A DNA stretch of 64,000 nt, taken from the NCBI RefSeq assembly GCF_012913485.1, contig NZ_CP051774.1:1178001-1242000 (forward strand). Reading direction: 5' to 3'. The DNA is from Luteolibacter luteus (GTDB lineage Bacteria; Verrucomicrobiota; Verrucomicrobiia; Verrucomicrobiales; Akkermansiaceae). A program made the translations under genes and the position numbers. Of this stretch, positions 1-64,000 are shown in pieces (positions within the stretch are counted from its first letter, which is position 1; every line of letters begins with the position of its first letter). The notes under the pieces were generated by a model. That model ran no database searches and was not told the DNA's origin. It saw only the letters and a list, made by a program, of their open reading frames with translations.

Positions 1-400
1 CCGGCGGTGGAGTATCGCGGTTACCACATGCCCAGCGTCCGATCATGCCGGAAGAGAGCAACAAGAGTAGAGTGGCGAAAACGGTATCAGCCACGAGCAC
101 CTGACCGTTTAGGGCGCTCGCCACCGTCGTCGCCCATAGCAAGATCATCCACACCAACTCCCCGCAGGACCAACTGGCATTCCCTGTCAACCGGGGGAAA
201 GCCGTGCCGAGGAATCCGATCACGAAGGCTCCCATGAAGCCCTCGATCATCACCCGCGAATGAGCCTCGCCAGGATAAAACCCTAGCTTTCCCGTATAGA
301 GCAGCGGCCACATCATCACCCCCGCAATCGCGGCGAGCATCCCGAGCGGGAAGAACACACGGAAGGGCTCGGAGGCCCAGCGGGAGATGCAAGCTTTCAT
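1..400 (-). CDS. NnrS family protein, N-terminal part (cut by left edge)
   Basis: The minus strand reads open from an ATG at 398-400 to the window edge, giving the first 133 residues. The start (MKACISRWASEPFRVFFPLG) followed by a tryptophan-rich helix, an AHSRVMIEGF segment and GFLGTAFPRLTG matches the layout of NnrS, a multi-helix haem/copper membrane protein linked to nitric oxide and nitrosative stress. At least three hydrophobic segments are visible. The only competing frames here give arginine-rich, shadow-like translations. No clear NnrR/FNR-type palindrome was seen in the 378 bases upstream. The C-terminal two thirds lie outside the window, so the metal-binding residues cannot be checked. 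The family call is by resemblance and fairly confident. Confidence 0.75.
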   Translation of the reverse strand, partial: MKACISRWASEPFRVFFPLGMLAAIAGVMMWPLLYTGKLGFYPGEAHSRVMIEGFMGAFVIGFLGTAFPRLTGNASWSCGELVWMILLWATTVASALNGQVLVADTVFATLLLLLSSGMIGRWACGNRDTPPP

Positions 401-778
401 GGCAGGCCTATCTTTTTCTGGCACCTTATTGGCTATCCTTTCCACTCACCTACTCTTGGAAATCCGACCGGCAGGCTGCGAACTTGGGCTTACGGCCTCT
501 ACTCGAGCCAACCGCGAAGACCACTCGCGGAGATTTCCATTGGCAAAGACAACGATAGCATCCGGCGAAGGGATCCCGCGTGGACCGGCCAGCTTGAATC
601 GAGGCAATCATGACCTGACCACAAGACGTCACCAATGCGGTTCTGACCACGCCGTCAGTCTTAGTTGTCACGCATATCCTACCTTCTCTGTCATTGGACC
701 AGACCCGCCCTACCTCTCCCGTAGGAAAGAGCAGAGACGACCCCAATCCCTGCATCCTCCGTGAGAACACGACGCCCC
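401..778. other. Intergenic region with no supported gene
   Basis: This stretch separates the start of the NnrS-like gene from the 3' end of the GntR/LacI-type regulator. The open frames across it (for example 450-932 on the minus strand) translate to low-complexity, Arg/Ser/Pro-rich sequence and one overlaps the C-terminal end of the regulator, so I do not call them. It presumably holds the NnrS promoter, but no confident -35/-10 pair or operator was found. Confidence 0.4.
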
Positions 779-1936
779 TTAGCTCCGACCACCCCGCGGC
801 TGGGTGAGGTAAGCGCCACAGGTCTCCCGAACGATCATCCTCGGGGAAAGCATGATGTTTCGCGGCGGGAGCGATGGATTCGCGATCCGCTCTCGCAGGC
901 AATTGAAAGCCGTTAGCGCGATATCCCGGCATGGTTGCTGCATCGTGGTCAACGGGATGGTCAGCAGATTGGCGAAGCGGACGTCATCGAAGCCGACCAA
1001 GCGCAGGTCCTCAGGCACACGCACCTTCAGGCGGTTCAGAGTCTGTAGCAATTGGGCCGCGATGTGGTCGCTTGTGCAAAGCACCGCCTCGATCCGTCCG
1101 CTCTGCGTGATGCTGCGCACAAACTTCTGATCGGCCGGATCGCCGATACGTACGAAATCCCTCGGGACATCGAGTCCATTGGCTAGCATCGCCGATTGTG
1201 CCCCCGCAATCCGGGCATCAACCGTGGATGCAGTGAAAGGCTTGGTGACATAGGCCAGCCTCTTCATGCCCAGCTTGATCAGGTGCTCTGCCAAACGATA
1301 GCCTCCTGAGAAATTGTCCACGCCCACGAGGTCATACTCGCTGCGCCTCGGGAACGCCACCGCGTCGCGGTCGATTAGCACCAGCGGTATCCCTGCTTGC
1401 CGGAGACGGCTTAGGATCCGCAGGTTTGCCTCGTCGCGGTCCGCCTGATGCTCAAAGGGGACAACGAACACACCTGCAAGGCCATTCCCAATGAAGCGCT
1501 CGCACAGCGCCTCCGCATCCGCGACACTCATCCGGGGCTCCTCGATCGATCGAGCGGGATTGTAATCGCCCGACCAGAGACCGAAGTCATGCACACGCGC
1601 CAAATTCGCGAGCTCACCACAGATAGTTTCGAAGATTTCGGTATGCCTCAAGTTCGGCACCAGCATGCCTAGCTGCCGGTCTTTGTTCGAAGGGCGCCTG
1701 GCCTGTCCTTGGCTCAGATCCGCGACATAGGTGCCGGAGCCCGCGCGACGCTCGATAATTCCCTCCTCCTGCAACGCGAGAAGGGCCCTTCCAATCGTCG
1801 GCCGTGAAACCTGAAAGCGCTCCGCAAGCTGTACTTCGCTCGGTAGGCGGCCCGATTTCTCATACTTCCCGGCGAGGATCTCGGTCGCCAGGGTGCGGGA
1901 GACCTCCCGATGTTTTTTGTGCTGCTTGTCGCTCAT
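779..1936 (-). CDS. AraR-like transcriptional regulator (GntR-type HTH plus LacI-type sugar-binding domain)
   Basis: 385 residues. Residues about 8-75 form a GntR-type winged helix (LPSEVQLAERFQVSRPTIGRAL, then GSGTYV). Residues about 90-375 resemble a LacI/periplasmic-binding-protein effector domain, with LVLIDRD, VGVDNFSGGYRLAEHL and LVGFDDVRFA. This domain pairing is that of AraR, a repressor released by a sugar. It is transcribed away from the sugar porter at 1998 and the downstream GH32 and GH172 genes, so it is the obvious candidate regulator of that locus, with a fructo-oligosaccharide or difructose anhydride as plausible effector; that is inference. Family assignment is confident, ligand unknown. 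Confidence 0.85.
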   Translation of the reverse strand: MSDKQHKKHREVSRTLATEILAGKYEKSGRLPSEVQLAERFQVSRPTIGRALLALQEEGIIERRAGSGTYVADLSQGQARRPSNKDRQLGMLVPNLRHTEIFETICGELANLARVHDFGLWSGDYNPARSIEEPRMSVADAEALCERFIGNGLAGVFVVPFEHQADRDEANLRILSRLRQAGIPLVLIDRDAVAFPRRSEYDLVGVDNFSGGYRLAEHLIKLGMKRLAYVTKPFTASTVDARIAGAQSAMLANGLDVPRDFVRIGDPADQKFVRSITQSGRIEAVLCTSDHIAAQLLQTLNRLKVRVPEDLRLVGFDDVRFANLLTIPLTTMQQPCRDIALTAFNCLRERIANPSLPPRNIMLSPRMIVRETCGAYLTQPRGGRS

Positions 1937-1959
1937 CCGGTCAGATCCTCTTTAAATCC

Positions 1960-1967
1960 GTCATGAC
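1960..1967. promoter_or_regulatory. Candidate operator: short palindrome in the divergent intergenic region
   Basis: GTCATGAC is a perfect 8-bp palindrome in the short gap between the regulator start (1936) and the sugar porter start. A GntR-type HTH dimer binds such dyads, so it is a candidate operator. A palindrome of this length is expected by chance fairly often, so confidence is low. Confidence 0.18.
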
Positions 1968-1997
1968 TGCTTTTCCCAAAGCTGTCAATTCACCTGG

Positions 1998-3431
1998 TTG
2001 AGGAACTCACCGATATCCAGCAAAGACCGGGGTGTGAATCCAACCCAAGTCACGACAACCGGCGACAGCGAAATAGCCGCGCCAACCCGGATTACGCCTG
2101 CCTTGGCAGGAGCGACCGCAGTAGCCGCTTTAGGTGGATTGCTCTTCGGATTCGATACCGCGGTGATCTCCGGCTGCCAGGACCAGCTGAAGCAGCTGCT
2201 ATCCCTCTCCTCGGGTGAACAAGGTTTCATGACCGCCTCGGCATTGATCGGTGCCGCAGCCGGTTCGCTAGCCGCAGCCAAACCGGGCGATCTCTTTGGC
2301 CGTCGCGATTGCCTGAAGTGGACCGCGGCCTTCTACCTGCTCTGCGCGATCGGTTGTGCCTTCGCCACGGATCTCTGGATGATCGTCGCAGCCCGCATCC
2401 TTGGCGGCCTAGCCGTCGGAGCTTCTTCTGTGCTCGGCCCCATGTACCTCGCGGAGATCGCCCCCGCAGCGTGGCGTGGCCGTCTGGTCGCATGCTTCCA
2501 GATGAACATTGTCCTCGGCGTGCTCGTGGCCTACTTCTCGAATTATTTCATCGGGAAACTCGGCCTTGGGGACCACGAATGGCGCTGGAAGCTGGGCGTT
2601 CAGGCCTTCCCAGCCCTGCTCTTCCTCATCACCCTCTTTTTCATCCCGCGCAGCCCGCGCTGGTTGCTGATGAAAGGACTGCGCGAGGAAGCGGCCGATA
2701 CCCTAACGCGGTTCGGAGCGAGCGAAACGGATCGGCAAATCGCGAGCATCGAGCGCTCCCTTGCCTCAAGCCAATCCTCCCGCGGCGCGCCGCCGCTTTT
2801 CACACGTCAGCTTCGGAAACCGGTGCTCCTGGCAATCGCCATCGCACTCTTCAATCAGCTCGGAGGGATCAATGCACTCTGGTACTACGCCGATACGATC
2901 TTTGCGATGGCTGGCTTCAACAAAGACGCCAGCGCGCTACAGGCAGTCGGACTCGGCACCGCGAACATCTTCGCCACCATCCTGGGCATGGCGATCATCG
3001 ACAAGGTGGGTCGCAAGGCACTCCTGATCTGGGGCACCGTCGGCTGTGGGATTGCGCTGGCGGGTGTCGCCTGGATCTTCACGACGGGCGCTCGCCCGGA
3101 ATTGCTGGCGTGGTTGTTCGGGCTCTTCGTGGTCTGCCATGCCTTCGGCCAAGGTGCGGTGATCTGGGTCTTCATCAGCGAGATCTTTCCCACGCCGGTC
3201 CGGAGCAAGGGCCAGACGCTGGGCAGCTTCACCCACTGGTTCATGGCCATGCTGGTCTCATGGAGCTTTCCCATGGTCGCCCGTGACATCGGGGAACCTT
3301 TCGCAGGTCTGCCATTCGGCATCTTTGCAGCGATGATGATCCTGCAGCTCGCGATTGTGGGAATCTTCTTTCCTGAAACAAAACAGATCGCACTTGAAGA
3401 TATCGATGAACGACTCCGTGAAAGCCATTGA
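1998..3431 (+). CDS. MFS sugar porter (sugar:H+ symporter family)
   Basis: About 12 hydrophobic segments and the signature motifs of the MFS sugar porter family (XylE/GLUT type): GFDTAVISG in TM1, LFGRRD in loop 2-3, IPRSPRWL after TM6, NQLGGINALWYY in TM7, and a PETK motif at the end of TM12. It should import a mono- or oligosaccharide across the inner membrane. The long frame opens with TTG at 1998; a GTG at 2034 (12 codons in) is an equally plausible start. It heads a collinear run with the DUF120-like gene (26-nt overlap), the beta-strand-repeat gene, GH32 and GH172 genes, which suggests the substrate is fructose or a short fructan product. Family is certain; substrate is inferred. Confidence 0.92.
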   Translation: MRNSPISSKDRGVNPTQVTTTGDSEIAAPTRITPALAGATAVAALGGLLFGFDTAVISGCQDQLKQLLSLSSGEQGFMTASALIGAAAGSLAAAKPGDLFGRRDCLKWTAAFYLLCAIGCAFATDLWMIVAARILGGLAVGASSVLGPMYLAEIAPAAWRGRLVACFQMNIVLGVLVAYFSNYFIGKLGLGDHEWRWKLGVQAFPALLFLITLFFIPRSPRWLLMKGLREEAADTLTRFGASETDRQIASIERSLASSQSSRGAPPLFTRQLRKPVLLAIAIALFNQLGGINALWYYADTIFAMAGFNKDASALQAVGLGTANIFATILGMAIIDKVGRKALLIWGTVGCGIALAGVAWIFTTGARPELLAWLFGLFVVCHAFGQGAVIWVFISEIFPTPVRSKGQTLGSFTHWFMAMLVSWSFPMVARDIGEPFAGLPFGIFAAMMILQLAIVGIFFPETKQIALEDIDERLRESH

Positions 3432-3915
3432 GACCGCCCCGGGCTGGCAAACCTTCGGGGCCACGATTGTCCCCGGGCACCGGGTCGCCTCGGGAGAGAA
3501 TCTCGATCCTCGGTTTCCCGGTGGGACCATCCGTATGCAGATCCCCCATTTTCAAGAAATGGGACTCGACCTCTCTTCCTTCTACCCCGGCACGATCAAT
3601 ATCAGCATCGCTCCGCTGCACTATCAGGTCCAGCAAGCCTACCGGACCCTCCGTGCTGTAAAGTGGCATCCAACCGAACCAGCGGAGGATTTCTCCTTCT
3701 TCGAAGCCGAGCTGATCGGAAGCGAAGGAATGCGCGCCACCGGCTTCATCTACTATCCTCACCCCGACACCAAGCCGGAGCACTTTCAGCAGGCGGACGT
3801 GCTGGAGTTGCTTCTCCCTCACGTAGCGGGACTTGCATACGGAGATGTGATCTCTTTACGCACCCGGACCGACCAGATCCTGATCAAGGAAGCGGTGACT
3901 TCCCCGCAAAGCTGA
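3406..3915 (+). CDS. Small protein resembling the DUF120/CTP-dependent riboflavin kinase fold
   Basis: 169 residues from the ATG at 3406, which overlaps the 3' end of the sugar porter by 26 nt and suggests translational coupling; the frame opens earlier at 3355 but that would extend the overlap. The layout echoes the DUF120 cradle-loop barrel: G(x)nRVASGEN near the N-terminus, FPGGTIRMQI, then FYPGTINISI (compare the PYPGTLNV motif of archaeal CTP-dependent riboflavin kinases), and a C-terminal LELLLPHVAGLAYGDVISL segment resembling the LEII...L.DGD end of that family. No secretion signal. The role in a sugar locus is unknown; it may be a small-molecule-binding or carbohydrate-modifying protein. 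Homology is inferred from motif spacing only. Confidence 0.55.
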   Translation: MNDSVKAIETAPGWQTFGATIVPGHRVASGENLDPRFPGGTIRMQIPHFQEMGLDLSSFYPGTINISIAPLHYQVQQAYRTLRAVKWHPTEPAEDFSFFEAELIGSEGMRATGFIYYPHPDTKPEHFQQADVLELLLPHVAGLAYGDVISLRTRTDQILIKEAVTSPQS

Positions 3916-4007
3916 TATTACCCATCACCATCCAGTAATCTCCGGAAAATATCCGGGCTCTCAGGTCCCTCTTCTCCCCGATAAAAGAGTAGTCACTCTT
4001 GCCTAAC

Positions 4008-5915
4008 GTGAAACCCGTCCAGCCATCCGGATTACCCTGCAGCCTCGCCGCCCTCTTGCTTGCGGCTTTACCTGCATGCGGGATAGATTGGGTCGCATCG
4101 GATGGCGATTTCGGCAACCCGGGCAATTGGAGCGACGGGAATCTTCCGACCTCCGGAACACCCGTGAACATTGCCAACTCCGGCACCGCCACCATTGAGC
4201 TGCCGGGTGCCTACACCATCGGTCCACTGATCTTGGGAAATCACGCGGGTGATGGCTCCATCCTCCACTCTGGAGGCGTGCTGACCACCGGTCGCATGAT
4301 TATCGGCGGTGACGACAGTAGCAATGGCACAGGCAACGGGCACTACATAATCACCAATGGCACACTCAGATCCGCCGTGGACGATATCTGGATCGGTTCG
4401 AAAGGCGGCACGGGAACTTTGGAACTGTCCGGCAATGCCTTCGTGAGCAGCGCAGGCTGGGTGGTCGTCGGGCGGGATGGTGCGAGCGGCCACCTGAAGC
4501 TCTCGGGAACCTCCACACTCGAAGTGAAATCGGGAAACCTCCCGGTGGGCTGCAACTCGAACGGCTTCACCTCCACTCTCGATGTGGAAGACTCCGCCCG
4601 CATTGACGCCGCAGGTGAAATCTGGGTGGGCTGGATCGGGAACAACACCAACGAAGGCATCATGACCATGAAAGATCATGCCTCGGTTTCCACCCGCAAT
4701 GGCTTCGTGCTGGGACGCGAGGGTGCCAAGGGCGCCGTCGATCTCTCTGGCCAATCCACCCTGAATGCGGGCGGCTATCTGGTCTGCGGCGCCAACCCCG
4801 GTGGCCACGGCGAACTCATCCTCCGGGACGAAGCCCACGTCCATGCCAACAAGCAAGTCTGGCTGGGATACCTCGGCGGAAGCGGAACGATCACCGTTGA
4901 GGGCGGATGCCTCTCCGCACACGCCTCCGTGGCCGACGACCCTAGCGGAGCAGGAATTGCCTTTCACAACAACGGCGCTCTCGTCCTAAACGGCGGCCAG
5001 GTTTCCACACCCGGCTTCATCAAGAAGACAGGCACCGCCTCGCTCACCTTCAATGGAGGAACCCTGCGCGCGACCGGCATCAACACCTCAGGCGGCTTTT
5101 TCGCGAACTTCGCAAACGAGGAACTCCGGATCGGTCACGACGGCCTTCTCTTCGACACCAAAGGCTTTGCGGTCGAAGTCCAGCAGTCCCTGACCGGCGA
5201 TGGGCCTCTAACGAAGCAGGGCACCGGCTCTCTCTCGCTGAAGGGCTCCATCGGTCATTCGGGAAACACCGTGGTCGAAACCGGCACCCTGACACTCGAG
5301 CTACCCATCCTGAGCGATTCCCACTCCGTTTCTGTTTCCGGACCAAGCAGCCACCTCAAATTACCACACGGCCAAGTCGATCGGATTGCCCGCTTGATAA
5401 TTGATGGCATCGTGCAACCGGCAGGCCTCTACAAGGCACCGGGAGCCTCAGGCCCGGGAACGGAAACCCCCGTGATCGAGGGCAGCGGCTCCCTGGAGGT
5501 CCGCTTCGGCCCCGGCCAAGTGATCTTCAGCGAATGGATCGCAGACCATCAGCCGGCTTACAGCTTCGAGGAGGATAGCGATGGCGATGGCCTCAAGAAC
5601 GGCTTGGAGCACGTCTTCGGAAGCGATCCGAATAACTTCAACCCGGCTCCACGAATGATCACCCTGGCAACGGGGATCGCTATCCTTGAACACCCGCTAG
5701 CGGCCAGCCTCGCTGCCGATGTGAGCTATTCCCACGAGTGGAGCAAGGATCTCATCCATTGGCACCGTAGTGACGAGAGCGACACCGATGGCACGAGAGT
5801 GATCATCACTCCGATCACGTCAGGCTCTGGCATCCAAGCGCAATATCAACTCGTCTCAGGATCCGCCATGCAGCTCTTCGGCCGCGTCGTGGCCCATCAA
5901 CTGACCACCCCTTGA
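4008..5915 (+). CDS. Secreted autotransporter-associated beta-strand-repeat protein
   Basis: About 635 residues from a GTG at 4008 (an in-frame TTG lies at 3999); the GTG gives a compact signal peptide of the form MKPVQPSG plus a hydrophobic stretch. After cleavage come short Gly/Thr/Ser-rich repeats (GTGTLELSGNA, GASGHLKLSGTSTL, GAKGAVDLSGQSTL) typical of right-handed beta-helix surface proteins, ending in a QGTGSLSLKG/ETGTLTLELP block of the PATR type. Near residue 520 there is a calcium-binding-like EEDSDGDGLKNGLEHVFGSD segment, then a tail common to verrucomicrobial exported proteins. No PEP-CTERM tail. It lies between the porter and GH32 genes; a role in binding polysaccharide at the cell surface is a guess. 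Confidence 0.8.
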   Translation: MKPVQPSGLPCSLAALLLAALPACGIDWVASDGDFGNPGNWSDGNLPTSGTPVNIANSGTATIELPGAYTIGPLILGNHAGDGSILHSGGVLTTGRMIIGGDDSSNGTGNGHYIITNGTLRSAVDDIWIGSKGGTGTLELSGNAFVSSAGWVVVGRDGASGHLKLSGTSTLEVKSGNLPVGCNSNGFTSTLDVEDSARIDAAGEIWVGWIGNNTNEGIMTMKDHASVSTRNGFVLGREGAKGAVDLSGQSTLNAGGYLVCGANPGGHGELILRDEAHVHANKQVWLGYLGGSGTITVEGGCLSAHASVADDPSGAGIAFHNNGALVLNGGQVSTPGFIKKTGTASLTFNGGTLRATGINTSGGFFANFANEELRIGHDGLLFDTKGFAVEVQQSLTGDGPLTKQGTGSLSLKGSIGHSGNTVVETGTLTLELPILSDSHSVSVSGPSSHLKLPHGQVDRIARLIIDGIVQPAGLYKAPGASGPGTETPVIEGSGSLEVRFGPGQVIFSEWIADHQPAYSFEEDSDGDGLKNGLEHVFGSDPNNFNPAPRMITLATGIAILEHPLAASLAADVSYSHEWSKDLIHWHRSDESDTDGTRVIITPITSGSGIQAQYQLVSGSAMQLFGRVVAHQLTTP

Positions 5916-5935
5916 ACCTTCCTCACAAAAGCCCG

Positions 5936-7804
5936 ATGAAACCTCACGCATCCTTCCGTCCCGTCCTATCGTCCCTTCTGCTCGCCGGTTCCGCCTTCGC
6001 GGCTGATGACATCCTCATCGCGGACTTCGAGGGAACCACCTACGCTCCTTGGCAAGTCACCGGCACCGCTTTCAATGCCGGGCCAGCTCGTGGAGCAAGC
6101 CTCGGCCCCTTGGAAATCACCAATGGAGTCGGAAGCGGCGTGGCCTGCAGTGAGAACTTCAACGCAGGAACGGGCACCGGCAATGATGCTCCTCAGGGTC
6201 GCCTCCTCTCCCCTGCTTTCGAAATCCAGCGGAAATACATCTCGTTCCGGATCGGTGGTGGCGACTACGAGCGCCACGCCTGCCTGAACCTCCTTGTGGA
6301 TGGCAAGATCGCGAAAAGCGCCACCGGGCGGAACTCCGATGCCTTGTATGCCGCGAGCTGGGATGTCTCTGCGTGGGCGGGCAAACAAGCCCGGATCGAA
6401 ATCGTCGACGAAGCCAGCGGAGGCTGGGGCCACATCCTCGTGGATCATCTCGTCCAGACGGACACCCCCGCGGTGCTGCCCGTTGTCACCACCCCGGTCT
6501 ACAAGGAAGCAGCACGCCCCCTCTATCACTTCACTGCGAGGCAGTGGACGATGGACCGACTGAATCCGGGCATGCGTCAGGAAGGCTGGCTAAACGATCT
6601 GAATGGCATGATATACTACAAGGGCGAATACCACATGTTCGCCCAGCGCTGGAACAAATGCTGGATCCATGCGGTCAGCAAAGACTTGGTCCATTGGGAA
6701 GAACTTCAACCTGCCTTCTGGGAGGAGGCTTTGGATACCGGCGTGCAGTCAGGCTCCTGCGTGATCGACGTCAACAACACCTCCGGTCTCGGCCAGCCCG
6801 GCAAGGAACCACCGATGGTCGCCTTCTGGTCCCGCAACGACAACAACTCGCACTGCCTTTCCTATAGCCTCGATCGCGGCCGAACCTGGCAACACTACGC
6901 CAGCAACCCGCTCTTCACCTTCCCCGAACGCGACCCGAAGGTCTTCTGGCACGCCCCTTCCAACAAGTGGGTGATGGTGATGTATGGCAGTGGAAAATAT
7001 CACATCTTCACCTCGTCCAATCTTCTCTCCTGGCAGAACGCAAACAACCCGATCGCGGATGCCTTCGAATGCCCGGACTTCTTCGAGCTTCCCGTAGAAG
7101 GCTCGCCAGAGACAAAGAAGTGGGTTCTTGTTCATGCGGATGGCAAATACTCGCTTGGCACCTTCAACGGCATCAAGTTCACCGAGGAAACTCCCCGTTA
7201 TCCGGGCGACATCGGCGGCACACCATTCTACGCAACCCAGAGCTTCGACAATGTGAACACCGGTGACGGACGCCGTATCCAAATGGTGTGGATGCGCGGT
7301 TCCGACTTCCCCGGCCAACCGTTCAGCCAGCAAGTCAGCTTCCCCTGCGAACTGAAGCTCAAGAACACCGCCGCTGGCCTCCGGGTCTTCCGCACACCCG
7401 TCCGCGAGATCGCGCTTTTGGCAGACCAAGTCACGAACCTTCCCTGCGATACCTTTGACTCCACGGCTAACGTGACGGTCTCCGAATCGGGCGAGGCCCT
7501 GCGGATCGAAGCCGAAGTCGAGATCCCGGCCGACTCCACTATCGTGTTTGATGTGCGCGGCACCAAGATCCGACTTGGAAAGAACAGCATTCATGTCGGC
7601 GACAGCTCGACTACCATCGCCGAGGATGTTCGCAAGGTAGAGATGCTGATCGATCGTGCATCATTGGAAACCTTCGTGAACGACGGGCAGATTTCCTGCA
7701 CCAAAGTTTTGAAACCCACCACTCCCGGCGTGACTTTCAAGGTGGACGGAAATCCCGCAACCATTCACTCCCTCCGCCGGACCACGCTGAAGGGAATGTG
7801 GTAA
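5936..7804 (+). CDS. Secreted glycoside hydrolase family 32 (levanase/inulinase-type fructan hydrolase)
   Basis: 622 residues from the ATG at 5936; the frame can be extended to TTG 5912, but MKPHASFRP... gives a proper signal peptide ending near AFA|ADD. Residues about 25-180 form a lectin-like jelly roll (LIADFEGTTYAPW...), and the GH32 five-bladed propeller follows. The nucleophile motif is WLNDLNG (usual WMNDPNG; Pro is replaced by Leu, the Asp at about residue 221 is kept), the transition-state stabiliser is in ERDPKVFW and the acid/base motif is FECPDFF. A C-terminal beta-sandwich ends with the typical GH32 segment (VEMLIDRASLETFVNDG). It should hydrolyse beta-fructans outside the cytoplasm. 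Next gene starts 33 bases downstream. Confidence 0.93.
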   Translation: MKPHASFRPVLSSLLLAGSAFAADDILIADFEGTTYAPWQVTGTAFNAGPARGASLGPLEITNGVGSGVACSENFNAGTGTGNDAPQGRLLSPAFEIQRKYISFRIGGGDYERHACLNLLVDGKIAKSATGRNSDALYAASWDVSAWAGKQARIEIVDEASGGWGHILVDHLVQTDTPAVLPVVTTPVYKEAARPLYHFTARQWTMDRLNPGMRQEGWLNDLNGMIYYKGEYHMFAQRWNKCWIHAVSKDLVHWEELQPAFWEEALDTGVQSGSCVIDVNNTSGLGQPGKEPPMVAFWSRNDNNSHCLSYSLDRGRTWQHYASNPLFTFPERDPKVFWHAPSNKWVMVMYGSGKYHIFTSSNLLSWQNANNPIADAFECPDFFELPVEGSPETKKWVLVHADGKYSLGTFNGIKFTEETPRYPGDIGGTPFYATQSFDNVNTGDGRRIQMVWMRGSDFPGQPFSQQVSFPCELKLKNTAAGLRVFRTPVREIALLADQVTNLPCDTFDSTANVTVSESGEALRIEAEVEIPADSTIVFDVRGTKIRLGKNSIHVGDSSTTIAEDVRKVEMLIDRASLETFVNDGQISCTKVLKPTTPGVTFKVDGNPATIHSLRRTTLKGMW

Positions 7805-7837
7805 TCCATGGAGTCCGCCACGAATCATCGCTAGCAC

Positions 7838-8851
7838 GTGAAGACCCTTCCCCTCCTCGCCTCCGTGGCTCTGCTCGCAACCAGCAGCCCGCTTCTTGCC
7901 GAAACCGTTGCGGACATCTTCCGCATCACCGGCGGCAGTTCGACGACACGGGCGAATTTCCATCCCGTCGAAATCCCGAAAGGCGGCGAGCATGTGCTCG
8001 CAGATCTGGAGGGTCCGGGCAAAATCACCTACTTCTACATCACAGATGACACCGTTGGAAAGTGGTACCCGGGACTCGTATTGAAAATCCATTGGGACGA
8101 ATCCAAAGACCCGAGCATTGAGATCCCGCTCGCCGACTTCTTCGGCGCGATCGGCGGCAGGGCGACGGTTTATGAATCATCCTTCATGCAGGTGAACCAA
8201 GCCTGCTTCATGTGCTACCTGCCGATGCCTTTCTCAAAACGAGCCCGCTTCGTCCTGCACAACGATGGAGATCGCGACTACCGGCAGAAGGTGGCCTATG
8301 GCATCGACAGCGAGCAAGATCCCGCCTTCGCGCAGGAGAAAAGCCGCCTCCACGCTTCATGGCGTCGTGGCAACCCGGTGAAAGGCGGGAGGCATCTCCT
8401 GATGGAGGCAGAAGGACGCGGCCACTATGTCGGGGGCTTTCTTCAAGCGGTATCCCGCCAACATCACATCTGGTTTGGAGAGGGCGACACGATCTTCACG
8501 ATCGATGGCAGGACCTTCGTGCACTCACCGGGAACGGAGGACGAGTATGGCTCATGCTGGGCCAGCCCGGCATGGCCGACCTACAACACTTCCGTATGTG
8601 GACACGTCCTCAACGATAATGGGGCAAACCGGATGTATCGCTGGTATCTGGCGAACCCCGCGCGTTTCCAGAAAGGCATCAAGGTCGAAATTCAAAACCA
8701 GCATCTGAACGGCACCCCGACCTCGGAGGACGCCGATGACTACACCAGCGTGGCCTTCTGGTATCAGGAAGACAGCCGCAAGGCTACCCCGCTCCCGAGC
8801 TTTGAAGAGCGCCAACTCCCCAGCTTCGACGTCAACGAGAAATCGGACTAA
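7838..8851 (+). CDS. Secreted GH172 (DUF2961) enzyme, candidate difructose-anhydride or fructofuranoside hydrolase
   Basis: 337 residues with a GTG start and a clear signal peptide (LLASVALLATSSPLLA). The rest reads as DUF2961: GGEHVLADLEGPGKITYFYIT near residue 50, KIHWDESKDPSIEIPLADFF near residue 85, then ASW, GRGHYVGG, EGDTIFTIDG, and GTEDEYGSCW. In the CAZy scheme DUF2961 is GH172, whose characterised members act on difructose dianhydride I and on alpha-fructofuranosides or arabinofuranosides. Next to a GH32 fructanase, a fructose-derived substrate is the most economical reading. The conserved Glu residues in the EGDTIF and TEDEYG segments fit a retaining active site, though I cannot assign catalysis. 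Its 3' end overlaps the convergent sigma gene by 20 nt. Confidence 0.85.
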   Translation: MKTLPLLASVALLATSSPLLAETVADIFRITGGSSTTRANFHPVEIPKGGEHVLADLEGPGKITYFYITDDTVGKWYPGLVLKIHWDESKDPSIEIPLADFFGAIGGRATVYESSFMQVNQACFMCYLPMPFSKRARFVLHNDGDRDYRQKVAYGIDSEQDPAFAQEKSRLHASWRRGNPVKGGRHLLMEAEGRGHYVGGFLQAVSRQHHIWFGEGDTIFTIDGRTFVHSPGTEDEYGSCWASPAWPTYNTSVCGHVLNDNGANRMYRWYLANPARFQKGIKVEIQNQHLNGTPTSEDADDYTSVAFWYQEDSRKATPLPSFEERQLPSFDVNEKSD

Positions 8852-9425
8852 GCCGATTCTCCCGCCTCCTCAATTCATCCTCGATGCTCCTCCTCAGATT
8901 TTCTCGGATCTTGAAGAGACGAGCCTTAAGCGTTCCGGGCCTGCGGTTGAGATCCTTCGCGTAGTCACCCAGGGTCCTATCCGTAGCATATCGCATCAGG
9001 ACCAGCTCTTGGTCATGCGAAGGCAAGCGCTTCAGACAGTCCCGCAGAGCGTTCAGCGCCTCGGGATTCACGATCTCGCTCTCCGGGGGACGCGCGCTTT
9101 CAGCCAAAGCGAAATCCTCCTCATGGTCTGCGAACACCCGCTGATCCCGCCGCAGCTGCCGCAGTTGATTGCACACTTCCAAGCGCGCGATTGCAAATGC
9201 CCAAGCCCGGAAGTTCGATCCAGGCTCGAAGTTCTCCCGCTTCCTCCACAGGATCAGGTTGCTTCTCTGCAGCAGATCCTCCGCTTCATGGTGATTTGAA
9301 ACCAGCGATTTGATATAAAGCAAGAGCCGGGGCTGGAGAGCGACCAGCAATTCCTCGAACCTCTCGGTCGAGGCCGTGAGGCCCGCCAATCCCGGGCCCT
9401 CTGACATGGAGATATCGTCGATCAT
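8832..9425 (-). CDS. ECF-type RNA polymerase sigma factor
   Basis: 197 residues. Region 2 is seen in ILWRKRENFEPGSNFRAWAFAIARLEVCNQ, and region 4 in CLKRLPSHDQELVLMRYATDRTLGDYAKDL with RRPGTLKARLFKIRENLRR. This is the short sigma-70-like family expanded in Rhodopirellula and Verrucomicrobium. No FecR-like or other anti-sigma lies next to it, unlike the related factor at 44843. Its ATG (9423-9425) overlaps the stop of an upstream remnant frame by the ATGA arrangement. It probably switches on a set of surface-protein or stress genes; the two exported proteins encoded upstream on the same strand are candidates for co-regulation. Family confident, regulon unknown. Confidence 0.9.
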   Translation of the reverse strand: MIDDISMSEGPGLAGLTASTERFEELLVALQPRLLLYIKSLVSNHHEAEDLLQRSNLILWRKRENFEPGSNFRAWAFAIARLEVCNQLRQLRRDQRVFADHEEDFALAESARPPESEIVNPEALNALRDCLKRLPSHDQELVLMRYATDRTLGDYAKDLNRRPGTLKARLFKIRENLRRSIEDELRRRENRLSPISR

Positions 9426-9540
9426 CGCGAGGAAACTTCGACTTTCAGAAAGAGCTTTGAATGCCCCGGGAGATCCCCGGGATTGATGGAGATCGTCACG
9501 GTCTCATAAGCAGGCTCAGCCTCATCCGGAGTGACTGTGT
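9422..9540 (-). pseudogene. Remnant of the C-terminal tail of an exported surface protein
   Basis: The last roughly 38 codons of a minus-strand frame read PAYETVTISINPGDLPG followed by HSKLFLKVEVSSR and a stop. This strongly resembles the extreme C-terminus of verrucomicrobial exported proteins, for example ETVVVTVANESNSILFARLKV in the 46974-49997 product and ANKVFLRAEEG in the 9607-12879 product. Upstream, the frame runs through a terminator-like hairpin (9552-9582) with no protein-like sequence. I read it as a leftover of a deleted surface-protein gene whose stop now overlaps the sigma factor start. It could instead be a short leader frame coupled to the sigma gene. Confidence 0.45.
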
Positions 9541-9551
9541 TTGGGGGAAAG

Positions 9552-9582
9552 AGGCCCGCCCTGCAGGAAGCAAGGCGGGCCT
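9552..9582 (-). terminator. Terminator-like hairpin after the large LamG/TSP3 gene
   Basis: AGGCCCGCC at 9552-9560 pairs with GGCGGGCCT at 9574-9582, with further TGC/GCA pairing inside. On the minus strand it follows the stop of the 1090-residue protein and is followed by CTTTCC, so the U-tract is weak. Confidence 0.5.
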
Positions 9583-9606
9583 GGCGAATTGCTCTTTCAC
9601 CACCGG

Positions 9607-12600
9607 TCACGGAGGCGAAGCGCCCTCTTCGGCACGAAGGAAGACCTTGTTCGCCGTCGCGGGGTTCACCGCTATCACGAAGGGCTGCGGCGTCGTGCTG
9701 TCGAAGTTGAACGGCGGCACCAACGGCACGAAGGTCTGGAGGTTGGTCGAACTCCGGAGGTGGTAGGTCGTTCCCGCAGGGAGCCCGGTTACCGTGATGC
9801 TCACCGTGCCTGTATTCGGATTATAGGGGCTCACCGACAGACCGAAGGGCAAGGCAGGCGCCTGGCCGGATAGCTTGGCCCAGGTATTCGCCACGACCAC
9901 ATCGTCCCACTCGGTATCTCCCGTGCCGGTCGAGGTAAAACGGACACCCGAGGCCCAGTTCGTGCCGGTGTAGGCACGGGTCACATGGGCCGTATTGGAC
10001 GCTTCCGTCCCCGCGAGGTTGGGGTCGACCCACAGGCTCAGCAGGTCGCTGCTGAAGTCGAGCTTGCCGACCACGGTGTAAGTCTGGTTCACGACAATCG
10101 GGGAGCTGCCGTTGTCCGTGGTGAATGCAGCGCCCTCGCGGATTCCCCACTGAGGGGTGCCCGCGTTGTCCACGATGCCGAAGGCAAGGCGCTCCTGATT
10201 GAAGTCATCCGGGCCGAAGACACTGAGGACCGCTCCTGCACGACGCGTCATGGTCGCCTTGAAGTAGACGACCGAGGCGTCGAAATTCGCCTCATCGTTG
10301 ATCGCTCCCGCCCGTGCATCGGTCGGAGCTTGATCGCTTCCGGCACCTTCGGTCGGACCATTGAAGTCGCGGTAGGCCATGGTCTCGCGCGTCACCAGCT
10401 TGCCGCTGGCAATCACGCCGGTGCCATCCCAGTCCGAAGTCGTCGTGGTATGACCGACGAAGGGACCGTTGTAGAGCCAGTTCTCGTAGTCGAAGTAGGT
10501 GCCTCCTGACAACCCTTCCACCGGACCATCGCCATAGGAGAAATCGTCCGTGCCAATCAGGTCGAACGGTGTTCCCACGGTATCATTCGGATCGAGTGGA
10601 TCCGAGGTAACCCCGTTGTTACCGGCGATCTCGACGTTGTCGGGCTGCCCATCGCCATCGGTATCCGCAAGATTGGGATTGGTGTGATGAACGTTCACTT
10701 CGTCGCCATCGCTCAGGGTGTCGCCATCGCTGTCCGCCGTCAGCGGAGAGGTACCGGCAGCGCTTTCCCCCGTGCCATCGGAGAGACCGTCACCATCGGT
10801 GTCCGGATTGTTGGGATTGGTTCCCAGGCGGTATTCCTGGATATTCTTGAGCCCGTCTCCATCGGCATCGAGATCGGCATCATTGACGTTCTTGTTGAAG
10901 CCATTGAGGTCCTCGTAGTCATCCGGCATGCCATCACCGTCGGTATCCGACGGGATCGAACTCAAGCTGTTCCAAGTGGTGCCCACCACCAGTTGGTCCC
11001 AAGCAGTGGAACCGGTGCCGCCGGATCCCAGCCGGACGCCGGTGGCTTTCATCTGGGCAGGTGTGATGTTGAGGGTAGCCAGTGGTACCGACGAGGATTC
11101 CGGATTGGTGAGGACCGGATTCACATAGAGATCCACTTTCGAAGCCACGAAATCGTACTTGCCGACCAAGACATAGCTGGTGCCCGACGCGGGTGCGATG
11201 CCCGAGAAGGAGCGCGTCCCCGCACCGGCATGCTCGATGCCGAATTCACGCACGCCCGAGGTCGGGTTTGCCGTGCTCGGAACCCCGAGGAAGATGCGCT
11301 CCGCCCCGAAATCGTAAATGCTGAGGCCGCTCCATGCAGCCCCGGGCTGGCGGGCGATATTCACCTTCACATAGAGCACATCGCTACCATTTACACCGGT
11401 GTTCGCCGCATCCTCCTGGAAGGTGCCAGCCGCTTCGCCCACCACGTTGGTGGTGATCGCCGAGCCACCATGGAAGGCGCGCTTCGCGGAGTTCTCCATG
11501 GTAATCAGCGAGCCCCCTTGAACCATCGGTGCTCCGCCGATATTCGTCCAAGCGGACTTCAAGGTCGTGTGGCCTAGGAAGGTCTCGACCAAAGCGCCAT
11601 TGTCATAGTCCCAGCCGAGTCCGTCGGCGAGGCTTGCCACCGTTCCATCCGAGTAGGTATCGAAGAAATCCAAGCCCACGAGTTCGAGGTTCCCGTTGGT
11701 ATCCGGATCGTCCGCGCCATTTCCAGTGGGGGAGGTGCCAAGCTTGATTTCGGTGTAGTCGGAAGTCCCCCCCGCGTCGCTGTCCGCCAGCTTCGGGTTC
11801 GTATGGGTGACATCCACCTCATCACCGTCCATCAGCTCGTCACCATCCGTATCCGGCTTGAGCGGGTTGGTGCCGAGGGCCTTCTCAGCCCCATCGTCCA
11901 GGAAATCGAGATCGCTATCAGCGGCATTCGGCAGGGTTCCGTCCTGGAATTCGACAAGGTTCGTCACCCCGTCCTCATCGGGATCACCAGCCGCACCATT
12001 CGGGCCGTCCTTTGCGCCCGGAGCGGTCTCCCCTATGGTGCCGTCATCGGTGTCATCCAGTCCATTAGCCACCTCGAAGGAAGCCGGCAGGCCATCTTGG
12101 TCCGCATCCACATAGTTCTTCAGACCCACATTGACCGGATCAAGCGCCACCGAGAGGTCGTCCCACGTGGTGATGCCGCCGGCGCTGGAGGCGAGTCGCA
12201 CCGCTGTGGACCAGTTCGTCGGCGAGTAGAGGCCGCCCGCATCGGTGGAATTCGATCCGTCCGCCGGATCGTAATAATCGGTCGAGGTGGGATCGAGCCA
12301 CATCCCGATGAAATGTTTGTCGAAGTCCAGCACCGTCACGATGGTGTGGGTCGCATTGTCCGCGGGAACACCGGTGAAATAGTCGACGCCGTTTCCGCTC
12401 AAGCCGAACTCCAGCCCGCCGCTGGGACCAGCGCCACCCGGCACGCCGAAGAAGACGCGCTCGGCGCCGAAGTCATAGCTGCTCGCCCCGCTCCAGCTCA
12501 CACCGGTGCCTCGGGTAAAGGTGAAGCGATAGAAGACTCGGCCCACGCCGCGCACCGCGCCGCTGCGTTCGTGGTTGTCTTGGCCGTCATTCGCACCACC

Positions 12601-12879
12601 GCCCGCACCTTCCACGGTGCCGTTGTATTCGCGCTTCGCACCACCATCGCTGGTCGTCAGCGCGTTCGACACCACGGAGGGAGTACCGAAGACGTTGTCC
12701 CAGTCCGACGAAAAGGTGGTGACCACCTTGTCGAAGTTATCGTAGTTGAAGCCGGTGCCGCCGGCCTTGTCCGCGATCGCGCCGTCCGCGTAGGTGAAGT
12801 TCTCGGTTCCGACCAATTGGCCGGACGAAGGTGAAACACTTGCTGCCAGCAAGGCAGGCAAGAGAAGTCGGGGTTTCAT
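9607..12879 (-). CDS. Large secreted protein with three LamG-like modules and TSP3-type calcium repeats
   Basis: 1090 residues from the ATG at 12877-12879, which opens a signal peptide (MKPRLLLPALLAASVSPSSG); the frame continues 55 codons upstream into unlikely sequence. Three copies of a roughly 210-residue module begin ENFTYADG, LDFFDTYSDG and DDFSYGDG, each containing YDFGAERIFLGVP-like and LDFDKHFIGMWLDP-like segments, as in concanavalin-like lectin folds. Between modules are Asp-rich repeats (DTDGDGMPDDYE, DADGDGLKN, DTDGDGLSDG, DSDGDTLSDGDE) of the thrombospondin type 3 kind that bind calcium. The C-terminus is a short Ig-like domain ending FLRAEEGASPP, with no PEP-CTERM tail. Probably exported or cell-surface; ligand unknown. 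The adjacent PEP-CTERM gene carries a fourth copy of the module. Confidence 0.85.
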   Translation of the reverse strand: MKPRLLLPALLAASVSPSSGQLVGTENFTYADGAIADKAGGTGFNYDNFDKVVTTFSSDWDNVFGTPSVVSNALTTSDGGAKREYNGTVEGAGGGANDGQDNHERSGAVRGVGRVFYRFTFTRGTGVSWSGASSYDFGAERVFFGVPGGAGPSGGLEFGLSGNGVDYFTGVPADNATHTIVTVLDFDKHFIGMWLDPTSTDYYDPADGSNSTDAGGLYSPTNWSTAVRLASSAGGITTWDDLSVALDPVNVGLKNYVDADQDGLPASFEVANGLDDTDDGTIGETAPGAKDGPNGAAGDPDEDGVTNLVEFQDGTLPNAADSDLDFLDDGAEKALGTNPLKPDTDGDELMDGDEVDVTHTNPKLADSDAGGTSDYTEIKLGTSPTGNGADDPDTNGNLELVGLDFFDTYSDGTVASLADGLGWDYDNGALVETFLGHTTLKSAWTNIGGAPMVQGGSLITMENSAKRAFHGGSAITTNVVGEAAGTFQEDAANTGVNGSDVLYVKVNIARQPGAAWSGLSIYDFGAERIFLGVPSTANPTSGVREFGIEHAGAGTRSFSGIAPASGTSYVLVGKYDFVASKVDLYVNPVLTNPESSSVPLATLNITPAQMKATGVRLGSGGTGSTAWDQLVVGTTWNSLSSIPSDTDGDGMPDDYEDLNGFNKNVNDADLDADGDGLKNIQEYRLGTNPNNPDTDGDGLSDGTGESAAGTSPLTADSDGDTLSDGDEVNVHHTNPNLADTDGDGQPDNVEIAGNNGVTSDPLDPNDTVGTPFDLIGTDDFSYGDGPVEGLSGGTYFDYENWLYNGPFVGHTTTTSDWDGTGVIASGKLVTRETMAYRDFNGPTEGAGSDQAPTDARAGAINDEANFDASVVYFKATMTRRAGAVLSVFGPDDFNQERLAFGIVDNAGTPQWGIREGAAFTTDNGSSPIVVNQTYTVVGKLDFSSDLLSLWVDPNLAGTEASNTAHVTRAYTGTNWASGVRFTSTGTGDTEWDDVVVANTWAKLSGQAPALPFGLSVSPYNPNTGTVSITVTGLPAGTTYHLRSSTNLQTFVPLVPPFNFDSTTPQPFVIAVNPATANKVFLRAEEGASPP

Positions 12880-12898
12880 GGGTTTTTTATGGGCTCTT

Positions 12899-12909
12899 GG
12901 GTTCGGGTT
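12899..12909 (-). promoter_or_regulatory. AACCCGAACCC leader motif upstream of the LamG/TSP3 gene
   Basis: Read on the minus strand this 11-mer lies 19 bases before the ATG at 12879. Nearly the same 11-mer (AACCCAAACCC) lies before the genes starting at 13739 and 43095. Function unknown. Confidence 0.25.
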
Positions 12910-12929
12910 TTGACGGGAAAGGGATCCGC

Positions 12930-13739
12930 TCAGTGACGACGGCGGATGAGGAAGAAGACGCCGGCCGCCCCGAGGGCTAGGAGCGGGGTCGATGGCTCCG
13001 GCACCACGTCTCCGAAGGTCGTTCCAACACGGACGTTGTCCCAAGCCACCGAGGTGCCGGAGGCCCAGCGCAGGGAGGTCGACCAGTTGCCGCCGTTGTA
13101 GGCTTTCGAAACGTCGAAGGTCGCCGCCGTGTCGTCGCCATCCGGATTCACCCAGAGGCCCAGCTGGTCATTGTCGAAATCCAGCATCCCCACGATCGTA
13201 TACGTGGTGCCTGCCACCACCGGGATGCTGCCGATCGTATCCGCCCCGAATCCCGGTGCCGCGATTCCGAAGAAACGCGTGGTGCCGGTTTGTCCCGGCA
13301 TGCCGAAGAAGATCCGCTCCTCACCGAAGTCGAAGCTGCTTACCCCGGCCCACTGGTTTTGGCCCTCCGGCAGCATCTCAGCCACCGTGATGGAGGTGGA
13401 GAAGAACATCACTCCGGACGCCCGGAAGGCACCCTCCTGCTCATTGGTCGCTCCGATCCCTTCGGTGGAGCCGCCAAATTCGCGGAGTACACCTCCGCCG
13501 TTGGTCACAAGGGTGGACGAAACGATCTGGTGCGAGCCAAAGGCGCTGTTCCAGGTTGAGGGAGACTGCGCCGGTGCGCCCGCCTCGTCGTTCCGTTCAT
13601 AATTCCAGCCGGTGCCTCCGGTCTGGCCGGCCACGGAGCCGTCGACATAGTCGAAATTCTCGGTGGCAATGAGGGCTGCCTGGCTGGCGAGGGTGAGAAA
13701 TCCGTACGCAATCAGGGAGGAAACAAGGGGGTTCTTCAC
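12930..13739 (-). CDS. PEP-CTERM sorting-domain protein with one LamG-like module
   Basis: 269 residues from a GTG at 13737-13739; the open frame extends to 13949, but the GTG opens the signal peptide (KNPLVSSLIAYGFLTLASQAA). The body is one module beginning ATENFDYVDG, with SSFDFGEERIFFGMPG and VGMLDFDNDQLGLWVNPD, closely matching the modules of the downstream 1090-residue protein. The end is a canonical PEP-CTERM signal: VPEPSTPLLALGAAG, a hydrophobic helix and RRRH. Such proteins are thought to be processed by an exosortase and released to the envelope or matrix. The gene precedes the large LamG/TSP3 gene with a 50-base gap and is probably co-transcribed with it. Confidence 0.88.
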   Translation of the reverse strand: MKNPLVSSLIAYGFLTLASQAALIATENFDYVDGSVAGQTGGTGWNYERNDEAGAPAQSPSTWNSAFGSHQIVSSTLVTNGGGVLREFGGSTEGIGATNEQEGAFRASGVMFFSTSITVAEMLPEGQNQWAGVSSFDFGEERIFFGMPGQTGTTRFFGIAAPGFGADTIGSIPVVAGTTYTIVGMLDFDNDQLGLWVNPDGDDTAATFDVSKAYNGGNWSTSLRWASGTSVAWDNVRVGTTFGDVVPEPSTPLLALGAAGVFFLIRRRH

Positions 13740-14157
13740 GTTAGATGGGTTTGGGTTGACGATCCGTTGGCCACCTGCCCGTCCCCTCTTGGGAAAAGGA
13801 CGGACCGTGGCGTCCACCCTGATTCCGACGTCCATCAAAGGATCCCGCCAAAAAAGTTGAGGCTTTCCCGATTTTTCGGCGGTTAGCCTTCGCATGGGCC
13901 TCGCTCGCATCAGGAGAGAGATGTGCGGGCGGCGACCCACCACCCGCACACCGGGCCCATAACTTCCGGCAGAAACCCTTGCTACCGGTTCACTTATGCC
14001 CGCGATCCATTCTTACCCGACCTTCTCCACGGGAAACGGGAGATCGGTGAAAGGCAGTTCCGGATTGCAGGGTTTTCCCTTACCGGAATCCGCTATCCGT
14101 GCATTTTCCCCGCCAGAAATCTCAAGTAGCTTTCTCCCACCTTTTCATATCGGTGCC
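13740..14157. other. Divergent intergenic region with a short hairpin
   Basis: This gap lies between the PEP-CTERM gene (minus) and the ECF sigma gene (plus). It contains GTGCGGG at 13923-13929 and CCCGCAC at 13943-13949, a 7-bp inverted repeat with a 13-base loop. The sigma frame remains open back to 13996, but the translation there is low-complexity and less protein-like, so I treat the region as regulatory. No RNA gene recognised. Confidence 0.35.
13747..13757 (-). promoter_or_regulatory. AACCCAAACCC leader motif upstream of the PEP-CTERM gene
   Basis: On the minus strand this 11-mer sits 7 bases before the GTG at 13739, in the usual ribosome-binding position, but it is not Shine-Dalgarno-like. 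The same 11-mer directly abuts the ATG at 43095. Confidence 0.25.
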
Positions 14158-14760
14158 ATGGCCGATTGCGCTTGCGCTGGCGGTCCCGGATACCTACCCG
14201 ATTTGGAGATGGGAACGACCACCGGATGTCCCGAACTCAGGGCGGACGATTTCTGCTTCTCGTCCGCCGAGCTCCTGCCCGTCGTCTATGACGAGCTGCG
14301 GCGCCTCGCGGCTTTCCGCCTCGACCGTCAGAGCGCAAGCAAAACCTTGCAGCCGACAGCATTGGTCCATGAAGCATGGATCCGCCTCTCCGAAGGCAAC
14401 GGCAAGATCTGGCAGAGCAAGGAGCACTTCTTCAATGCCGCCGCCCAATCCATGCGCCGGATCCTGGTGGACCGCGTGCGCGCCCAATCGCGGCTGAAGC
14501 GGACACCCGTACAGGGAAGCTTGGAAGACGGGGTCTTCGAAGACGACTCCCACATCCTCCTGATCCATGATTGCCTCACCAAGCTGGAGAAGATTGATCC
14601 CAGCTCGGCGAAGGTCGTGCTCCTGAAATTCTACGGGGGCCTCAGTAGCGAGGAGATCAGCCAGATGACCGGCCGCAGCATGCGCTCGGTGGAGAGGCAG
14701 TGGATGTTTGCCAAGGCAAAGCTCTATCGCTTGATCCAGGAGGATCACGACGGCCAATAA
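14158..14760 (+). CDS. ECF-type sigma factor (planctomycete/verrucomicrobial PF07638-like)
   Basis: About 200 residues from the ATG at 14158; an ATG at 14209, preceded by GGAG, is an alternative and arguably better start. Region 2 reads LLPVVYDELRRLAAFRLDRQ...LQPTALVHEAWIRLSEG, with W(Q)SKEHFFNAAAQSMRRILVDRVRA, the signature of the Sigma70_ECF family common in Planctomycetes and Verrucomicrobia. Region 4 is LEKIDPSSAKVVLLKFYGGLSSEEISQ with MTGRSMRSVERQW. It is followed 10 bases later by a Ser/Thr kinase gene; this pair recurs in these phyla, and such kinases are proposed to regulate the sigma factor by phosphorylation. Confidence 0.9.
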   Translation: MADCACAGGPGYLPDLEMGTTTGCPELRADDFCFSSAELLPVVYDELRRLAAFRLDRQSASKTLQPTALVHEAWIRLSEGNGKIWQSKEHFFNAAAQSMRRILVDRVRAQSRLKRTPVQGSLEDGVFEDDSHILLIHDCLTKLEKIDPSSAKVVLLKFYGGLSSEEISQMTGRSMRSVERQWMFAKAKLYRLIQEDHDGQ

Positions 14761-14770
14761 ACTCACGATT

Positions 14771-17020
14771 ATGGAGCCAACCCGCCACGAGGAGGAAATC
14801 AGCAGCGCAATCATGGAGGTCGCGCTTTCACTGGATGATCCTTCGGCAAGAGAACTCTTCCTCGAGCGTGTCTTCGAAAACCGCGATGACGCGAAGGATG
14901 AGATGGCGAGGCTGCTTGAAGCCGCCGATGGCGCCGCGACCTTCTTCCTCGAAGCACGGGAGGAACGCGCCAAGGTCACGGCGAAAATCCTGTCCGAGAA
15001 CGGCCGCTCCTCCATGCCGATTCCCGTGCGCTTCGCCGGGGATGAAGAGTTCACGGAAAAGCTTGGCCCTTACCGCTTGGTTTCGCGCTTGGGCGAAGGA
15101 GGTGGCGGTGTGGTCTACGAGGCCGAGCAGGAACTCCCGATCCGCCGACGCGTGGCCATCAAGATCGTGCGGATGGAAGTGGAGAACACCACCGCCCTCG
15201 CCCGCTTCGACGTCGAACGTCAGGCGCTCGCCCTGATGGACCACCCGAATATCGCAAAGGTCCTCGACGCCGGCACGACACCCGGAGGAAAGCCTTACTT
15301 CGCGATGGAACTGGTCACCGGCGAGTCCATCGTCCAATACAGCAACCGTCACAAGCTGAGCTGCGCGCAGCGCCTCGAACTCTTCGTACTCGTCTGCAAT
15401 GCCGTGCAGCATGCTCACCAGAAGGGCATCATCCATCGGGACATCAAGCCATCCAATGTCATCGTCACGCGGCAGGACGGTGAGAACGTCCCCAAGATCA
15501 TCGACTTCGGCATCGCGAAATCCGATGCCATTCCCGGGCGATCCATCACCGCGCACGACCAATTTTTCGGCACGCCGGCCTACATGAGCCCCGAGCAGGT
15601 GGCACTGACCGGCATCGACGTGGATACCCGCAGCGACATCTTCAGCCTCGGCGTCTTGCTCTACGAGCTCCTAACAGGAGCCACGCCGATCAATCGCTCG
15701 GAGGGACCGGAACTCACCTTTTCACAGATCCGCAAATCATTGCTCACCTGGGAAACCCTGCGCCCTTCGGAACTCCTCGCGAAGTTGCCGGCGGACAGCC
15801 TGCGGGCCTTGGCGTCGGAACGCGGCACCGACCCCGCGTCCTTGATCGCCTATGTGAAAGGCGACCTCGATTGGATCGTGATGATGGCGCTCGAGAAAAA
15901 CCGCATGCGCCGCTACCAGACCGCAAACGGCCTGGCCACCGACATCAAGCGCTTCCTCACCTTCCAGCCCATCGCCGCTCGACCGCCCTCCGGCATCTAC
16001 GTGCTCACCAAGTTCGTGCGTAGGAATCGCTTTGGCTTCGCCGCCGCCGTCCTCTTGATGGTCCTGCTGATCGGCGGCCTCGGCATCACCGCCGTCATGT
16101 ATGAGCGCGAGCGGAAAACCGCCGCCGAACAACTGCGGCTGAAGAATGAAGCCCAGGCGGCACGCAACGAGGAAAGCCGTCTCCGTCGCCAGGCCGATGC
16201 CAGGTCGAATGTCGCCCGCGCGGCCTTTCTCTTGGACCAAGGGCGCATCGATGACGCCGACGCATTGTGGAAAGACTATCCGCTCTCCGCCATCGAGCCA
16301 TCGCTCGAAGCCGCGGCGGTATTCCGTTCACTGGGCGACTGGAATTCGGAGAATGGTCGGCGCGACCAAGCACTCCAATGCTATCGCCTGTTGCGCCAGG
16401 CCAATCGCCAGGATTCCCCGCAAAAGATCCTTCAGGGCGACGACCTCATGGCCATCGCCGCCGCACTGCTATCGGAGGACAAGTCGGAGTATCTTGCTTT
16501 TCGTGATGAGATGTTGATCCGCTACACCCCTGCGGAAAGCGCCCACAAAGCGGAGCACCTGCTGAAAGTCTGCCTCCTTCAGCCAGTCCAACCTCACGTC
16601 ATCAAGCACCTCCGCCGCGACGTGGAGACCATGGGAAATCCTCTGAAGACCCCCTGCCCTGCTTGGTCGGCGTTCTCGCTCTCGCTCTTCGAATTGAGAT
16701 CCGGCGATCATGCAAAGACGCTGGAAGCTTGCGACATCGGCCTGAAAAGTCCTGAGCGGAAATCCTCCTGCGAGGTATCCCTCCTCGCCGTAAAAGCCAT
16801 GTCGCACTTCAATGCCGGAGAAACTGCAGAAGCAGCGGACATCCTCGCCAATGCTCGCGAAATCTCGACGAAGTGCGACGGCAAGGATTTCTCCCGAGGC
16901 CAATCGATCCCTCCGTACTGGTTCGACTGGGCAATCGCAAACTTGCTGGTCAAAGAAGCAGGCGAACTGATTGAGGGGCCCGCCACTGAAACCGCCGCTG
17001 TCCCTGCCACCGCACGATAA
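14771..17020 (+). CDS. Transmembrane serine/threonine protein kinase, partner of the ECF sigma factor
   Basis: 749 residues. After a roughly 95-residue N-terminal region comes a Hanks-type kinase: glycine loop [13 protein letters not shown] (about 108-120), catalytic Lys in VAIKIV (about 131), HRDIKPSNV with Asp about 224, DFG with Asp about 245, and [10 protein letters not shown]. All catalytic motifs are intact. A single membrane helix ([19 protein letters not shown], about 425-445) separates it from a C-terminal region of alpha-helical, TPR-like pairs. It likely senses a signal outside and phosphorylates cytoplasmic targets, most simply the sigma factor encoded just upstream. Target assignment is inference from gene order. 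Confidence 0.9.
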
Positions 17021-17026
17021 AGCCCG

Positions 17027-18124
17027 TTACTTCAGGTCATCCACGCTCACCGTGGTGAAGGCGATCTTCCCGTAGCGATCAGTCTCCCAAACGATCGCTA
17101 TGCGGCCATCCGGCAAGATGGCCATGTGGCTATAGGCCGCATCCCCCTCCTGGATCATCTTCGAAAACGGCCAGGTCTTTCCATCGTCGTTCGATCCCCG
17201 AAGCAGCAAATTCTCGCGAGCCGTCCGCGATGCCGGATTCAAAAAGAGCAGCCAGCCCGGCTTCTCCTTCGAAGGCCAGGAATGCCGGACCAGCGAACCC
17301 ATGCATTGCGGTTCGGGAAGATTCACATCCCAGCTTGTCTCACCCCAGGCATCACCATCCGGCGAGATCGAAACCGCCCGCTCCTTCTTTGCCGAGCCAT
17401 GGTTTCGCATGTTCAGCATCACCGCATCACCGGAGATGGGAGCAAGCTCGCACTCGTTCGTATGGGCCGCCGCATAGGTGGAGGAAGAACTCCACGTAAT
17501 CCCGGAGTCATCCGAGTAAATCGCATGCGCGTGATAGGCAGGCGTCCCCTCCATCTCCTTGTGATTCACACCCAGCAGATATCGTCCCGCATGCGGGCCA
17601 CCCAACATCACGATCCCGCCACCCGGCCCGGTCGCAAACCATCCCCAGCTTTCCTTCTTCACCTGCTGGCTGATGTCCTCGGGCTGGCTCCAGGTAACAC
17701 CGTCGTCATCGCTGCGGGTTACAAAGACACGCCTTGAATCATCGCCGAAACCCGGCCGGATTTTCTTTTCCGGCAGCCGGTTCCAGGTCGCCAGCACCGT
17801 GATTCGCCCGGTCTTGGGATCCACGATCGGGCACGCATTCCCGATCGTATTCTCGTCCAGATCCAAGATCACCCTCTCTTCCGACCAGCTCTTTCCTCCG
17901 TCGGTCGACCGCTTCAGGACCGTGTCGATGTCACCGGTGTCACTGCTGTTGTTTTTCCGCAGCTCGGCGAAGGCCAGCAGCGTCCCCTTCGCTGTCACCG
18001 CCAATGTCGGGATCCGGTAGGTGTGCCGCGGCGCCACCCGGGTGCCGATGTAAAGATCCAGCCCGGAAGCAGGCAGCAGCAGGGCCGGAACCAAGGTCAG
18101 CAGGGTGAAAAGGGGACGCATCAC
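17027..18124 (-). CDS. Secreted exo-alpha-sialidase-like protein (GH33/BNR repeats)
   Basis: 365 residues with a signal peptide (ALLLPASGLDL). It has the arginine-bearing YRIPTL motif (Arg about 37), ELRKNNSSDTGDID with the putative acid/base Asp, four Asp-boxes (STDGGKSWS, SDDDGVTWS, SDDSGITWS, SNDDGKTWP), a nucleophile-pair Glu in NECELAP, and a late Tyr in DAAYSHMAILPDGR. This combination is that of GH33 sialidases. It stands alone, convergent with the kinase gene, with no sialic-acid catabolism genes nearby. Activity on other 2-keto sugars (as in some BNR relatives) cannot be excluded. Confidence 0.85.
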   Translation of the reverse strand: MMRPLFTLLTLVPALLLPASGLDLYIGTRVAPRHTYRIPTLAVTAKGTLLAFAELRKNNSSDTGDIDTVLKRSTDGGKSWSEERVILDLDENTIGNACPIVDPKTGRITVLATWNRLPEKKIRPGFGDDSRRVFVTRSDDDGVTWSQPEDISQQVKKESWGWFATGPGGGIVMLGGPHAGRYLLGVNHKEMEGTPAYHAHAIYSDDSGITWSSSSTYAAAHTNECELAPISGDAVMLNMRNHGSAKKERAVSISPDGDAWGETSWDVNLPEPQCMGSLVRHSWPSKEKPGWLLFLNPASRTARENLLLRGSNDDGKTWPFSKMIQEGDAAYSHMAILPDGRIAIVWETDRYGKIAFTTVSVDDLK

Positions 18125-18311
18125 ACGAAAACGTCACCGCGCCCCGCCTTCATTCAATGGCGGAATTTTCGCCGAGCCCCGGCTTGAATCGGAGCACCGA
18201 TGTTGTAGGCCTTGCGCGGCAAAAGCACGGCAAGGCGCGAACCACGCCTAACAAACACCGCGCCCTCCGCCGATCAACACTAGCTCGGCCGGTTTCCTCC
18301 CGGTTCGACGG

Positions 18312-18866
18312 ATGAAATACCTCATACTCCTCGTCCCCTTGCTACTCCTCGCCTGCCGCGAGCGGGTAACGCGGGAGGCATTCGAAACCAGCCGGGCTTC
18401 CCAGATCGTCCAGACCCTGGTGGACGAAGGGGCCAGCCTGCCCATCGATGCCCGTCTGGCCGTGACCAGCTACATGGACGCGGAGCGCATTCGCATCGAG
18501 CTGAAGTCCACCGAGTTCCCCCCGAAGGCGGAGCGCTTGGCCGAAAAACTCGCGGCGGCAGAAGCAAAGCAAACGGGTGACCAGAAGCGCTACGAAGACT
18601 CCATGCTCGCGATCTGGGACGCCGTCCGCGAATCGGAAGACCCGAACCTCGCCGCCAAGGACCGGCAGGTGCTCACCGACTATTTGCCCCAGGCCAAGGC
18701 CACTGCCGAACGCGTCGAGGCAGCCTATAAAAAGGCGCGCGCCGCAGCGGATCGCTACCTTGCTGCCCTCCGGGAACTGAAGCTTGATGAGGCACAGACC
18801 CACCACGCCGCCTATCTGGCGACGCTCAGCGAACTGCTGGACGCCGGGCATGCCAAGAAACGATAG
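18312..18866 (+). CDS. Small lipoprotein with a helical body
   Basis: 184 residues. The N-terminus MKYLILLVPLLLLAC is a lipoprotein signal with lipobox LLLAC and the lipidated Cys at 15. The remainder is charged and predicted helical, Ala/Glu/Lys-rich (for example RLAEKLAAAEAKQ), consistent with a coiled coil in the periplasm. No enzymatic motif was seen. It is followed by a small membrane protein gene on the same strand, 66 bases downstream. Function unknown; a spheroplast-protein/CpxP-like or envelope stress role is only a guess. Confidence 0.75.
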   Translation: MKYLILLVPLLLLACRERVTREAFETSRASQIVQTLVDEGASLPIDARLAVTSYMDAERIRIELKSTEFPPKAERLAEKLAAAEAKQTGDQKRYEDSMLAIWDAVRESEDPNLAAKDRQVLTDYLPQAKATAERVEAAYKKARAAADRYLAALRELKLDEAQTHHAAYLATLSELLDAGHAKKR

Positions 18867-18932
18867 CCGAACTTCCCTCCATCCCCGTGTTTGCTTGCGA
18901 AGCGCCTCAAATGGCCCCAAACCAAGCCGCGG

Positions 18933-19343
18933 ATGGCCACGACCGACACTCCCCGCGAGGCGCGACCACAAATCATGGAGCCCGGCGAACGGGCGGACCG
19001 AGTAGCCAAGCGCTTGGCCTTTGTCGCCGGCTTGGCGGCCCTGCTTGCCGCTTGCCTGTTTTACCCGATCCTCGGAAGGTTCGATCAGAACTTCCGGGCC
19101 CATGGCTTCGATACCGCGGAGGTCCTCTCGCCTTTCGCGCGGGCACTGCTTGCGAAGCACGGACTGATCCCCACCGGGCTCCTCGCCATATTCGGCATCT
19201 TCTCGGTCGCATCCTCCTTCAGCGGCCGTCGGAAGCTTACAATCGCCGCGGGTTTCCTATCGCTCCTCATGGCCGGTGCCTCCGGAGTCGTGATCCCGGT
19301 TGTGCTGATGGAGGCGCTGAGCCGCGCGGTCGGGAAATGGTGA
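18933..19343 (+). CDS. Small three-helix membrane protein of unknown function
   Basis: 136 residues from the ATG at 18933; the frame extends to 18891, but the sequence before residue 15 is unlikely. Three hydrophobic segments are visible: LAFVAGLAALLAACLFYPIL, LIPTGLLAIFGIFSVASS, and LTIAAGFLSLLMAGASGVVI with PVVLMEAL. The arrangement (one helix, a roughly 40-residue loop, then two helices) resembles the membrane part of type II secretion or pilus-assembly F-type proteins, but it is too short for one and I do not claim that. Overlapping frames (for example 18887-19354) are Arg/Pro-rich shadows. Confidence 0.6.
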   Translation: MATTDTPREARPQIMEPGERADRVAKRLAFVAGLAALLAACLFYPILGRFDQNFRAHGFDTAEVLSPFARALLAKHGLIPTGLLAIFGIFSVASSFSGRRKLTIAAGFLSLLMAGASGVVIPVVLMEALSRAVGKW

Positions 19344-19454
19344 AATCGACGTGATCCGCTCACGGAGAATCGCTTCCAAAGAATCACCAAAAACAGCTTT
19401 GCGAAACGCAGCGGCTCGGCCCTATCATGCCGGGCGTTCCCGCCATCTTCTCCG

Positions 19455-20195
19455 ATGATTCCCGTACCAGCCTCGCCCTTCCCCGTCACACGCTGGACGG
19501 AGGTGGTGAATGTCTGCCGCTCGGAAGACCCCGGCCTTCGCGCCAAGGCGCTCGACGAGTTGTGCCGCGACTACTGGTATCCGCTCTACGCCTTCGCTCG
19601 CCGCCAGGGAAATGACCGGGAAAGTGCGGAGGACCTCACCCAAGGCTTCTTCCATTACCTTCTTCGGAAAGATCTCTTCGCCGCCGCAAATCAGGAAACC
19701 GGCAAGCTACGGACCTTTCTGCTGACCATCTTCCAACGCTACATCGGCGATGCCCGCGCCCGCGACACTGCCCAGAAGCGTGGCGGTGGAAAGGAACTCG
19801 TGTCCCTCGATCTCGACGAGGGGGAGAAGCGTTATTCCTTGGAACCCGCGGACCGTGTCACCCCGGAGGAACTCTATGACCGCAGTTGGGCCATCGCCCT
19901 GCTCTCCGGCAGTCTGGCGGCGATGGCAAGGAATGAGGAGGAACAAGGCCGCGGCAAGCACTTCGAAAAGCTCGCGGTCTTCCTCAATGCCACGACGATC
20001 GATGATGGCGACTACGATTCGGCCTCGGCGGAACTAGGGATGAGCACCGTCGCCGTGCGAAAGGCGGTGAGCCGCCTGCGCCAGCGGTTCCGTGAATGCC
20101 TGCGAGAGCAGATCGCAGCGACGCTGAAGGATCCGGATGAGGCTCGCGTCGATGAGGAATTGATGGCGCTGAAATCGGTGCTCAGAGGCGGATAG
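19455..20195 (+). CDS. ECF-type sigma factor with long region 2 (planctomycete/verrucomicrobial type)
   Basis: 246 residues. The start TRWTEVVNVCRSEDPG with LDELCRDYWYPLYAFARRQG and SAEDLTQGFFHYLL is the region 2 signature of a family that in Planctomycetes and Verrucomicrobia usually precedes a Ser/Thr kinase gene. Region 4 is seen near the end (ASAELGMSTVAVRKAVSRLRQRFRE). Here the next gene is a hydrolase, not a kinase; the closest kinase downstream begins at 25183. Either the pair has been broken or this factor acts alone. Confidence 0.88.
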   Translation: MIPVPASPFPVTRWTEVVNVCRSEDPGLRAKALDELCRDYWYPLYAFARRQGNDRESAEDLTQGFFHYLLRKDLFAAANQETGKLRTFLLTIFQRYIGDARARDTAQKRGGGKELVSLDLDEGEKRYSLEPADRVTPEELYDRSWAIALLSGSLAAMARNEEEQGRGKHFEKLAVFLNATTIDDGDYDSASAELGMSTVAVRKAVSRLRQRFRECLREQIAATLKDPDEARVDEELMALKSVLRGG

Positions 20196-20227
20196 GCGGG
20201 ACCGCGTCCTGCTGTTGGAATAAAGAA

Positions 20228-20246
20228 ACCGGGGAATTTTCCCGGT
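20228..20246. other. Short inverted repeat between the sigma factor and the catabolic operon
   Basis: ACCGGG at 20228-20233 and CCCGGT at 20241-20246 flank an AT-rich centre. It may be a weak terminator of the sigma gene or an operator for the operon that begins at 20345. There is no T-tract. Confidence 0.25.
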
Positions 20247-20344
20247 CACACTCCCCACTCCGTACCCAAGAAGCCGGTGCAAGGGCATTCCCCCGCGGGA
20301 TGCCTTGGAATGCTCGTCCTCGACCAGCAAAACGCACCATCACC

Positions 20345-21022
20345 ATGAATCCTCATCACAAGCTCTATACGCCGGAAGACAGCGCCGTCGTCTTCATCGA
20401 CCACCAACCCCAGATGACCTTCGGCGTCGCGAATATCGATCGCGCGACCCTGATCAACAACGTGACCTTGCTCGCGAAGGTCGCGAAGGAATTCAACGTC
20501 CCCACTATCCTCACCGCGGTGGAAACGGAGTCCTTCAGCGGCTACATCTGGCCGCAACTTCTCGACGTCTTCCCCGGTCAACCGGTGGTCGAACGTTCTT
20601 CCATGAACTCGTGGGACGACGAAGGCTTTCGCGAGGCGATCCGCGCCACCGGCCGGAAGAATATCCTCATCACCGGCCTCTGGACCGAGGTCTGCGTCAC
20701 CTGGCCGACCATCGAAATGCTCGGGGAGGGCTACAATATCTACGTCGTGGAAGACTGCTGCGGTGCCACCTCCCAGGCTGCTCATGAAGCGGCCCTCTCC
20801 CGCATGGTCCAGGCCGGTGCCGTCCGCGTGACGACGATCCCTGCCTTGCTCGAATGGCAGCGCGATTGGGCGAAGCGCGAGCACTACAATAACCTCATGG
20901 GCCTGATCAAAAACCAAGGCGGTGCCTACGGGGTCGGCGTCGAGTATGCCTACACCATGGTCCACAAGGCCCCCCAATCCGCGATCAAGCCGCAGGTGGT
21001 CCCACCCGGTAAAGGCCACTAA
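20345..21022 (+). CDS. Isochorismatase-like cysteine hydrolase (YcaC-like)
   Basis: 225 residues from the ATG at 20345; the frame extends to 20300 without good sequence. The catalytic triad is visible: Asp in VVFIDHQPQM, Lys in the middle region, and Cys in LWTEVCVTWPTIEM. QAAHEAALSRMVQAGA and the ending GAVRVTTIPALL are typical of the YcaC subgroup, whose members have unclear or amidase-like activities. It begins a collinear run with a porin, an ABM-domain protein and an amidohydrolase, so it probably hydrolyses an amide or related intermediate of the same compound. Confidence 0.85.
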   Translation: MNPHHKLYTPEDSAVVFIDHQPQMTFGVANIDRATLINNVTLLAKVAKEFNVPTILTAVETESFSGYIWPQLLDVFPGQPVVERSSMNSWDDEGFREAIRATGRKNILITGLWTEVCVTWPTIEMLGEGYNIYVVEDCCGATSQAAHEAALSRMVQAGAVRVTTIPALLEWQRDWAKREHYNNLMGLIKNQGGAYGVGVEYAYTMVHKAPQSAIKPQVVPPGKGH

Positions 21023-21031
21023 AGCCAGCAT

Positions 21032-21070
21032 CCCGCGGCGGCACCTTTCATGGCATAAGGCCGCCGCGGG
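21032..21070 (+). terminator. GC-rich hairpin between hydrolase and porin genes
   Basis: CCCGCGGCGGC at 21032-21042 pairs perfectly with GCCGCCGCGGG at 21060-21070 around a 17-base loop. There is no U-tract, so it may be a processing or stability element, or an attenuator lowering expression of the downstream genes, rather than a full stop. Confidence 0.45.
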
Positions 21071-21081
21071 CTCTTCATGCC

Positions 21082-22380
21082 GTGTCCCGCAAGTCCACAA
21101 AACGCCCGGCGGCCATCGTGGCTATCCTGCTCGTTCTGCAGGACCTGCCCGCCTCGGCCCAGATCACCAACAATTTCGGGGATTGGCAGGCCACATTCTC
21201 CGGCCACGCCCGGACCATGTATGAGAGTTATCACGGCCTCGATTTCGGCCTCGGCCCGCTCGACGATGACGATTGGCTCCACCAGCGCATCCAACTCGGT
21301 GGCACCCTTTCCCACGGCGAGGAATTGAAACTGGGAGCGGAGCTGACCTGGGGTCACATGTGGGGGAAGGAATCGCCGCTCGCTCCTCCGGACGAGGATG
21401 AGCCGGATATCCTTCAGGCCTACGCCGAGATTCTCTTGCCAACCGCCAGCGATGACCTTCGTTTAAAGGCAGGCAGGCAGACACTCTACTACGGGTCTGG
21501 TAGATTGCTCGCGGCCCGTGAAGGAGCGAACCAGCGTCTTTCGCACGATGCCCTGCTTCTATCCTGGCAGCCCGACAAGGACCGCCGGGTAGATGCCTTC
21601 ATCGCCTCCCCCGTGCGGATAAATCCGGGAACCTTCGACAACATCTCGGAACCCGGAGACCTCCGTCTGTGGAGCCTCTATTCGGTGATGCCGCTGCCAC
21701 GCACGGAGGACATCCATTTCGATCTCTACTACATCGGCCTGCGTGATGATGATTCGATCTTCGCTCCCGGCGGCGGCCACGAAACCCGCCACACCATCGG
21801 CACCCGCCTCTGGAGCAAGGATGGCCCGGAGATTCTGAATACGGAGTTCATCGCGCAGTTCGGCGAAGCAGGCGGGAGGGATATCCTCGCCGGTGCCGCG
21901 AGCTTGGGCATCGGCTACGAGTTCGAGGACCTGCCTTGGCACATCTCACCGCAGTTGCGCGCCGATGCCATTTCCGGGGGCGACGAGGGTGGGACCATCC
22001 ACACCTTCCACCCCCTGTTTCAGGCAAATAACTATTTCAACGAGGGAGGATTCCTCTCACCCTCGAATCTCTTCAATCTGAATCCTCTCGTCACCCTGAA
22101 GCCGGAGGACGGGCTGACCTTCACGCTCGGAGTGAATTTCCAGTGGCTCGCGAGCACGCAGGACGCGATCTACGGCCCGCCCCTGCAGAAACTCGGGACC
22201 CCGGTTCCGGGAGGAAATCGTTATCTCGGCACCGCCTTCAATGCCTCGGTCGAGTGGGAATTTGCCGAAGGGACCTCCCTCTTCCTCGGCTATACTCACC
22301 ATGATGCCGGCAAGGCACTGACCGACATCGGCGGTGAGGATGTCGAATACCTTCAAGGGAGCTTCCGCTGGGAATTCTAG
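21082..22380 (+). CDS. Alginate-export-type outer-membrane porin
   Basis: 432 residues with a GTG start and a signal peptide (AAIVAILLVLQDLPASA). The body is a beta-barrel pattern of alternating aromatic/hydrophobic residues, ending in aromatic Phe (GSFRWEF), as outer-membrane proteins do. LKAGRQTLYYGSGRLLAAREG and the acidic loops match the alginate-export (AlgE-like) family, which in non-alginate producers acts as a substrate-specific porin for small anionic molecules. It follows a YcaC-like hydrolase and precedes ABM and amidohydrolase genes, so it likely admits the substrate of that pathway. Confidence 0.85.
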   Translation: MSRKSTKRPAAIVAILLVLQDLPASAQITNNFGDWQATFSGHARTMYESYHGLDFGLGPLDDDDWLHQRIQLGGTLSHGEELKLGAELTWGHMWGKESPLAPPDEDEPDILQAYAEILLPTASDDLRLKAGRQTLYYGSGRLLAAREGANQRLSHDALLLSWQPDKDRRVDAFIASPVRINPGTFDNISEPGDLRLWSLYSVMPLPRTEDIHFDLYYIGLRDDDSIFAPGGGHETRHTIGTRLWSKDGPEILNTEFIAQFGEAGGRDILAGAASLGIGYEFEDLPWHISPQLRADAISGGDEGGTIHTFHPLFQANNYFNEGGFLSPSNLFNLNPLVTLKPEDGLTFTLGVNFQWLASTQDAIYGPPLQKLGTPVPGGNRYLGTAFNASVEWEFAEGTSLFLGYTHHDAGKALTDIGGEDVEYLQGSFRWEF

Positions 22381-22431
22381 GTCACGGACTCCCGCTTCTA
22401 CCCAAGAAATCCTGCGAACCACCCTTTCCTG

Positions 22432-22998
22432 ATGTCCCCGCCACCTGTTGAAGATACCACCGTTACCGTCGTCGTCCGGCGGCGGACCAAGCCCGGTTGC
22501 GAGACACCTTTTGAAGAGGCCATGCGCGAGTTCATCGCCTTCGCCCTCGCTTCCCCGGGAAACAGAGGTATCCATGTCCTGCGCTCCGAGCAAGGAAATC
22601 CACGGGACTACACCGTGGTCGATCGCTTCAGCGATGCGGAGAGCCGCAAGCAATTCACCGCGTCCGAAACCTACAAGGAATGGATGATACGCCTCCGTGA
22701 ACTCACCGAGGAGGATCCCCACATCGAGGAGCTCGGCGGTATCTCCGGATGGTTCACCCTTCCGGGCAAGCCTCCCGCCAAGGCTCCGCCGAAGCCGAAG
22801 ATGGCGCTCGTCACTTTCCTCGGCGTCTACCCCCTCACTTCTCTCTTCCCGCCGCTATTCCGCAAGCTCCTGCCAGATTGGCATCCGCTCCTGCTCAATG
22901 TCCTCGTCACCGGCCTGGTCGTCGCGAGTCTGACCTGGGTCGTGATGCCTTTCCTGACGAAGCGCTTCCGCCACTGGCTTTTCACCGACACCAAGTGA
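22432..22998 (+). CDS. ABM-domain protein with two C-terminal membrane helices
   Basis: 188 residues. Residues about 8-95 match the antibiotic biosynthesis monooxygenase (ABM) ferredoxin-like fold: VTVVVRRRTKPGCETPFEEAMREF, RGIHVLRSE, YTVVDRFSDAESRKQFTAS. Residues about 120-175 hold two hydrophobic segments (LVTFLGVYPLTSLFPPLF and LLLNVLVTGLVVASLTWVVM). Many such fusions are known in proteobacteria without a proven reaction. It is collinear with its neighbours (51 bases after the porin stop, 11 before the amidohydrolase). Confidence 0.82.
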   Translation: MSPPPVEDTTVTVVVRRRTKPGCETPFEEAMREFIAFALASPGNRGIHVLRSEQGNPRDYTVVDRFSDAESRKQFTASETYKEWMIRLRELTEEDPHIEELGGISGWFTLPGKPPAKAPPKPKMALVTFLGVYPLTSLFPPLFRKLLPDWHPLLLNVLVTGLVVASLTWVVMPFLTKRFRHWLFTDTK

Positions 22999-23008
22999 TC
23001 GTGCGACC

Positions 23009-24811
23009 ATGAACCATCCAGATCTCATTCTCAAAAACGGCAAGATTACCACGCTTGACCCCATCCGCCCGCACGCCAGCGAAGTCGCTATCAAAGACGG
23101 CAAGATCCTCGCGACCGGCGGCGAAGGCGACCTCCAGGCCGGGCCCGGCACAAAGGTGATCGATCTCAAGGGCCACCGCGTCATTCCCGGGCTAAACGAT
23201 TCCCACCTCCACCTCATTCGCGGAGGCCTGAATTACAATATGGAGCTGCGTTGGGATGGCATCCCCTCGCTCGCCGATGCCATGCGGATGTTGAAGATCC
23301 AAGCGCACGCCACACCACCGGGCCAATGGGTGCGCGTGGTCGGATCGTGGAGCGAGTTCCAGTTCATCGAGCAACGCATGCCGACCCTGGATGAATTGAA
23401 CGAAGCCGCTCCGGACACACCCGTCTTCATCCTCCACCTCTACTGCCGCGCCCTGCTGAATCGCGCCGCTCTCCGGGCCTGCGGCTACACGAAAGACACG
23501 CCCGATCCTCCGGGCGGCGAGATCCAGCGTGACAAGCATGGAAATCCCACGGGCCTCCTCATCGCCCGGCCGAATGCGATGATCCTTTACGCGACGCTCG
23601 CGAAGGGGCCGAAGCTTCCGCCGGAGCATCAGGTCAATTCCACGCGCCATTTCATGCGTGAGCTGAATCGCCTCGGCATCACCAGTTGCATCGATGCCGG
23701 AGGCGGCTTCCAGAATTACCCGGAAGACTACGAGATCATCCGCCACCTCCATGAGCGTGGCGAGATGACCGTGCGCATCGCCTACAATCTCTTCACGCAG
23801 AAGCCAAAGCAGGAGAAAGAGGACTTCGCCCGCTGGATGAAGATGACCAAGCCTGGAGAGGGCGATGCTTTCTTCAGGATGAATGGTGCAGGCGAGATGC
23901 TCGTCTTCTCCGCAGCCGATTTCGAGGACTTCCTCGAACCACGGCCCGATTTGGCCCCTTCCTTGGAAGACGAACTGGAAGACGTGGTGATGGCTCTCGC
24001 CTCGAATGGCTGGCCTTTCCGCCTCCACGCTACCTACGACGAAAGCATCTCGCGTTTCCTCGATGTCTTTGAGCGGGTCAATCGGGAGGCACCTATCAAC
24101 CAGTTGCATTGGTTCCTCGATCACTGCGAAACCATCAGTGATCGCAACCTCGATCGCGTGGCGGCCATGGGCGGCGGCATCGCCATCCAGCACCGCATGG
24201 CCTTCCAAGGCGAATACTTTGTCGATCGCTACGGTGCGAAGGCAGCGGAGCGCACGCCACCCGTGCGGAGGATGCTGGAAAAGGGCATTCCGGTCGGAGC
24301 CGGCACCGATGCCACCCGCGTCGCGAACTACAATCCCTTCAATTCCCTGTGGTGGCTCGTTTCCGGCCGCACTCTCGGCGGATTGGAACTCTATCCTGAG
24401 GCGAACCGCATGAGCCGCGAGGAAGCACTGGGACTTTACACGGTCGGCAGCTCCTGGTTCTCGCGAGAAGATGGCACCAAGGGAATGATCGCTCCCGGAC
24501 AGCTGGCGGATCTGGTTGTGACCAGCGAGGACTATCTCACGGTCCCGGAAGACCGCATTCGCGACCTCCAATCGGTCCTCACCATGGTCGATGGAAAAAT
24601 CGTCTATGCCGCTGGCGATTTCCGCGAACACGATACCGCACCGATCCCTATCCTCCCGGACTGGTCTCCCGTCAAAACCTTCGGGGGGTACGGCGCTCCG
24701 CTCTGGGATGGCCGTATGGGCCCATCCTCGAGCTCCAGCCACAAGGCGCAGGCAAATACCACAGGCCTTTCACAGCTGTGGGGCTCCGGCTGTGATTGCT
24801 TCGCCTTCTAG
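23009..24811 (+). CDS. YtcJ-like amidohydrolase
   Basis: 600 residues. The metal-dependent amidohydrolase_3 pattern is intact: VIPGLNDSHLHLIRGG near residue 70, then a beta/alpha barrel with RLHATYDES (about 345) and LDHCET (about 370), and GAGTDATR (about 430), followed by a composite beta-domain (GMIAPGQLADLVVT). It should hydrolyse an amide or N-substituted small molecule. The C-terminal roughly 35 residues, ending GSGCDCFAF, extend past the usual fold. It ends the four-gene operon starting at 20345. The substrate is unknown. Confidence 0.88.
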   Translation: MNHPDLILKNGKITTLDPIRPHASEVAIKDGKILATGGEGDLQAGPGTKVIDLKGHRVIPGLNDSHLHLIRGGLNYNMELRWDGIPSLADAMRMLKIQAHATPPGQWVRVVGSWSEFQFIEQRMPTLDELNEAAPDTPVFILHLYCRALLNRAALRACGYTKDTPDPPGGEIQRDKHGNPTGLLIARPNAMILYATLAKGPKLPPEHQVNSTRHFMRELNRLGITSCIDAGGGFQNYPEDYEIIRHLHERGEMTVRIAYNLFTQKPKQEKEDFARWMKMTKPGEGDAFFRMNGAGEMLVFSAADFEDFLEPRPDLAPSLEDELEDVVMALASNGWPFRLHATYDESISRFLDVFERVNREAPINQLHWFLDHCETISDRNLDRVAAMGGGIAIQHRMAFQGEYFVDRYGAKAAERTPPVRRMLEKGIPVGAGTDATRVANYNPFNSLWWLVSGRTLGGLELYPEANRMSREEALGLYTVGSSWFSREDGTKGMIAPGQLADLVVTSEDYLTVPEDRIRDLQSVLTMVDGKIVYAAGDFREHDTAPIPILPDWSPVKTFGGYGAPLWDGRMGPSSSSSHKAQANTTGLSQLWGSGCDCFAF

Positions 24812-25182
24812 AACCTTTCGCACGTAGTTCCACCTTTAGGCGCTCCCTATCCCAACCAACGGCAGACCATGCGCAAGCCCCGCAGCGGGGACCACCGGGA
24901 GAAATTCCAGCGAGGCCGCTGCTCTGGCAGACTCCCCCCATGTCTCTCCTTTCTGCGCCCGATTTCATCCCTTTCTCCGACCCCAATTTGTCCCGATCCG
25001 CCTGTTATTTCCCCTGTTTTAACAGGCATAACAGGCACCCGTAAACAGCCTTTCCCAAGCTCAATCTCGGAGCAAAAACCCACGAACAAAGTCCTCAAAA
25101 TCGACGACCTGCCCGCCATTGAAAACGGGGCGCCTCACCGTATCCTCTTCCCCCGCCCCCCGTTTGTGATTCCATAGCCCCG
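24812..25182. other. Intergenic region upstream of the kinase/TPR gene
   Basis: This gap contains the 37-bp nested palindrome at 25000-25036. No open frame in it looks protein-like. The remaining sequence presumably includes the kinase promoter, which I could not locate. Confidence 0.4.
25000..25036 (+). repeat. 37-bp nested palindromic repeat, copy 1
   Basis: Outer arms GCCTGTTAT and ATAACAGGC (9 bp, perfect) enclose an inner dyad CCTGTTTTAACAGG (6-bp arms). The reverse complement occurs at 55923-55959 with 36 of 37 positions identical. Both copies are intergenic, as expected for a REP-like element, a protein-binding site or a small RNA hairpin family. Confidence 0.8.
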
Positions 25183-28100
25183 ATGTCTCCGGACTTCCTC
25201 AGCAAGGCCCTCGATCAAGTGCTCTCGGATGACTCCGCCAGCAGCCTGTTCGACTTGGGCCTGCGGCCGAAGCGGAACGAGCGCATGGACCACCCGGGAG
25301 ACTACATCTCCCACTTCCGTCTGGTTTCCTTGCTCGGAGAGGGCGGCTTCGGCTCGGTGTGGAGCGCGGAGCAGGTCGAGCCTATCCATCGGGAGATCGC
25401 GCTCAAGCTGATCAAGCTCGGCATGGACAGCCAGGAGGTGATCGCGCGCTTCGAGGCCGAAAGCCAGGCATTGGCAATGATGGATCACCCGAACATCGCC
25501 GCCGTTCTCGACGCAGGAACGGCAGCGGACGGGCGGCCCTTTTTCGCGATGGAATTGGTGCGGGGCATCCCTCTCACCACCTACTGCAATTCTCGCAATT
25601 TATCGGTGAGGCAGCGTCTTGAGCTCTTCATCCCGATTTGCCAGGCAGTCCAGCATGCCCACCAGAAGGCGATCCTGCACCGCGACCTCAAGCCTTCCAA
25701 TATTCTCGTCTCCGAGATCGATGGAAAGCCGGTCCCCAAGGTGATCGACTTCGGCATCTCGAAGGCACTTTCCACCCCGCACGAGGATCAGCTCACCCGT
25801 ACGCGGATCGGCTCTTTCATGGGCACGCCCCAATACATGAGTCCGGAGCAGACGGGCAGTGCCGCCGATGTCGATACCCGCAGCGACATCTACTCCCTCG
25901 GAGTCATTCTCTACGAGCTTCTCGCCGGCCGTACGCCGCTCGGTCCGGAGTTTCCCGGCTACGAAGAAACCCTGCGCCGTATCCGCGTCGAGGAGCCACC
26001 GAAGCCGAGCAGCACGGTTCATCCGCAAGCTCCCTCGGCCCTCCAGGTGGCAACGGCACGGGGCACCGAGCCGGCAAAGCTTCGCAAGATCCTCAGGGGT
26101 GATCTGGATTGGATCACCATGAAGGCCTTGGAGAAAGACCGTCGCCATCGCTATGGGACCGCCAATGCATTGGCCGCCGATCTCCGGCGCTACCTGGACA
26201 GCGAGCCGGTCAGCGCGGCCGCCCCCACCCTGGTCTATCGTTTCTCGAAGTTTGCCCGCCGCCAGAAAGGCGCGCTGATCACCAGCGGGCTCGTTACCGC
26301 GGCTTTGATCGCCGGGAGCATCGTGAGCCTCTGGCAGGCCGCGGAGGCCCGGCAGGCACGCATCTCCTCCGAGAAAAACCGCCTCCAATCCCAGGCCAAT
26401 TTCGACCGCGCCCGCCAAGCCGTGGAGAAGTATCTGAGTCAGGTCTCGGATCATCCCCGTTTGAGGGAAGCGGACTTCTATGTCCTGAGGAAGGAGCTCT
26501 TGGAAACAGCGATTCCCTTCTACGAGGAACTCGCCAAAAGCTCGGCGGAGGACCCCGCCCTGCGCTACGACAAGGCCCAGGCATTAGGGAGTCTGGCGAC
26601 CCTCTACGATGAGCTGGGACAGAGCGACCGGGCGATCGCGAGCTTTCGCGAAGCCATCATGCTCGATGAAAAGCTGCTCGCTGAATCTCCGGGAAATGTC
26701 GCTTACCGGGAGGCGCTGGCACTCCATTGCAACAATTTCGGCCCCCTCACCAACGCGGCAGAAGCCATCCCGATCCTTCAGCGCGGGATTTCGATTCTGG
26801 AGGGCCTGCGCGAGCAATTCCCTGCCAACATTGACCATGCGGAAGCATGGGCGAGCATGATGATCAATCTGGCTGTCGTTCAGGATCGCCAGAAGATGGA
26901 ATCGGAAAGCGAGAAGTCGCTTGATCGGGCCTTGGCAACTTTCGAAGAACTCTCTGCCGCGGGAAAATCCACGCTTACACTCCGCGTGCAGCTCGCGGTG
27001 GCTCAGGCAAATTCCGCAGCAGCCTCGCTGGGAGAGGACTTCACCCGTCCGGAGGCGCTCTTCCGACAATCACTCTCCGCCTTTGAGAAGGCGATGGCCG
27101 AGTTCCCGAACAAAGCGGCCATCCGCAGCTTCTGGGCAAAGACGGCGAACCTTTACGGAAACCAACTTGTGCTCCGCGGACGAAGGGAGGAGGCCCTGAG
27201 CCTTTTCAAGCGTGCGGCGGAGTTCCATCGCAGCGTGGTCGCGGAGCTTCCCGAGCTACCGGCTCACCGGCAAGCCTTGGGAAGCGTGCTGCAAGTGCAA
27301 GGAGACTGCCTTCTGGGGATGGCTCGGGAACCGGAAGCCGAGTCTCTCTTTAAGGAAGCGCTCCTCATCTTTCGGAAGCTTCATGCAGAGCATCCCCGCA
27401 TCCCCGACTATGCCCGCTTTGAAGGCCTTTCTCACGACCGGCTTGGGGAAATCCTCCAGGACAGGTTGGATCACACGGGGGCCGTTTCAGAGTTCACTCA
27501 GGGAGTGGCTAGCATCAGGCAAGCCGCACGCCTGGGTCCTAGCACCCCCCTCTTCCGTTCGGAACTGAAGAACCTCTTAGGAAAGCATGCCTCTGCGAGC
27601 GTCCACGCTGGCGATGCGATCTCGGCCGCCAATAGTGCGATCGAGTTCAACAGTCTCTTGGACTCCGCATGGGGGGAGTGCGAGTATAGTGCGTTACAGC
27701 TCGCTGCCATCGTGCCGCTTTTGGGTGATCATCCGGACATCGCCCGCGACTGCGCCATCAAGGCATGCGAAGCACTGAAGCTGGCGATGAAAGATGATTA
27801 TCCGGCCATGGACAGTTTCAAGGATGATGCCCGCTTTGCCTCGTTGCGCCGCTACCCTGAGTTCCTGTCTCTTCAGCCGTCTCCACCCGATCCTGTGAAT
27901 CGCAGTCCGGCGGGCTTCTCATTCCTCTATCTCCACGATGATCCAGGCAAACGGATCTGGGCTCGCTCCGCGGACACCTGGACCGAGCGTCAGCCTTCCG
28001 GCTCGGTGAACATCTACAAGGTCACACGGCGCATCCGGCTCTATGGCGTCTCGGGCAGCGAGATCACCCGCGAGGGAAACACCGGCCTGAAACTCTTCAT

Positions 28101-28194
28101 TCCCGACAAGGGAACCCGTTCACCCCACCAATTGCAGATGCAGGGAGGCGATGGAAAGTGGGGAACCTTGGGAGAAATGAAGGAAGTCGAATGA
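25183..28194 (+). CDS. Transmembrane serine/threonine kinase with TPR repeats
   Basis: 1003 residues. A kinase domain at about 45-330 carries GEGGFGSVWSAEQ, the catalytic Lys in IALKLIKLG, HRDLKPSNIL, DFGISKAL and GTPQYMSPEQ, all intact. One membrane helix is seen at about 365-385 (GALITSGLVTAALIAGSIVS). The extracytoplasmic part, about 400-880, contains several TPR-like helix pairs (SLATLYDELGQSDRAIASFREA, NQLVLRGRREEALSLFKRAAE). The last roughly 110 residues are a beta-rich segment. No sigma-factor gene precedes it directly; the orphan sigma factor at 19455 is of the type that usually has a kinase partner. Confidence 0.9.
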   Translation: MSPDFLSKALDQVLSDDSASSLFDLGLRPKRNERMDHPGDYISHFRLVSLLGEGGFGSVWSAEQVEPIHREIALKLIKLGMDSQEVIARFEAESQALAMMDHPNIAAVLDAGTAADGRPFFAMELVRGIPLTTYCNSRNLSVRQRLELFIPICQAVQHAHQKAILHRDLKPSNILVSEIDGKPVPKVIDFGISKALSTPHEDQLTRTRIGSFMGTPQYMSPEQTGSAADVDTRSDIYSLGVILYELLAGRTPLGPEFPGYEETLRRIRVEEPPKPSSTVHPQAPSALQVATARGTEPAKLRKILRGDLDWITMKALEKDRRHRYGTANALAADLRRYLDSEPVSAAAPTLVYRFSKFARRQKGALITSGLVTAALIAGSIVSLWQAAEARQARISSEKNRLQSQANFDRARQAVEKYLSQVSDHPRLREADFYVLRKELLETAIPFYEELAKSSAEDPALRYDKAQALGSLATLYDELGQSDRAIASFREAIMLDEKLLAESPGNVAYREALALHCNNFGPLTNAAEAIPILQRGISILEGLREQFPANIDHAEAWASMMINLAVVQDRQKMESESEKSLDRALATFEELSAAGKSTLTLRVQLAVAQANSAAASLGEDFTRPEALFRQSLSAFEKAMAEFPNKAAIRSFWAKTANLYGNQLVLRGRREEALSLFKRAAEFHRSVVAELPELPAHRQALGSVLQVQGDCLLGMAREPEAESLFKEALLIFRKLHAEHPRIPDYARFEGLSHDRLGEILQDRLDHTGAVSEFTQGVASIRQAARLGPSTPLFRSELKNLLGKHASASVHAGDAISAANSAIEFNSLLDSAWGECEYSALQLAAIVPLLGDHPDIARDCAIKACEALKLAMKDDYPAMDSFKDDARFASLRRYPEFLSLQPSPPDPVNRSPAGFSFLYLHDDPGKRIWARSADTWTERQPSGSVNIYKVTRRIRLYGVSGSEITREGNTGLKLFIPDKGTRSPHQLQMQGGDGKWGTLGEMKEVE

Positions 28195-28200
28195 GTCTCC

Positions 28201-29319
28201 CTATCCACTTGCCTCGGCCAGTTCCTGTGCCCTCAAGGCATACGCGAGGGATGAAACGCCATTCGATTCGGTAACTCTCCTCACATGACGTGGATCTCGA
28301 ATCGCGGCAACCTGATCCTCCATCAGATCACGCAGGATCTTGCCATAGAGCTCCAGCTTCGAACATCCGGCATCGGCCCTGATGCGTCCATGAACCTCCA
28401 CCGTCCGCACACGGTGACGGCTTCTCGATACCTGCTCGTCATCGGCATAGGTTTGTACCACTTCGACCGAGCTACCGGGGATCAAAGCTCCCGCCTCCTC
28501 CAACTCCCTCTGGCTTCCATGCATGTCGATCACCAGATCCGTGGGAACCCATCCATCTAGCGAAACGGTGCCGGTCTCGAACACGAGCAGCCATGTCTGG
28601 CGGTCTCGCCGGTGCATCTGGTGGAAGCCATGATAGAAAGTGCCGAGTGTCGATTCCCCGTAGCGGACGCTACACTGCACTTGATCCACGATCTTGCTAC
28701 CCGGACGTCTCAGCTGTACGGCCGAAACAACCTCTCCCGCACCGAACCACCACTCGAAGAGATCGAAGAAGTGCACGCCGTGTTCGATGAAGATGCCGCC
28801 ACTGCTTTCCGGATCCCAGAACCAGTGCTCCGCAGGCAAACGCTCATCCTGCGCCGCGTTCACCAGCGTGGCGTGCAAGGGATCCCCCAGAAGCTGGCTT
28901 TCTACCAAACGCCGCACCGCGGCGCAGAGCGGGTTGTAGCGCATGATCAGATTTACCGCGAGTACCTTCCCTTGGGCTTCGGCCATCATCACCATCGCCT
29001 TGGCATCGGCCTCTTTCAAAGCCAGCGGTTTCTCGCAGAGCACATGCTTCCCCGCCTGGAGCGCCTGCATGGCAAGAGCGGGATGCGTGAACGGCGGCGT
29101 GGCAAGGTGAACGATGTCGATATCCGGGTGCTTCAACAAAGTTTCCACCTCCGTGATCGCCTCCACTCCGAATTCCCCCGCAGTGCTGCGAAGCAGTTCT
29201 GGGTCCCGGTCCGTTACTGCCACGCAACGGAGATCCGGCATCGTTCGATACTCGCCAAGGCAGAAGCGGCCGAAGCCACCACAACCGATCAGGCCGTAAC
29301 CAATCCGTTCCCGATTCAT
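28201..29319 (-). CDS. Gfo/Idh/MocA family oxidoreductase
   Basis: 372 residues. The Rossmann motif YGLIGCGGFGRFCL opens the protein, followed by VAVTDRDPEL, VHLATPPFTHPALAMQAL and the EKPLALKEADAK motif of the family. NAD(P)-dependent sugar or cyclitol oxidation is the usual reaction. Its ATG (29319) overlaps the stop of the GH130 gene by 4 nt (ATGA), indicating translational coupling. Together with the GH130 and SDR genes it forms an operon for a hexose-derived or cyclitol metabolite. Confidence 0.9.
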   Translation of the reverse strand: MNRERIGYGLIGCGGFGRFCLGEYRTMPDLRCVAVTDRDPELLRSTAGEFGVEAITEVETLLKHPDIDIVHLATPPFTHPALAMQALQAGKHVLCEKPLALKEADAKAMVMMAEAQGKVLAVNLIMRYNPLCAAVRRLVESQLLGDPLHATLVNAAQDERLPAEHWFWDPESSGGIFIEHGVHFFDLFEWWFGAGEVVSAVQLRRPGSKIVDQVQCSVRYGESTLGTFYHGFHQMHRRDRQTWLLVFETGTVSLDGWVPTDLVIDMHGSQRELEEAGALIPGSSVEVVQTYADDEQVSRSRHRVRTVEVHGRIRADAGCSKLELYGKILRDLMEDQVAAIRDPRHVRRVTESNGVSSLAYALRAQELAEASG

Positions 29320-30449
29320 GATCCTGCCGGTTCAAAGACGGATTTCGGGATGAAAGTGATGCGGCAGAGGAGATCATCCTCACCCGACGCCACAATGTAA
29401 TCATGGTCATCCTCGACAATTCCCGTGGTGAAAACCACGCCCTGCAAATAGCTCAGTTCCGACCACGGATCGCTCAGTTCTGGCCGCGGCTCGAGGAGTG
29501 GCATCTCATCATCGATCGCCAGCACCTTGGACGGCATCTCGCTATCCAGGAAAGCATGGAAGGTCCGGTAGGTCCCCACGATCGTCCCGGGCTGCACCCC
29601 ATGATAGAGCATCAGCCACCCGTTCGGGGTAAGCACCGGCGGCGCACCCCCACCGATCCGCAACACCGAAGAAGACCCGCGCCGTGGCCGGATCAAAGGC
29701 GTATCCGCCGGCTTCCAGTGAAGTCCGTCCGGAGAACTCGCCAGATTGATCGAAGGCCCCGCCTCATAGGTGCTCCCCGGAGGATAGGCGAAGTAGAGAT
29801 CACCTAGCGGCCGGGTAAGCGCATGAAATTTCCCGGCCGGCATACCTTCAAAGAAAAGCATGTCCTTGTTCTGGTGATCGAGAATGACTCCCTGCAGCAC
29901 GTAGTCCAAGCCGTTCTCCGAAGTATAGAGTGTCGTGGAATGGCGCTCCGCGCTTACCGAACAGGTGGTCATGTACCAGCGATCCCCGATCCGGGAGATC
30001 CGTGCATCCTCAATCCCATACTCCTGATAGCTCGCCCCAGGAATTATTGCCTTGTCGTAGTGAACCTGGACGACCTTCTCCGCCGCGGCATCCAGCTCAA
30101 CCGGCAGGAGCCAGGACAAGGAAGTCAGCGCCATTACCCTTGAGGTATGGGCCAGCAACCGGAACTTCCTCGGGTCACTCGCATCGACCGTCGCAAGCTC
30201 ATAGGCATCCGTCACAAAGCCCTCGTTAGGACACCAGCGGATCGCGTGGATGTGGTCGCCGCGGATCGGCTCACGCAGCGCTTCGGCAATCCGCACCATC
30301 ATGAGAAGATTGCCATTGGGAAGCCGCGTGAAACCCGGATTGAGAGTACCCAGGACAAACGTCTCCCCTAGGTCCGCGCCGCGCAGCGGGGATCTCTCCA
30401 GATCGATGTCTGGAGGCGCCAGAACGATCCGGTCGTGTTCGAAGGTCAT
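29316..30449 (-). CDS. Glycoside hydrolase family 130 (mannoside phosphorylase-like)
   Basis: 377 residues, cytoplasmic (no signal peptide). GH130 features: NPGFTRLPNGNLLMMVRIAE, YQEYGIEDARIS with the catalytic Asp of the GIEDPR motif, and GGAPPVLTPNGWLMLYHGV. Enzymes of this family phosphorolyse beta-mannosides or related oligosaccharides; some members are hydrolases. Flanked by an SDR and a Gfo/Idh/MocA gene in one operon. The precise linkage cannot be told from the sequence. Confidence 0.88.
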   Translation of the reverse strand: MTFEHDRIVLAPPDIDLERSPLRGADLGETFVLGTLNPGFTRLPNGNLLMMVRIAEALREPIRGDHIHAIRWCPNEGFVTDAYELATVDASDPRKFRLLAHTSRVMALTSLSWLLPVELDAAAEKVVQVHYDKAIIPGASYQEYGIEDARISRIGDRWYMTTCSVSAERHSTTLYTSENGLDYVLQGVILDHQNKDMLFFEGMPAGKFHALTRPLGDLYFAYPPGSTYEAGPSINLASSPDGLHWKPADTPLIRPRRGSSSVLRIGGGAPPVLTPNGWLMLYHGVQPGTIVGTYRTFHAFLDSEMPSKVLAIDDEMPLLEPRPELSDPWSELSYLQGVVFTTGIVEDDHDYIVASGEDDLLCRITFIPKSVFEPAGS

Positions 30450-30452
30450 GGT

Positions 30453-31199
30453 TCAAATAAGTTGGAGATGAGGCCGCACCTGCAACTGGATCACATCGCA
30501 AAGCGGTGGCTGGATCAAAACATGGAGCACACTACGCGCGATATCCTCGGGCCGCAGCATCTTCATTTCCTCCTGCATCCGCCGCTGCTCCACGGCGGAT
30601 TCATCCACCATATCCGTGCCAATCGATCCCGGCTCGATCAGGGCCACACGCACCCCGGCCGGATTAGCCTCCTTCCGCAGGGAAGAGGCGAAGCCCCTCA
30701 CGCCGCATTTTGTCGCGGTATACACCGCAGCTTCGCCATCGAACACCTCGGCGCTCAAAGAGCCGATCATTACGATCTGGCCCCGCTTTCCCGCCATCCG
30801 GCGCATCGCTTCCAAGGAACATCCGATCACGGAAAGAAGGTTCACCTTCACCACGCGCCTGCATTCCTCATGACTCATTTCCTCCAGTTTTCCATGGGAA
30901 GCCAACCCCGCGCACATGATTGCAATATCCAGGCCACCCAGCCAGGCATCCGCATCCGAGAACAGTTGCTCGATTCCCCCGCTCCCTTCGAGATCCACAT
31001 TGCAGCCATGGATTTCTCCACCTTCATCGCGAATCGATTGCAGCGCTCGCTGAAGATCCTCGGCGTCCCGCCCGCAGACATAGACGCGGCAGCCCTGCGC
31101 CGCCAACAAACGCGCGATCGCATACCCGGCTCCGGTCGTTCCGCCCGCAATGAGCACGCATTTGCCGTGAAGTTCTACCGGCTCAAAGGGGTCGGACAT
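30453..31199 (-). CDS. Short-chain dehydrogenase/reductase
   Basis: 248 residues from the ATG at 31197-31199; the frame extends to 31244 but without a good start. GGTTGAGYAIARLLAAQG is a slightly unusual glycine-rich nucleotide-binding motif, followed by CNVDLEGSGG, MCAGLA (usual NAG), Ser in MIGSLSAEVF, and the catalytic YTATK. VRVALIEPGSIGTDM is typical. First gene of the SDR/GH130/Gfo operon on the minus strand, 3 bases before the GH130 start. Confidence 0.88.
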   Translation of the reverse strand: MSDPFEPVELHGKCVLIAGGTTGAGYAIARLLAAQGCRVYVCGRDAEDLQRALQSIRDEGGEIHGCNVDLEGSGGIEQLFSDADAWLGGLDIAIMCAGLASHGKLEEMSHEECRRVVKVNLLSVIGCSLEAMRRMAGKRGQIVMIGSLSAEVFDGEAAVYTATKCGVRGFASSLRKEANPAGVRVALIEPGSIGTDMVDESAVEQRRMQEEMKMLRPEDIARSVLHVLIQPPLCDVIQLQVRPHLQLI

Positions 31200-31252
31200 G
31201 CACCTCCTATCGCTGGAGCCATGCCGAATCTCGAGCCCCTGCAAAACCAGAG

Positions 31253-31663
31253 TTATTCAGGGTCAATGTAGGCATAGGACCAAGCGTAATCGTGCATTTC
31301 CAAGTCGGTCGTTGCATCATGAACGATCTTCACCACGCCATTTGACCTCGCATGGATCGTGGACACTTTGTAGGCGTGAATGTCATACTTAACTCACGAA
31401 CGCTCGTAGGTCCCCAGCACACCGCAGCGGAAACCTTCCTCCGCGACCGCTATCCCATGGACTTGGCAAAGATCGATTGGCTGCAAAGCCCATCCGCTCG
31501 TTGCGTCTTGGAACTCCAGCAGGCAGCGCATGTTGCAGCCGTCTCGGGAGATCCCAATACGGCCGTAAATCCTTTTCCAGAATCGGAAGCCCTCGTCAGC
31601 CTGGAGGAAAGTTTGAGGGCCCACATCGGACTCGACCCCTATGTGGGAGACGACTGCTCCCAA
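31253..31663 (-). pseudogene. Possible broken gene on the minus strand with an in-frame TGA
   Basis: Minus-strand codons 31393 down to 31253 give a protein-like 46-residue end (KIVHDATTDLEMHDYAWSY, then AYIDPE and stop). The same frame continues upstream of a TGA at 31394-31396 for 89 codons to an ATG at 31663. A single CGA-to-TGA change would join the halves. The opposite strand over 31410-31690 also looks coding, so only one reading can be right there. Confidence 0.28.
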
Positions 31664-31690
31664 TCCGAGGGCCGCAGCTCTCCCCGCTAG
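31352..31690 (+). CDS. Hypothetical protein (uncertain; possible decayed region)
   Basis: 112 residues. From about residue 20 the sequence is protein-like, with an amphipathic helix (AAETFLRDRYPMDLAKIDWL) and codon choice like its neighbours. The N-terminal 20 residues are poor and overlap a minus-strand fragment (31253-31393) that also reads as a convincing protein end. The true gene may start at ATG 31457, or the region may be a remnant. No family recognised. Confidence 0.3.
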   Translation: MDRGHFVGVNVILNSRTLVGPQHTAAETFLRDRYPMDLAKIDWLQSPSARCVLELQQAAHVAAVSGDPNTAVNPFPESEALVSLEESLRAHIGLDPYVGDDCSQSEGRSSPR

Positions 31691-31788
31691 TCACAAAACA
31701 AATGTTTCGATGAGACCCCAGAGAAATCTAAGGATTTCGACTAGAAGGTGCCAATTGCATAAGTGCATGAAGCGATTAAGGACTTTCA

Positions 31789-32154
31789 ATGAATCAAAGC
31801 GTCGGAGAGGAGAAATCCGTCTTGGCCCTACCAAACGGAAAGGCACCCTATGCAACGCTTGATCAAATCCGCCGCGCAATCTCGCTAAGAAGAGAGATCG
31901 AATTCCTTCGTCGCGGAGAATACGTCGTCGCAGAGCCCTACGTGCTCGGAAATGCAGTCCGGACCGGTTCGTTTGTTCTCTACTGTTACGTCCTCGGGGA
32001 CGAAGGCGGATGGAAGCTGCTCCGCTACTGCGAAGTGAGGGATCTCGGGGTTAGTTCCCGCGAATTTTGCGTTCGCGACGACTATGAGGGATACCCCAAA
32101 GAGATCCAGGTGCTGGACACCTATATTCCCACGCGCCGCATGGCGCGGGCGTAA
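31789..32154 (+). CDS. Small WYL-domain-like protein
   Basis: 121 residues. DQIRRAISLRREIEFLRRGE and VVAEPYVLGNAVRTGSFVLYCY with GGWKLLRYCEVRDLGV match the pattern of small stand-alone WYL-like proteins (compare RRVVEFEYRG, RVVEPY, and W.LFRVDRI), without a DNA-binding domain. WYL folds bind nucleotides or nucleic acid in several regulatory proteins. The gene stands at the edge of the stress-related group that follows. Inference from pattern only. Confidence 0.6.
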   Translation: MNQSVGEEKSVLALPNGKAPYATLDQIRRAISLRREIEFLRRGEYVVAEPYVLGNAVRTGSFVLYCYVLGDEGGWKLLRYCEVRDLGVSSREFCVRDDYEGYPKEIQVLDTYIPTRRMARA

Positions 32155-32164
32155 GACGAGTCTC

Positions 32165-32707
32165 CTAGTTCACCCGAATCGACCGCGAAGCAAGCACCCG
32201 AGCCCGCAATCGGGTCTTCATATGCTGCAAAGCCGCCCGGGTTCCTGACAGGGTTTCTGATGCCACACAGTCAGAGGGGACGATCAGCGAAAAATCCCTC
32301 ATATACGCATCATTCGCCGTGTAGAGCACGCAAATGTCCGCGGTAAATCCCGTTAAAATCAAGGTGTCCACGCCTAGGAACTGCAACAGCACATCGAGTG
32401 ACGTGGAGTAAAAGCCGGAGTGCTTAGGCTTCAGCACAAAGTAATCATCCTTCTCCGGCACGAGTGGGCCTGCTACCGCCCTTCCCGGACATCCCGCACC
32501 GATGCAACGCTGGATCTGGGACTGGAAGTCGGACTGCCATCGCCCGAAATTGTCGTTCACATAAATGATTGGAACTCCCGCCGCCTTAAGACGCTTCCGC
32601 AGTGCTGCAATTTTCCCTGCCGCGGGTATGGCATGTTTAAGAAGCTTCTCGCGCTCGGGAAACTCCATGTCATTGATCACATCGATCAAGAGCAAGGCCG
32701 CCTTCAT
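32165..32707 (-). CDS. Isochorismatase-family cysteine hydrolase
   Basis: 180 residues. Catalytic Asp in LLLIDVINDM, Lys in VLKPKHSGFYST, and Cys in TGFTADICVLYTANDAYM complete the triad. This short form resembles nicotinamidase-like hydrolases. Last gene of a four-gene minus-strand operon (DUF892, DUF6766-like, conserved helical protein, this one), which has the feel of a stress-response unit. Substrate unknown. Confidence 0.85.
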   Translation of the reverse strand: MKAALLLIDVINDMEFPEREKLLKHAIPAAGKIAALRKRLKAAGVPIIYVNDNFGRWQSDFQSQIQRCIGAGCPGRAVAGPLVPEKDDYFVLKPKHSGFYSTSLDVLLQFLGVDTLILTGFTADICVLYTANDAYMRDFSLIVPSDCVASETLSGTRAALQHMKTRLRARVLASRSIRVN

Positions 32708-32723
32708 GCGTTCTCCAGTCTCG

Positions 32724-33254
32724 TCACAACGTCTCCATCCTCGATTGAATCCTTCCCTTTCGGGCTCCGCGCTCTACGTCGAGAAGCCCGTCGAGCCCCG
32801 ACTCGATCCGCCGCGCCTCCACTGCATCCCGCTGCGAGATGGCATCGAGCTCCAGATCGGAAAAAACAATCCCTTCCCACTCCGGAATCCATGGAGCAAG
32901 TTCACCAAGCATCACCCAGAGCAGGCGCTTGCCTTGGATCCCGATTGCGAGCATCTCCATGGCTTCAAATCGCCCGAGCTCGCCCGGCTTTAATCCCTCC
33001 CACATCAACTTCAGGCGCCCTGCCTTACTGCTGAGATTGCCCGCGATTTCCAGAAGAGTGCTGCTGCTGCGCCCCATCTTCTCCAGCAATCCTTTCAAGA
33101 GGTCGCGATCCCTCTCGACCTTGATCTCCAACTCCCGAAAGAAATGGCTCTCTTCTGGCTCCTCCGATGTCTCCACTAGACTCCGGATCAGGTCGATTGC
33201 ACCCGACGCACCGGCCAGGTGATCATTAATGTAGCGCTGTAGTTCGGCATCCAT
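32724..33254 (-). CDS. Conserved helical protein of unknown function
   Basis: 176 residues, mostly helical and charged: MDAELQRYINDHLAGASGAI, EESHFFRELEIKVERDRDLL, LKLMWEGLKPGELGRFEAME, and VEARRIESGL near the end. I recognise it as a widespread family often found beside DUF892 proteins, without an assigned function. The next gene starts 17 bases downstream, so they are co-transcribed. The Glu/His content could suit a ferritin-like bundle, but a metal site is not evident. Confidence 0.7.
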   Translation of the reverse strand: MDAELQRYINDHLAGASGAIDLIRSLVETSEEPEESHFFRELEIKVERDRDLLKGLLEKMGRSSSTLLEIAGNLSSKAGRLKLMWEGLKPGELGRFEAMEMLAIGIQGKRLLWVMLGELAPWIPEWEGIVFSDLELDAISQRDAVEARRIESGLDGLLDVERGARKGRIQSRMETL

Positions 33255-33273
33255 GTCTCATTGCAGGTTTGAT

Positions 33274-33906
33274 TCAAGCTCCGGTCTTCCAGTCCGGATC
33301 ATCCAAATCCTTGCTCTCCGGAGATCCGTCCTGTCTGAGAAAAATGCTGAGCACGACGATCGACAGAACGGCCAGGAACTCGCTCTGCCAATTTTGGAAT
33401 GACTGGAACCAAAACTCGGCATCACCGAGAAATTCCACGAGAGTCTCGGCCGCCTCGCCGTGCTCCTTCCTTTCTTCATTCATCTCTGCAAGCCCACCGA
33501 CCGCATGCATCAGGAAAGCAATCACGAAGAGCGTAAGAAATGCCAATGAGAGTGAGTTCCTATAGAGCCAGCTCCTCCGCTTCCTCGCACGCTTCGCAGT
33601 GAGTTCTTGTGCCCTATCGGGATCGTTCGATTCTGCCGACCCTCTCTGGAAGAGCCGGGTAGTGAGAATCACGTAAGCTCCCATCTGGAGGAACTCGCTC
33701 TCCCAGTTTTCCGCCGTCGCCTGCCAGAAATGACCGCTGGCAAGGTACCTTGTGAAGGAAGCCACCTCTCCTCCATGAAGCAATGCTTCCTGATTGTGGA
33801 CATGGAAACCCGCCCATGCTTGTCCGACCCAAAAAAGCAGAAACAACACGAGTAGAAGAATGCTCAATCCGTAGTCGCGAATTGGATGTTTCATCGTCGT
33901 TCTCAT
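33274..33906 (-). CDS. Membrane protein, DUF6766-like
   Basis: 210 residues. Two halves resemble each other: YGLSILLLVLFLLFWVGQAW with SGHFWQATAENWESEFLQMG and a RLFQRGSAESN segment, then NSLSLAFLTLFVIAFLMHAV with DAEFWFQSFQNWQSEFLAV and LRQDGSPESK. This internal duplication of a hydrophobic helix plus NW(E/Q)SEFLxx motif is the DUF6766 pattern. The GTSSES-like tail is cytoplasmic by charge. Its ATG overlaps the stop of the DUF892 gene (33903-33906). Function unknown. Confidence 0.75.
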   Translation of the reverse strand: MRTTMKHPIRDYGLSILLLVLFLLFWVGQAWAGFHVHNQEALLHGGEVASFTRYLASGHFWQATAENWESEFLQMGAYVILTTRLFQRGSAESNDPDRAQELTAKRARKRRSWLYRNSLSLAFLTLFVIAFLMHAVGGLAEMNEERKEHGEAAETLVEFLGDAEFWFQSFQNWQSEFLAVLSIVVLSIFLRQDGSPESKDLDDPDWKTGA

Positions 33907-34400
33907 ATTCTCGCGCCGAAGAGCCCCGCTGCTATCCCGGTAAGGGCCCGAATGGATTTCCTTTCCTCCTCAAGTATCGCCGCAAGCTCCTGCTGGTCCC
34001 ATGAAAGGCCAATACTTCCCGCCAGGTCGGTTGCAAACCCGTAGGCCGCGATTTCATAATACTTGATGCGGTTACAATGAGCGACCAGCAGCAAGTCGCG
34101 AACAACCGTATCGCAAGTCTTGGCCAGATGCTCATTGCCACCGTCAATAAGACCTTTCATCGCTTTGCAGATGTCTCCGCAGGGGTTCTTCCCATGACGT
34201 TCGAAGATCGAGATCACTGATTCTTTCTGGTGCACAGCCTTCTCCTCGTGACTTACCAGCCAGCGGTGCAGGTTTGTGCTGTCCGCCCTTTCAGCCAGGT
34301 CAGGCAAGGTGAGGATGACTTGGGATTCCACACTGCAAATATCCCTCAACTGGTCAAAGAAGAGGTCGATCGGATTACAGATGTTCATTACTTCCTCCAT
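33903..34400 (-). CDS. DUF892 (YciE/YciF) ferritin-like protein
   Basis: 165 residues from ATG 34400 (ATG 34388 also possible); an upstream extension to 34595 is Arg/Cys-rich and unlikely. NPIDLFFDQLRDICSVESQV with LTLPDLAERADS, HEEKAVHQKESVISIFERHG, CKAMKGLIDGG and HCNRIKYYEIAAYGFATDLA match the DUF892 four-helix bundle whose Glu/His residues form a metal site. Such proteins are linked to stress tolerance. It starts the minus-strand operon and lies divergent from a second DUF892 gene. Confidence 0.85.
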   Translation of the reverse strand: MEEVMNICNPIDLFFDQLRDICSVESQVILTLPDLAERADSTNLHRWLVSHEEKAVHQKESVISIFERHGKNPCGDICKAMKGLIDGGNEHLAKTCDTVVRDLLLVAHCNRIKYYEIAAYGFATDLAGSIGLSWDQQELAAILEEERKSIRALTGIAAGLFGARI

Positions 34401-34651
34401 GAAAAGATCCGCATCAAGCGTGCCGGAAACGATCACCCGGAGAACCCATGGAATGCAGGTCGCTTTGCTCCGCCGGAGAAAGTCAGCACATGCAATCTGC
34501 ATCCGCTGAAGGCATCTTGCTGTGCCTGCGGACCGGCGACGCTGGGGACATGACCGGAAGCCTCTGGCCCTTCCTCCGTGCCTAGACCGGCACACAATTT
34601 GCGAGGACGAAGGTCCCGGGGCATCAGCTCCTGAAACGAATCCTCATCACC

Positions 34652-35158
34652 ATGTCCAAACTCACCTCAATCCAAGACTTACTCGTCCAAGAGATTAAAG
34701 ATCTATACAGTGCGGAGGGCCAGCTTGTGAAAGCCCTTCCGAAGATGGCGAAGGCTGCGACCAACCAGAAACTCAAGCAGGCATTCGAATCGCACTTGAA
34801 GCAAACCCAGCAACACGTCGTCCGTCTCGAGGAAATCGCCGAGCTTCTTGAATGCTCACCCCGCGGCAAAGCTTGTAAAGCAATGCAGGGACTTGTGGAG
34901 GAAGGCAGCGAGATCCTGAAGGAGGAGGGCGATCCGAACATTATCGATCTCGGCCTTATCACCGCGGCCCAAAAGGTGGAGCACTATGAAATCGCCGGCT
35001 ACGGTTGCGCCCGAACTTTGGCGAAAGCTCTGGGCCTCGATGAAGTGGGCAGCCTGCTCCAAACCACTCTCGATGAAGAGGGCGAAACGGACAAGATCTT
35101 GACCACCGTTGCCGAGGAGATCGTTCCTGCGGCGCAGGACGCCATGGCAAAGCATTGA
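34652..35158 (+). CDS. DUF892 (YciE/YciF) ferritin-like protein
   Basis: 168 residues. SIQDLLVQEIKDLYSAEGQL, ESHLKQTQQHVVRLEEIAEL, CKAMQGLVEEGSEIL, KVEHYEIAGYGCARTLAKAL and TLDEEGETDKILTTVAEEI are the canonical DUF892 segments, with the metal-binding Glu and His (E..H, HYE) in place. It is a closer match to the family than its divergent neighbour. A strong hairpin (35175-35210) follows its stop codon. Confidence 0.93.
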   Translation: MSKLTSIQDLLVQEIKDLYSAEGQLVKALPKMAKAATNQKLKQAFESHLKQTQQHVVRLEEIAELLECSPRGKACKAMQGLVEEGSEILKEEGDPNIIDLGLITAAQKVEHYEIAGYGCARTLAKALGLDEVGSLLQTTLDEEGETDKILTTVAEEIVPAAQDAMAKH

Positions 35159-35174
35159 TCGATTCGCCAAATTC

Positions 35175-35210
35175 GGCGGGCGAGGCAAACTCCGCGTCTC
35201 CTCGCCCGCC
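35175..35210 (+). terminator. Terminator hairpin after the DUF892 gene
   Basis: GGCGGGCGAGG at 35175-35185 pairs perfectly with CCTCGCCCGCC at 35200-35210; the 3' side continues AAACTTTCCCC then TTTT. It lies between the DUF892 stop and the GH13 start (35226), suggesting the latter has its own or partly read-through expression. Confidence 0.65.
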
Positions 35211-35225
35211 AAACTTTCCCCTTTT

Positions 35226-37049
35226 ATGGAAGGCCTCAAGCAGGAATTGGATGTCATCGCCGACTCAGATGTAGAATTCCGCTGCGAAACGATTTACTTT
35301 CTGGTCCTAGACCGCTTCGCCATCGGCACGCCGGACAAGCAGCGTATCGAACCAGACGACATGTTCGACTCCACTCACCTGGAGTGGAACAAATACTGGG
35401 GCGGTGATCTTCAAGGCCTGATAGACCAGCTCGACTATCTCCGCTCCTTTGGCGTTTCCGCCATTTGGACTACTCCCCTTTTCGAGCAGGTCCGCGCGAT
35501 GACAACGGGGGACTCCGCGCCGCGAGCCCCGATCCATGGCTACTGGACCAGCGATTTCAAGCGGATCAATCCACGCTGGATGAACGACCCCTCCGAAAAG
35601 CGGCTCTTTACACGCGATGATACCGTTTTCGACTCGCTGCTCCGGGAGATGCACGCGCACGACATGCGCTTTATACTCGATATTGTCTGTAACCACAGCT
35701 CCCCAGAAACGGGGGAGGGCAAGGGAAAGCTCTACGATGACGGAAAGCTGATCGCCGACTTCGATCACGACGAAGACCACTGGTATCACCACTACGGGAC
35801 CACCACGGACTGGCACGACGAGTGGCAGGTCCAGAACTGTGAGATCGGTGGCTTGGCAACCTTCAATGAGAATAACATCCGCTATCGAAACCACATCAAG
35901 GAAGCGGTTAAAATGTGGATCGGAAAAGGCGTGGATGCCCTGCGCATCGACACGGTCAAGCATATGCCCCTCTGGTTCTGGCAGGAGTTCACCTCTGACA
36001 TCGGTGCGGTGAATCCCAACGTTTTTCGATTCGGCGAGTGGATCAATAGTCATCCGGAGAACCAGAAGTCGGTTGAATTCGCCAACTCAGCCGGAATGAG
36101 CATCCTTGATTTCGGCTTCTGCCTCGGCGCTCGTCTCAGTTTCACCACCGAGCAGGGTTTCCCCGCACTGACGGCCATCCTTGATCAGGACGCGAACTAT
36201 TCCTGTCCCACCGAGTTGGTGACATTTTTCGAGAACCACGACATGCCACGCCTTCAATCAGAAGGCGTATCCGATAGACAGCTGGAACTCGCGCTAGTGC
36301 TTCTTCTCACCTCGCGCGGCATTCCCTGCCTGTACTATGGCTGCGAACAATACCTGCATAACGACACCGAGGGCGGGGAGGATCCATACAACCGCCCCAT
36401 GATGGAATGCTGGGGTGAAACACCGGCTCGCCGCCTGATCGGAATCCTCGCCACTGAACGCCGACATAATCAAGCGATCCAAGTCGGAGGCCAATGGACG
36501 AAGTGGGTGGACGAGAATACTTATATTTACCTGCGGCGCTATCGCGAGAGCCGCTGCCTGGTAATCTTGAACAAGGGCGCGGAACGAAAGATTGAAGTTG
36601 AAAACCTAGACTTCCCGGACGGAGAGCACACCTGCCTGATCAGCGGGGAGAAGGTGATAATTCGCGGAGACAAGGCGTCCCTCCAGCTAGGCGCCGAGGC
36701 GGCACTCGTGATCACCAGACAAGCCCCGCACGTTGAGGGCAAAAGCGTCGTCAGACTCTTGGTAAATGGAGCCCCAACCCAGCCGGGAGACCGTCTGGCG
36801 GTCATCGGCGATTGTAGCGAACTGGGCTGCTGGGACCTCCAGCATGCCTGGGACTTGGAATGCGTGAATGGCAATTGCTGGTTTGGCGAATTGGCTTTCA
36901 ACGAAAGCGCTGGCTCGCTCGTCGGCTACAAGCTTGTGATCTTCCGTGCAACGGAAGGCCGCCCCCCTATTCGCGAGAACCGCACGGTCCGGCGTAGATT
37001 GATCTTATCCTCCGGCTATACCAAGTGGCGGGACCAGTGGGAGGAATGA
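35226..37049 (+). CDS. GH13 alpha-amylase family enzyme with C-terminal CBM20-like domain
   Basis: 607 residues from the ATG at 35226; the frame extends upstream through the terminator hairpin, which is not coding. The GH13 triad is intact: nucleophile Asp about 242 in DALRIDTVKH, acid/base Glu about 271 in FRFGEWINS, and Asp about 339 in FFENHDMPR. DIVCNHSSPE is region I. The last roughly 100 residues (VRLLVNGAPTQPGDRLAVIG, GCWDLQHAW, YKLVIF) look like a CBM20 starch-binding domain. Overall similar to cyclodextrin/maltogenic-type enzymes. No signal peptide, so it probably acts on glycogen or maltodextrin in the cytoplasm, linking the stress operons to storage-carbohydrate use. Confidence 0.9.
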   Translation: MEGLKQELDVIADSDVEFRCETIYFLVLDRFAIGTPDKQRIEPDDMFDSTHLEWNKYWGGDLQGLIDQLDYLRSFGVSAIWTTPLFEQVRAMTTGDSAPRAPIHGYWTSDFKRINPRWMNDPSEKRLFTRDDTVFDSLLREMHAHDMRFILDIVCNHSSPETGEGKGKLYDDGKLIADFDHDEDHWYHHYGTTTDWHDEWQVQNCEIGGLATFNENNIRYRNHIKEAVKMWIGKGVDALRIDTVKHMPLWFWQEFTSDIGAVNPNVFRFGEWINSHPENQKSVEFANSAGMSILDFGFCLGARLSFTTEQGFPALTAILDQDANYSCPTELVTFFENHDMPRLQSEGVSDRQLELALVLLLTSRGIPCLYYGCEQYLHNDTEGGEDPYNRPMMECWGETPARRLIGILATERRHNQAIQVGGQWTKWVDENTYIYLRRYRESRCLVILNKGAERKIEVENLDFPDGEHTCLISGEKVIIRGDKASLQLGAEAALVITRQAPHVEGKSVVRLLVNGAPTQPGDRLAVIGDCSELGCWDLQHAWDLECVNGNCWFGELAFNESAGSLVGYKLVIFRATEGRPPIRENRTVRRRLILSSGYTKWRDQWEE

Positions 37050-37137
37050 GCGCGAGCCCGATGCCTTCCCTCGACCGCCGTAGCCCGTGCATTTCCTTCA
37101 TGGCACCCGCATTCTGCATCCCCTGGGCAAGTAATCC

Positions 37138-37554
37138 TCAGGCAAGGTGATTGCGAAATTTCTGGGGAAATCGTTCATCAGCCATGATCTGCGGGAGTTC
37201 CTCCACATGGGTGGAGACGGCTGCAGCGATCAATTTGCGCGCATCTTGATCCCGCCCCTGTTTGCAGGCTTCTGCAGCCAACGCGTGGAAAGCACTAGCC
37301 GCTTCTTTCCGGTCTGCTTCATTGCCATGCCGAAGAGCAAGAGCCAGGTCCAGAGCGCGCTGCCATTTGCCCAGAGCCGCAGCGGCCTTGACGGTGGCCC
37401 GCTTGGCAGCATTCGCCTGACGCATCTCTTCCGGCAAGCGATCAAGGATCTCCAGCGCTTCCCTATACATTCCGAGCTCAATAAGATCGGCGGCGCTCTG
37501 GATGTTTCGGCCGAGGGAGGAAATCGCGGGAGTATCAATCGTCATGCTCTTCAT
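37138..37554 (-). CDS. Small TPR-like protein
   Basis: 138 residues from ATG 37554 (ATG 37545 is an alternative). Helix pairs NIQSAADLIELGMYREALEI, KAAAALGKWQRALDLALAL and AASAFHALAAEACKQGRDQD resemble TPR repeats. The upstream extension of the frame is not protein-like. It is divergent from the sorbosone-dehydrogenase-like gene. Function unknown, probably protein-protein binding. Confidence 0.6.
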   Translation of the reverse strand: MKSMTIDTPAISSLGRNIQSAADLIELGMYREALEILDRLPEEMRQANAAKRATVKAAAALGKWQRALDLALALRHGNEADRKEAASAFHALAAEACKQGRDQDARKLIAAAVSTHVEELPQIMADERFPQKFRNHLA

Positions 37555-37687
37555 GGAATAGGCACCCTTCCGCCGCGAACAACTGGTCCGCAAGGGACTT
37601 TTGCACCCTCCTGAGAATTGAGTCCGCAAAAGTCGACAAAACCACCCGGTCCTCTTTTTGGCATTCCGCGAGCAAAGACCCGGTTCC

Positions 37688-38869
37688 ATGCGCCATTCCA
37701 TTTCTTTCCTGTTCTTCCCTCTGCTTGCCACCGCCGCCGAGAAACCTACCACTTCCAGTATTACGGGAAATATCTTCCGGCCGGTGCAACTTGAGGCGAG
37801 CGAAGCCCGCATCGGCAAGCTAAAGCTTGCCGATGGCTTCAAGCTCTCCGTCTTCGCACGGAATCTCGGGGCACCACGCATGATGGCAAACTCTCCCGCC
37901 GGAGGAGTCTACGTCACGCGGCGGGGCGAGAAAGGCGACCTCCTTCTGTTGCAAGACACGAACAAGGACGGTGTGGCCGAAAGCAACCGCTCGATTCTAA
38001 AGCTTCCACACATCCACGGTATCGCGGTCAGAGGAGATACGCTTTTTCTCACGACCATCCGGGAAGTCTATACGACAACAATTGGCGATGAGGGAAGCAT
38101 CGGCGAATTGAAGAAGCTCTACGACGACCTACCCGATGCGGGCCAGCACCCGAACCGGACGATGGCATTCAGCCCAAAGGGCGAACTATTCCTTTCCGTA
38201 GGCAGCACGACAAATTCCGCGGCTGAACCCAATCCGGAAAGCGCCACACTTCTCAAAATCGATCCCCGTGGAGGAAAGCGCACCATCTTCGCGAAAGGTC
38301 TCCGCAATACGATCGGTTTCGCTTGGCATCCCGAAACCGGAAAGCTCTACGGCATGGACCATGGCATCGACTACCTGGGCGATGAGATTCAGAGAGAGGA
38401 GCTCAACGAGCTAAAGGAGGGCATGAACTACGGCTGGCCGTTCGTTTACGAAGAGGGGAAGCCGAACCTCGAAGACGACCCCAAGGAAACCACAGGGATG
38501 ACTTGGGAGGAATATGCAAAGACCTGCGAACCCAGCATCCTAACAGCCACCGCCCACAGCGCGCCCATGGCCTTGCTCTTTCCTTCCAAAGCGCAATTCC
38601 CCGCTGACTTCAGCGGCGACGCACTGGTGACCTTCCACGGGTCATGGAATCGCGCAGAACCGACCGGCTACAGCGTGATGCGCCTGCGATTCAAGGACGG
38701 CGAACCCGTCGCATTCGAGAACTTCCTTAGCGGATTCATCGAAGGCGACGGCCAGTTCGGTCGTCCTTGCGGACTACTCGAACGACCGGACGGCTCGATT
38801 CTCATCAGCGATGACGGTGCCGGCATGATCTATCGAATCACTCATGCCGGCCCGGATTCCGCGGAGTAA
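37688..38869 (+). CDS. Secreted sorbosone/glucose dehydrogenase-like beta-propeller protein
   Basis: 393 residues from ATG 37688 with a short signal peptide (ISFLFFPLLATAAE). The propeller pattern of the PQQ-dependent soluble glucose/sorbosone dehydrogenase family is seen: LADGFKLSVFARNLGAPRMM near the start, LPHIHGIAV, PNRTMAFSPKGELFLSVGST, GLRNTIGFAWHP, MNYGWPFVYEE, and HSAPMALLF with FHGSWNRAEPTGY. It probably oxidises a sugar in the periplasm with PQQ, though several family members do not act on sugars. Confidence 0.85.
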   Translation: MRHSISFLFFPLLATAAEKPTTSSITGNIFRPVQLEASEARIGKLKLADGFKLSVFARNLGAPRMMANSPAGGVYVTRRGEKGDLLLLQDTNKDGVAESNRSILKLPHIHGIAVRGDTLFLTTIREVYTTTIGDEGSIGELKKLYDDLPDAGQHPNRTMAFSPKGELFLSVGSTTNSAAEPNPESATLLKIDPRGGKRTIFAKGLRNTIGFAWHPETGKLYGMDHGIDYLGDEIQREELNELKEGMNYGWPFVYEEGKPNLEDDPKETTGMTWEEYAKTCEPSILTATAHSAPMALLFPSKAQFPADFSGDALVTFHGSWNRAEPTGYSVMRLRFKDGEPVAFENFLSGFIEGDGQFGRPCGLLERPDGSILISDDGAGMIYRITHAGPDSAE

Positions 38870-38872
38870 GCC

Positions 38873-39583
38873 TCAGCGCTCCTTCGCTTCTGCCGCCGCC
38901 TCCGCTTCGATGATCTTGCGGTTCTCCGGGATCACCTTGAAGTCAATTTCGCCAGGGCCGCCAGTTGTTGACGGCACAACGATTACCAGTTCGCGAACGT
39001 CAACGTTGTGCTCCCATACGGCGGAGTAGAGCACATTCGCCGGCTTGTCCTTCATCGCCGCCTGCACACTCACGTTGCGTGTCGTCCCGCCCGGATCGAT
39101 GTCGATCGGAGACCAGACAGAAGGCAGCTCTGCGACCTTCGTGTCCACCTTGATCAATGCCACCTTGCCGGTGGCATTGAGAACGCGGATCGAGCCCCAC
39201 TTGAAGTTGGCCGTGTTGTCCTCGATGACATAAGGCCGCACACCCGTGGGATGCTTCGGATCGGGGATGATCAAGACGAGGGGAGACTTGAGATCGGCCG
39301 GCAGCTTGATGTCGACGGAGAGCGGCTTGCCCTGAGGATCCTTCTTGTCGAGAGCAACGATCTGCGGAGGGGTCTCCCCCGTCACGTTGACTGCCTTGGT
39401 GCGTTTTAGCGGATGTAGGCCCTTCAACTCTTCCACCTTCTCGCCGTACTTCAGCCCGAGCTTCCGCGTTGCCATGGCATCATCCCAGGCAAGGAAACGG
39501 AAAGGGGCGGCAGAAAGCGAACCGTTAAGAAGAAGCAGGGCGAGAACTGCAGTAGCAAACGAGGATCGGCGGTGCAAAGGCAT
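38873..39583 (-). CDS. Secreted protein of unknown function
   Basis: 236 residues with a signal peptide (LALLLLNGSLSAA). The body has beta-rich stretches and a conserved-looking Lys/Asp-rich core, with no motif I know. It follows the Verru_Chthon-like giant on the same strand, 24 bases after its stop, so the two are probably co-transcribed and may act together in an envelope-associated assembly. Confidence 0.7.
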   Translation of the reverse strand: MPLHRRSSFATAVLALLLLNGSLSAAPFRFLAWDDAMATRKLGLKYGEKVEELKGLHPLKRTKAVNVTGETPPQIVALDKKDPQGKPLSVDIKLPADLKSPLVLIIPDPKHPTGVRPYVIEDNTANFKWGSIRVLNATGKVALIKVDTKVAELPSVWSPIDIDPGGTTRNVSVQAAMKDKPANVLYSAVWEHNVDVRELVIVVPSTTGGPGEIDFKVIPENRKIIEAEAAAEAKER

Positions 39584-39606
39584 GTCAGTCTTGCTAGGGT
39601 TTCGGT

Positions 39607-42600
39607 CTATGCCCCGGCGCTCTTGGGTTGGGCTTCCGGCCGAGGGATCTGCCGGAACGATACAATCTCAAACCGGCGCCCGAAATTCTGATTCACCGGA
39701 GAGAGGTCTGCAATCGCCGAATAGGAAGGATCGTTCGGATCAAGAAAATCCGGCACGCGCTGGACCACAGCCTCGCACCACGCGCGGGCAAGCACCTTGC
39801 CGTCCTTGTCCTTGGCCTCACCGTAGCCACGGATGGTGAAGGTATCCGAACGACAGGTGATCACGGGAGCCAGGGACTGCAGCACGTCTGCCTGGGTCAG
39901 GTAGCCGGGAATGCCCACTCCGGTATCATTCACGATGTGAGTCCGCGCTTCCGCCGGATAATTCACCGTTTGGAAGGTCGCCTGCTTCGCGCCGGTGTTG
40001 AAGCCAGCCTTATCGATGGCGGATTGGATCGCACCGCTGCGCCCGAGGTCCGAGGTCTCGATGCGTCGGTTGATAAACTCTGAAAGCGAGAGGAAAGGAC
40101 CACGAAGGCGCACTTGATCCACGATGTTTTGCGCCAACTCGCGGATCTGGCCGTCGCTCAAAGTGCGGAAACCGTTCCAGTTCCCATCTGCTCCCTTGGA
40201 AGGATTGCGGAAGCGAGGGAAGGCAGTTTCCGAGGATGGGCTTGAGCCCCCGCTATCCAGATCGAACTTTTGGCCCCGCATGCCGGAAAGCAGCGCTGTC
40301 CAAGCGTCCACATCGGTGGAGTTCACATTGAAAGCTCCATCGACCATCAGGTGACCGGCGATTTTCACGCAGCCGGAGGGTTCCAGAAGGTCGTCTGCCA
40401 ATTGCTCAGCCTGTGCGCCTCCAAGGTAGAGGCGCATCCGGGGATTCGCGAGAGGCTTGTTCATCGGATCTTCGACGAAGTTTTCGACGACCGACTTGAG
40501 CGAGCGGGATTCACGCGCCACCGGATTGTCCCAAGCCGTGGCGATGTTCGGGCGAGTGCCTGGAGAAAGCTCCGGAGCGGCACCGCTGAAGAAATAGCCA
40601 TCCCAGAGGGCTTCATTCGTCAGGAAACAGACATCATAGACCGGCACCGAAGACTGGACACCCGAGGGCTGGATACGGGTGGCGGCGCGGTTGCGGCCCA
40701 GCCAAGCAGAGGCCCAGCTGTTTGCGAATTGGTTTGCCGGTGCATAGGGTGAAGGCGCGAGGTCCGCATTCTGGAAATTCGCCAGCGAAAGCATCGGCTG
40801 GCGCGGCAGGTCGAAGAATGGCAACACCGACTTGCCGGAGGCAGTGTGCGAATTTCCCCAGAAGGAATTGCGTCCATCGCCCGTCGTCTGGACAGCACCG
40901 TTAAAGGAGGTCACCGCCCGGAGCGTAGTCTGGTAGTGAGGCGCAGCCTTAAAGTTGCCAGGTGCAAGCAAGTGCGTGATCGAGGGATTGCGAGGGTTCG
41001 TGGTGTAGACCAGGTCCGCCACCGCTTGGCCGCCGACATTGTCAATCGCAGTGCGATGAAAGGACTCCAGCACGCCAAAGGGAACCGCTTTTCCCGCCTG
41101 CAACTCGGTGAGTGAAATGTTCGGGGAAATCACCTTGTTCGCCGTGGAGACGAAATTGAGCATTTGCACGTCTCCCGTCGCCTGTCCGCCTTGAGCGTTC
41201 TCGTCAACGGCGGTCTTGATGCGGGTGGCATCTTCCAAGGTCATGAAGAAGTGGTAGGAACCGGTGCTGCTCTCGCGCACTTCCACCTGTGCAGTCTCCC
41301 CGCTTGTCATGACATAGTCGAAACCACCCGGATTCATCGGAACCTGCAGTCCACCCTTGGTGGTAAATTGATTGGCGTCATTCACCGGCCGCATCCGGAC
41401 CACCTTGGTGTCCAATTTATTGTCCCGAACGAAGGGAACTGGAACATCCGGATTGGCAGGTGCGAACACGCGGACCTCACCGGGCTCGAAACGGATCGGC
41501 GTCGTGGTGGCGTTGCCTCCTCCTTCAGTAAGCTGACACAGGAAGTAGGGATTGATCTGACGACCGTGACCCACGGATTGGAATTGCTTGCCCATGATCT
41601 GGGACATCGCCGCCTCCTTCACATTCGTTGTCGTTCCCTTGGTGAAGGTCCATTTGACTTGGAACGGGACATCGATCCACGGATAGGCCACGGCACCTTC
41701 GATCTCCAAGGCCGTATTATAAGGATTCCACAACGAGATGATCGGGGTCATCACCAATCGCGGCTTGCCGTCAAAGCCCACCGCGGCGCTCAGGAGATAA
41801 ACCATCCGGTTGAGCACCGGCTTGATCCCCGTAACCGAGCGGATTCCTCGCACCGAACGGGATGGAGAGGGCTTCGTTCCCGCTGCATTCGTCAGCGTGG
41901 CCGCGGCGTGGTCGATCGCACGCTCCGCTACGGTCGGAGATGCAGCACTACCATACATCCCGTGGGCAATGCGATAATAGGAGCGCAGGTGATCAAAGGT
42001 GGGAACCGCTGCTCCATAGAAGCGCTCCGAAACCGAGGCGACATCGTAGGGGATGATCGCGGTCACGATCGGATTATCCATGCTCGCCAGCGGGCGGAAC
42101 AGGGGCATCTGGCTCTTGAAGGAGTTCGGCACCGCGAAACCCGCCTTGGCCTTCGATCCGCGGAAAGGATTGGGAACATCATCGAGCTTGGACTGCGCGA
42201 ACTGGTTATCGCTAAGCTCGAACCCAAGATTCAGGTCCACCTTGAGTCCGCCGTTTACCGTATCCGTCAGCAGGCCTTCGGAGTGGACGGTATAGCTCTT
42301 CCCGACGCTCGGAAGCTTCGTCTCGTCACTCATGAGATCGCCGTCCAAGCGGATTTGATTCATGGAGATCACCTTGCCGGACCGCTCGTTCCACTGGCCG
42401 TCCGGCTGCTTGAGAGCTTCCGCACCTTCAAGTGAAGGCCGCGGCTGAGCCTGCAGGACCGCATTGTTCGGCAGGTCGGCCAAGGAATCAGGGCCACCCA
42501 CATTCACCTTTGCCTTGGTGTTTTCCTGAGTCACCGCCCATGCCAGAGACCCGGTCCCGGTATCGATCGGCGGAGCCGCGAGGTTGAATCCGTTTTGATC

Positions 42601-43095
42601 CAGCGTGAAGAGCTTGATCCAGTTGGCATCGGCTCCCTTCTCCGCCCACTTCCGGTCGGTGATCGCTATTGGATCCGGCGAGGAAACCAGCCAAGTCCGG
42701 AAGGACGTATCCTTCTGGGTCGTGTAAACCACACCGGAGATCGTTTTGTCGGGCTGGGAAACGAAATTGTGGGTCCAAGAGGTATACGCTCCGACCAAGT
42801 TCGGCTGGGCCGCTTGATCGGAAACAGACGCATCTGCGGTCACCCGGCGGTCATCCCCGGCGTTCTTTTGCAACTGACCGAGGGCCATCAGGACCGCCAG
42901 CCGCGCATTTCCGTAGGCCTCAGCTTGGGCATCCTCGGTGCTCGACGACCGCAGCGAAACTGAGCTGAGGGTCAATAGCCCCACCGCCAGAACGGTAAGC
43001 AGGACCATCAGGGACAAGCTGATAACGAGGGCGAAGCCGCGCGACTTCGCGTCTAGAATCCTTTTCCAAAAGGAAAAACGACGGTTGGATCTCAT
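39607..43095 (-). CDS. Large pilin-like-N-terminus protein resembling Verru_Chthon cassette protein A
   Basis: 1162 residues. The start MRSNRRFSFWKRILDAKSRG then FALVISLSLMVLLTVLAVGL is a type IV pilin-like (PilX-like) N-terminus, with a prepilin-peptidase-type G-F junction at about 20-21. The rest is a long low-homology region, with segments such as SLAWAVTQENTKAKVNVGGP and ARNLVDQVRL-like helices (the ending lacks any membrane anchor). Overall size and layout match the Verru_Chthon cassette protein A family that is restricted to Verrucomicrobiota. Its usual small pilin-like partners (B, C, D) are not visible here. Assignment rests on memory of the family architecture. Confidence 0.7.
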   Translation of the reverse strand: MRSNRRFSFWKRILDAKSRGFALVISLSLMVLLTVLAVGLLTLSSVSLRSSSTEDAQAEAYGNARLAVLMALGQLQKNAGDDRRVTADASVSDQAAQPNLVGAYTSWTHNFVSQPDKTISGVVYTTQKDTSFRTWLVSSPDPIAITDRKWAEKGADANWIKLFTLDQNGFNLAAPPIDTGTGSLAWAVTQENTKAKVNVGGPDSLADLPNNAVLQAQPRPSLEGAEALKQPDGQWNERSGKVISMNQIRLDGDLMSDETKLPSVGKSYTVHSEGLLTDTVNGGLKVDLNLGFELSDNQFAQSKLDDVPNPFRGSKAKAGFAVPNSFKSQMPLFRPLASMDNPIVTAIIPYDVASVSERFYGAAVPTFDHLRSYYRIAHGMYGSAASPTVAERAIDHAAATLTNAAGTKPSPSRSVRGIRSVTGIKPVLNRMVYLLSAAVGFDGKPRLVMTPIISLWNPYNTALEIEGAVAYPWIDVPFQVKWTFTKGTTTNVKEAAMSQIMGKQFQSVGHGRQINPYFLCQLTEGGGNATTTPIRFEPGEVRVFAPANPDVPVPFVRDNKLDTKVVRMRPVNDANQFTTKGGLQVPMNPGGFDYVMTSGETAQVEVRESSTGSYHFFMTLEDATRIKTAVDENAQGGQATGDVQMLNFVSTANKVISPNISLTELQAGKAVPFGVLESFHRTAIDNVGGQAVADLVYTTNPRNPSITHLLAPGNFKAAPHYQTTLRAVTSFNGAVQTTGDGRNSFWGNSHTASGKSVLPFFDLPRQPMLSLANFQNADLAPSPYAPANQFANSWASAWLGRNRAATRIQPSGVQSSVPVYDVCFLTNEALWDGYFFSGAAPELSPGTRPNIATAWDNPVARESRSLKSVVENFVEDPMNKPLANPRMRLYLGGAQAEQLADDLLEPSGCVKIAGHLMVDGAFNVNSTDVDAWTALLSGMRGQKFDLDSGGSSPSSETAFPRFRNPSKGADGNWNGFRTLSDGQIRELAQNIVDQVRLRGPFLSLSEFINRRIETSDLGRSGAIQSAIDKAGFNTGAKQATFQTVNYPAEARTHIVNDTGVGIPGYLTQADVLQSLAPVITCRSDTFTIRGYGEAKDKDGKVLARAWCEAVVQRVPDFLDPNDPSYSAIADLSPVNQNFGRRFEIVSFRQIPRPEAQPKSAGA

Positions 43096-43106
43096 GGGTT
43101 TGGGTT
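43096..43106 (-). promoter_or_regulatory. AACCCAAACCC leader motif directly before the Verru_Chthon-like gene
   Basis: Read on the minus strand the 11-mer directly abuts the ATG (43093-43095). A related AAACCCAAACC lies at 43165-43175. See the matching sites at 12899 and 13747. Confidence 0.3.
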
Positions 43107-43658
43107 TTCCAGGTGGGTACCGGCGATGCTTGACGCATCGTCATAAGGGTTACGTCGCGACGGCGGTTTGGGTTTAGTGCTTAATAATGCACTCGGTATT
43201 TCGAATGGCAATACAAAGGAAATACCTAGTACTTCTATAATTTCCAAAATCTCCTGTATGACACAAGTTCCCGGAACCCGGGTCTTCACCTCGAAAGCAA
43301 GACGGAGAACTGAACCAGAGAGGAGTCCTCCGCAGAATGCCGGAAGGCATCATCGCTAGTGTGCACTGAAGAAACGGTCCAAATACGACGCCTTGGCTTT
43401 CAGTGGTCAAAATAGCTACCACACGCAAATTGATCTATCAACCTCGTTTTTATCGACTTAAGGACGACGCCGTCACCGTTTTAGCGAGATCAAGTTTGGG
43501 GAGGCCCTTTGGTTTCCGCAGGGTCAGCGAGCCCGGACAAAGGGCTGCCAACGGATAATGTCCGATTTTACCCCCGTATTCGCCAGCGAATCTCTGCAAC
43601 TGCTTTAGCCGCAGAATTGATACTTTAAAATTAGCCCCTTTGGTGACAGGGAAAAGCC
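43107..43658. other. Long AT-richer intergenic region between divergent genes
   Basis: About 550 bases between the Verru_Chthon-like gene (minus) and the ethylene-receptor-like kinase (plus). It is visibly lower in GC than its surroundings, and no open frame in it looks protein-like. It probably holds two promoters; a GGAACCCGGGTTCC-like core near 43272 gives GGAACCCGGG. An unannotated small RNA is possible. Confidence 0.4.
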
Positions 43659-44783
43659 ATGGACAGTCCGCTGGCGGGGATCGGGCAACTCTTTGACACT
43701 TCAGATTTTCCGGCTCGGTGGAATTGCGGCAATTGGAGCCCGGTCCATGGCTGGTTCCACATCCTTTCGGATCTGGCAATTGCGGGAGCCTATTCAATGA
43801 TCCCCCTGGCGCTGGCCACTTACTGGTGGGTGAAACGCTCGGAACTCGCCTTCCCCCGCCTCTTCTGGCTCTTCGCCGCCTTTATTTTCAGTTGCGGTAG
43901 TACCCACTTGATCGAGGCGGTGATTTTCTACGAGCCGGTTTACCGCTTCTCAGCCTTGATGAAGGTCGTCACCGCTTTGGTGTCTTGGTGCACGGTCTTC
44001 ACGCTTTTTCGCGTGGCACCAAAGGCCTTGGAACTCCCGGGCCTTCAGCGGGTCAATACAATGCTTCAGGAACAATTGACCGTCACCAAGCATGCCGAAG
44101 AGGCCTTGGAGCGGAGCAACCGTGACTTGAGCGCTTTCACCGGGTTGGTAACTCATGACCTGAGAAACCCGCTGAACAGTGCGGTCTTCGTCACCGAGAT
44201 GGCGAAGGAGTCCATCCAACGAGGCGACAGCGAACAGATTCCCCATCTCCTCGACAAAGCCCTGGCTTCGCTGAGACAGATGGAGGCCTTGGTCCGGGAG
44301 CTTCACGCGGAGTCGATGGTCCGAAGCGTCTCAGGCGAAATGGGCGTGGTTCCCCTCAGTGGTGTGATCGAGTCCGCGCGCCTGAATCTCGCTCCCCTGA
44401 TCGAGCGCTCTGGCGCACGGATCGAAGCGGAAGCGCTTCCCGAAGTCCGGGGGAATCGAACCATGTTGGTTCAGCTCTTCATCAATCTGCTGGAAAACTC
44501 GATCAAATACCGGCGCGAAGAGGCGCCAAAAATCCGCATTGAGGCCAGTCAAACTCCGGACAGCACCAAGATCCGGGTAACGGACAATGGAATGGGAATC
44601 CCCGGGGACCAACTTGCCTTGATCTTCGAGTCCGGATTCCGTGCTGAAAATTCCGGGGGCATTCCGGGCAGCGGACTTGGCTTGGCTTTTTGCCGGAAGA
44701 TCATGGAGGCCCATGGCGGTGAAATCTCCGCAACCAGCCCCTCCCAAGGGGGAGCCACGATCGATCTGGTTTTCAAAGCCTAG
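43659..44783 (+). CDS. Sensor histidine kinase with an ethylene-receptor-like N-terminal domain
   Basis: 374 residues. Three membrane helices at about 32-120 form a domain strikingly like the plant ETR1 ethylene-binding domain: Asp 38, Tyr 45, Pro 49, Ile 76, Cys 79 and His 83 keep the spacing of ETR1 Asp25, Tyr32, Pro36, Ile62, Cys65 and His69, in the context SDLAIAGAYSMIP and FIFSCGSTHLIE. The Cys and His coordinate copper in ETR1. Then comes a coiled linker and a HisKA domain (THDLRNPL, His about 166), followed by the N-box NLLENSIKY, G1 DNGMGIPGD and G2 GSGLGLAF. No response regulator is adjacent. It is followed by an ECF sigma/FecR/surface-protein run. Confidence 0.9.
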   Translation: MDSPLAGIGQLFDTSDFPARWNCGNWSPVHGWFHILSDLAIAGAYSMIPLALATYWWVKRSELAFPRLFWLFAAFIFSCGSTHLIEAVIFYEPVYRFSALMKVVTALVSWCTVFTLFRVAPKALELPGLQRVNTMLQEQLTVTKHAEEALERSNRDLSAFTGLVTHDLRNPLNSAVFVTEMAKESIQRGDSEQIPHLLDKALASLRQMEALVRELHAESMVRSVSGEMGVVPLSGVIESARLNLAPLIERSGARIEAEALPEVRGNRTMLVQLFINLLENSIKYRREEAPKIRIEASQTPDSTKIRVTDNGMGIPGDQLALIFESGFRAENSGGIPGSGLGLAFCRKIMEAHGGEISATSPSQGGATIDLVFKA

Positions 44784-44842
44784 GAGAAAAAACTTCATCC
44801 TGAACTAAACTTTCCAAAGACAGCGGCAGTCTCTGTCGGTCC

Positions 44843-45379
44843 ATGACCCAAGGTGGAGACAATATCGATGAATTCGTGCAGGAATTGACCCGTCATCAGG
44901 TCGATCTCTTCTACTTCATCCGCGCCTTGGCCGGGGATGCCCACGCGGCGCATGATATTCGCCAGATCGTCAATATGGTCCTTTGGCGGAAGCGTGAGAA
45001 ATACCGGCCCGGGAGCAGCTTCAAGGCATGGGCCTTCCAGATCGCCCAGCTTGAGGTGAAGAACCACATGCGGAAACAACGGCGTTCCGTCTTGGTCGCC
45101 TTCGATCACAAGCTGGTGGACATGTTCGCCTCGGAGTTCTCGGACTTTTCCGATGAGCTGCCCGAGCGCCGCCACGCCCTCACCAACTGCCTGCGCAAGC
45201 TGACTCCAAAGGATGAGGAGCTCCTTCGTCATCGATACTGGACCAGCGGCTCCCTCGAATCGCTGGCATTGAGCACGCAGCGCAGCGTCGGCACCTTGAA
45301 GGCCCGCCTGCACCAGTTGCGCGCTTCCCTGCGGAGATGCATCGAACTTCAACTTTACCCCGATAACAATGAAGCCTGA
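44843..45379 (+). CDS. ECF-type sigma factor
   Basis: 178 residues of the same short family as the 8832-9425 product: VLWRKREKYRPGSSFKAWAF with QIAQLEVKNHMRKQRR (region 2) and CLRKLTPKDEELLRHRYWTS with QRSVGTLKARLHQLRASLRR (region 4). It begins 59 bases after the histidine kinase and overlaps the start of the FecR-like gene by 11 nt, forming a cell-surface signalling-like pair with it. Confidence 0.92.
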   Translation: MTQGGDNIDEFVQELTRHQVDLFYFIRALAGDAHAAHDIRQIVNMVLWRKREKYRPGSSFKAWAFQIAQLEVKNHMRKQRRSVLVAFDHKLVDMFASEFSDFSDELPERRHALTNCLRKLTPKDEELLRHRYWTSGSLESLALSTQRSVGTLKARLHQLRASLRRCIELQLYPDNNEA

Positions 45380-46778
45380 CGACGGAACCGAGGACCTGAT
45401 CCACGCGCTGCTCGACGGGACGATCGGGAAGGACGACTTCGCCCGCTTGGAAAAAGTCCTGCTGGAAGATCCGGAAGCACGTCGGAATTACTTCGCCCTG
45501 ATGAGCACCGACCAAATGCTCGTCGACAACTACGAGCTGCCGGATCATCTGGCGATGCACTCGCAGCTCGCCGCGGGGATGGAACCTCCGCGCCGGGCGC
45601 GTTCGTGGTGGATTTGGGGCGGCACCGCGGCGGCAATCTTCATCGCCTTGCTCACCGCTCTACCGCTGATGCTTCACCGGGAGGCACCGCCGGTTACCGT
45701 CTCCGGCTCTGCCGACAGCTATTTCCTGATTGATGGCGTGACGGTAAACGAGGGGAACTGGGGCAAGAAGCAACGCCTCGAAGTCCGAGATGGCGTGGTG
45801 GTGGCCCAGCTCGGCCCGGAAATCACCGCCTGTATCGATGGACCAGCCTCGATCTACCTCGATGAAAACGGGCGCGATCTCGATTTGCGGCGCGGGCGCG
45901 TTTACTTCCGGGTGGCAACGGGAGCGCCAAAGTTCAAGGTTCTAGCGGCCGGTGCCACGATCCGTCACATCGGTACCGAGTTCGGGGTTCGGGCCTCCGA
46001 GGGCGGATCCTGCGAGGTTCACGTGACGGAGGGCATCGTCGAGGTTGACCGCGGCCATCAGAAGGGGAAGTGGACCCTCAAGGCTGGAGATTCCGCGTCG
46101 TGGCTGAATCGCGGAAACACGCGCTTGGACCCGGTGACCGTCACCGATTTCCGCAAGGATCTCCCCGGTGAAACGATGGTTTTCGAGGATGATTTCAGTG
46201 AATCCCCGGACACCCAACTCAAGGGGAAGAGGCCTGATACCGGCAACCCTTGGGAGGTAAAGTCCGAGAAGCAGCCCACCTTGGTTGGGGGTGGAAAACT
46301 GGATACTTCCGGTGGCGCCCGCATCTTGGAAGCACCCTTCCTTCCTGATGGCTCGCCGAATCACCGTCAGGTCGTCCTGATGTCCTTTAGCACACGCCAG
46401 CCCTCGTGGATCTGGGACAAGCAGACTCGCCTCGGCGGTATCGAGAAGATCGCGCTGAAAGCGGCAGACGGCACCCTGATCTGCTCCGTGCAAGCCAGGG
46501 CGAGTGAAGGCCACCGCTGGCGCCTGCGCGACGAGGGCCGCGGGCTGGAGTCGGATTTAACGGGAGTTTCCGCGCTACAGGAGAACGAGCTTACCGTGCG
46601 CTACGATGCACTGGCAGGCAAAATCACGCTCCACGCCGGAACATCCACACAATCCGAACTCATTGCCGAAGTCCCCGCGAGCATGCGCGCCATGCCTGCC
46701 TCGCTGGTGATCTGGAACGATGACGGCGGCGACCTCGCTCTGAAGCGCCTATCCGTCAAGATCGTCGACTATCCCTGA
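45369..46778 (+). CDS. FecR-like transmembrane anti-sigma factor with C-terminal LamG-like domain
   Basis: 469 residues. An N-terminal region of about 75 residues, probably the sigma-binding part, precedes one membrane helix (WIWGGTAAAIFIALLTALPL, about 81-100). The FecR core follows (LRRGRVYFRVATGAPKFKVL, IRHIGTEFGVR, VTEGIVEV, LKAGDSASW). Residues about 270-465 look like a concanavalin-like sandwich (MVFEDDFSESPDTQLKGKRP...). Together with the sigma factor just upstream it is a FecI/FecR-type module, with the surface-protein gene next as a likely target or ligand-sensing partner. Overlap with the sigma gene indicates coupling. Confidence 0.88.
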   Translation: MKPDDGTEDLIHALLDGTIGKDDFARLEKVLLEDPEARRNYFALMSTDQMLVDNYELPDHLAMHSQLAAGMEPPRRARSWWIWGGTAAAIFIALLTALPLMLHREAPPVTVSGSADSYFLIDGVTVNEGNWGKKQRLEVRDGVVVAQLGPEITACIDGPASIYLDENGRDLDLRRGRVYFRVATGAPKFKVLAAGATIRHIGTEFGVRASEGGSCEVHVTEGIVEVDRGHQKGKWTLKAGDSASWLNRGNTRLDPVTVTDFRKDLPGETMVFEDDFSESPDTQLKGKRPDTGNPWEVKSEKQPTLVGGGKLDTSGGARILEAPFLPDGSPNHRQVVLMSFSTRQPSWIWDKQTRLGGIEKIALKAADGTLICSVQARASEGHRWRLRDEGRGLESDLTGVSALQENELTVRYDALAGKITLHAGTSTQSELIAEVPASMRAMPASLVIWNDDGGDLALKRLSVKIVDYP

Positions 46779-46797
46779 GATCTACTTTCCCGGACCC

Positions 46798-46808
46798 AAC
46801 CCGAACCT
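46798..46808 (+). promoter_or_regulatory. AACCCGAACCT motif upstream of the surface-protein gene
   Basis: This 11-mer is 165 bases before the ATG of the repeat protein. It matches the motifs before the genes at 12879, 13739 and 43095 at 9 or 10 of 11 positions. Distance to the start differs between sites. Confidence 0.22.
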
Positions 46809-46973
46809 CCCCTTTCCCTTACGATAGCAAGCCGCAGACGCGACCTGATCTACGGTCTTCCTAGTAACTGAGCCGCCCTTTCCGCGGCCCTTCCCATATC
46901 GCGGTCATTTCCCGCGAAGGACCTCTCGCACGCTCGAAAAGCGTGTTTCACGCAAGAACTACGTACACGACCC

Positions 46974-49900
46974 ATGACCCAAACCCCGAGATCCTCCCGC
47001 AGAAGCACACTGCTTCTCGCCGCACTCTCCTGCTGCTGCAGCGCGGCGTCCGCCACGGAAGCAAACTTCCAGCATTACCGCTTCACTCCGATCAAGCTGC
47101 GGAACGACGCTACCGCAAACAGCATCCAGCTCGCGGAGTTTCAGTTCCTGCATCTTGGCGCGGCGGTTTCATTCACCGGCGCGATCACAAGCAATACGGG
47201 CGGCAGCACTCCCGCGGCTGAGGCTTCGGCAAACCTGATCGATGGAGTAAACACCACCAAGTGGCTCGATTTCTTCCGCAGTTCCGTAACCTTCAGCTTT
47301 TCCGAGCCGACCACGATCGATGGATACCGCTTCACCACCGCCAATGACGCGATCGAACGTGATCCGGTGCGGTGGCTGATCGAAGGCAGCAACGACGAAG
47401 TCACCTGGACCTTGCTGGATCACCGGGATTCAGACTTCGCCACTCCTACCGCCCGAGCCACCAGTTCCGGCGACATCCCCCTCCCTGCCACTCCGCAGCC
47501 TTACGTGAAAAACTGGACCGGCAGCATCGGGGCCAATTGGGACACCATTAATGCAAACTGGAATAACGGCGCCGACCTTGCATGGAACAACGCGAGCACG
47601 GATGTCGCTCGCTTTGGCAGCGGGACACCTTCCTCCATCACGCTTTCCGAGGCAATCTCGGCGCGAGTATTGGAGTTCAATGCTCCGGGCTATCTGATCC
47701 AAGGAAATACCCTCACTTTAACCAATGTCACACGCCTTCGCGGCACCGGGAATGCGGAGATCTCCTCGGTGGTGGCAGGCACGGTAGGTGCGATCAAGAC
47801 CGGCAGCAATGCCATCGCGCTCTCCGGCAACAATACCTTCACCGGACCTTTGCAGGTACGCGGCGGTTCGCTGACACTTAGCGGAACCAATGCCTACGCG
47901 GGAACGACCACGGTTACGGGCGGCGGCACGCTCAGTTTCACCGGTGCGTCGACCAAGGCAAACGGCCTGCTGGAAGTAGGTACGGCCCAAGGAAAGGGCG
48001 TGCTGGATATCGGCGGCACCAGCACCCTGCTCTTCAATGGCACACCGGTGGTCGGCACTGGAGCCGTCACTCCCGGGTCGGGTGCGATTCGCCAGAGCGG
48101 CGGCACGGCCACCTACTCTGTCTCCGGCCAGTATTTCACGCTCGCGAATACCGTTGGCAGCTATGGGACCTATGAGTTGAGCGGCGGCACCATGTCTACC
48201 CCTACCGATTCCGGAATCCGGGTGAGCTGGAACGGACCGGCAGTGCTCACCCAGAGTGGTGGTTCGCTCAGCTCTGGTCGGTGGTTTGCCATCGGTGGCA
48301 CGAACGCGAAGGGAATCGCGACCTTCACCGGCGGCACCGCCACCACGATCGCAAACTACCGCATGATCGCGGGGGACCAGGCCGGTGGCAATGGCACGAT
48401 CAACATTGGCACGGCAGCGGGTGGAAATGCCGTGGTCTCTACAGTCCGCACCGCAACCGGTGCTAATGACGGCTCCTTGACCTTGGCCAATGCCAACAAC
48501 TCCACCGGCACCCTGAACCTGAATAGCGGCACTCTGAAACTTCACGGCCGCATCTATCACCCGACGACCGCCACCGGCACCACGGCACTCGTAAACCTGA
48601 ACGGCGGCACGATCCAAGCCGGCGAGGAGAATGTGGAGCTGGTAAACAGCTCGCTCACCGGGGTGCGAATGTTCCGCGGCGGCGTAACCATCGATACCGA
48701 TGGGAAGGCCGCAACCTTTGCCGCTCAAATCGACGGACAAAGCGACAACGGCATCTACTTCCCCGGCGATAGCCTGTCGGTTCCGCCCCTCGATGGAGGC
48801 AGCGGCTATATCGGGGCACCGATCGTTACCATCAGTACCGACGGTGCGGGCAGCGGCGCGATGGCAGTCGCCAATGTCACCAATGGAGTGGTGACCGGCA
48901 TTACCCTGACCTGTCCAGGCACCGGCTACCAGGCAGGTGACGTCCTGTTCTGCATCTTCGATGCGGGTGGTTTCGATGAGCCCGCGATGCTGCTCGAGCA
49001 CACCCTCACCGCCGGCGAACTGGCATCGAATGGCACCGGCGGTCTGACCAAGGTTGGCGCAGGGACCCTGACCCTGACGCAACCCGCCTCCTTTACGGGT
49101 CCGCTCAACGTGAATGCGGGAACGCTGGTCGCGAACAGTACCTTGGCTCAGACGGCAACCACAGTGGCCGCAGGCGCGACGTTGGGCGGCAGTTTTGTGA
49201 CCGCAGGTCCGGTGACGGTGAATGGCACCCTGGCTCCTGGCACCTCGGTGGGCACGGCAAGCGGAAGTGCCTCGCTTACCTTGGCTGCTGGTTCGACCTT
49301 CGCGGCACAGATAGCCGATTGGAATGGGGTGGCTGGAACGGGCTACGACACAGCTGACTTCGCCAGCGTGAGCATCACCGCCACGAGCGGCAACAAGCTG
49401 ACGGTTCACGTTGATGCCACCGGCTTGACCAACTTCAGTGAAACCGCGCGAGATTTCGTCATCGCAAGCGCCGATTCAGCTCCGGCGGGGCTGAGCGCTG
49501 GGAACTGGCAAGTGAACGCAAGCGGCTTCGCCGGCACCGGAACTTGGTCACTGGCGGTGGATGGGAACAATCTCGTGCTCTCCTACGAGCCAGGTGCCTC
49601 GGGCTACGGCACTTGGATTTCGGGATTTCCCGGTCTTTCCGACAACTCCACAAGTGGCGATCCGGATTGGGATGGGATCTCCAATCTCATGGAATATGCG
49701 CTGAACGGCCAACCGGGCACCTCGTCCACGCAAATTCTGCCGACGACGATCAACGGAGGAGGCAATCTTTCCTTCAGCTTCGTGCGCAGGACCGAGTCGA
49801 AAGGCGACACGACGCAAGTCTTCCAATACGGACCCAATCTCACGGCATGGACCGATGTAGCGATCCCGGCCAGCTCCAGCGGTAATGTGACGATCACTCC

Positions 49901-49997
49901 GGATAGCCCCGGCCCCGGGCTTGAAACCGTCGTGGTCACCGTGGCCAACGAAAGCAACAGCATCTTGTTCGCGAGGCTGAAGGTCACCCTGCCTTGA
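46974..49997 (+). CDS. Large secreted beta-strand-repeat surface protein
   Basis: 1007 residues with a signal peptide ending near SAASATE. Residues about 30-160 look like a discoidin-type domain (LIDGVNTTKWLDFF, VTFSFSEPTTIDGYRFTTAN, WLIEGSNDEVTWTLL). A long PATR-type region follows (GNNTFTGPLQVRGGSLTLSG, NAYAGTTTVTGGGTLSFTG, TLTLTQPASFTGPLNVNAGT), then a 100-residue tail (WDGISNLMEYALNGQPG, ending LFARLKVTLP). There is no PEP-CTERM signal. It follows the sigma/FecR genes 195 bases downstream; the AACCCGAACCT motif at 46798 lies in that gap. Confidence 0.88.
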   Translation: MTQTPRSSRRSTLLLAALSCCCSAASATEANFQHYRFTPIKLRNDATANSIQLAEFQFLHLGAAVSFTGAITSNTGGSTPAAEASANLIDGVNTTKWLDFFRSSVTFSFSEPTTIDGYRFTTANDAIERDPVRWLIEGSNDEVTWTLLDHRDSDFATPTARATSSGDIPLPATPQPYVKNWTGSIGANWDTINANWNNGADLAWNNASTDVARFGSGTPSSITLSEAISARVLEFNAPGYLIQGNTLTLTNVTRLRGTGNAEISSVVAGTVGAIKTGSNAIALSGNNTFTGPLQVRGGSLTLSGTNAYAGTTTVTGGGTLSFTGASTKANGLLEVGTAQGKGVLDIGGTSTLLFNGTPVVGTGAVTPGSGAIRQSGGTATYSVSGQYFTLANTVGSYGTYELSGGTMSTPTDSGIRVSWNGPAVLTQSGGSLSSGRWFAIGGTNAKGIATFTGGTATTIANYRMIAGDQAGGNGTINIGTAAGGNAVVSTVRTATGANDGSLTLANANNSTGTLNLNSGTLKLHGRIYHPTTATGTTALVNLNGGTIQAGEENVELVNSSLTGVRMFRGGVTIDTDGKAATFAAQIDGQSDNGIYFPGDSLSVPPLDGGSGYIGAPIVTISTDGAGSGAMAVANVTNGVVTGITLTCPGTGYQAGDVLFCIFDAGGFDEPAMLLEHTLTAGELASNGTGGLTKVGAGTLTLTQPASFTGPLNVNAGTLVANSTLAQTATTVAAGATLGGSFVTAGPVTVNGTLAPGTSVGTASGSASLTLAAGSTFAAQIADWNGVAGTGYDTADFASVSITATSGNKLTVHVDATGLTNFSETARDFVIASADSAPAGLSAGNWQVNASGFAGTGTWSLAVDGNNLVLSYEPGASGYGTWISGFPGLSDNSTSGDPDWDGISNLMEYALNGQPGTSSTQILPTTINGGGNLSFSFVRRTESKGDTTQVFQYGPNLTAWTDVAIPASSSGNVTITPDSPGPGLETVVVTVANESNSILFARLKVTLP

Positions 49998-50007
49998 TCG
50001 GGAAAAG

Positions 50008-50046
50008 TCCCCGCGCGGGTTCGGGTTTCCGCGCGGGGATGTTTGT
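50008..50046 (+). terminator. Intrinsic terminator after the surface-protein gene
   Basis: TCCCCGCGCGG at 50008-50018 pairs with CCGCGCGGGGA at 50029-50039, loop GTTCGGGTTT; the 3' side continues TGTTTGTG. It closes the sigma/FecR/surface-protein unit. Confidence 0.75.
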
Positions 50047-50127
50047 GTACCTCCCTCGGCACGAGATCGTGTTTGCTAGCGGCGATTCCGCGCGCTACCG
50101 GATAGAACATCGTCTGAAAGGAAGCGC

Positions 50128-51201
50128 ATGGAGAATGCTGGCCCGGATCCGGATCGGAAGTTGTCGCTGATCGATTGCGACGTGCACTGCGTGCCGGTGC
50201 ATGCCTCGGAAATCGTGGACCGGCTGCCGGCCTATTTCCGGACCCAGGGTCTGGTGCTGCCGGGAGGTCCGGGACTGCCCCACCCCACCGGCGTGCGGCG
50301 GGTCGATGCACGCGGGCCGCAGGGCGAACCTGCCGGATCGCTGCCGTCGAAAATGCGCGAGCAACTGCTCGATGCCTACGGAGTGGACTACGCCGTCTTG
50401 ATCGAGGCCAAGATTCTCACAGTGGGTGTACACCCGGACACCCATTTTGCGAACGCGATCGCCAGTGCGCACAATGATTGGATCCGCGAAAAGTGGATCC
50501 CTTCGGATCCACGCTTCCTCGGCAGCATGATCGTGAACCCGCTCGACCCGCTGGCAGCAGCTCAGGAGATCCGGCGAGTTGCGGGATCCGAAAGGATCGT
50601 CCAGATCGCAATGACAAGTGCGGCGCGCATTCCCTTCGGAGACCGCATCTACTGGCCGATCTACGAGGCGGCGTGCGAGGCAGGCTATCCCATCGCCCTG
50701 CATCCCGGCGCGGAGGGCAAGGGCGTGGCCGGGCAGTTCGGTGCGGGCTATCCGTCGAGCTATCTGGAATGGCACACGAATCTGCCACAGGGCTTCATGG
50801 CGCAACTGACCAGCCTGCTGTGCCGTGGGGCGATGAGTCATTTCCCCGATCTGAAGTTCGTGATGGTGGAAGGTGGCTTCGGGTGGGTGCCTCACCTGCT
50901 ATGGCGTCTCGACAAGAACTGGAAGGGTCTGCGCTCGACCGTCCCATGGTTGGATCGGCTGCCGAGCGAGTATGTCTTGGAGCGCGTCCGCTTCACTTCG
51001 CAGCCCGTGGAAGAACCACCTTCGAACGACCAGCTTCTCGAGATGCTGGCGATGATCCAGGCGGAACGAACGCTCATGTTCTCCAGTGACTACCCCCATT
51101 GGGACAATGATTCCCCGCTACGTGCCTTCCCGCGATTGCCGGCAGAGTTGAAAGAGCGGATCTTCTGGAAGAATGCCACGGAGTTCTACGGCCTCCTGTG
51201 A
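50128..51201 (+). CDS. Amidohydrolase-family protein (ACMSD-like barrel)
   Basis: 357 residues. LIDCDVHCVP is the N-terminal metal motif (Asp/His), YPIALHPG carries a later His, and MFSSDYPHWDND holds the terminal Asp. This is the amidohydrolase_2 subgroup that includes decarboxylases of aromatic and heterocyclic acids. A large insertion (GADARGPQGEPAG region, about 65-75) precedes the barrel. Its stop overlaps the start of a Rieske protein gene, suggesting a two-gene degradation unit. Substrate unknown. Confidence 0.85.
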   Translation: MENAGPDPDRKLSLIDCDVHCVPVHASEIVDRLPAYFRTQGLVLPGGPGLPHPTGVRRVDARGPQGEPAGSLPSKMREQLLDAYGVDYAVLIEAKILTVGVHPDTHFANAIASAHNDWIREKWIPSDPRFLGSMIVNPLDPLAAAQEIRRVAGSERIVQIAMTSAARIPFGDRIYWPIYEAACEAGYPIALHPGAEGKGVAGQFGAGYPSSYLEWHTNLPQGFMAQLTSLLCRGAMSHFPDLKFVMVEGGFGWVPHLLWRLDKNWKGLRSTVPWLDRLPSEYVLERVRFTSQPVEEPPSNDQLLEMLAMIQAERTLMFSSDYPHWDNDSPLRAFPRLPAELKERIFWKNATEFYGLL

Positions 51202-51593
51202 TGAACGAGAAGCGTGCGATCACGGTTTGTCCGGCGGCAGAGCTGCCTCCGGGAGAAAGGAAGATCATCGATGCCGGCGACGGCCGCTCGATCGGGATCT
51301 TCAACGTGAAGGGAAAGTACTATGCACTCCGTAATTTGTGCCCGCATGCAGGGGCCGAGCTTTGCCGCGGATTGATCACCGGGATGAACGAGGCATCGGA
51401 AGTCGGTGAGTATCACTGGGTGCGGGAAGGAGAAATCCTTCGTTGCCCCTGGCACGGCTGGGAGTTCGACATCCTGACGGGGCGCTCGATCTTCAACCCG
51501 AACGCGGTGAGGGTGAAGACCTATGAAACCACCGTCGTGGAATCCTTTGAAGTGGGTGTCGATGAAGGCGGGATGGTGGTGGTGATGGTCTGA
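51201..51593 (+). CDS. Rieske [2Fe-2S] ferredoxin-like protein
   Basis: 130 residues from ATG 51201, which overlaps the amidohydrolase stop (TGATG); GTG 51198 is possible. The Rieske cluster motifs are present: CPHAG (about 46-50) and CPWHGW (about 84-89), with the two Cys and two His. It would feed electrons to an oxygenase or act with the amidohydrolase as a stand-alone redox partner; no oxygenase gene is next to it. Confidence 0.9.
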   Translation: MNEKRAITVCPAAELPPGERKIIDAGDGRSIGIFNVKGKYYALRNLCPHAGAELCRGLITGMNEASEVGEYHWVREGEILRCPWHGWEFDILTGRSIFNPNAVRVKTYETTVVESFEVGVDEGGMVVVMV

Positions 51594-51596
51594 ACC

Positions 51597-52223
51597 TCAC
51601 CGGTGAACCGTCATCTTCCGCGCGGCGAGCCAGAGGATCGCGGGGACCATGATGCTAAAGAGCATCGTCCAGCCGGGAGCCTCGCGGCCGACTGCACCGA
51701 TCCACGCAAAGACGAAGCCTACCGGCACACTGCCGCAGGCAAGGGATGCGAGGAATCGACCGAATGGCATTCTTACTAGACCTGCCGTACATGATAGCGC
51801 TTCCGGGAGGATCGGCAGCGCGCGGGAAAGCGCGATCATCCAGCCTCCGCCCCGACTGAAGAGAGCCCTGCCCCTTTCAAAATCGTTGTCTCCCAGAAGC
51901 TTCCGCGCCGCTTTCTCGCCAATAAGACGTCCGATCCCATAGCCGCAAAGTCCGGCTACCATAAGGCCCGCCGCAGCAACGAGGCCACCGATCATGGCTC
52001 CATAGATAAGCCCGAGCGCCGACATCACCACCGTACCCGGCACCGGTAGCACCAGATCCGCGGCCATGAGGCCGATGCCCGCCGCCCATGCCCATGGCCC
52101 CGCACCTTCAATCCAAGCCACAGCTCCCTGTAGGGTAAAGCGGGCTTCCAAACTACCGCCCCACACCAGCCAGGTGACAAGCACCAGCGCGGAAAGCCCG
52201 ATAAACCAAAGCAAAAGCCTCAT
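51597..52223 (-). CDS. VTT/DedA-like membrane protein
   Basis: 208 residues from ATG 52223; an ATG at 52247 would overlap the transporter gene. The VTT core is clear: LMAADLVLPVPGTVVMSALG and GYGIGRLIGEKAARKLLG, then SRALPILPEALSCTAGLVRM. Such proteins are polytopic inner-membrane proteins of the DedA/TMEM41 type implicated in lipid flipping. It lies next to and downstream of a SLC13 transporter gene on the same strand. Confidence 0.82.
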   Translation of the reverse strand: MRLLLWFIGLSALVLVTWLVWGGSLEARFTLQGAVAWIEGAGPWAWAAGIGLMAADLVLPVPGTVVMSALGLIYGAMIGGLVAAAGLMVAGLCGYGIGRLIGEKAARKLLGDNDFERGRALFSRGGGWMIALSRALPILPEALSCTAGLVRMPFGRFLASLACGSVPVGFVFAWIGAVGREAPGWTMLFSIMVPAILWLAARKMTVHR

Positions 52224-52231
52224 GATCCTTC

Positions 52232-53644
52232 TTAAAAAACCCACCACGCCAATAGCGTGACCGCCACCAGGCAGAACACATCGAGCAAGATTCCAGCCCG
52301 CATCATCTGGCGTTGCGGAATCCGTCCGGTAGCGAAGACGATGGCATTCGGCGGAGTGGCCACCGGCAGCATGAAACCGCAGGACGAAGCGATCGCAATC
52401 GGGATCACCAGCTTGGCCGGAGCGATCCCGAGTTCCATGCCAATGGAATGGAAGATCGGCACCATGAGTGCGGCGGTAGCGGTATTGCTGGAGAACTCTC
52501 CAAGCAGGATCACGAAGAGCAATGATACTGCAATCACCAAGGCCATGGGCCAGCCGTGAACCAGCGCGACGATCTTCTGGGCGAGGAAGAGGCTGGTGCC
52601 GGTCTTATCGAGCATCGCGCTCAGGGCCAAACCGCCGCCAAAAAGCAAAAGCACACCCCACTCCGTGCCTTTCTCGATCTCCTTCCAGGTGACCGTCTTG
52701 AAGACCACCAGGGCCATCACGGCGAGCAGAGCGACGATGGTGTCGGTCGATCCAGCAATGCCCACCATCTTTCCGAGATACTCCCCGGAGATCCACAGCA
52801 GGCCGGTGACGATGAAGATCACCACCATCGCGATGCTTCGCGAGTTGGCCGGCATCAGGTTGAATTTCGGCAAAGGGAAAGTCGCGCGCTCCGGCCGGCA
52901 GCTCAGGCGTAGCGCAAGCACCATGAGGAAGAAAAGGATCAGCATCGACGGAATGCCGAAGCGCAACCACTCGACAAAGCCGATATCGAGCTGCTTCGCT
53001 GCGATTCCATTTGGCGGGGTACCAACCACGGTGCCAAGTCCTCCCACACTGGAGGCGTAGGCGGTGCCCAGCAGGAGATACATCGCATTCCGGTTGCTCG
53101 CCGCTCCTTCCGGTAATTTGCGAAGAATCCCCAGCACCAGCGGGATCATCAGCGCGGTGGTGGCGGTATTGCTCATCCACATCGAAAGGAAGGTGGTGGT
53201 GCCGAAAACGAGCCAGGACACGCGCATGAAATCGCCCTTACCTTGGATAAGAAGCTTGTTGGCAATCCATTGGTCGATCCGCTGGGCGGACATGGCGGAG
53301 GCCAGCGCGAAGCCGCCGAAAAAGAGGAAGATCAGTGGATCTCCGAAGGAAGCCAAGGCAGTCTTGATGTCCATCACGCCCGTGAGGGCGGCAAGGATGG
53401 GAACCAACAAGGCGGTGGCCGCGAGCGGAAGAGCCTCGCTCATCCAGAGGAGTCCTATGCAGAGGAAGATTCCAAGACCGAGCCTGACTTTCGCAGGATC
53501 GATCTTGCTGCCTTCGGCCGCATCAATCGGGAGAAGCAGCGCCAGGGGAATGAGAAGGAGACTGCCGAGGATCAGCCAAGTCTCCGGACGGCGGTAGAAG
53601 GGACGGGAATCGTCCGGAGCCGGGGGATGGGTCTCTTCTTCCAT
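52232..53644 (-). CDS. SLC13/DASS-type sodium:dicarboxylate symporter
   Basis: 470 residues, with about 11-12 hydrophobic segments. The two signature motifs WMSNTATTALMIPLVLG (about 150) and SSNTATAALMVPIFHSIG (about 395), and GTPPNGIAAK/TPPNAIVFATGR are those of the DASS family, with the inverted repeat architecture. It imports dicarboxylates, citrate or sulphate. Downstream neighbour: VTT protein. Note class I fumarase is encoded elsewhere in the window. Confidence 0.9.
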   Translation of the reverse strand: MEEETHPPAPDDSRPFYRRPETWLILGSLLLIPLALLLPIDAAEGSKIDPAKVRLGLGIFLCIGLLWMSEALPLAATALLVPILAALTGVMDIKTALASFGDPLIFLFFGGFALASAMSAQRIDQWIANKLLIQGKGDFMRVSWLVFGTTTFLSMWMSNTATTALMIPLVLGILRKLPEGAASNRNAMYLLLGTAYASSVGGLGTVVGTPPNGIAAKQLDIGFVEWLRFGIPSMLILFFLMVLALRLSCRPERATFPLPKFNLMPANSRSIAMVVIFIVTGLLWISGEYLGKMVGIAGSTDTIVALLAVMALVVFKTVTWKEIEKGTEWGVLLLFGGGLALSAMLDKTGTSLFLAQKIVALVHGWPMALVIAVSLLFVILLGEFSSNTATAALMVPIFHSIGMELGIAPAKLVIPIAIASSCGFMLPVATPPNAIVFATGRIPQRQMMRAGILLDVFCLVAVTLLAWWVF

Positions 53645-53747
53645 GCTGCTGCCTTATTTGAAGAGAGCAGCAGGGAGGCGCAAGGATTGTCGGCGGGCCC
53701 CGCCATTCATCTCACAAACGGGCCGATCATTCCGTTGTCCACGGCGA

Positions 53748-55184
53748 TCACTCCTCCTCTTCTTCTGCACCGATGGCCGCGACAGCGGGCTCAAGGCGGC
53801 GGAAGTGGATCTGGCCCACGCGGCGACCGTCGGTGCTGGTGACCTTCGCTTCCCAGCCGTTGATCTCGATGACTTCGCCGACCTCCGGGAAGCGTCCGAG
53901 CTGCTGGGTGATGTAACCGCCCACGGTGGTCACTTCGCCGCTCTCCAACTCCAACTCCTCGGCCATGCTGGCGAGGTCATTGAGGGTCATCGAGCCTTCG
54001 ATCACGAACTCATTGTCGTTGATCCAATTGGACTCGGGCTTCTCGTTGTCGAACTCGTCCTGAATGTCACCCACCAGCTCCTCGATCACGTTGTCGAGGA
54101 ACACGATGCCCACCGGTGTGCCGAATTCGTCCACGGCCATCGCCAGGTGTGCGCGCTCCTTCAGGAAGAACTTGAGCAGCATGTCCAGCGGCATGGTATC
54201 CGGGACCATCCGCAACTCGCGCTTGATGCGCATGAGATCCGGGTCCGGGGTGTTGACCAGCTTGAGGATATCCTTGATGTGGATCAGGCCGATCGCGTTG
54301 TCGAGGTGGCCGCCCTTCACCAACGGGAAACGGGTGTGCTTGGTGCGGCGCGCAACCTCCAGCGCCTTTTCAAAAGGCTCGTCGGAATTCAGCACCACGA
54401 CCTCTTGGCGCGGCGTCATCACATCGCGCACCCAGAGTTCGTTCAACTCGAGCGCATTGATCAGGATCTCGCGCTCGGTTTCGGTCACCTCCTGCGCGCG
54501 TTCGCTCTCTGCCACCAGCAGGGCCAGTTCGTCGGAAGAGTGGATATGCTCGCCCTCGGCAACCGGGTCGATGCCGAAGCACTTCTTCAGGATCCAGTTC
54601 GCAGTGCCGTTCAGCACCCGGATGGCCCAGTGGAAGCCCTTGTAGAAAACGTGAAGCGGGCCCGCCAGCATCAGGGTGGTGGCCAGCGCCTTGCGGATGG
54701 CGATCGACTTCGGCAGAAGCTCGCCGATCACCACGTGCAAGAAGGTGAAGGAGGCGATTGCCAGCAGGAAAGAGATCAGCTTGATGACGGCGATCGGCTT
54801 GCCGAGCAGCACCATCGTCACCGGAACGCCCATCTTGTAGAGAGCGGGTGAAACCAGCGCCTCGACAAAAGGCTCGCCAAGGAAACCAAGGGCCAGCGAA
54901 GCAATGGTAATGCCGAGCTGGTTCGCGGAAAGGTAGCCATCCAAGTGGCTGACCACATGCAGGGCGGTTTTCCCGGCACGGTTGCCCTTTTCCTTGGCGG
55001 CAGCCTCGAGCTGGCTCGGGCGCACCTTTACGATGGCGAACTCCGAGGCGACGAAAAACGCATTCAGCAACAGGAAGAAGACAATCCCCAGAAGATAGAG
55101 GATGGTCTCACCTGCGGATGGAAATTCCGTGCGGAGCTCCGACGAGACAGATGCAAGCAGGAGAATGTCGGGAAATGCATTCAT
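53748..55184 (-). CDS. CorC/HlyC-type transporter-associated protein (DUF21, CBS pair, CorC_HlyC)
   Basis: 478 residues. DUF21 at about 25-220 has four hydrophobic segments (LLGIVFFLLLNAFFVASEFA). The CBS pair at about 235-360 has VRDVMTPRQEVVVL and VDEFGTPVGIVFLDNVIEEL. The C-terminal CorC_HlyC domain is about 385-460 (EFVIEGSMTLNDLASM, TTVGGYITQQLGRFPEVGEV). Members of this family are magnesium/cobalt export-linked proteins. The gene starts 7 bases after the FmdB-like gene, on the same strand. Confidence 0.9.
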   Translation of the reverse strand: MNAFPDILLLASVSSELRTEFPSAGETILYLLGIVFFLLLNAFFVASEFAIVKVRPSQLEAAAKEKGNRAGKTALHVVSHLDGYLSANQLGITIASLALGFLGEPFVEALVSPALYKMGVPVTMVLLGKPIAVIKLISFLLAIASFTFLHVVIGELLPKSIAIRKALATTLMLAGPLHVFYKGFHWAIRVLNGTANWILKKCFGIDPVAEGEHIHSSDELALLVAESERAQEVTETEREILINALELNELWVRDVMTPRQEVVVLNSDEPFEKALEVARRTKHTRFPLVKGGHLDNAIGLIHIKDILKLVNTPDPDLMRIKRELRMVPDTMPLDMLLKFFLKERAHLAMAVDEFGTPVGIVFLDNVIEELVGDIQDEFDNEKPESNWINDNEFVIEGSMTLNDLASMAEELELESGEVTTVGGYITQQLGRFPEVGEVIEINGWEAKVTSTDGRRVGQIHFRRLEPAVAAIGAEEEEE

Positions 55185-55191
55185 TTCCCGC

Positions 55192-55452
55192 TCAGAGCTT
55201 CTCGTAAACTCCCTGATCCCTCTTTTGAAGGATGGTGAACCCTGCCGCCTTCGCGTCGCTCACAGAGAGCGGCTTGGCGATACGCGGCGTATTCACCTTG
55301 GAGATCACCTTGCGCACCGGGTGCTTGCAAAGCGGGCACTGCTCCAGCGCAGGGCGATCAATAGGACGCCTTAGCTCAAACCCCTGCCGACAAACGCGGC
55401 ACGATCGCTCCGGATCCTCGGGGGCTTCTGAAAGATATTCGTAGATGGGCAT
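55192..55452 (-). CDS. FmdB-like zinc-ribbon protein
   Basis: 86 residues. MPIYEYLSEAPEDPERSCRV with CRQGF and CPLCKHPV forms a four-Cys zinc ribbon (CxxC, then CxxC). FmdB-type proteins are small regulators of unclear function. It is located between S14 and CorC-like genes in a tight operon, and a perfect 9-bp hairpin (55459-55490) lies 6 bases before its ATG. Confidence 0.82.
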   Translation of the reverse strand: MPIYEYLSEAPEDPERSCRVCRQGFELRRPIDRPALEQCPLCKHPVRKVISKVNTPRIAKPLSVSDAKAAGFTILQKRDQGVYEKL

Positions 55453-55458
55453 CGATGA

Positions 55459-55490
55459 GACGGAAGGTCGAGCGGTTACCGCCTTCCGTC
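55459..55490 (-). terminator. Hairpin between rpsN and the FmdB-like gene
   Basis: GACGGAAGG at 55459-55467 pairs perfectly with CCTTCCGTC at 55482-55490. There is no T-tract after it on the minus strand, so it may act as an attenuator or RNA-stability element separating S14 from its downstream genes. Confidence 0.4.
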
Positions 55491-55514
55491 AACCGTAGCG
55501 GACGGCGTGCCGTT

Positions 55515-55784
55515 TTACCAGCTCGACTTCGTCACACCCGGGATCATGCCGTGCGACGCGAGTTCGCGGAAGCTGATACGGGACAGACGGAAGCGACGGA
55601 TGAAAGCGCGGCGGCGGCCGGAGTATTCACAACGGTTCACGAGGCGCGTCGGGCTCGCGTCACGGGGAAGCATCGTCAGACCAATGTAGTCCTTCTCAGC
55701 CTTCAGCTTGTGACGGAGGTCGGAATATTTTGCGACGGTGCGTGCCTTTCGCTCGTTGCGTGCAATCCAGCTCTTCTTAGCCAT
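55515..55784 (-). CDS. rpsN: 30S ribosomal protein S14, zinc-ligand-less type
   Basis: 89 residues from the ATG at 55782-55784; the frame extends to 55832 without a good start. [39 protein letters not shown] and [19 protein letters not shown] are S14. The four-Cys zinc site is reduced to one Cys (52), with Ser at the others, so this is the C-minus form. It stands outside a ribosomal-protein operon and heads a unit with a FmdB-like zinc ribbon and a CorC-like protein. C-minus paralogues often replace zinc-binding S14 under zinc limitation, but whether a C-plus copy exists elsewhere cannot be told here. Confidence 0.95.
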
Positions 55785-55922
55785 AATTCGGGGCGCGGTG
55801 GATATCCGATGGGGAGACCGATGCAAGCCCAAACTTGCGATTTTCCTCCACCTTTCCCGCCAAAGGGCGGGTCCGAGGGGCGAAACGGCCGGATTTGGGT
55901 GCGGCGAAGGCCCCGAAAAGAA

Positions 55923-55959
55923 GCCTGTTATGCCTGTTAAAACAGGGAAAATAACAGGC
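55923..55959 (-). repeat. 37-bp nested palindromic repeat, copy 2
   Basis: Reverse-complement copy of 25000-25036 with 36 of 37 positions identical. It sits between the S14 start and the VOC gene end, an intergenic position. Confidence 0.8.
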
Positions 55960-55982
55960 GAATCCGGTTTCCATCGGAAAGT

Positions 55983-56360
55983 TCATTCCTCCGGGACGGT
56001 CGAGGTTCCATCGCTCTCCTGGCCGAAGCCCAGAAGGTTGCCATCAGGGTCCTCCACCACGAAATCCCGCATCCCGTAGTCGTAGTCTTTCGGGGGAGCT
56101 TGGGCGACCGCGCCTTTCGCGGAGATCCCGGCATGGTAGCCGTTCACGTCATCGCAGAAGATGTAGATGCTCCCCTGCCCCACTTGGCGCTTGTTGGTGG
56201 ATGCAGGCCCGGAGAGGTGAATCTGGACCTCACCATGCTGCACGCCCGCGTAGTCGCCAAAGCGGAAGCGCTCCGTGAAGCCGAGGACCTTCGTGTAGAA
56301 TGAGAGGGAAGCGCCCAAATCGGAGACGTGGAAGGTGGTGGCGGAGCCTTTGGTGTTCAT
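55983..56360 (-). CDS. VOC-family (glyoxalase/bleomycin resistance-like) protein
   Basis: 125 residues. The two-half VOC pattern is seen: TTFHVSDLGASLSFYTKVLG with GFTERFRFGDYAGVQ, then HLSGPASTNKRQVGQGSIYI, and MRDFVVEDPDGNLLGFGQ at the end. The His and Glu that can bind metal (VQIHLSG, VVEDPDG) are present. Substrate unknown; stands alone. Confidence 0.88.
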   Translation of the reverse strand: MNTKGSATTFHVSDLGASLSFYTKVLGFTERFRFGDYAGVQHGEVQIHLSGPASTNKRQVGQGSIYIFCDDVNGYHAGISAKGAVAQAPPKDYDYGMRDFVVEDPDGNLLGFGQESDGTSTVPEE

Positions 56361-56493
56361 GGTGTCGCCGGGCGGTTCATTTCAATCTTTGGCCTGCTCA
56401 CGATATTCGACGGAAATCCCGCGAATGGACGACTCCTTTCTGTGGGCCCCGGTGCCGCTGCTTGAGGGCCACAAGCAATTCAGAGTCCAGCCA

Positions 56494-56973
56494 TCACGAT
56501 CCCGCCAACGTCCCGAAATGGTTCCAATAGGTCTCCGCTGCTTTGGCAAGCTCACCCAGACCAACCTCCCGCCCGCTATCGAGAACGAGCGAGAAACCCT
56601 CCGCCGATACGGAGAGAATCCCGTGGACGCCCTTGGCGATGAAACAGGAAATCGATCCAGATTCATCCGCACTCAGAATTCCCAGACCCCAATCTTCCAA
56701 GGATGGGAAATCCGCAGGACTGGCGTAAGCGGCAGGCCGATGGGGCAAAGATGAAATCGGCCCCGGTGCTACAGCATCCAACCCGAGAAAAGAGAACTCC
56801 GTACATCCATGGAGGATCAGATCGATCCGTTCGCCGGGATCATCGAAAAGGTCCCTGAGATAGTCGATAGAGATTCCCAGCCGAAGATCCCCCGGCACCG
56901 AGCCGGCAATGCTTCCCACGCAGCCGTCATGGAGGAGGTTCCAAAGATCGGGGACCAGTGGCGACGAGGTCAT
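56494..56973 (-). CDS. Conserved hypothetical protein
   Basis: 159 residues. DLWNLLHDGCVGSIAGSVPG with DLRLGISIDYLRDLFDDPGE and IDLILHGCTEFSFLG is a layout I recognise from scattered hypothetical proteins in Planctomycetes and Myxococcota, of unknown role. It has no signal or membrane segment. Convergence with none; upstream is a 150-base gap to the dehydrogenase gene. Confidence 0.65.
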   Translation of the reverse strand: MTSSPLVPDLWNLLHDGCVGSIAGSVPGDLRLGISIDYLRDLFDDPGERIDLILHGCTEFSFLGLDAVAPGPISSLPHRPAAYASPADFPSLEDWGLGILSADESGSISCFIAKGVHGILSVSAEGFSLVLDSGREVGLGELAKAAETYWNHFGTLAGS

Positions 56974-57121
56974 TCAGCGTTCGTTTTGGCAAAACACGCG
57001 CTTTGCTCGCGGGGCGGGAACACATTCCCCGCCCGGAGAAGCACAAACGGGCGCGCACCCGATCCATAGACCGGATGCGCACCTCAAGTCAGCAGCGGAA
57101 CGCGGTCCCCGCGTCAGAACA

Positions 57122-58012
57122 TCACGCCGCCGCGGGCTTGCGGAGCAGCTTGATGATGGCCGCCACCTCTTCGTCGCCGTAGCCGGCCGAGGCGGCCCGA
57201 CGGAAGAATCCGGCGAAGAACTCCGGCATCTCGGTGTTAATCCCGGCCTCCCGCGCAGTATTCAGGATCCGCTCGGTGGCTTCCACAGAGATCGACATCG
57301 GGCTTTCGCTCACTCGGAAATCGCCCTTCTGAATTACCCCGCCCTCGTATTTCAGGAAATCCCCGAAGGCCGGGGCAATGCGGGCGACGATCTCACCATA
57401 CTCCGCGGCGCCGAAGCCCTCCGCCTCACCGATAAGCGCGCCGTGGAAGAAGCCGAGCGTGGCTCCATAGACATAGGACAGGGTGGCCAGATCCATCGCC
57501 GCGGCAGCGCTGATCTTTTCACCCAGATAGGTTGTGCCGCCCGCGAGGTAGCGGAGGGCTTCCTCGCCGCGCTCCCAAGCATCCTTCGCCCCGGAAACCA
57601 GAATCAGGGTGTCCGGCAGGCCCATCTGGGTGGGCGCGGCCTGAATCGCGCCATCAAGATATCGACCGCCGTGGCGATGGACCCACTTTTCTGCCCTGCG
57701 GGCTTCCTCGGGGCTACCGGTGGTGAGCTGGATCAAGAGGCGTCCCTCGAGGGCCTCCCCAGCCCCCGCAGCACCGAGGATTTCGTCCGCGGCGGCATAG
57801 TCATGCACGCACATCAGGATGATATCCCCGGCGGCAATCGCCTCTGCCGGAGTGGCTGCCAGCGTGGCACCGGCGGCCACGAGGTCTGCCGCCTTGTCCG
57901 AGGAGCGATTCCACACGGTGACGCGGTGGCCCTTTTCCAGCATCAGGCGTGCAAGGGTCTGGCCCATCTTTCCGAGTCCGAGAACAGTGATCGTGTCTTG
58001 GTTTGTCTTCAC
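57122..58012 (-). CDS. NAD(P)-dependent beta-hydroxyacid dehydrogenase/imine reductase-like
   Basis: 296 residues from the GTG at 58012, preceded by AAAGGGGG; an ATG at 58042 also opens the frame. ITVLGLGKMGQTLARLMLEK is the Rossmann motif, TVWNRSSDKAADLVAAGA follows, and SYVYGATLGFFHGALIGEAE is in the all-helical dimerisation domain. The usual Lys of beta-HAD enzymes is not obvious, which fits an imine-reductase-like subgroup. It is divergent from an AraC-family regulator gene. Confidence 0.85.
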   Translation of the reverse strand: MKTNQDTITVLGLGKMGQTLARLMLEKGHRVTVWNRSSDKAADLVAAGATLAATPAEAIAAGDIILMCVHDYAAADEILGAAGAGEALEGRLLIQLTTGSPEEARRAEKWVHRHGGRYLDGAIQAAPTQMGLPDTLILVSGAKDAWERGEEALRYLAGGTTYLGEKISAAAAMDLATLSYVYGATLGFFHGALIGEAEGFGAAEYGEIVARIAPAFGDFLKYEGGVIQKGDFRVSESPMSISVEATERILNTAREAGINTEMPEFFAGFFRRAASAGYGDEEVAAIIKLLRKPAAA

Positions 58013-58092
58013 GCCCCCTTTCTCGCAGAAGGCGGCCTCCATCCGGTAACCGGCTGGCGGGAAGAAGTGACCGTTTTCCGGGATTCATCAAT

Positions 58093-58986
58093 TCAGGCGA
58101 TCTTGTCCTGAAAGGAAGCGGGAGCGACCTTCAGGCCGAGGCGATACTCGCGCGGGGTCAGTTTGCCGTGGCGCTTGAAGAAGCGCGTGAAGTGCGTGGG
58201 CTCCGAGAAGTGGAGCCGGTCCGCGATCTCGGCGATCGAGAGAGATGTGTGGGAGAGCAGGTGCTTCGCCTCCACAAGCAAGCGTGTGGCAATGACCTCC
58301 TTCGCATTGCGGCCGGTGCGGGCCTTCACTTCATCGCTGAGGTGATCCGCGGAGACGTGAAGCATCTGCGCATACTCATCCACCGAGTGATGGGTCGCGA
58401 AATGTTCGGCGACCAAATCATCGAAGCGACAGAGCAGTTCCCGGCACAACTCGGAATTGGGAGCATGCTCGGTGCGGTCTTCATGGCTTTCCCGCAAGTC
58501 ATAGAGTAGAGCCGCGAGCGCCGCGGAGAGGCGAGCCGTCTGATAGGGTGAAGATTTTCCTGCAGTGTCCGCGAGTCGCAGGACCTGCTTCTCCACATGC
58601 GCAGCCGCGTCGCCGCTCAAGGTCCAGCGACCGGGGCGATCCAGATAGAAGAAAGGGAACTCATTGTGCGGCGAGGCGAGCGGTGCCTCCACGAGTTCGC
58701 GCTGAAAGAGGATCACCTGCGTGCGCTGAACCCCGCTGCCGGGGAAGATGCCGCCGGTGAACGCCAAGACCTGCTCTGGAGCTGCTGCCAACATTTCGAC
58801 GAAGTCGCCATGGTGTCCAAAGGCGAGGAGGAAGAATCCACGACGATGCGGAGGTGTTCGGAGCGAGCCGCTGCGCCGCAACTGGATCACTCCAAACCGC
58901 GTGAGATCACCGGAGGACTGGATGCCAAGCCATGCCGCGTAGTCGGCAATCTCGCCATAGAAGGGAATGGAGGACCGGGATGGCAT
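58093..58986 (-). CDS. AraC-family transcriptional regulator
   Basis: 297 residues from ATG 58986 (ATG 59010 also possible). The C-terminal 100 residues are the AraC double HTH: LHVSADHLSDEVKARTGRNA and LVEAKHLLSHTSLSIAEIAD with RLHFSEPTHFTRFFKRHGK and LTPREYRLG. The N-terminal domain is a cupin-like ligand-binding fold. The dehydrogenase gene on the same strand begins 81 bases downstream, so it is a likely target. Confidence 0.9.
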   Translation of the reverse strand: MPSRSSIPFYGEIADYAAWLGIQSSGDLTRFGVIQLRRSGSLRTPPHRRGFFLLAFGHHGDFVEMLAAAPEQVLAFTGGIFPGSGVQRTQVILFQRELVEAPLASPHNEFPFFYLDRPGRWTLSGDAAAHVEKQVLRLADTAGKSSPYQTARLSAALAALLYDLRESHEDRTEHAPNSELCRELLCRFDDLVAEHFATHHSVDEYAQMLHVSADHLSDEVKARTGRNAKEVIATRLLVEAKHLLSHTSLSIAEIADRLHFSEPTHFTRFFKRHGKLTPREYRLGLKVAPASFQDKIA

Positions 58987-59154
58987 GGTGTCGGGAATCT
59001 GACAGCCCATGCCGTCTTGGCAAGCGGTCCTCTTTCACGACCAGCCGGGACCCGTGCCTAGTTCGTGATGTATCTCCTCAGCATCCTCCTCGTTCACCTC
59101 AGGAAACAACCCTTCCATGACCTCGAATGCCGATGGAGAGAAAAGCAACCGGCC

Positions 59155-60102
59155 TCACCGGGTCGCGATCGGCCGCTGCCAGTATTTCGACGGTGGCGGA
59201 TCATTCGGGCGGACCACGACAATGCCGGCGTGTTTCGAGCCTTGGTAGAGGTAATCGGTGATTGGGCGATCGATGATGGTCATGCGGCCCTTGTCACGAT
59301 CCGAGGTGGCGTGAGTGAAGTAGGCGCGGCCTTTCAGCTTCACGATCAGCCCGACGTGCGAGGTGTAGCCGTCGGAGCCATTGCTGGTGATGGCGCAGAT
59401 GTCGCCATCCTGAAGGTAGCCCTCGACTTCGCGGACCTTGTTCTTCGGGATGTGATAGACGGGGAGCTTCGAGACTTGGGCCTCGATCTTGCCCATTTGC
59501 GGGAGCAGCGAGGGATTATTCTTCAGGTAGCGGTAGCTCTTCCACTGCACGGTCATCTCATGGATTTCGCGCCTGAGACGTTGGGCCCCGGGGAGCTGCG
59601 GCGTGATATTCTTCGCCAAGCCGCGGCGCTGGTTGTCGTAGAAGACTTCTTCCAAGTGATGCATGCGGCTGAGGTAGCTGCCGGTGCAGCGGCCGTCACG
59701 GTAGCGCTCCAGCTCCACCATGTGGAGCATGTCCTGTGGCGTATACGGGCCGGGCTTGTAGCGGAGCATCCGCGCGAAGCCCAAGGCATTCTCGTAATAG
59801 GTCCAGCAGTCCATCGCATTGAGATTCACCACCGGCGATTCGATCCGGTCGTCCACCTCCAGCGTGTAATTCACATAGGGGGTTCCGACCATGGCACGGG
59901 CCACGCGAATGGTCCGGGCACCGAGGGGGAGCTGCCGCCAGTTCTCGGTTTCCGCCTGCTGGACCAGCGCGCGGAACTTTGCCTCACCCTTGAAAACAGT
60001 GCCCATCGGCAGACGCGGCGCGCTCGGCGGCGTCACGGTGTGCTGCGCGGCAGCCGGCAGGGACGCCAGGCAGAGAGCCGCGGACAGAATCAGAAACTTC
60101 AT
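59155..60102 (-). CDS. Secreted DUF1460 N-acetylmuramoyl-alanine amidase-like protein
   Basis: 315 residues from ATG 60102 with signal peptide (FLILSAALCLASLPAAAQ). NLNAMDCWTYYENALGFARM holds the catalytic Cys and TSHVGLIVKLKGRAYFTHAT the His, as expected of an NlpC/P60-type fold; TIRVARAMVGTPYVNYTLE is the family opening. It probably trims peptidoglycan stem peptides in the periplasm. Divergent neighbour: DUF5069 gene. Confidence 0.88.
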   Translation of the reverse strand: MKFLILSAALCLASLPAAAQHTVTPPSAPRLPMGTVFKGEAKFRALVQQAETENWRQLPLGARTIRVARAMVGTPYVNYTLEVDDRIESPVVNLNAMDCWTYYENALGFARMLRYKPGPYTPQDMLHMVELERYRDGRCTGSYLSRMHHLEEVFYDNQRRGLAKNITPQLPGAQRLRREIHEMTVQWKSYRYLKNNPSLLPQMGKIEAQVSKLPVYHIPKNKVREVEGYLQDGDICAITSNGSDGYTSHVGLIVKLKGRAYFTHATSDRDKGRMTIIDRPITDYLYQGSKHAGIVVVRPNDPPPSKYWQRPIATR

Positions 60103-60222
60103 TGCCCGCATCCTAGGGAAGAGAGCGAAAAAGCAAAGAAGCATTCCGGATAATCAGGGTTGCTGCGTGGAGCTACGGACGCGGGCTTGCCTGTCACGCC
60201 AAGCATCCCCCACCCTGCGTCC

Positions 60223-60648
60223 GTGAGTGAATTCTACGAAACCCCGCGCAGCCCCCGCGACGAGATCGACGGCGTGGTGTATTTCCCCCGCCTCTGCCAC
60301 AAGGTCCGGCTGCATGCGGCGGGTCGCTTGCATCCCCAATATCATGCGAACCTGGGTGGCGGCATGGACCTCTGGACCTGCCAATTTTTCGGCGTGGACT
60401 ACGCGGAACTGGCGGAGCACATCCGTGCAGGAGCCTCGGACGAAGAGGCACTCGCTTGGACGCGAGAAAACGGGGTGAGCCGCGAGCCATTCCAATTCGC
60501 ATGGTGGAGTTCCTTCATGCGCACCCGCGGCTTCCGGGATGAAATCGCAGGAAAGCTGGCCCAGCGGAAGGCGGAGTCCGGATTCGCCGATCGCCATGAC
60601 ATCCTGACTTTCATGGACTACATCGACGCCGACGAGGGCCGGATATGA
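60223..60648 (+). CDS. DUF5069 family protein
   Basis: 141 residues from the GTG at 60223; the frame extends to 60160 with unlikely sequence. TPRSPRDEIDGVVYFPRLCH, KVRLHAAGRLHPQYHANLGG and DLWTCQFFGVDYAEL match the family opening, with WTRENG and FMDYIDADEGR at the end. No enzyme function is known. Confidence 0.85.
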   Translation: MSEFYETPRSPRDEIDGVVYFPRLCHKVRLHAAGRLHPQYHANLGGGMDLWTCQFFGVDYAELAEHIRAGASDEEALAWTRENGVSREPFQFAWWSSFMRTRGFRDEIAGKLAQRKAESGFADRHDILTFMDYIDADEGRI

Positions 60649-60760
60649 CGGGGTAGCGGCGGGGGAAAATCAGCCTTGCGGGGTGGTTCATTTTTATTAG
60701 AGATCAAAGGCGTCATCTCTGGTGTCCGCCCCAACCGGCGGCATCCCACCCCACAAGCCG

Positions 60761-61549
60761 ATGAAGCACCCCCTGCTGTCTCTAGCCTTTTCCCTACTCG
60801 TTTTTGGAACGCTTGCCCACCCGGCAGCAGCCCAGACCATTGAGAACGTCGATCCCGGTGTACCGGACAATTCTTTTTACGCGGACCTTCCTTTTGAAAC
60901 GACGATCGGCGGCGATCTGGAGCAACGGGCGGGCTTCAACTACCGGACTGTCGAGGGTTTCGGCCCCGGCCGCGTGTATGATTTCTGCGCCGATTACTAC
61001 GTGGGCACGGCCTATCAGGGACTGATCTACAATGTCGAGACCGGGCTGGGCAGCAACTTCGGTGCCTCCCAGAACGATGCGATCGGTGCGCTGTTCTCGA
61101 ATTCCATCACTGGCTTCGACGATCTCCTGAACCAATATCTGGCGGCGAACGGCGGAAGCTGGGACTACAACGACGAACTCTCCGATCAGTACGACGCCCT
61201 CCAAGGCTATGCGGCGGGGATGCAGATCGCGCTCTGGGAAATCATCCACGACGGGACCGACAACGGACTTTCGATCGTCCAAGGCCCGGACGGCGGCGAT
61301 TTCCGGGTGGACGATATTCCCACAGGCTCTGACCCGCGTGCTGAAGCCGGCTACGCCAAGGCGGAGGAATTCCTCGCCAACATCCGCAACAGCACTTGGA
61401 CCAACACGGGTGGCGTCAATTTCTACTACGCGGTCCCGACGACACCCGGCGAGCAAGACCGCCTCTGGGTGACCGTGGTACCGGAGCCTTCCAGTGCCTT
61501 GCTGGGTGCTGCCGGTCTGCTGCTGGTGCTGCGCCGCCGCCGCGCCTGA
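60761..61549 (+). CDS. PEP-CTERM protein with possible thioester-domain residues
   Basis: 262 residues from ATG 60761 with a signal peptide ending near PAAAQ. The Cys in [10 protein letters not shown] (about 76) and Gln in [12 protein letters not shown] (about 155) occupy the positions that form a Cys-Gln thioester in TED-domain surface adhesins; this pattern occurs in many PEP-CTERM proteins. The end [20 protein letters not shown] with RRA is a PEP-CTERM anchor. A strong terminator follows (61571-61608). Confidence 0.88.
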
Positions 61550-61570
61550 GATTTTCCCGCTCATTTTCCG

Positions 61571-61608
61571 ATCCCCGCCTGCCGATCCGGCACGCGGGGA
61601 TTTTTTTT
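61571..61608 (+). terminator. Intrinsic terminator after the PEP-CTERM gene
   Basis: ATCCCCGC at 61571-61578 pairs with GCGGGGAT at 61594-61601, followed by an eight-T tract. It separates the PEP-CTERM gene from the fumarase gene (start 61659). Confidence 0.9.
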
Positions 61609-61658
61609 GTGCTCTAGCCGGGCTGGACGGGCCGCGGGGGCTGCCTAGACTGCTGCGC

Positions 61659-63287
61659 ATGCCCGAATTCGTCTATCAGGATCCTTTCCCCCTCGGTGCC
61701 GATGAGACCGAGTATGAGTGCCTCACTAGCGAACACGTCTCGGTGGCGGAGTTCGACGGCAAGCCGATCCTGAAGGTGGCGCCGGAGGGGCTGGCCCTGC
61801 TGGCGAACGAGGCGATGAAGGCAATCAACTTCACGCTGCGCCCCAGCCATCTCGCTCAAGTGGCCGCGATCCTGGACGATCCCGAGGCCACCGAGAATGA
61901 CAGGATGGTGGCGCTGATGCTGCTGAAGAATGCGGAGATCGCGGCAAAGGGCATCCTTCCCGCATGCCAGGATACCGGCACCGCGACAGTAGTCGGAAAG
62001 AAAGGCCAGCAGGTGTGGACCGGCTGCGATGATGCCGAGTGGCTCTCCAAGGGCATCCACAAGACCTATCAAGAGGAGAACCTGCGCTACTCCCAGACCG
62101 CGCCCCTCACAATGTACGAGGAGGCGAATACCAAGACCAACTTGCCAGCCCAGATCGACCTCTATGCGAGCGAGGGCGATGCTTACAAATTCCTCTTTGT
62201 CAGCAAGGGCGGCGGCTCGGCGAACAAGACCTTCCTCTATCAGGAGACGAAGGCGCTGCTGAATCCGAAGCGGCTGAAGGAATTCTGTGTCGAGAAGATG
62301 CGTTCGCTCGGCACCGCGGCCTGCCCGCCCTATCATCTCGCGATCGTGATCGGCGGCACCTCCGCTGAGACCTGTCTGAAGACGGTGAAGCTGGCTTCCA
62401 CACGTTACTACGATGCGCTGCCGACTTCCGGCAACGAGCATGGCCGCGCTTTCCGCGACCTGGAGCTGGAGAAAGAGCTGTTAGAGGCGGCGAGGAACAT
62501 CGGTATCGGCGCGCAGTTCGGCGGGAAGTATTTCGCGCTCGATGTGCGGGTGGTGCGCCTGCCGCGTCACGGTGCATCCTGTCCAGTGGGCATCGGTGTT
62601 TCCTGCTCCGCGGATCGCCAGGCGAAGGCGAAGATCACGAAGGATGGGATCTTCCTGGAGAAACTGGAGAAGAACCCCGGACGCTTCATCCCGGAGAAGT
62701 ATCGCGACTGGAAGTTCAAGGGCGTGGAGATCGATCTCGACCAAGGGATGGAGAAGACGCTTGCGACCCTGAGCAAGTATCCGGTGACGACGGCGGTCTC
62801 GCTGAGCGGCACGATCATTGTCGCGCGCGACATCGCCCACGCGAAGATCAAGGAGCGGCTGGATGAAACGGGCGAGCTGCCCGCTTACATCAAGGATTAT
62901 CCCGTGTATTACGCAGGTCCGGCAAAGACTCCGGCCGGCTATCCGTCCGGATCCTTCGGCCCGACGACCGCAGGCCGCATGGACTCTTACGTGGATCTCT
63001 TCCAAAGCCACGGCGGTTCACGCGTGATGCTGGCGAAGGGCAACCGCTCCCAAGCAGTGACGGATGCCTGCAAGGCTCACGGGGGCTTCTATCTCGGCTC
63101 TGCCGGTGGGCCCGCCGCGCTGCTCGCGAAGGAGCATATCAAGAGCCAGGAAGTGGTGGAGTATCCGGAACTCGGGATGGAAGCGGTATGGAAAATCCGC
63201 GTGGAGAATTTCCCGGCCTTCATTCTGGTGGACGACAAGGGCAACGACTTCTTCAAGAAGATCAACGAGTGCCCGGTGTGCGTGTGA
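61659..63287 (+). CDS. Class I fumarate hydratase ([4Fe-4S])
   Basis: 542 residues from ATG 61659; the upstream 165 bases in frame pass through the terminator. Cluster Cys are in [37 protein letters not shown] and [30 protein letters not shown] and [15 protein letters not shown] are family signatures. It converts fumarate to malate in the TCA cycle and is oxygen-sensitive. It is a single-chain enzyme with both alpha and beta parts fused, as in FumA. Confidence 0.95.
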
Positions 63288-63318
63288 GTGTAAGCGGCAG
63301 GTCCTGATTTGCGAAGGC

Positions 63319-63348
63319 GACGTATAGGAGGGCAAAGACCTATACGTC
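63319..63348. terminator. Bidirectional hairpin between convergent genes
   Basis: GACGTATAGG at 63319-63328 pairs perfectly with CCTATACGTC at 63339-63348. It lies between the fumarase stop and the OmpA-family stop (63362), a position where one hairpin can serve both. Confidence 0.6.
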
Positions 63349-63361
63349 CCCTAAGTCACGA

Positions 63362-64000
63362 TCAGCGGGCCAGGCCGGGCTCCTCGATCCGGAAGATTGC
63401 CACGCGGCGGTCCATGCTTCTCATGGCCTCCGGCGCGGTGGGAGGATGACGGGCTTCCGAGGCACCGAAGCCAACGGGAATCACACGCTCGGCCTCAAGG
63501 CCATTGCGCACGAGTTCGCGTGCGATCGCTTCAGCGCGTTGCTGAGAAAGGATCTGATTTTCCTCAAAGGTGCCTTCCGCAGACGCGTGACCTTCGATCA
63601 CGAATCGAATTCCTGCGAAATCATTGTCCTTCATGGCTGCCGATAGAATGCGGGCCATCTCATAGGAATGGGCATCCGCAAATTGGGTCGAACCGCGCTG
63701 GAAGGTGATATCGTTCGTGCTGATCATGCTCTTCTCGCTGACCGGGTAGGAAAGGACCCGGGCATCGCCGCCGCGGTATTCCTGGGGCAAGACCGCGAGA
63801 TCCGCTTCATCGGGGGTGTACAGGCGGTTCGCCTCGGCAGGCGTGTAGATGGAGACGTAGCCAAGTGCGGCATTCGCCAGCAGCACCGAAGGGATCGAAG
63901 TGCGCGAGTGAAAATGGACATAGCGGCGACCGGAATGGAGGAAGCGCGGCGATTCATCCGAGGGAACCAATCCCACAACGTCATCGTCCCCTCGATCCCG
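63362..64000 (-). CDS. OmpA-family C-terminal domain protein (cut by right edge)
   Basis: The frame is open to the right edge, giving 212 residues of an incomplete N-terminal part plus the OmpA domain. GIRFVIEGHASAEGTFEENQ, LSQQRAEAIARELVRNGLEA and ERVIPVGFGASEARH are the peptidoglycan-binding motif. A caspase- or adaptor-like region upstream (SVLLANAALGYVSIYTP) is unassigned. The C-terminal domain binds peptidoglycan; the rest is outside the window. Confidence 0.85.
   Translation of the reverse strand, partial: RDRGDDDVVGLVPSDESPRFLHSGRRYVHFHSRTSIPSVLLANAALGYVSIYTPAEANRLYTPDEADLAVLPQEYRGGDARVLSYPVSEKSMISTNDITFQRGSTQFADAHSYEMARILSAAMKDNDFAGIRFVIEGHASAEGTFEENQILSQQRAEAIARELVRNGLEAERVIPVGFGASEARHPPTAPEAMRSMDRRVAIFRIEEPGLAR

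Follow-up and report, generated by a model that had tools for sequence, protein, structure and literature searches.

Does a short histidine kinase from Luteolibacter luteus, a member of the Verrucomicrobiota, sense ethylene? The gene lies at 43659-44783 on the + strand of the window (the whole stretch of 64,000 nucleotides that we analysed; coordinates without a prefix refer to it). A sequence-only reading had described its product as an ethylene-receptor-like histidine kinase and had added that no verrucomicrobial case was known. In the available text of two papers, bacterial ethylene receptors are reported for cyanobacteria and Azospirillum (PMC6682694; PMC11819568). The part of a 2020 viewpoint that was available names proteobacteria and cyanobacteria (PMC7700396), and the available part of PMC11819568 mentions, in general terms, putative ethylene receptors in "other bacterial phyla." We found no paper that names the PVC phyla (Lacey and Binder 2016, Carlew 2019, and Papon and Binder 2019 may list cases). 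A paper on root-associated Verrucomicrobiota that promote plant growth (PMC12753962) mentions neither ethylene nor Luteolibacter in its text.

A compact sensor kinase with an ethylene-receptor-type membrane domain

The open reading frame begins with ATG and encodes 374 amino acids, with an ETR1_N domain, a HisKA domain, and a HATPase_c domain, in that order. A likely ribosome-binding site (AGGGA, 43648-43652, + strand, read from the sequence) lies upstream, with the ATG at 43659 six bases on. This start also fits the related proteins: the six closest matches from the genus align from residue 1-5 onward.

The ETR1_N domain, which is the ethylene-binding type of membrane domain, covers residues 30-126 (43746-44036; PF25487, E = 7e-30). 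It scores 103.6 bits, as compared to a curated cut-off of 27, so the match is not due to chance. Because the cut-off is passed and nearly the whole profile is matched (positions 2-97 of 97), the protein belongs in this domain family. The host genome is a single contig of 6,412,079 bases, and this is its only ETR1_N match at E ≤ 1.

The rest of the protein looks like a kinase. The HisKA dimerisation and phosphoacceptor domain spans residues 158-216 (44130-44306; PF00512, E = 1.3e-9), and a motif search places the predicted phosphoacceptor, His166, in the H box THDLRNPL (44154-44156). The HATPase_c catalytic domain spans residues 266-372 (44454-44774; PF02518, E = 1.9e-23); a HATPase_c_2 match overlaps it, below its own cut-off. 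The H box and the N, G1, F, and G2 boxes are all intact, so by its sequence the protein qualifies as a two-component sensor kinase. Among the NCBIfam matches, the best 25 of 77 families are kinase models, none of them above its cut-off. Pfam found no GAF, PAS, or receiver domain at E = 0.001.

Structure prediction gave a similar picture. The AlphaFold2 model (from a 60-row alignment) has a mean pLDDT of 91.8 and a pTM of 0.64. It has three N-terminal helices, as in the ethylene receptor, and these are predicted to insert in the membrane. TM1 (residues 28-58; 43740-43832) carries D38, Y45, I48, and P49. TM2 (residues 66-88; 43854-43922) carries I76 along with C79 and H83, the predicted Cu(I) ligands. 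TM3 (residues 95-124; 43941-44030) carries K102, T105, and S109. A further helix, at residues 127-187, leads into the kinase. The basic residues K59, R60, and R67 in the loop between TM1 and TM2 would be consistent with the topology of the plant receptors, whose N-terminus is outside the cell membrane.

The best match to a PDB sequence is a histidine kinase entry, 8f71 (E = 2.2e-24), which is described as a bacteriophytochrome kinase domain; the match is confined to residues 149-365 and is uninformative about the input. When the whole model was used in a fold search, the best 50 of 496 matches were histidine kinase entries, and one of these, 8g3a_D (BceS), aligns over 349 columns, so that its match may extend into the membrane helices. 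A solved structure for the sensor domain was also sought, and the candidates were rejected: a profile search of the PDB gave just two hits with E of about 1, and an NADH dehydrogenase subunit accounted for each of them.

The ethylene-binding positions are conserved

The seven ethylene-binding residues of Arabidopsis ETR1 are D25, Y32, I35, P36, I62, C65, and H69. In an alignment with an ETR1 row, the window kinase has the expected residue at all seven positions (D38, Y45, I48, P49, I76, C79, and H83). The codons for D38, P49, C79, and H83 are at 43770-43772, 43803-43805, 43893-43895, and 43905-43907. ETR1's K91 corresponds to K102. The sequence-only reading had named six of the seven residues, all of which are present, and I48 (ETR1's I35) completes the set. 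It had also stated that their spacing matches ETR1. This holds throughout except for one extra residue in the loop between TM1 and TM2, which explains why the numbering is offset by 13 before the loop and by 14 after it. As far as the available text of PMC11819568 and PMC6682694 goes, seven residues are required for ethylene binding. The available part of PMC11819568 names D25, C65, and H69 for ETR1 and reports that mutating C65 or D25 abolishes binding by ETR1.

Three of these positions are more conserved than the domain as a whole. Of 98 aligned domains, 95 retain the Cys, 96 retain the His, and 97 retain the Tyr, as compared to a median agreement of 0.41 between a column and the window kinase. 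(These 98 rows include L124, which is degenerate; L064, which is frame-shifted; and L158.) Also, conserved positions in the domain cluster on one face of each helix (P = 0.0009 for TM1, 0.015 for TM2, and 0.0003 for TM3; permutation test with 95 rows and with helix limits that we set). All nine sequences from the genus (the window kinase, L037, L107-L110, and L155-L157) keep the seven residues.

The degenerate verrucomicrobial sequence (L124:8827-9930) has a sensor in which four of the site's residues (Cys, His, Tyr, and Asp) have been lost. It has a weak HisKA match and a receiver, and no HATPase_c was found in it. It may be a decayed or repurposed copy.

Comparison with known receptors

We also fetched AzoEtr1 from Azospirillum brasilense as an assayed anchor. 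When expressed in Pichia, AzoEtr1(1-130) showed saturable binding of 14C-ethylene, according to the available text of PMC11819568. AzoEtr1 is a 525-amino-acid open reading frame on plasmid NZ_CP012915.1 (our row L172), and its D35, C75, and H79 fall where the available text of that paper numbers them. The window kinase resembles AzoEtr1 in its three-helix domain (48 of 118 aligned residues are identical), in all seven binding residues, and in its histidine kinase output. However, AzoEtr1 has a PAS domain between the membrane domain and the kinase, which the window kinase lacks, and a response regulator gene overlaps the end of AzoEtr1's gene, whereas the window kinase has no such neighbour.

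All seven residues are shared with Arabidopsis ETR1 and the plant receptors, and 34 of 111 aligned residues are identical to the ETR1 sequence used here. ETR1 contains a GAF domain. The window kinase has neither a GAF domain nor a receiver domain, and it differs from ETR1 at the residues that are nearly fixed in its own class (see below).

Like SynEtr1 from Synechocystis and GeiEtr1/2 from Geitlerinema, the window protein is a bacterial kinase with an ethylene-binding-type domain (PMC6682694, in the available text). The same text links SynEtr1 to photoreception, and GeiEtr2 as well on the basis of its domain arrangement. Unlike SynEtr1 (which we compared by description only) and GeiEtr2, the window kinase has no photosensory domain.

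Two classes of the domain

What is new here is that the domains we collected split into two classes, with the window kinase in class B, while AzoEtr1 and the ETR1 sequence used here are in class A. In a first quick tree of 97 domains, the window kinase was in a group of 42 rows (SH-aLRT = 99, branch length 0.77) that come from PVC bacteria, Flavobacteria, Hydrogenedentota, and Melainabacteria, along with unnamed rows. The opposite side held the cyanobacterial and proteobacterial rows and ETR1, together with rows from Verrucomicrobiota and single rows from Pontibacter and Phycisphaerales.

The split was recovered in larger trees. Once plasmid and family rows were added, its support was 100/99, both in a 102-row tree (44 vs. 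58 rows; L181, L122, L185, and L097 omitted) and in a 105-row tree (44 vs. 61 rows; only L181 omitted). If L181, a weak non-member that lacks the Cys and His, is included (106 rows), the 44 class B rows are grouped with support of just 93/63, or 90/88 if L181 is counted among them. The list of class B rows was taken from the first tree, and L173 and L178 were added after the 106-row tree. Four rows were left out of the trees and the class counts: L085, which is broken into two short frames; L158, from a place that L037 already covers; the degenerate L124; and the frame-shifted L064.

The way that the domains were collected affects how this split should be read. The GTDB set was recruited with peptides from the window protein and the plasmid set with the window domain. 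This leaves class A under-sampled and may have missed intermediates. In a 31-row set that did not involve recruitment by window peptides (Verrucomicrobiota rows from profile or whole-protein searches, plus AzoEtr1 and ETR1), the split was again supported (99/99; 20 vs. 11 rows). The branch between the classes is long, at about 0.6 changes per column. Two genomes, G333 and G384, each carry one domain of each class. Overall, the window kinase is in the same domain family as the assayed receptors and in a different class.

Most of class B keeps the site. All seven residues are present in 40 of 44 class B rows, as compared to 30 of 60 class A rows, and the Cys and His are both kept in 43 of 44 vs. 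58 of 60. Class B also has residues of its own that are nearly fixed: G31 (44 of 44 rows), A87 (44), F90 (43), R96 (42), V113 (40), I89 (37), and W110 (35). The commonest class A letters at these positions are V, V, L, W, A, T, and L, respectively. Given the presumed topology, G31, A87, I89, F90, and R96 would sit above C79 and H83, where the helices end on the outer side. Since the seven residues are retained and several class-specific residues would be at the outer ends, class B seems to have kept the core of the site with a different cap. We found no ethylene-binding assay of any class B domain in the literature.

Distribution of the domain

The sequence-only reading had suggested a search for the domain in Verrucomicrobiota. 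We ran this search and found PF25487 matches in 24 of 387 genomes at E = 0.001 (23 of them over the cut-off), at 27 places. Its remark that no verrucomicrobial case was known is borne out to the extent that we found no publication naming one, but a Pfam family exists, these genomes match it, and "other bacterial phyla" are mentioned in the available part of PMC11819568. The novelty is narrower than had been stated, as such kinases are published for cyanobacteria and proteobacteria and the domain is named in Pfam.

Within the family that contains Luteolibacter, 15 of 244 genomes have a match at E = 0.001, and 12 are over the cut-off, including 9 from the genus. Within the genus, 9 of 18 genomes encode an ETR1_N kinase, and the other half lack the gene. 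More broadly, scanning GTDB contigs with peptides from the window protein yielded 70 relatives from 101 candidate stretches, including Planctomycetota, Hydrogenedentota, Chlamydiia, Flavobacteria, Vampirovibrionales, cyanobacteria, Alphaproteobacteria, and a Nevskia. The class B relatives L038-L060 (Planctomycetota, Flavobacteria, Hydrogenedentota, Chlamydiia, Melainabacteria, and unnamed organisms) are 48-65% identical to the window kinase over the best segment.

The domain is present in 18 of 72,556 plasmid records. A phage origin was considered and rejected, because a search of 50,697 phage records (E = 1e-5) gave no matches. Three contigs from the IMG/VR viral collection, which are putatively viral, have small stand-alone ETR1_N-like open reading frames of 127-158 amino acids that keep the Cys and His (L188:2965-3345, L189:2824-3297, and L190:2872-3306). 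No kinase or receiver was found near them in the available stretch, and the L190 contig ends soon after.

Regulators and domain architectures

We used home-made profiles to classify the proteins and considered a receiver gene to be adjacent if it was within 400 nt and on the same strand. (EBD is the ethylene-binding-type domain, HK the histidine kinase, and REC the receiver.) Among 42 class B rows, 14 are EBD-HK alone, 10 have an adjacent receiver gene, 7 are EBD-HK-REC fusions, 4 are fusions that also have a receiver gene beside them, and 7 are kinase-less EBD open reading frames beside a kinase open reading frame. Some of these last 7 may be frameshifts in draft contigs. The 53 class A rows comprise 15 alone, 20 with an adjacent receiver, 13 fused, 2 fused with another adjacent, and 3 kinase-less. 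One row that was scored as EBD-HK alone, L116, resembles a broken fusion: its kinase continues in a different frame, which also encodes a receiver. Outside the genus, 21 of 33 class B rows and 35 of 53 class A rows have a receiver, either fused to the kinase or encoded beside it, as expected if the domain provides input to two-component systems.

The genus is different: none of its nine members, including the window kinase, has an adjacent receiver gene by the same definition, and we describe these as orphan EBD-HK proteins. Nor did the home-made profile find any other receiver or histidine kinase in the 64-kb window. Elsewhere in the genus, L109, L155, and L156 have a hybrid kinase, and L110 has a receiver gene, in each case some kilobases off. 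We considered whether the host genome has an orthologue of the receiver that adjoins the kinase in L111, a member of the family, and rejected the candidates: there were 13 matches, the best at 31% identity (E = 5.8e-11), and several lay within long open frames.

Other neighbours are not shared either. We tried 15 other genes from the window, and none were found in 16 stretches around related kinases (15 places, 9 in the genus). In three relatives from the genus, two small conserved open reading frames are convergent to the kinase (L109:744-1572, L156:7587-8394, and L157:4486-5279). This pair was not found in the window at 34000-54000, and for the L109 pair Pfam gave no match at E = 0.001. In the window itself, the kinase is followed by a run of three genes at 44843-49997. 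They encode an ECF sigma factor that scores above the cut-off for the Rhodopirellula/Verrucomicrobium family, a FecR-type protein, and a large protein that contains PATR repeats and weakly matches F5/8 type C. The protein encoded at 39607-43095 on the - strand resembles Verru_Chthon cassette protein A and GspK of type II secretion at its N-terminus, in both cases weakly and below the cut-off.

Several relatives have other arrangements. A genus member without ETR1_N (G397; L159:8645-11272) has the same kinase core (49% identity), here preceded by GAF and PAS domains, suggesting an exchange of sensors on one kinase. In Maribacter and Gramella (L055:8001-10420 and L059:7974-10397), the class B sensor, instead of being joined to a kinase as in the window protein, is a stand-alone protein of 159 amino acids with a charged tail. 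Next come a separate kinase, whose N-terminal segments are hydrophobic, and a receiver gene, and the three genes make up a clean, split ethylene-receptor-like cassette. In class A, ETR1_N is fused to PAS, GGDEF, and EAL domains at L086:7908-11747 and L097:4890-7220, and so some ethylene-type sensors may act directly on cyclic-di-GMP. As for class B, among eight regulators that adjoin its kinases, L048's is a sigma-54 activator, L038's is a diguanylate cyclase, L056's is a Ser/Thr-kinase-receiver-SpoIIE protein, and the other five are receiver only. Going by these domains, the output of class B kinases is not uniform.

What might the kinase sense?

The description as an ethylene-receptor-like histidine kinase is supported by homology, by the binding residues, by their conservation, and by the comparison with the assayed AzoEtr1. 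Going further, we think that the window protein is probably a Cu(I)-dependent ethylene-sensing kinase of the minimal three-helix ethylene-receptor type. Ethylene is the preferred ligand because the seven residues are retained; the long branch and the changed cap call for caution. We propose that the kinase would work like an ethylene receptor. It would form a dimer and would hold Cu(I) in the membrane by C79 and H83, with D38 and K102 in support. Binding of ethylene to the Cu(I) would shift the helices, and this would alter autophosphorylation at H166. The phosphate would then pass from H166 to a response regulator that is encoded elsewhere, as no regulator adjoins the kinase gene in this genus.

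Several observations do not favour ethylene. Besides the lack of an adjacent regulator, of shared neighbours, and of the gene itself in half of the genus, no ACC deaminase over the cut-off was found in the host genome.

Because the nearly fixed class B residues are close to the site, the ligand could differ. C79 and H83 might bind Cu(I), as is presumed for class A, while the signal, because class B differs on the outer side of the site, is copper itself or another small Cu(I) ligand such as another alkene or CO. The well-supported branch between the classes and the position of several class-specific residues at the outer helix ends would fit this, as would the Cys and His that nearly every class B row keeps. 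But the residues that matter for ethylene are, as a set, retained more often in class B than in class A, which includes AzoEtr1, and there was no copper gene among a sample of 14 other window proteins that were scanned with Pfam. We consider a different ligand to be rather unlikely.

It is improbable that the membrane domain is a structural or redox leftover, with the kinase sensing the state of the membrane, or redox via the Cys, and no ligand at all. The degenerate L124 protein, which lacks the Cys and His, does illustrate that the fold can outlive the site. However, neutral decay would not leave the seven residues in place in every genus member and in all but four class B rows.

A functional tie to the ECF sigma factor and FecR-type gene just downstream (44843-46778), with the kinase controlling that sigma factor, is highly improbable and was rejected: the genes are on the same strand after a gap of 59 bp, no terminator-like site was found in between (so co-transcription is possible), and the sigma factor is over the TIGR02989 cut-off, but tblastn (E = 1e-8) found neither the sigma nor the FecR gene in the stretches surrounding 15 related places, of which 9 belong to the genus. 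Light, which the sequence-only reading had raised as another possible signal, was rejected for a phytochrome- or CBCR-type sensor, as Pfam found no photosensory domain (GAF/PHY or other) in the window kinase at E = 0.001.

Implications

More speculatively, class B may be a second class of copper-site gas receptors, found in PVC phyla, Flavobacteria, and Melainabacteria, with a plant-like Cu(I) core and a remodelled outer cap, that sense ethylene at a different affinity or else another small Cu(I) ligand. If so, the Luteolibacter form would be about the smallest complete one: one membrane domain on one kinase, separated from its regulator.

In the literature that we found, as far as the available text goes, bacterial ethylene sensing has been assayed in a few cyanobacteria and in Azospirillum. 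Class B is from other phyla, and in our sample it keeps the site more often than class A, the class with AzoEtr1. If class B binds ethylene, then ethylene would be a wider bacterial signal than has been assumed. If class B binds something else, then a comparison between the classes would reveal the residues that determine the choice of ligand around a Cu(I) centre. Either way, the window protein, at 374 amino acids and with no accessory domains found, is a simple receptor for testing what class B binds.
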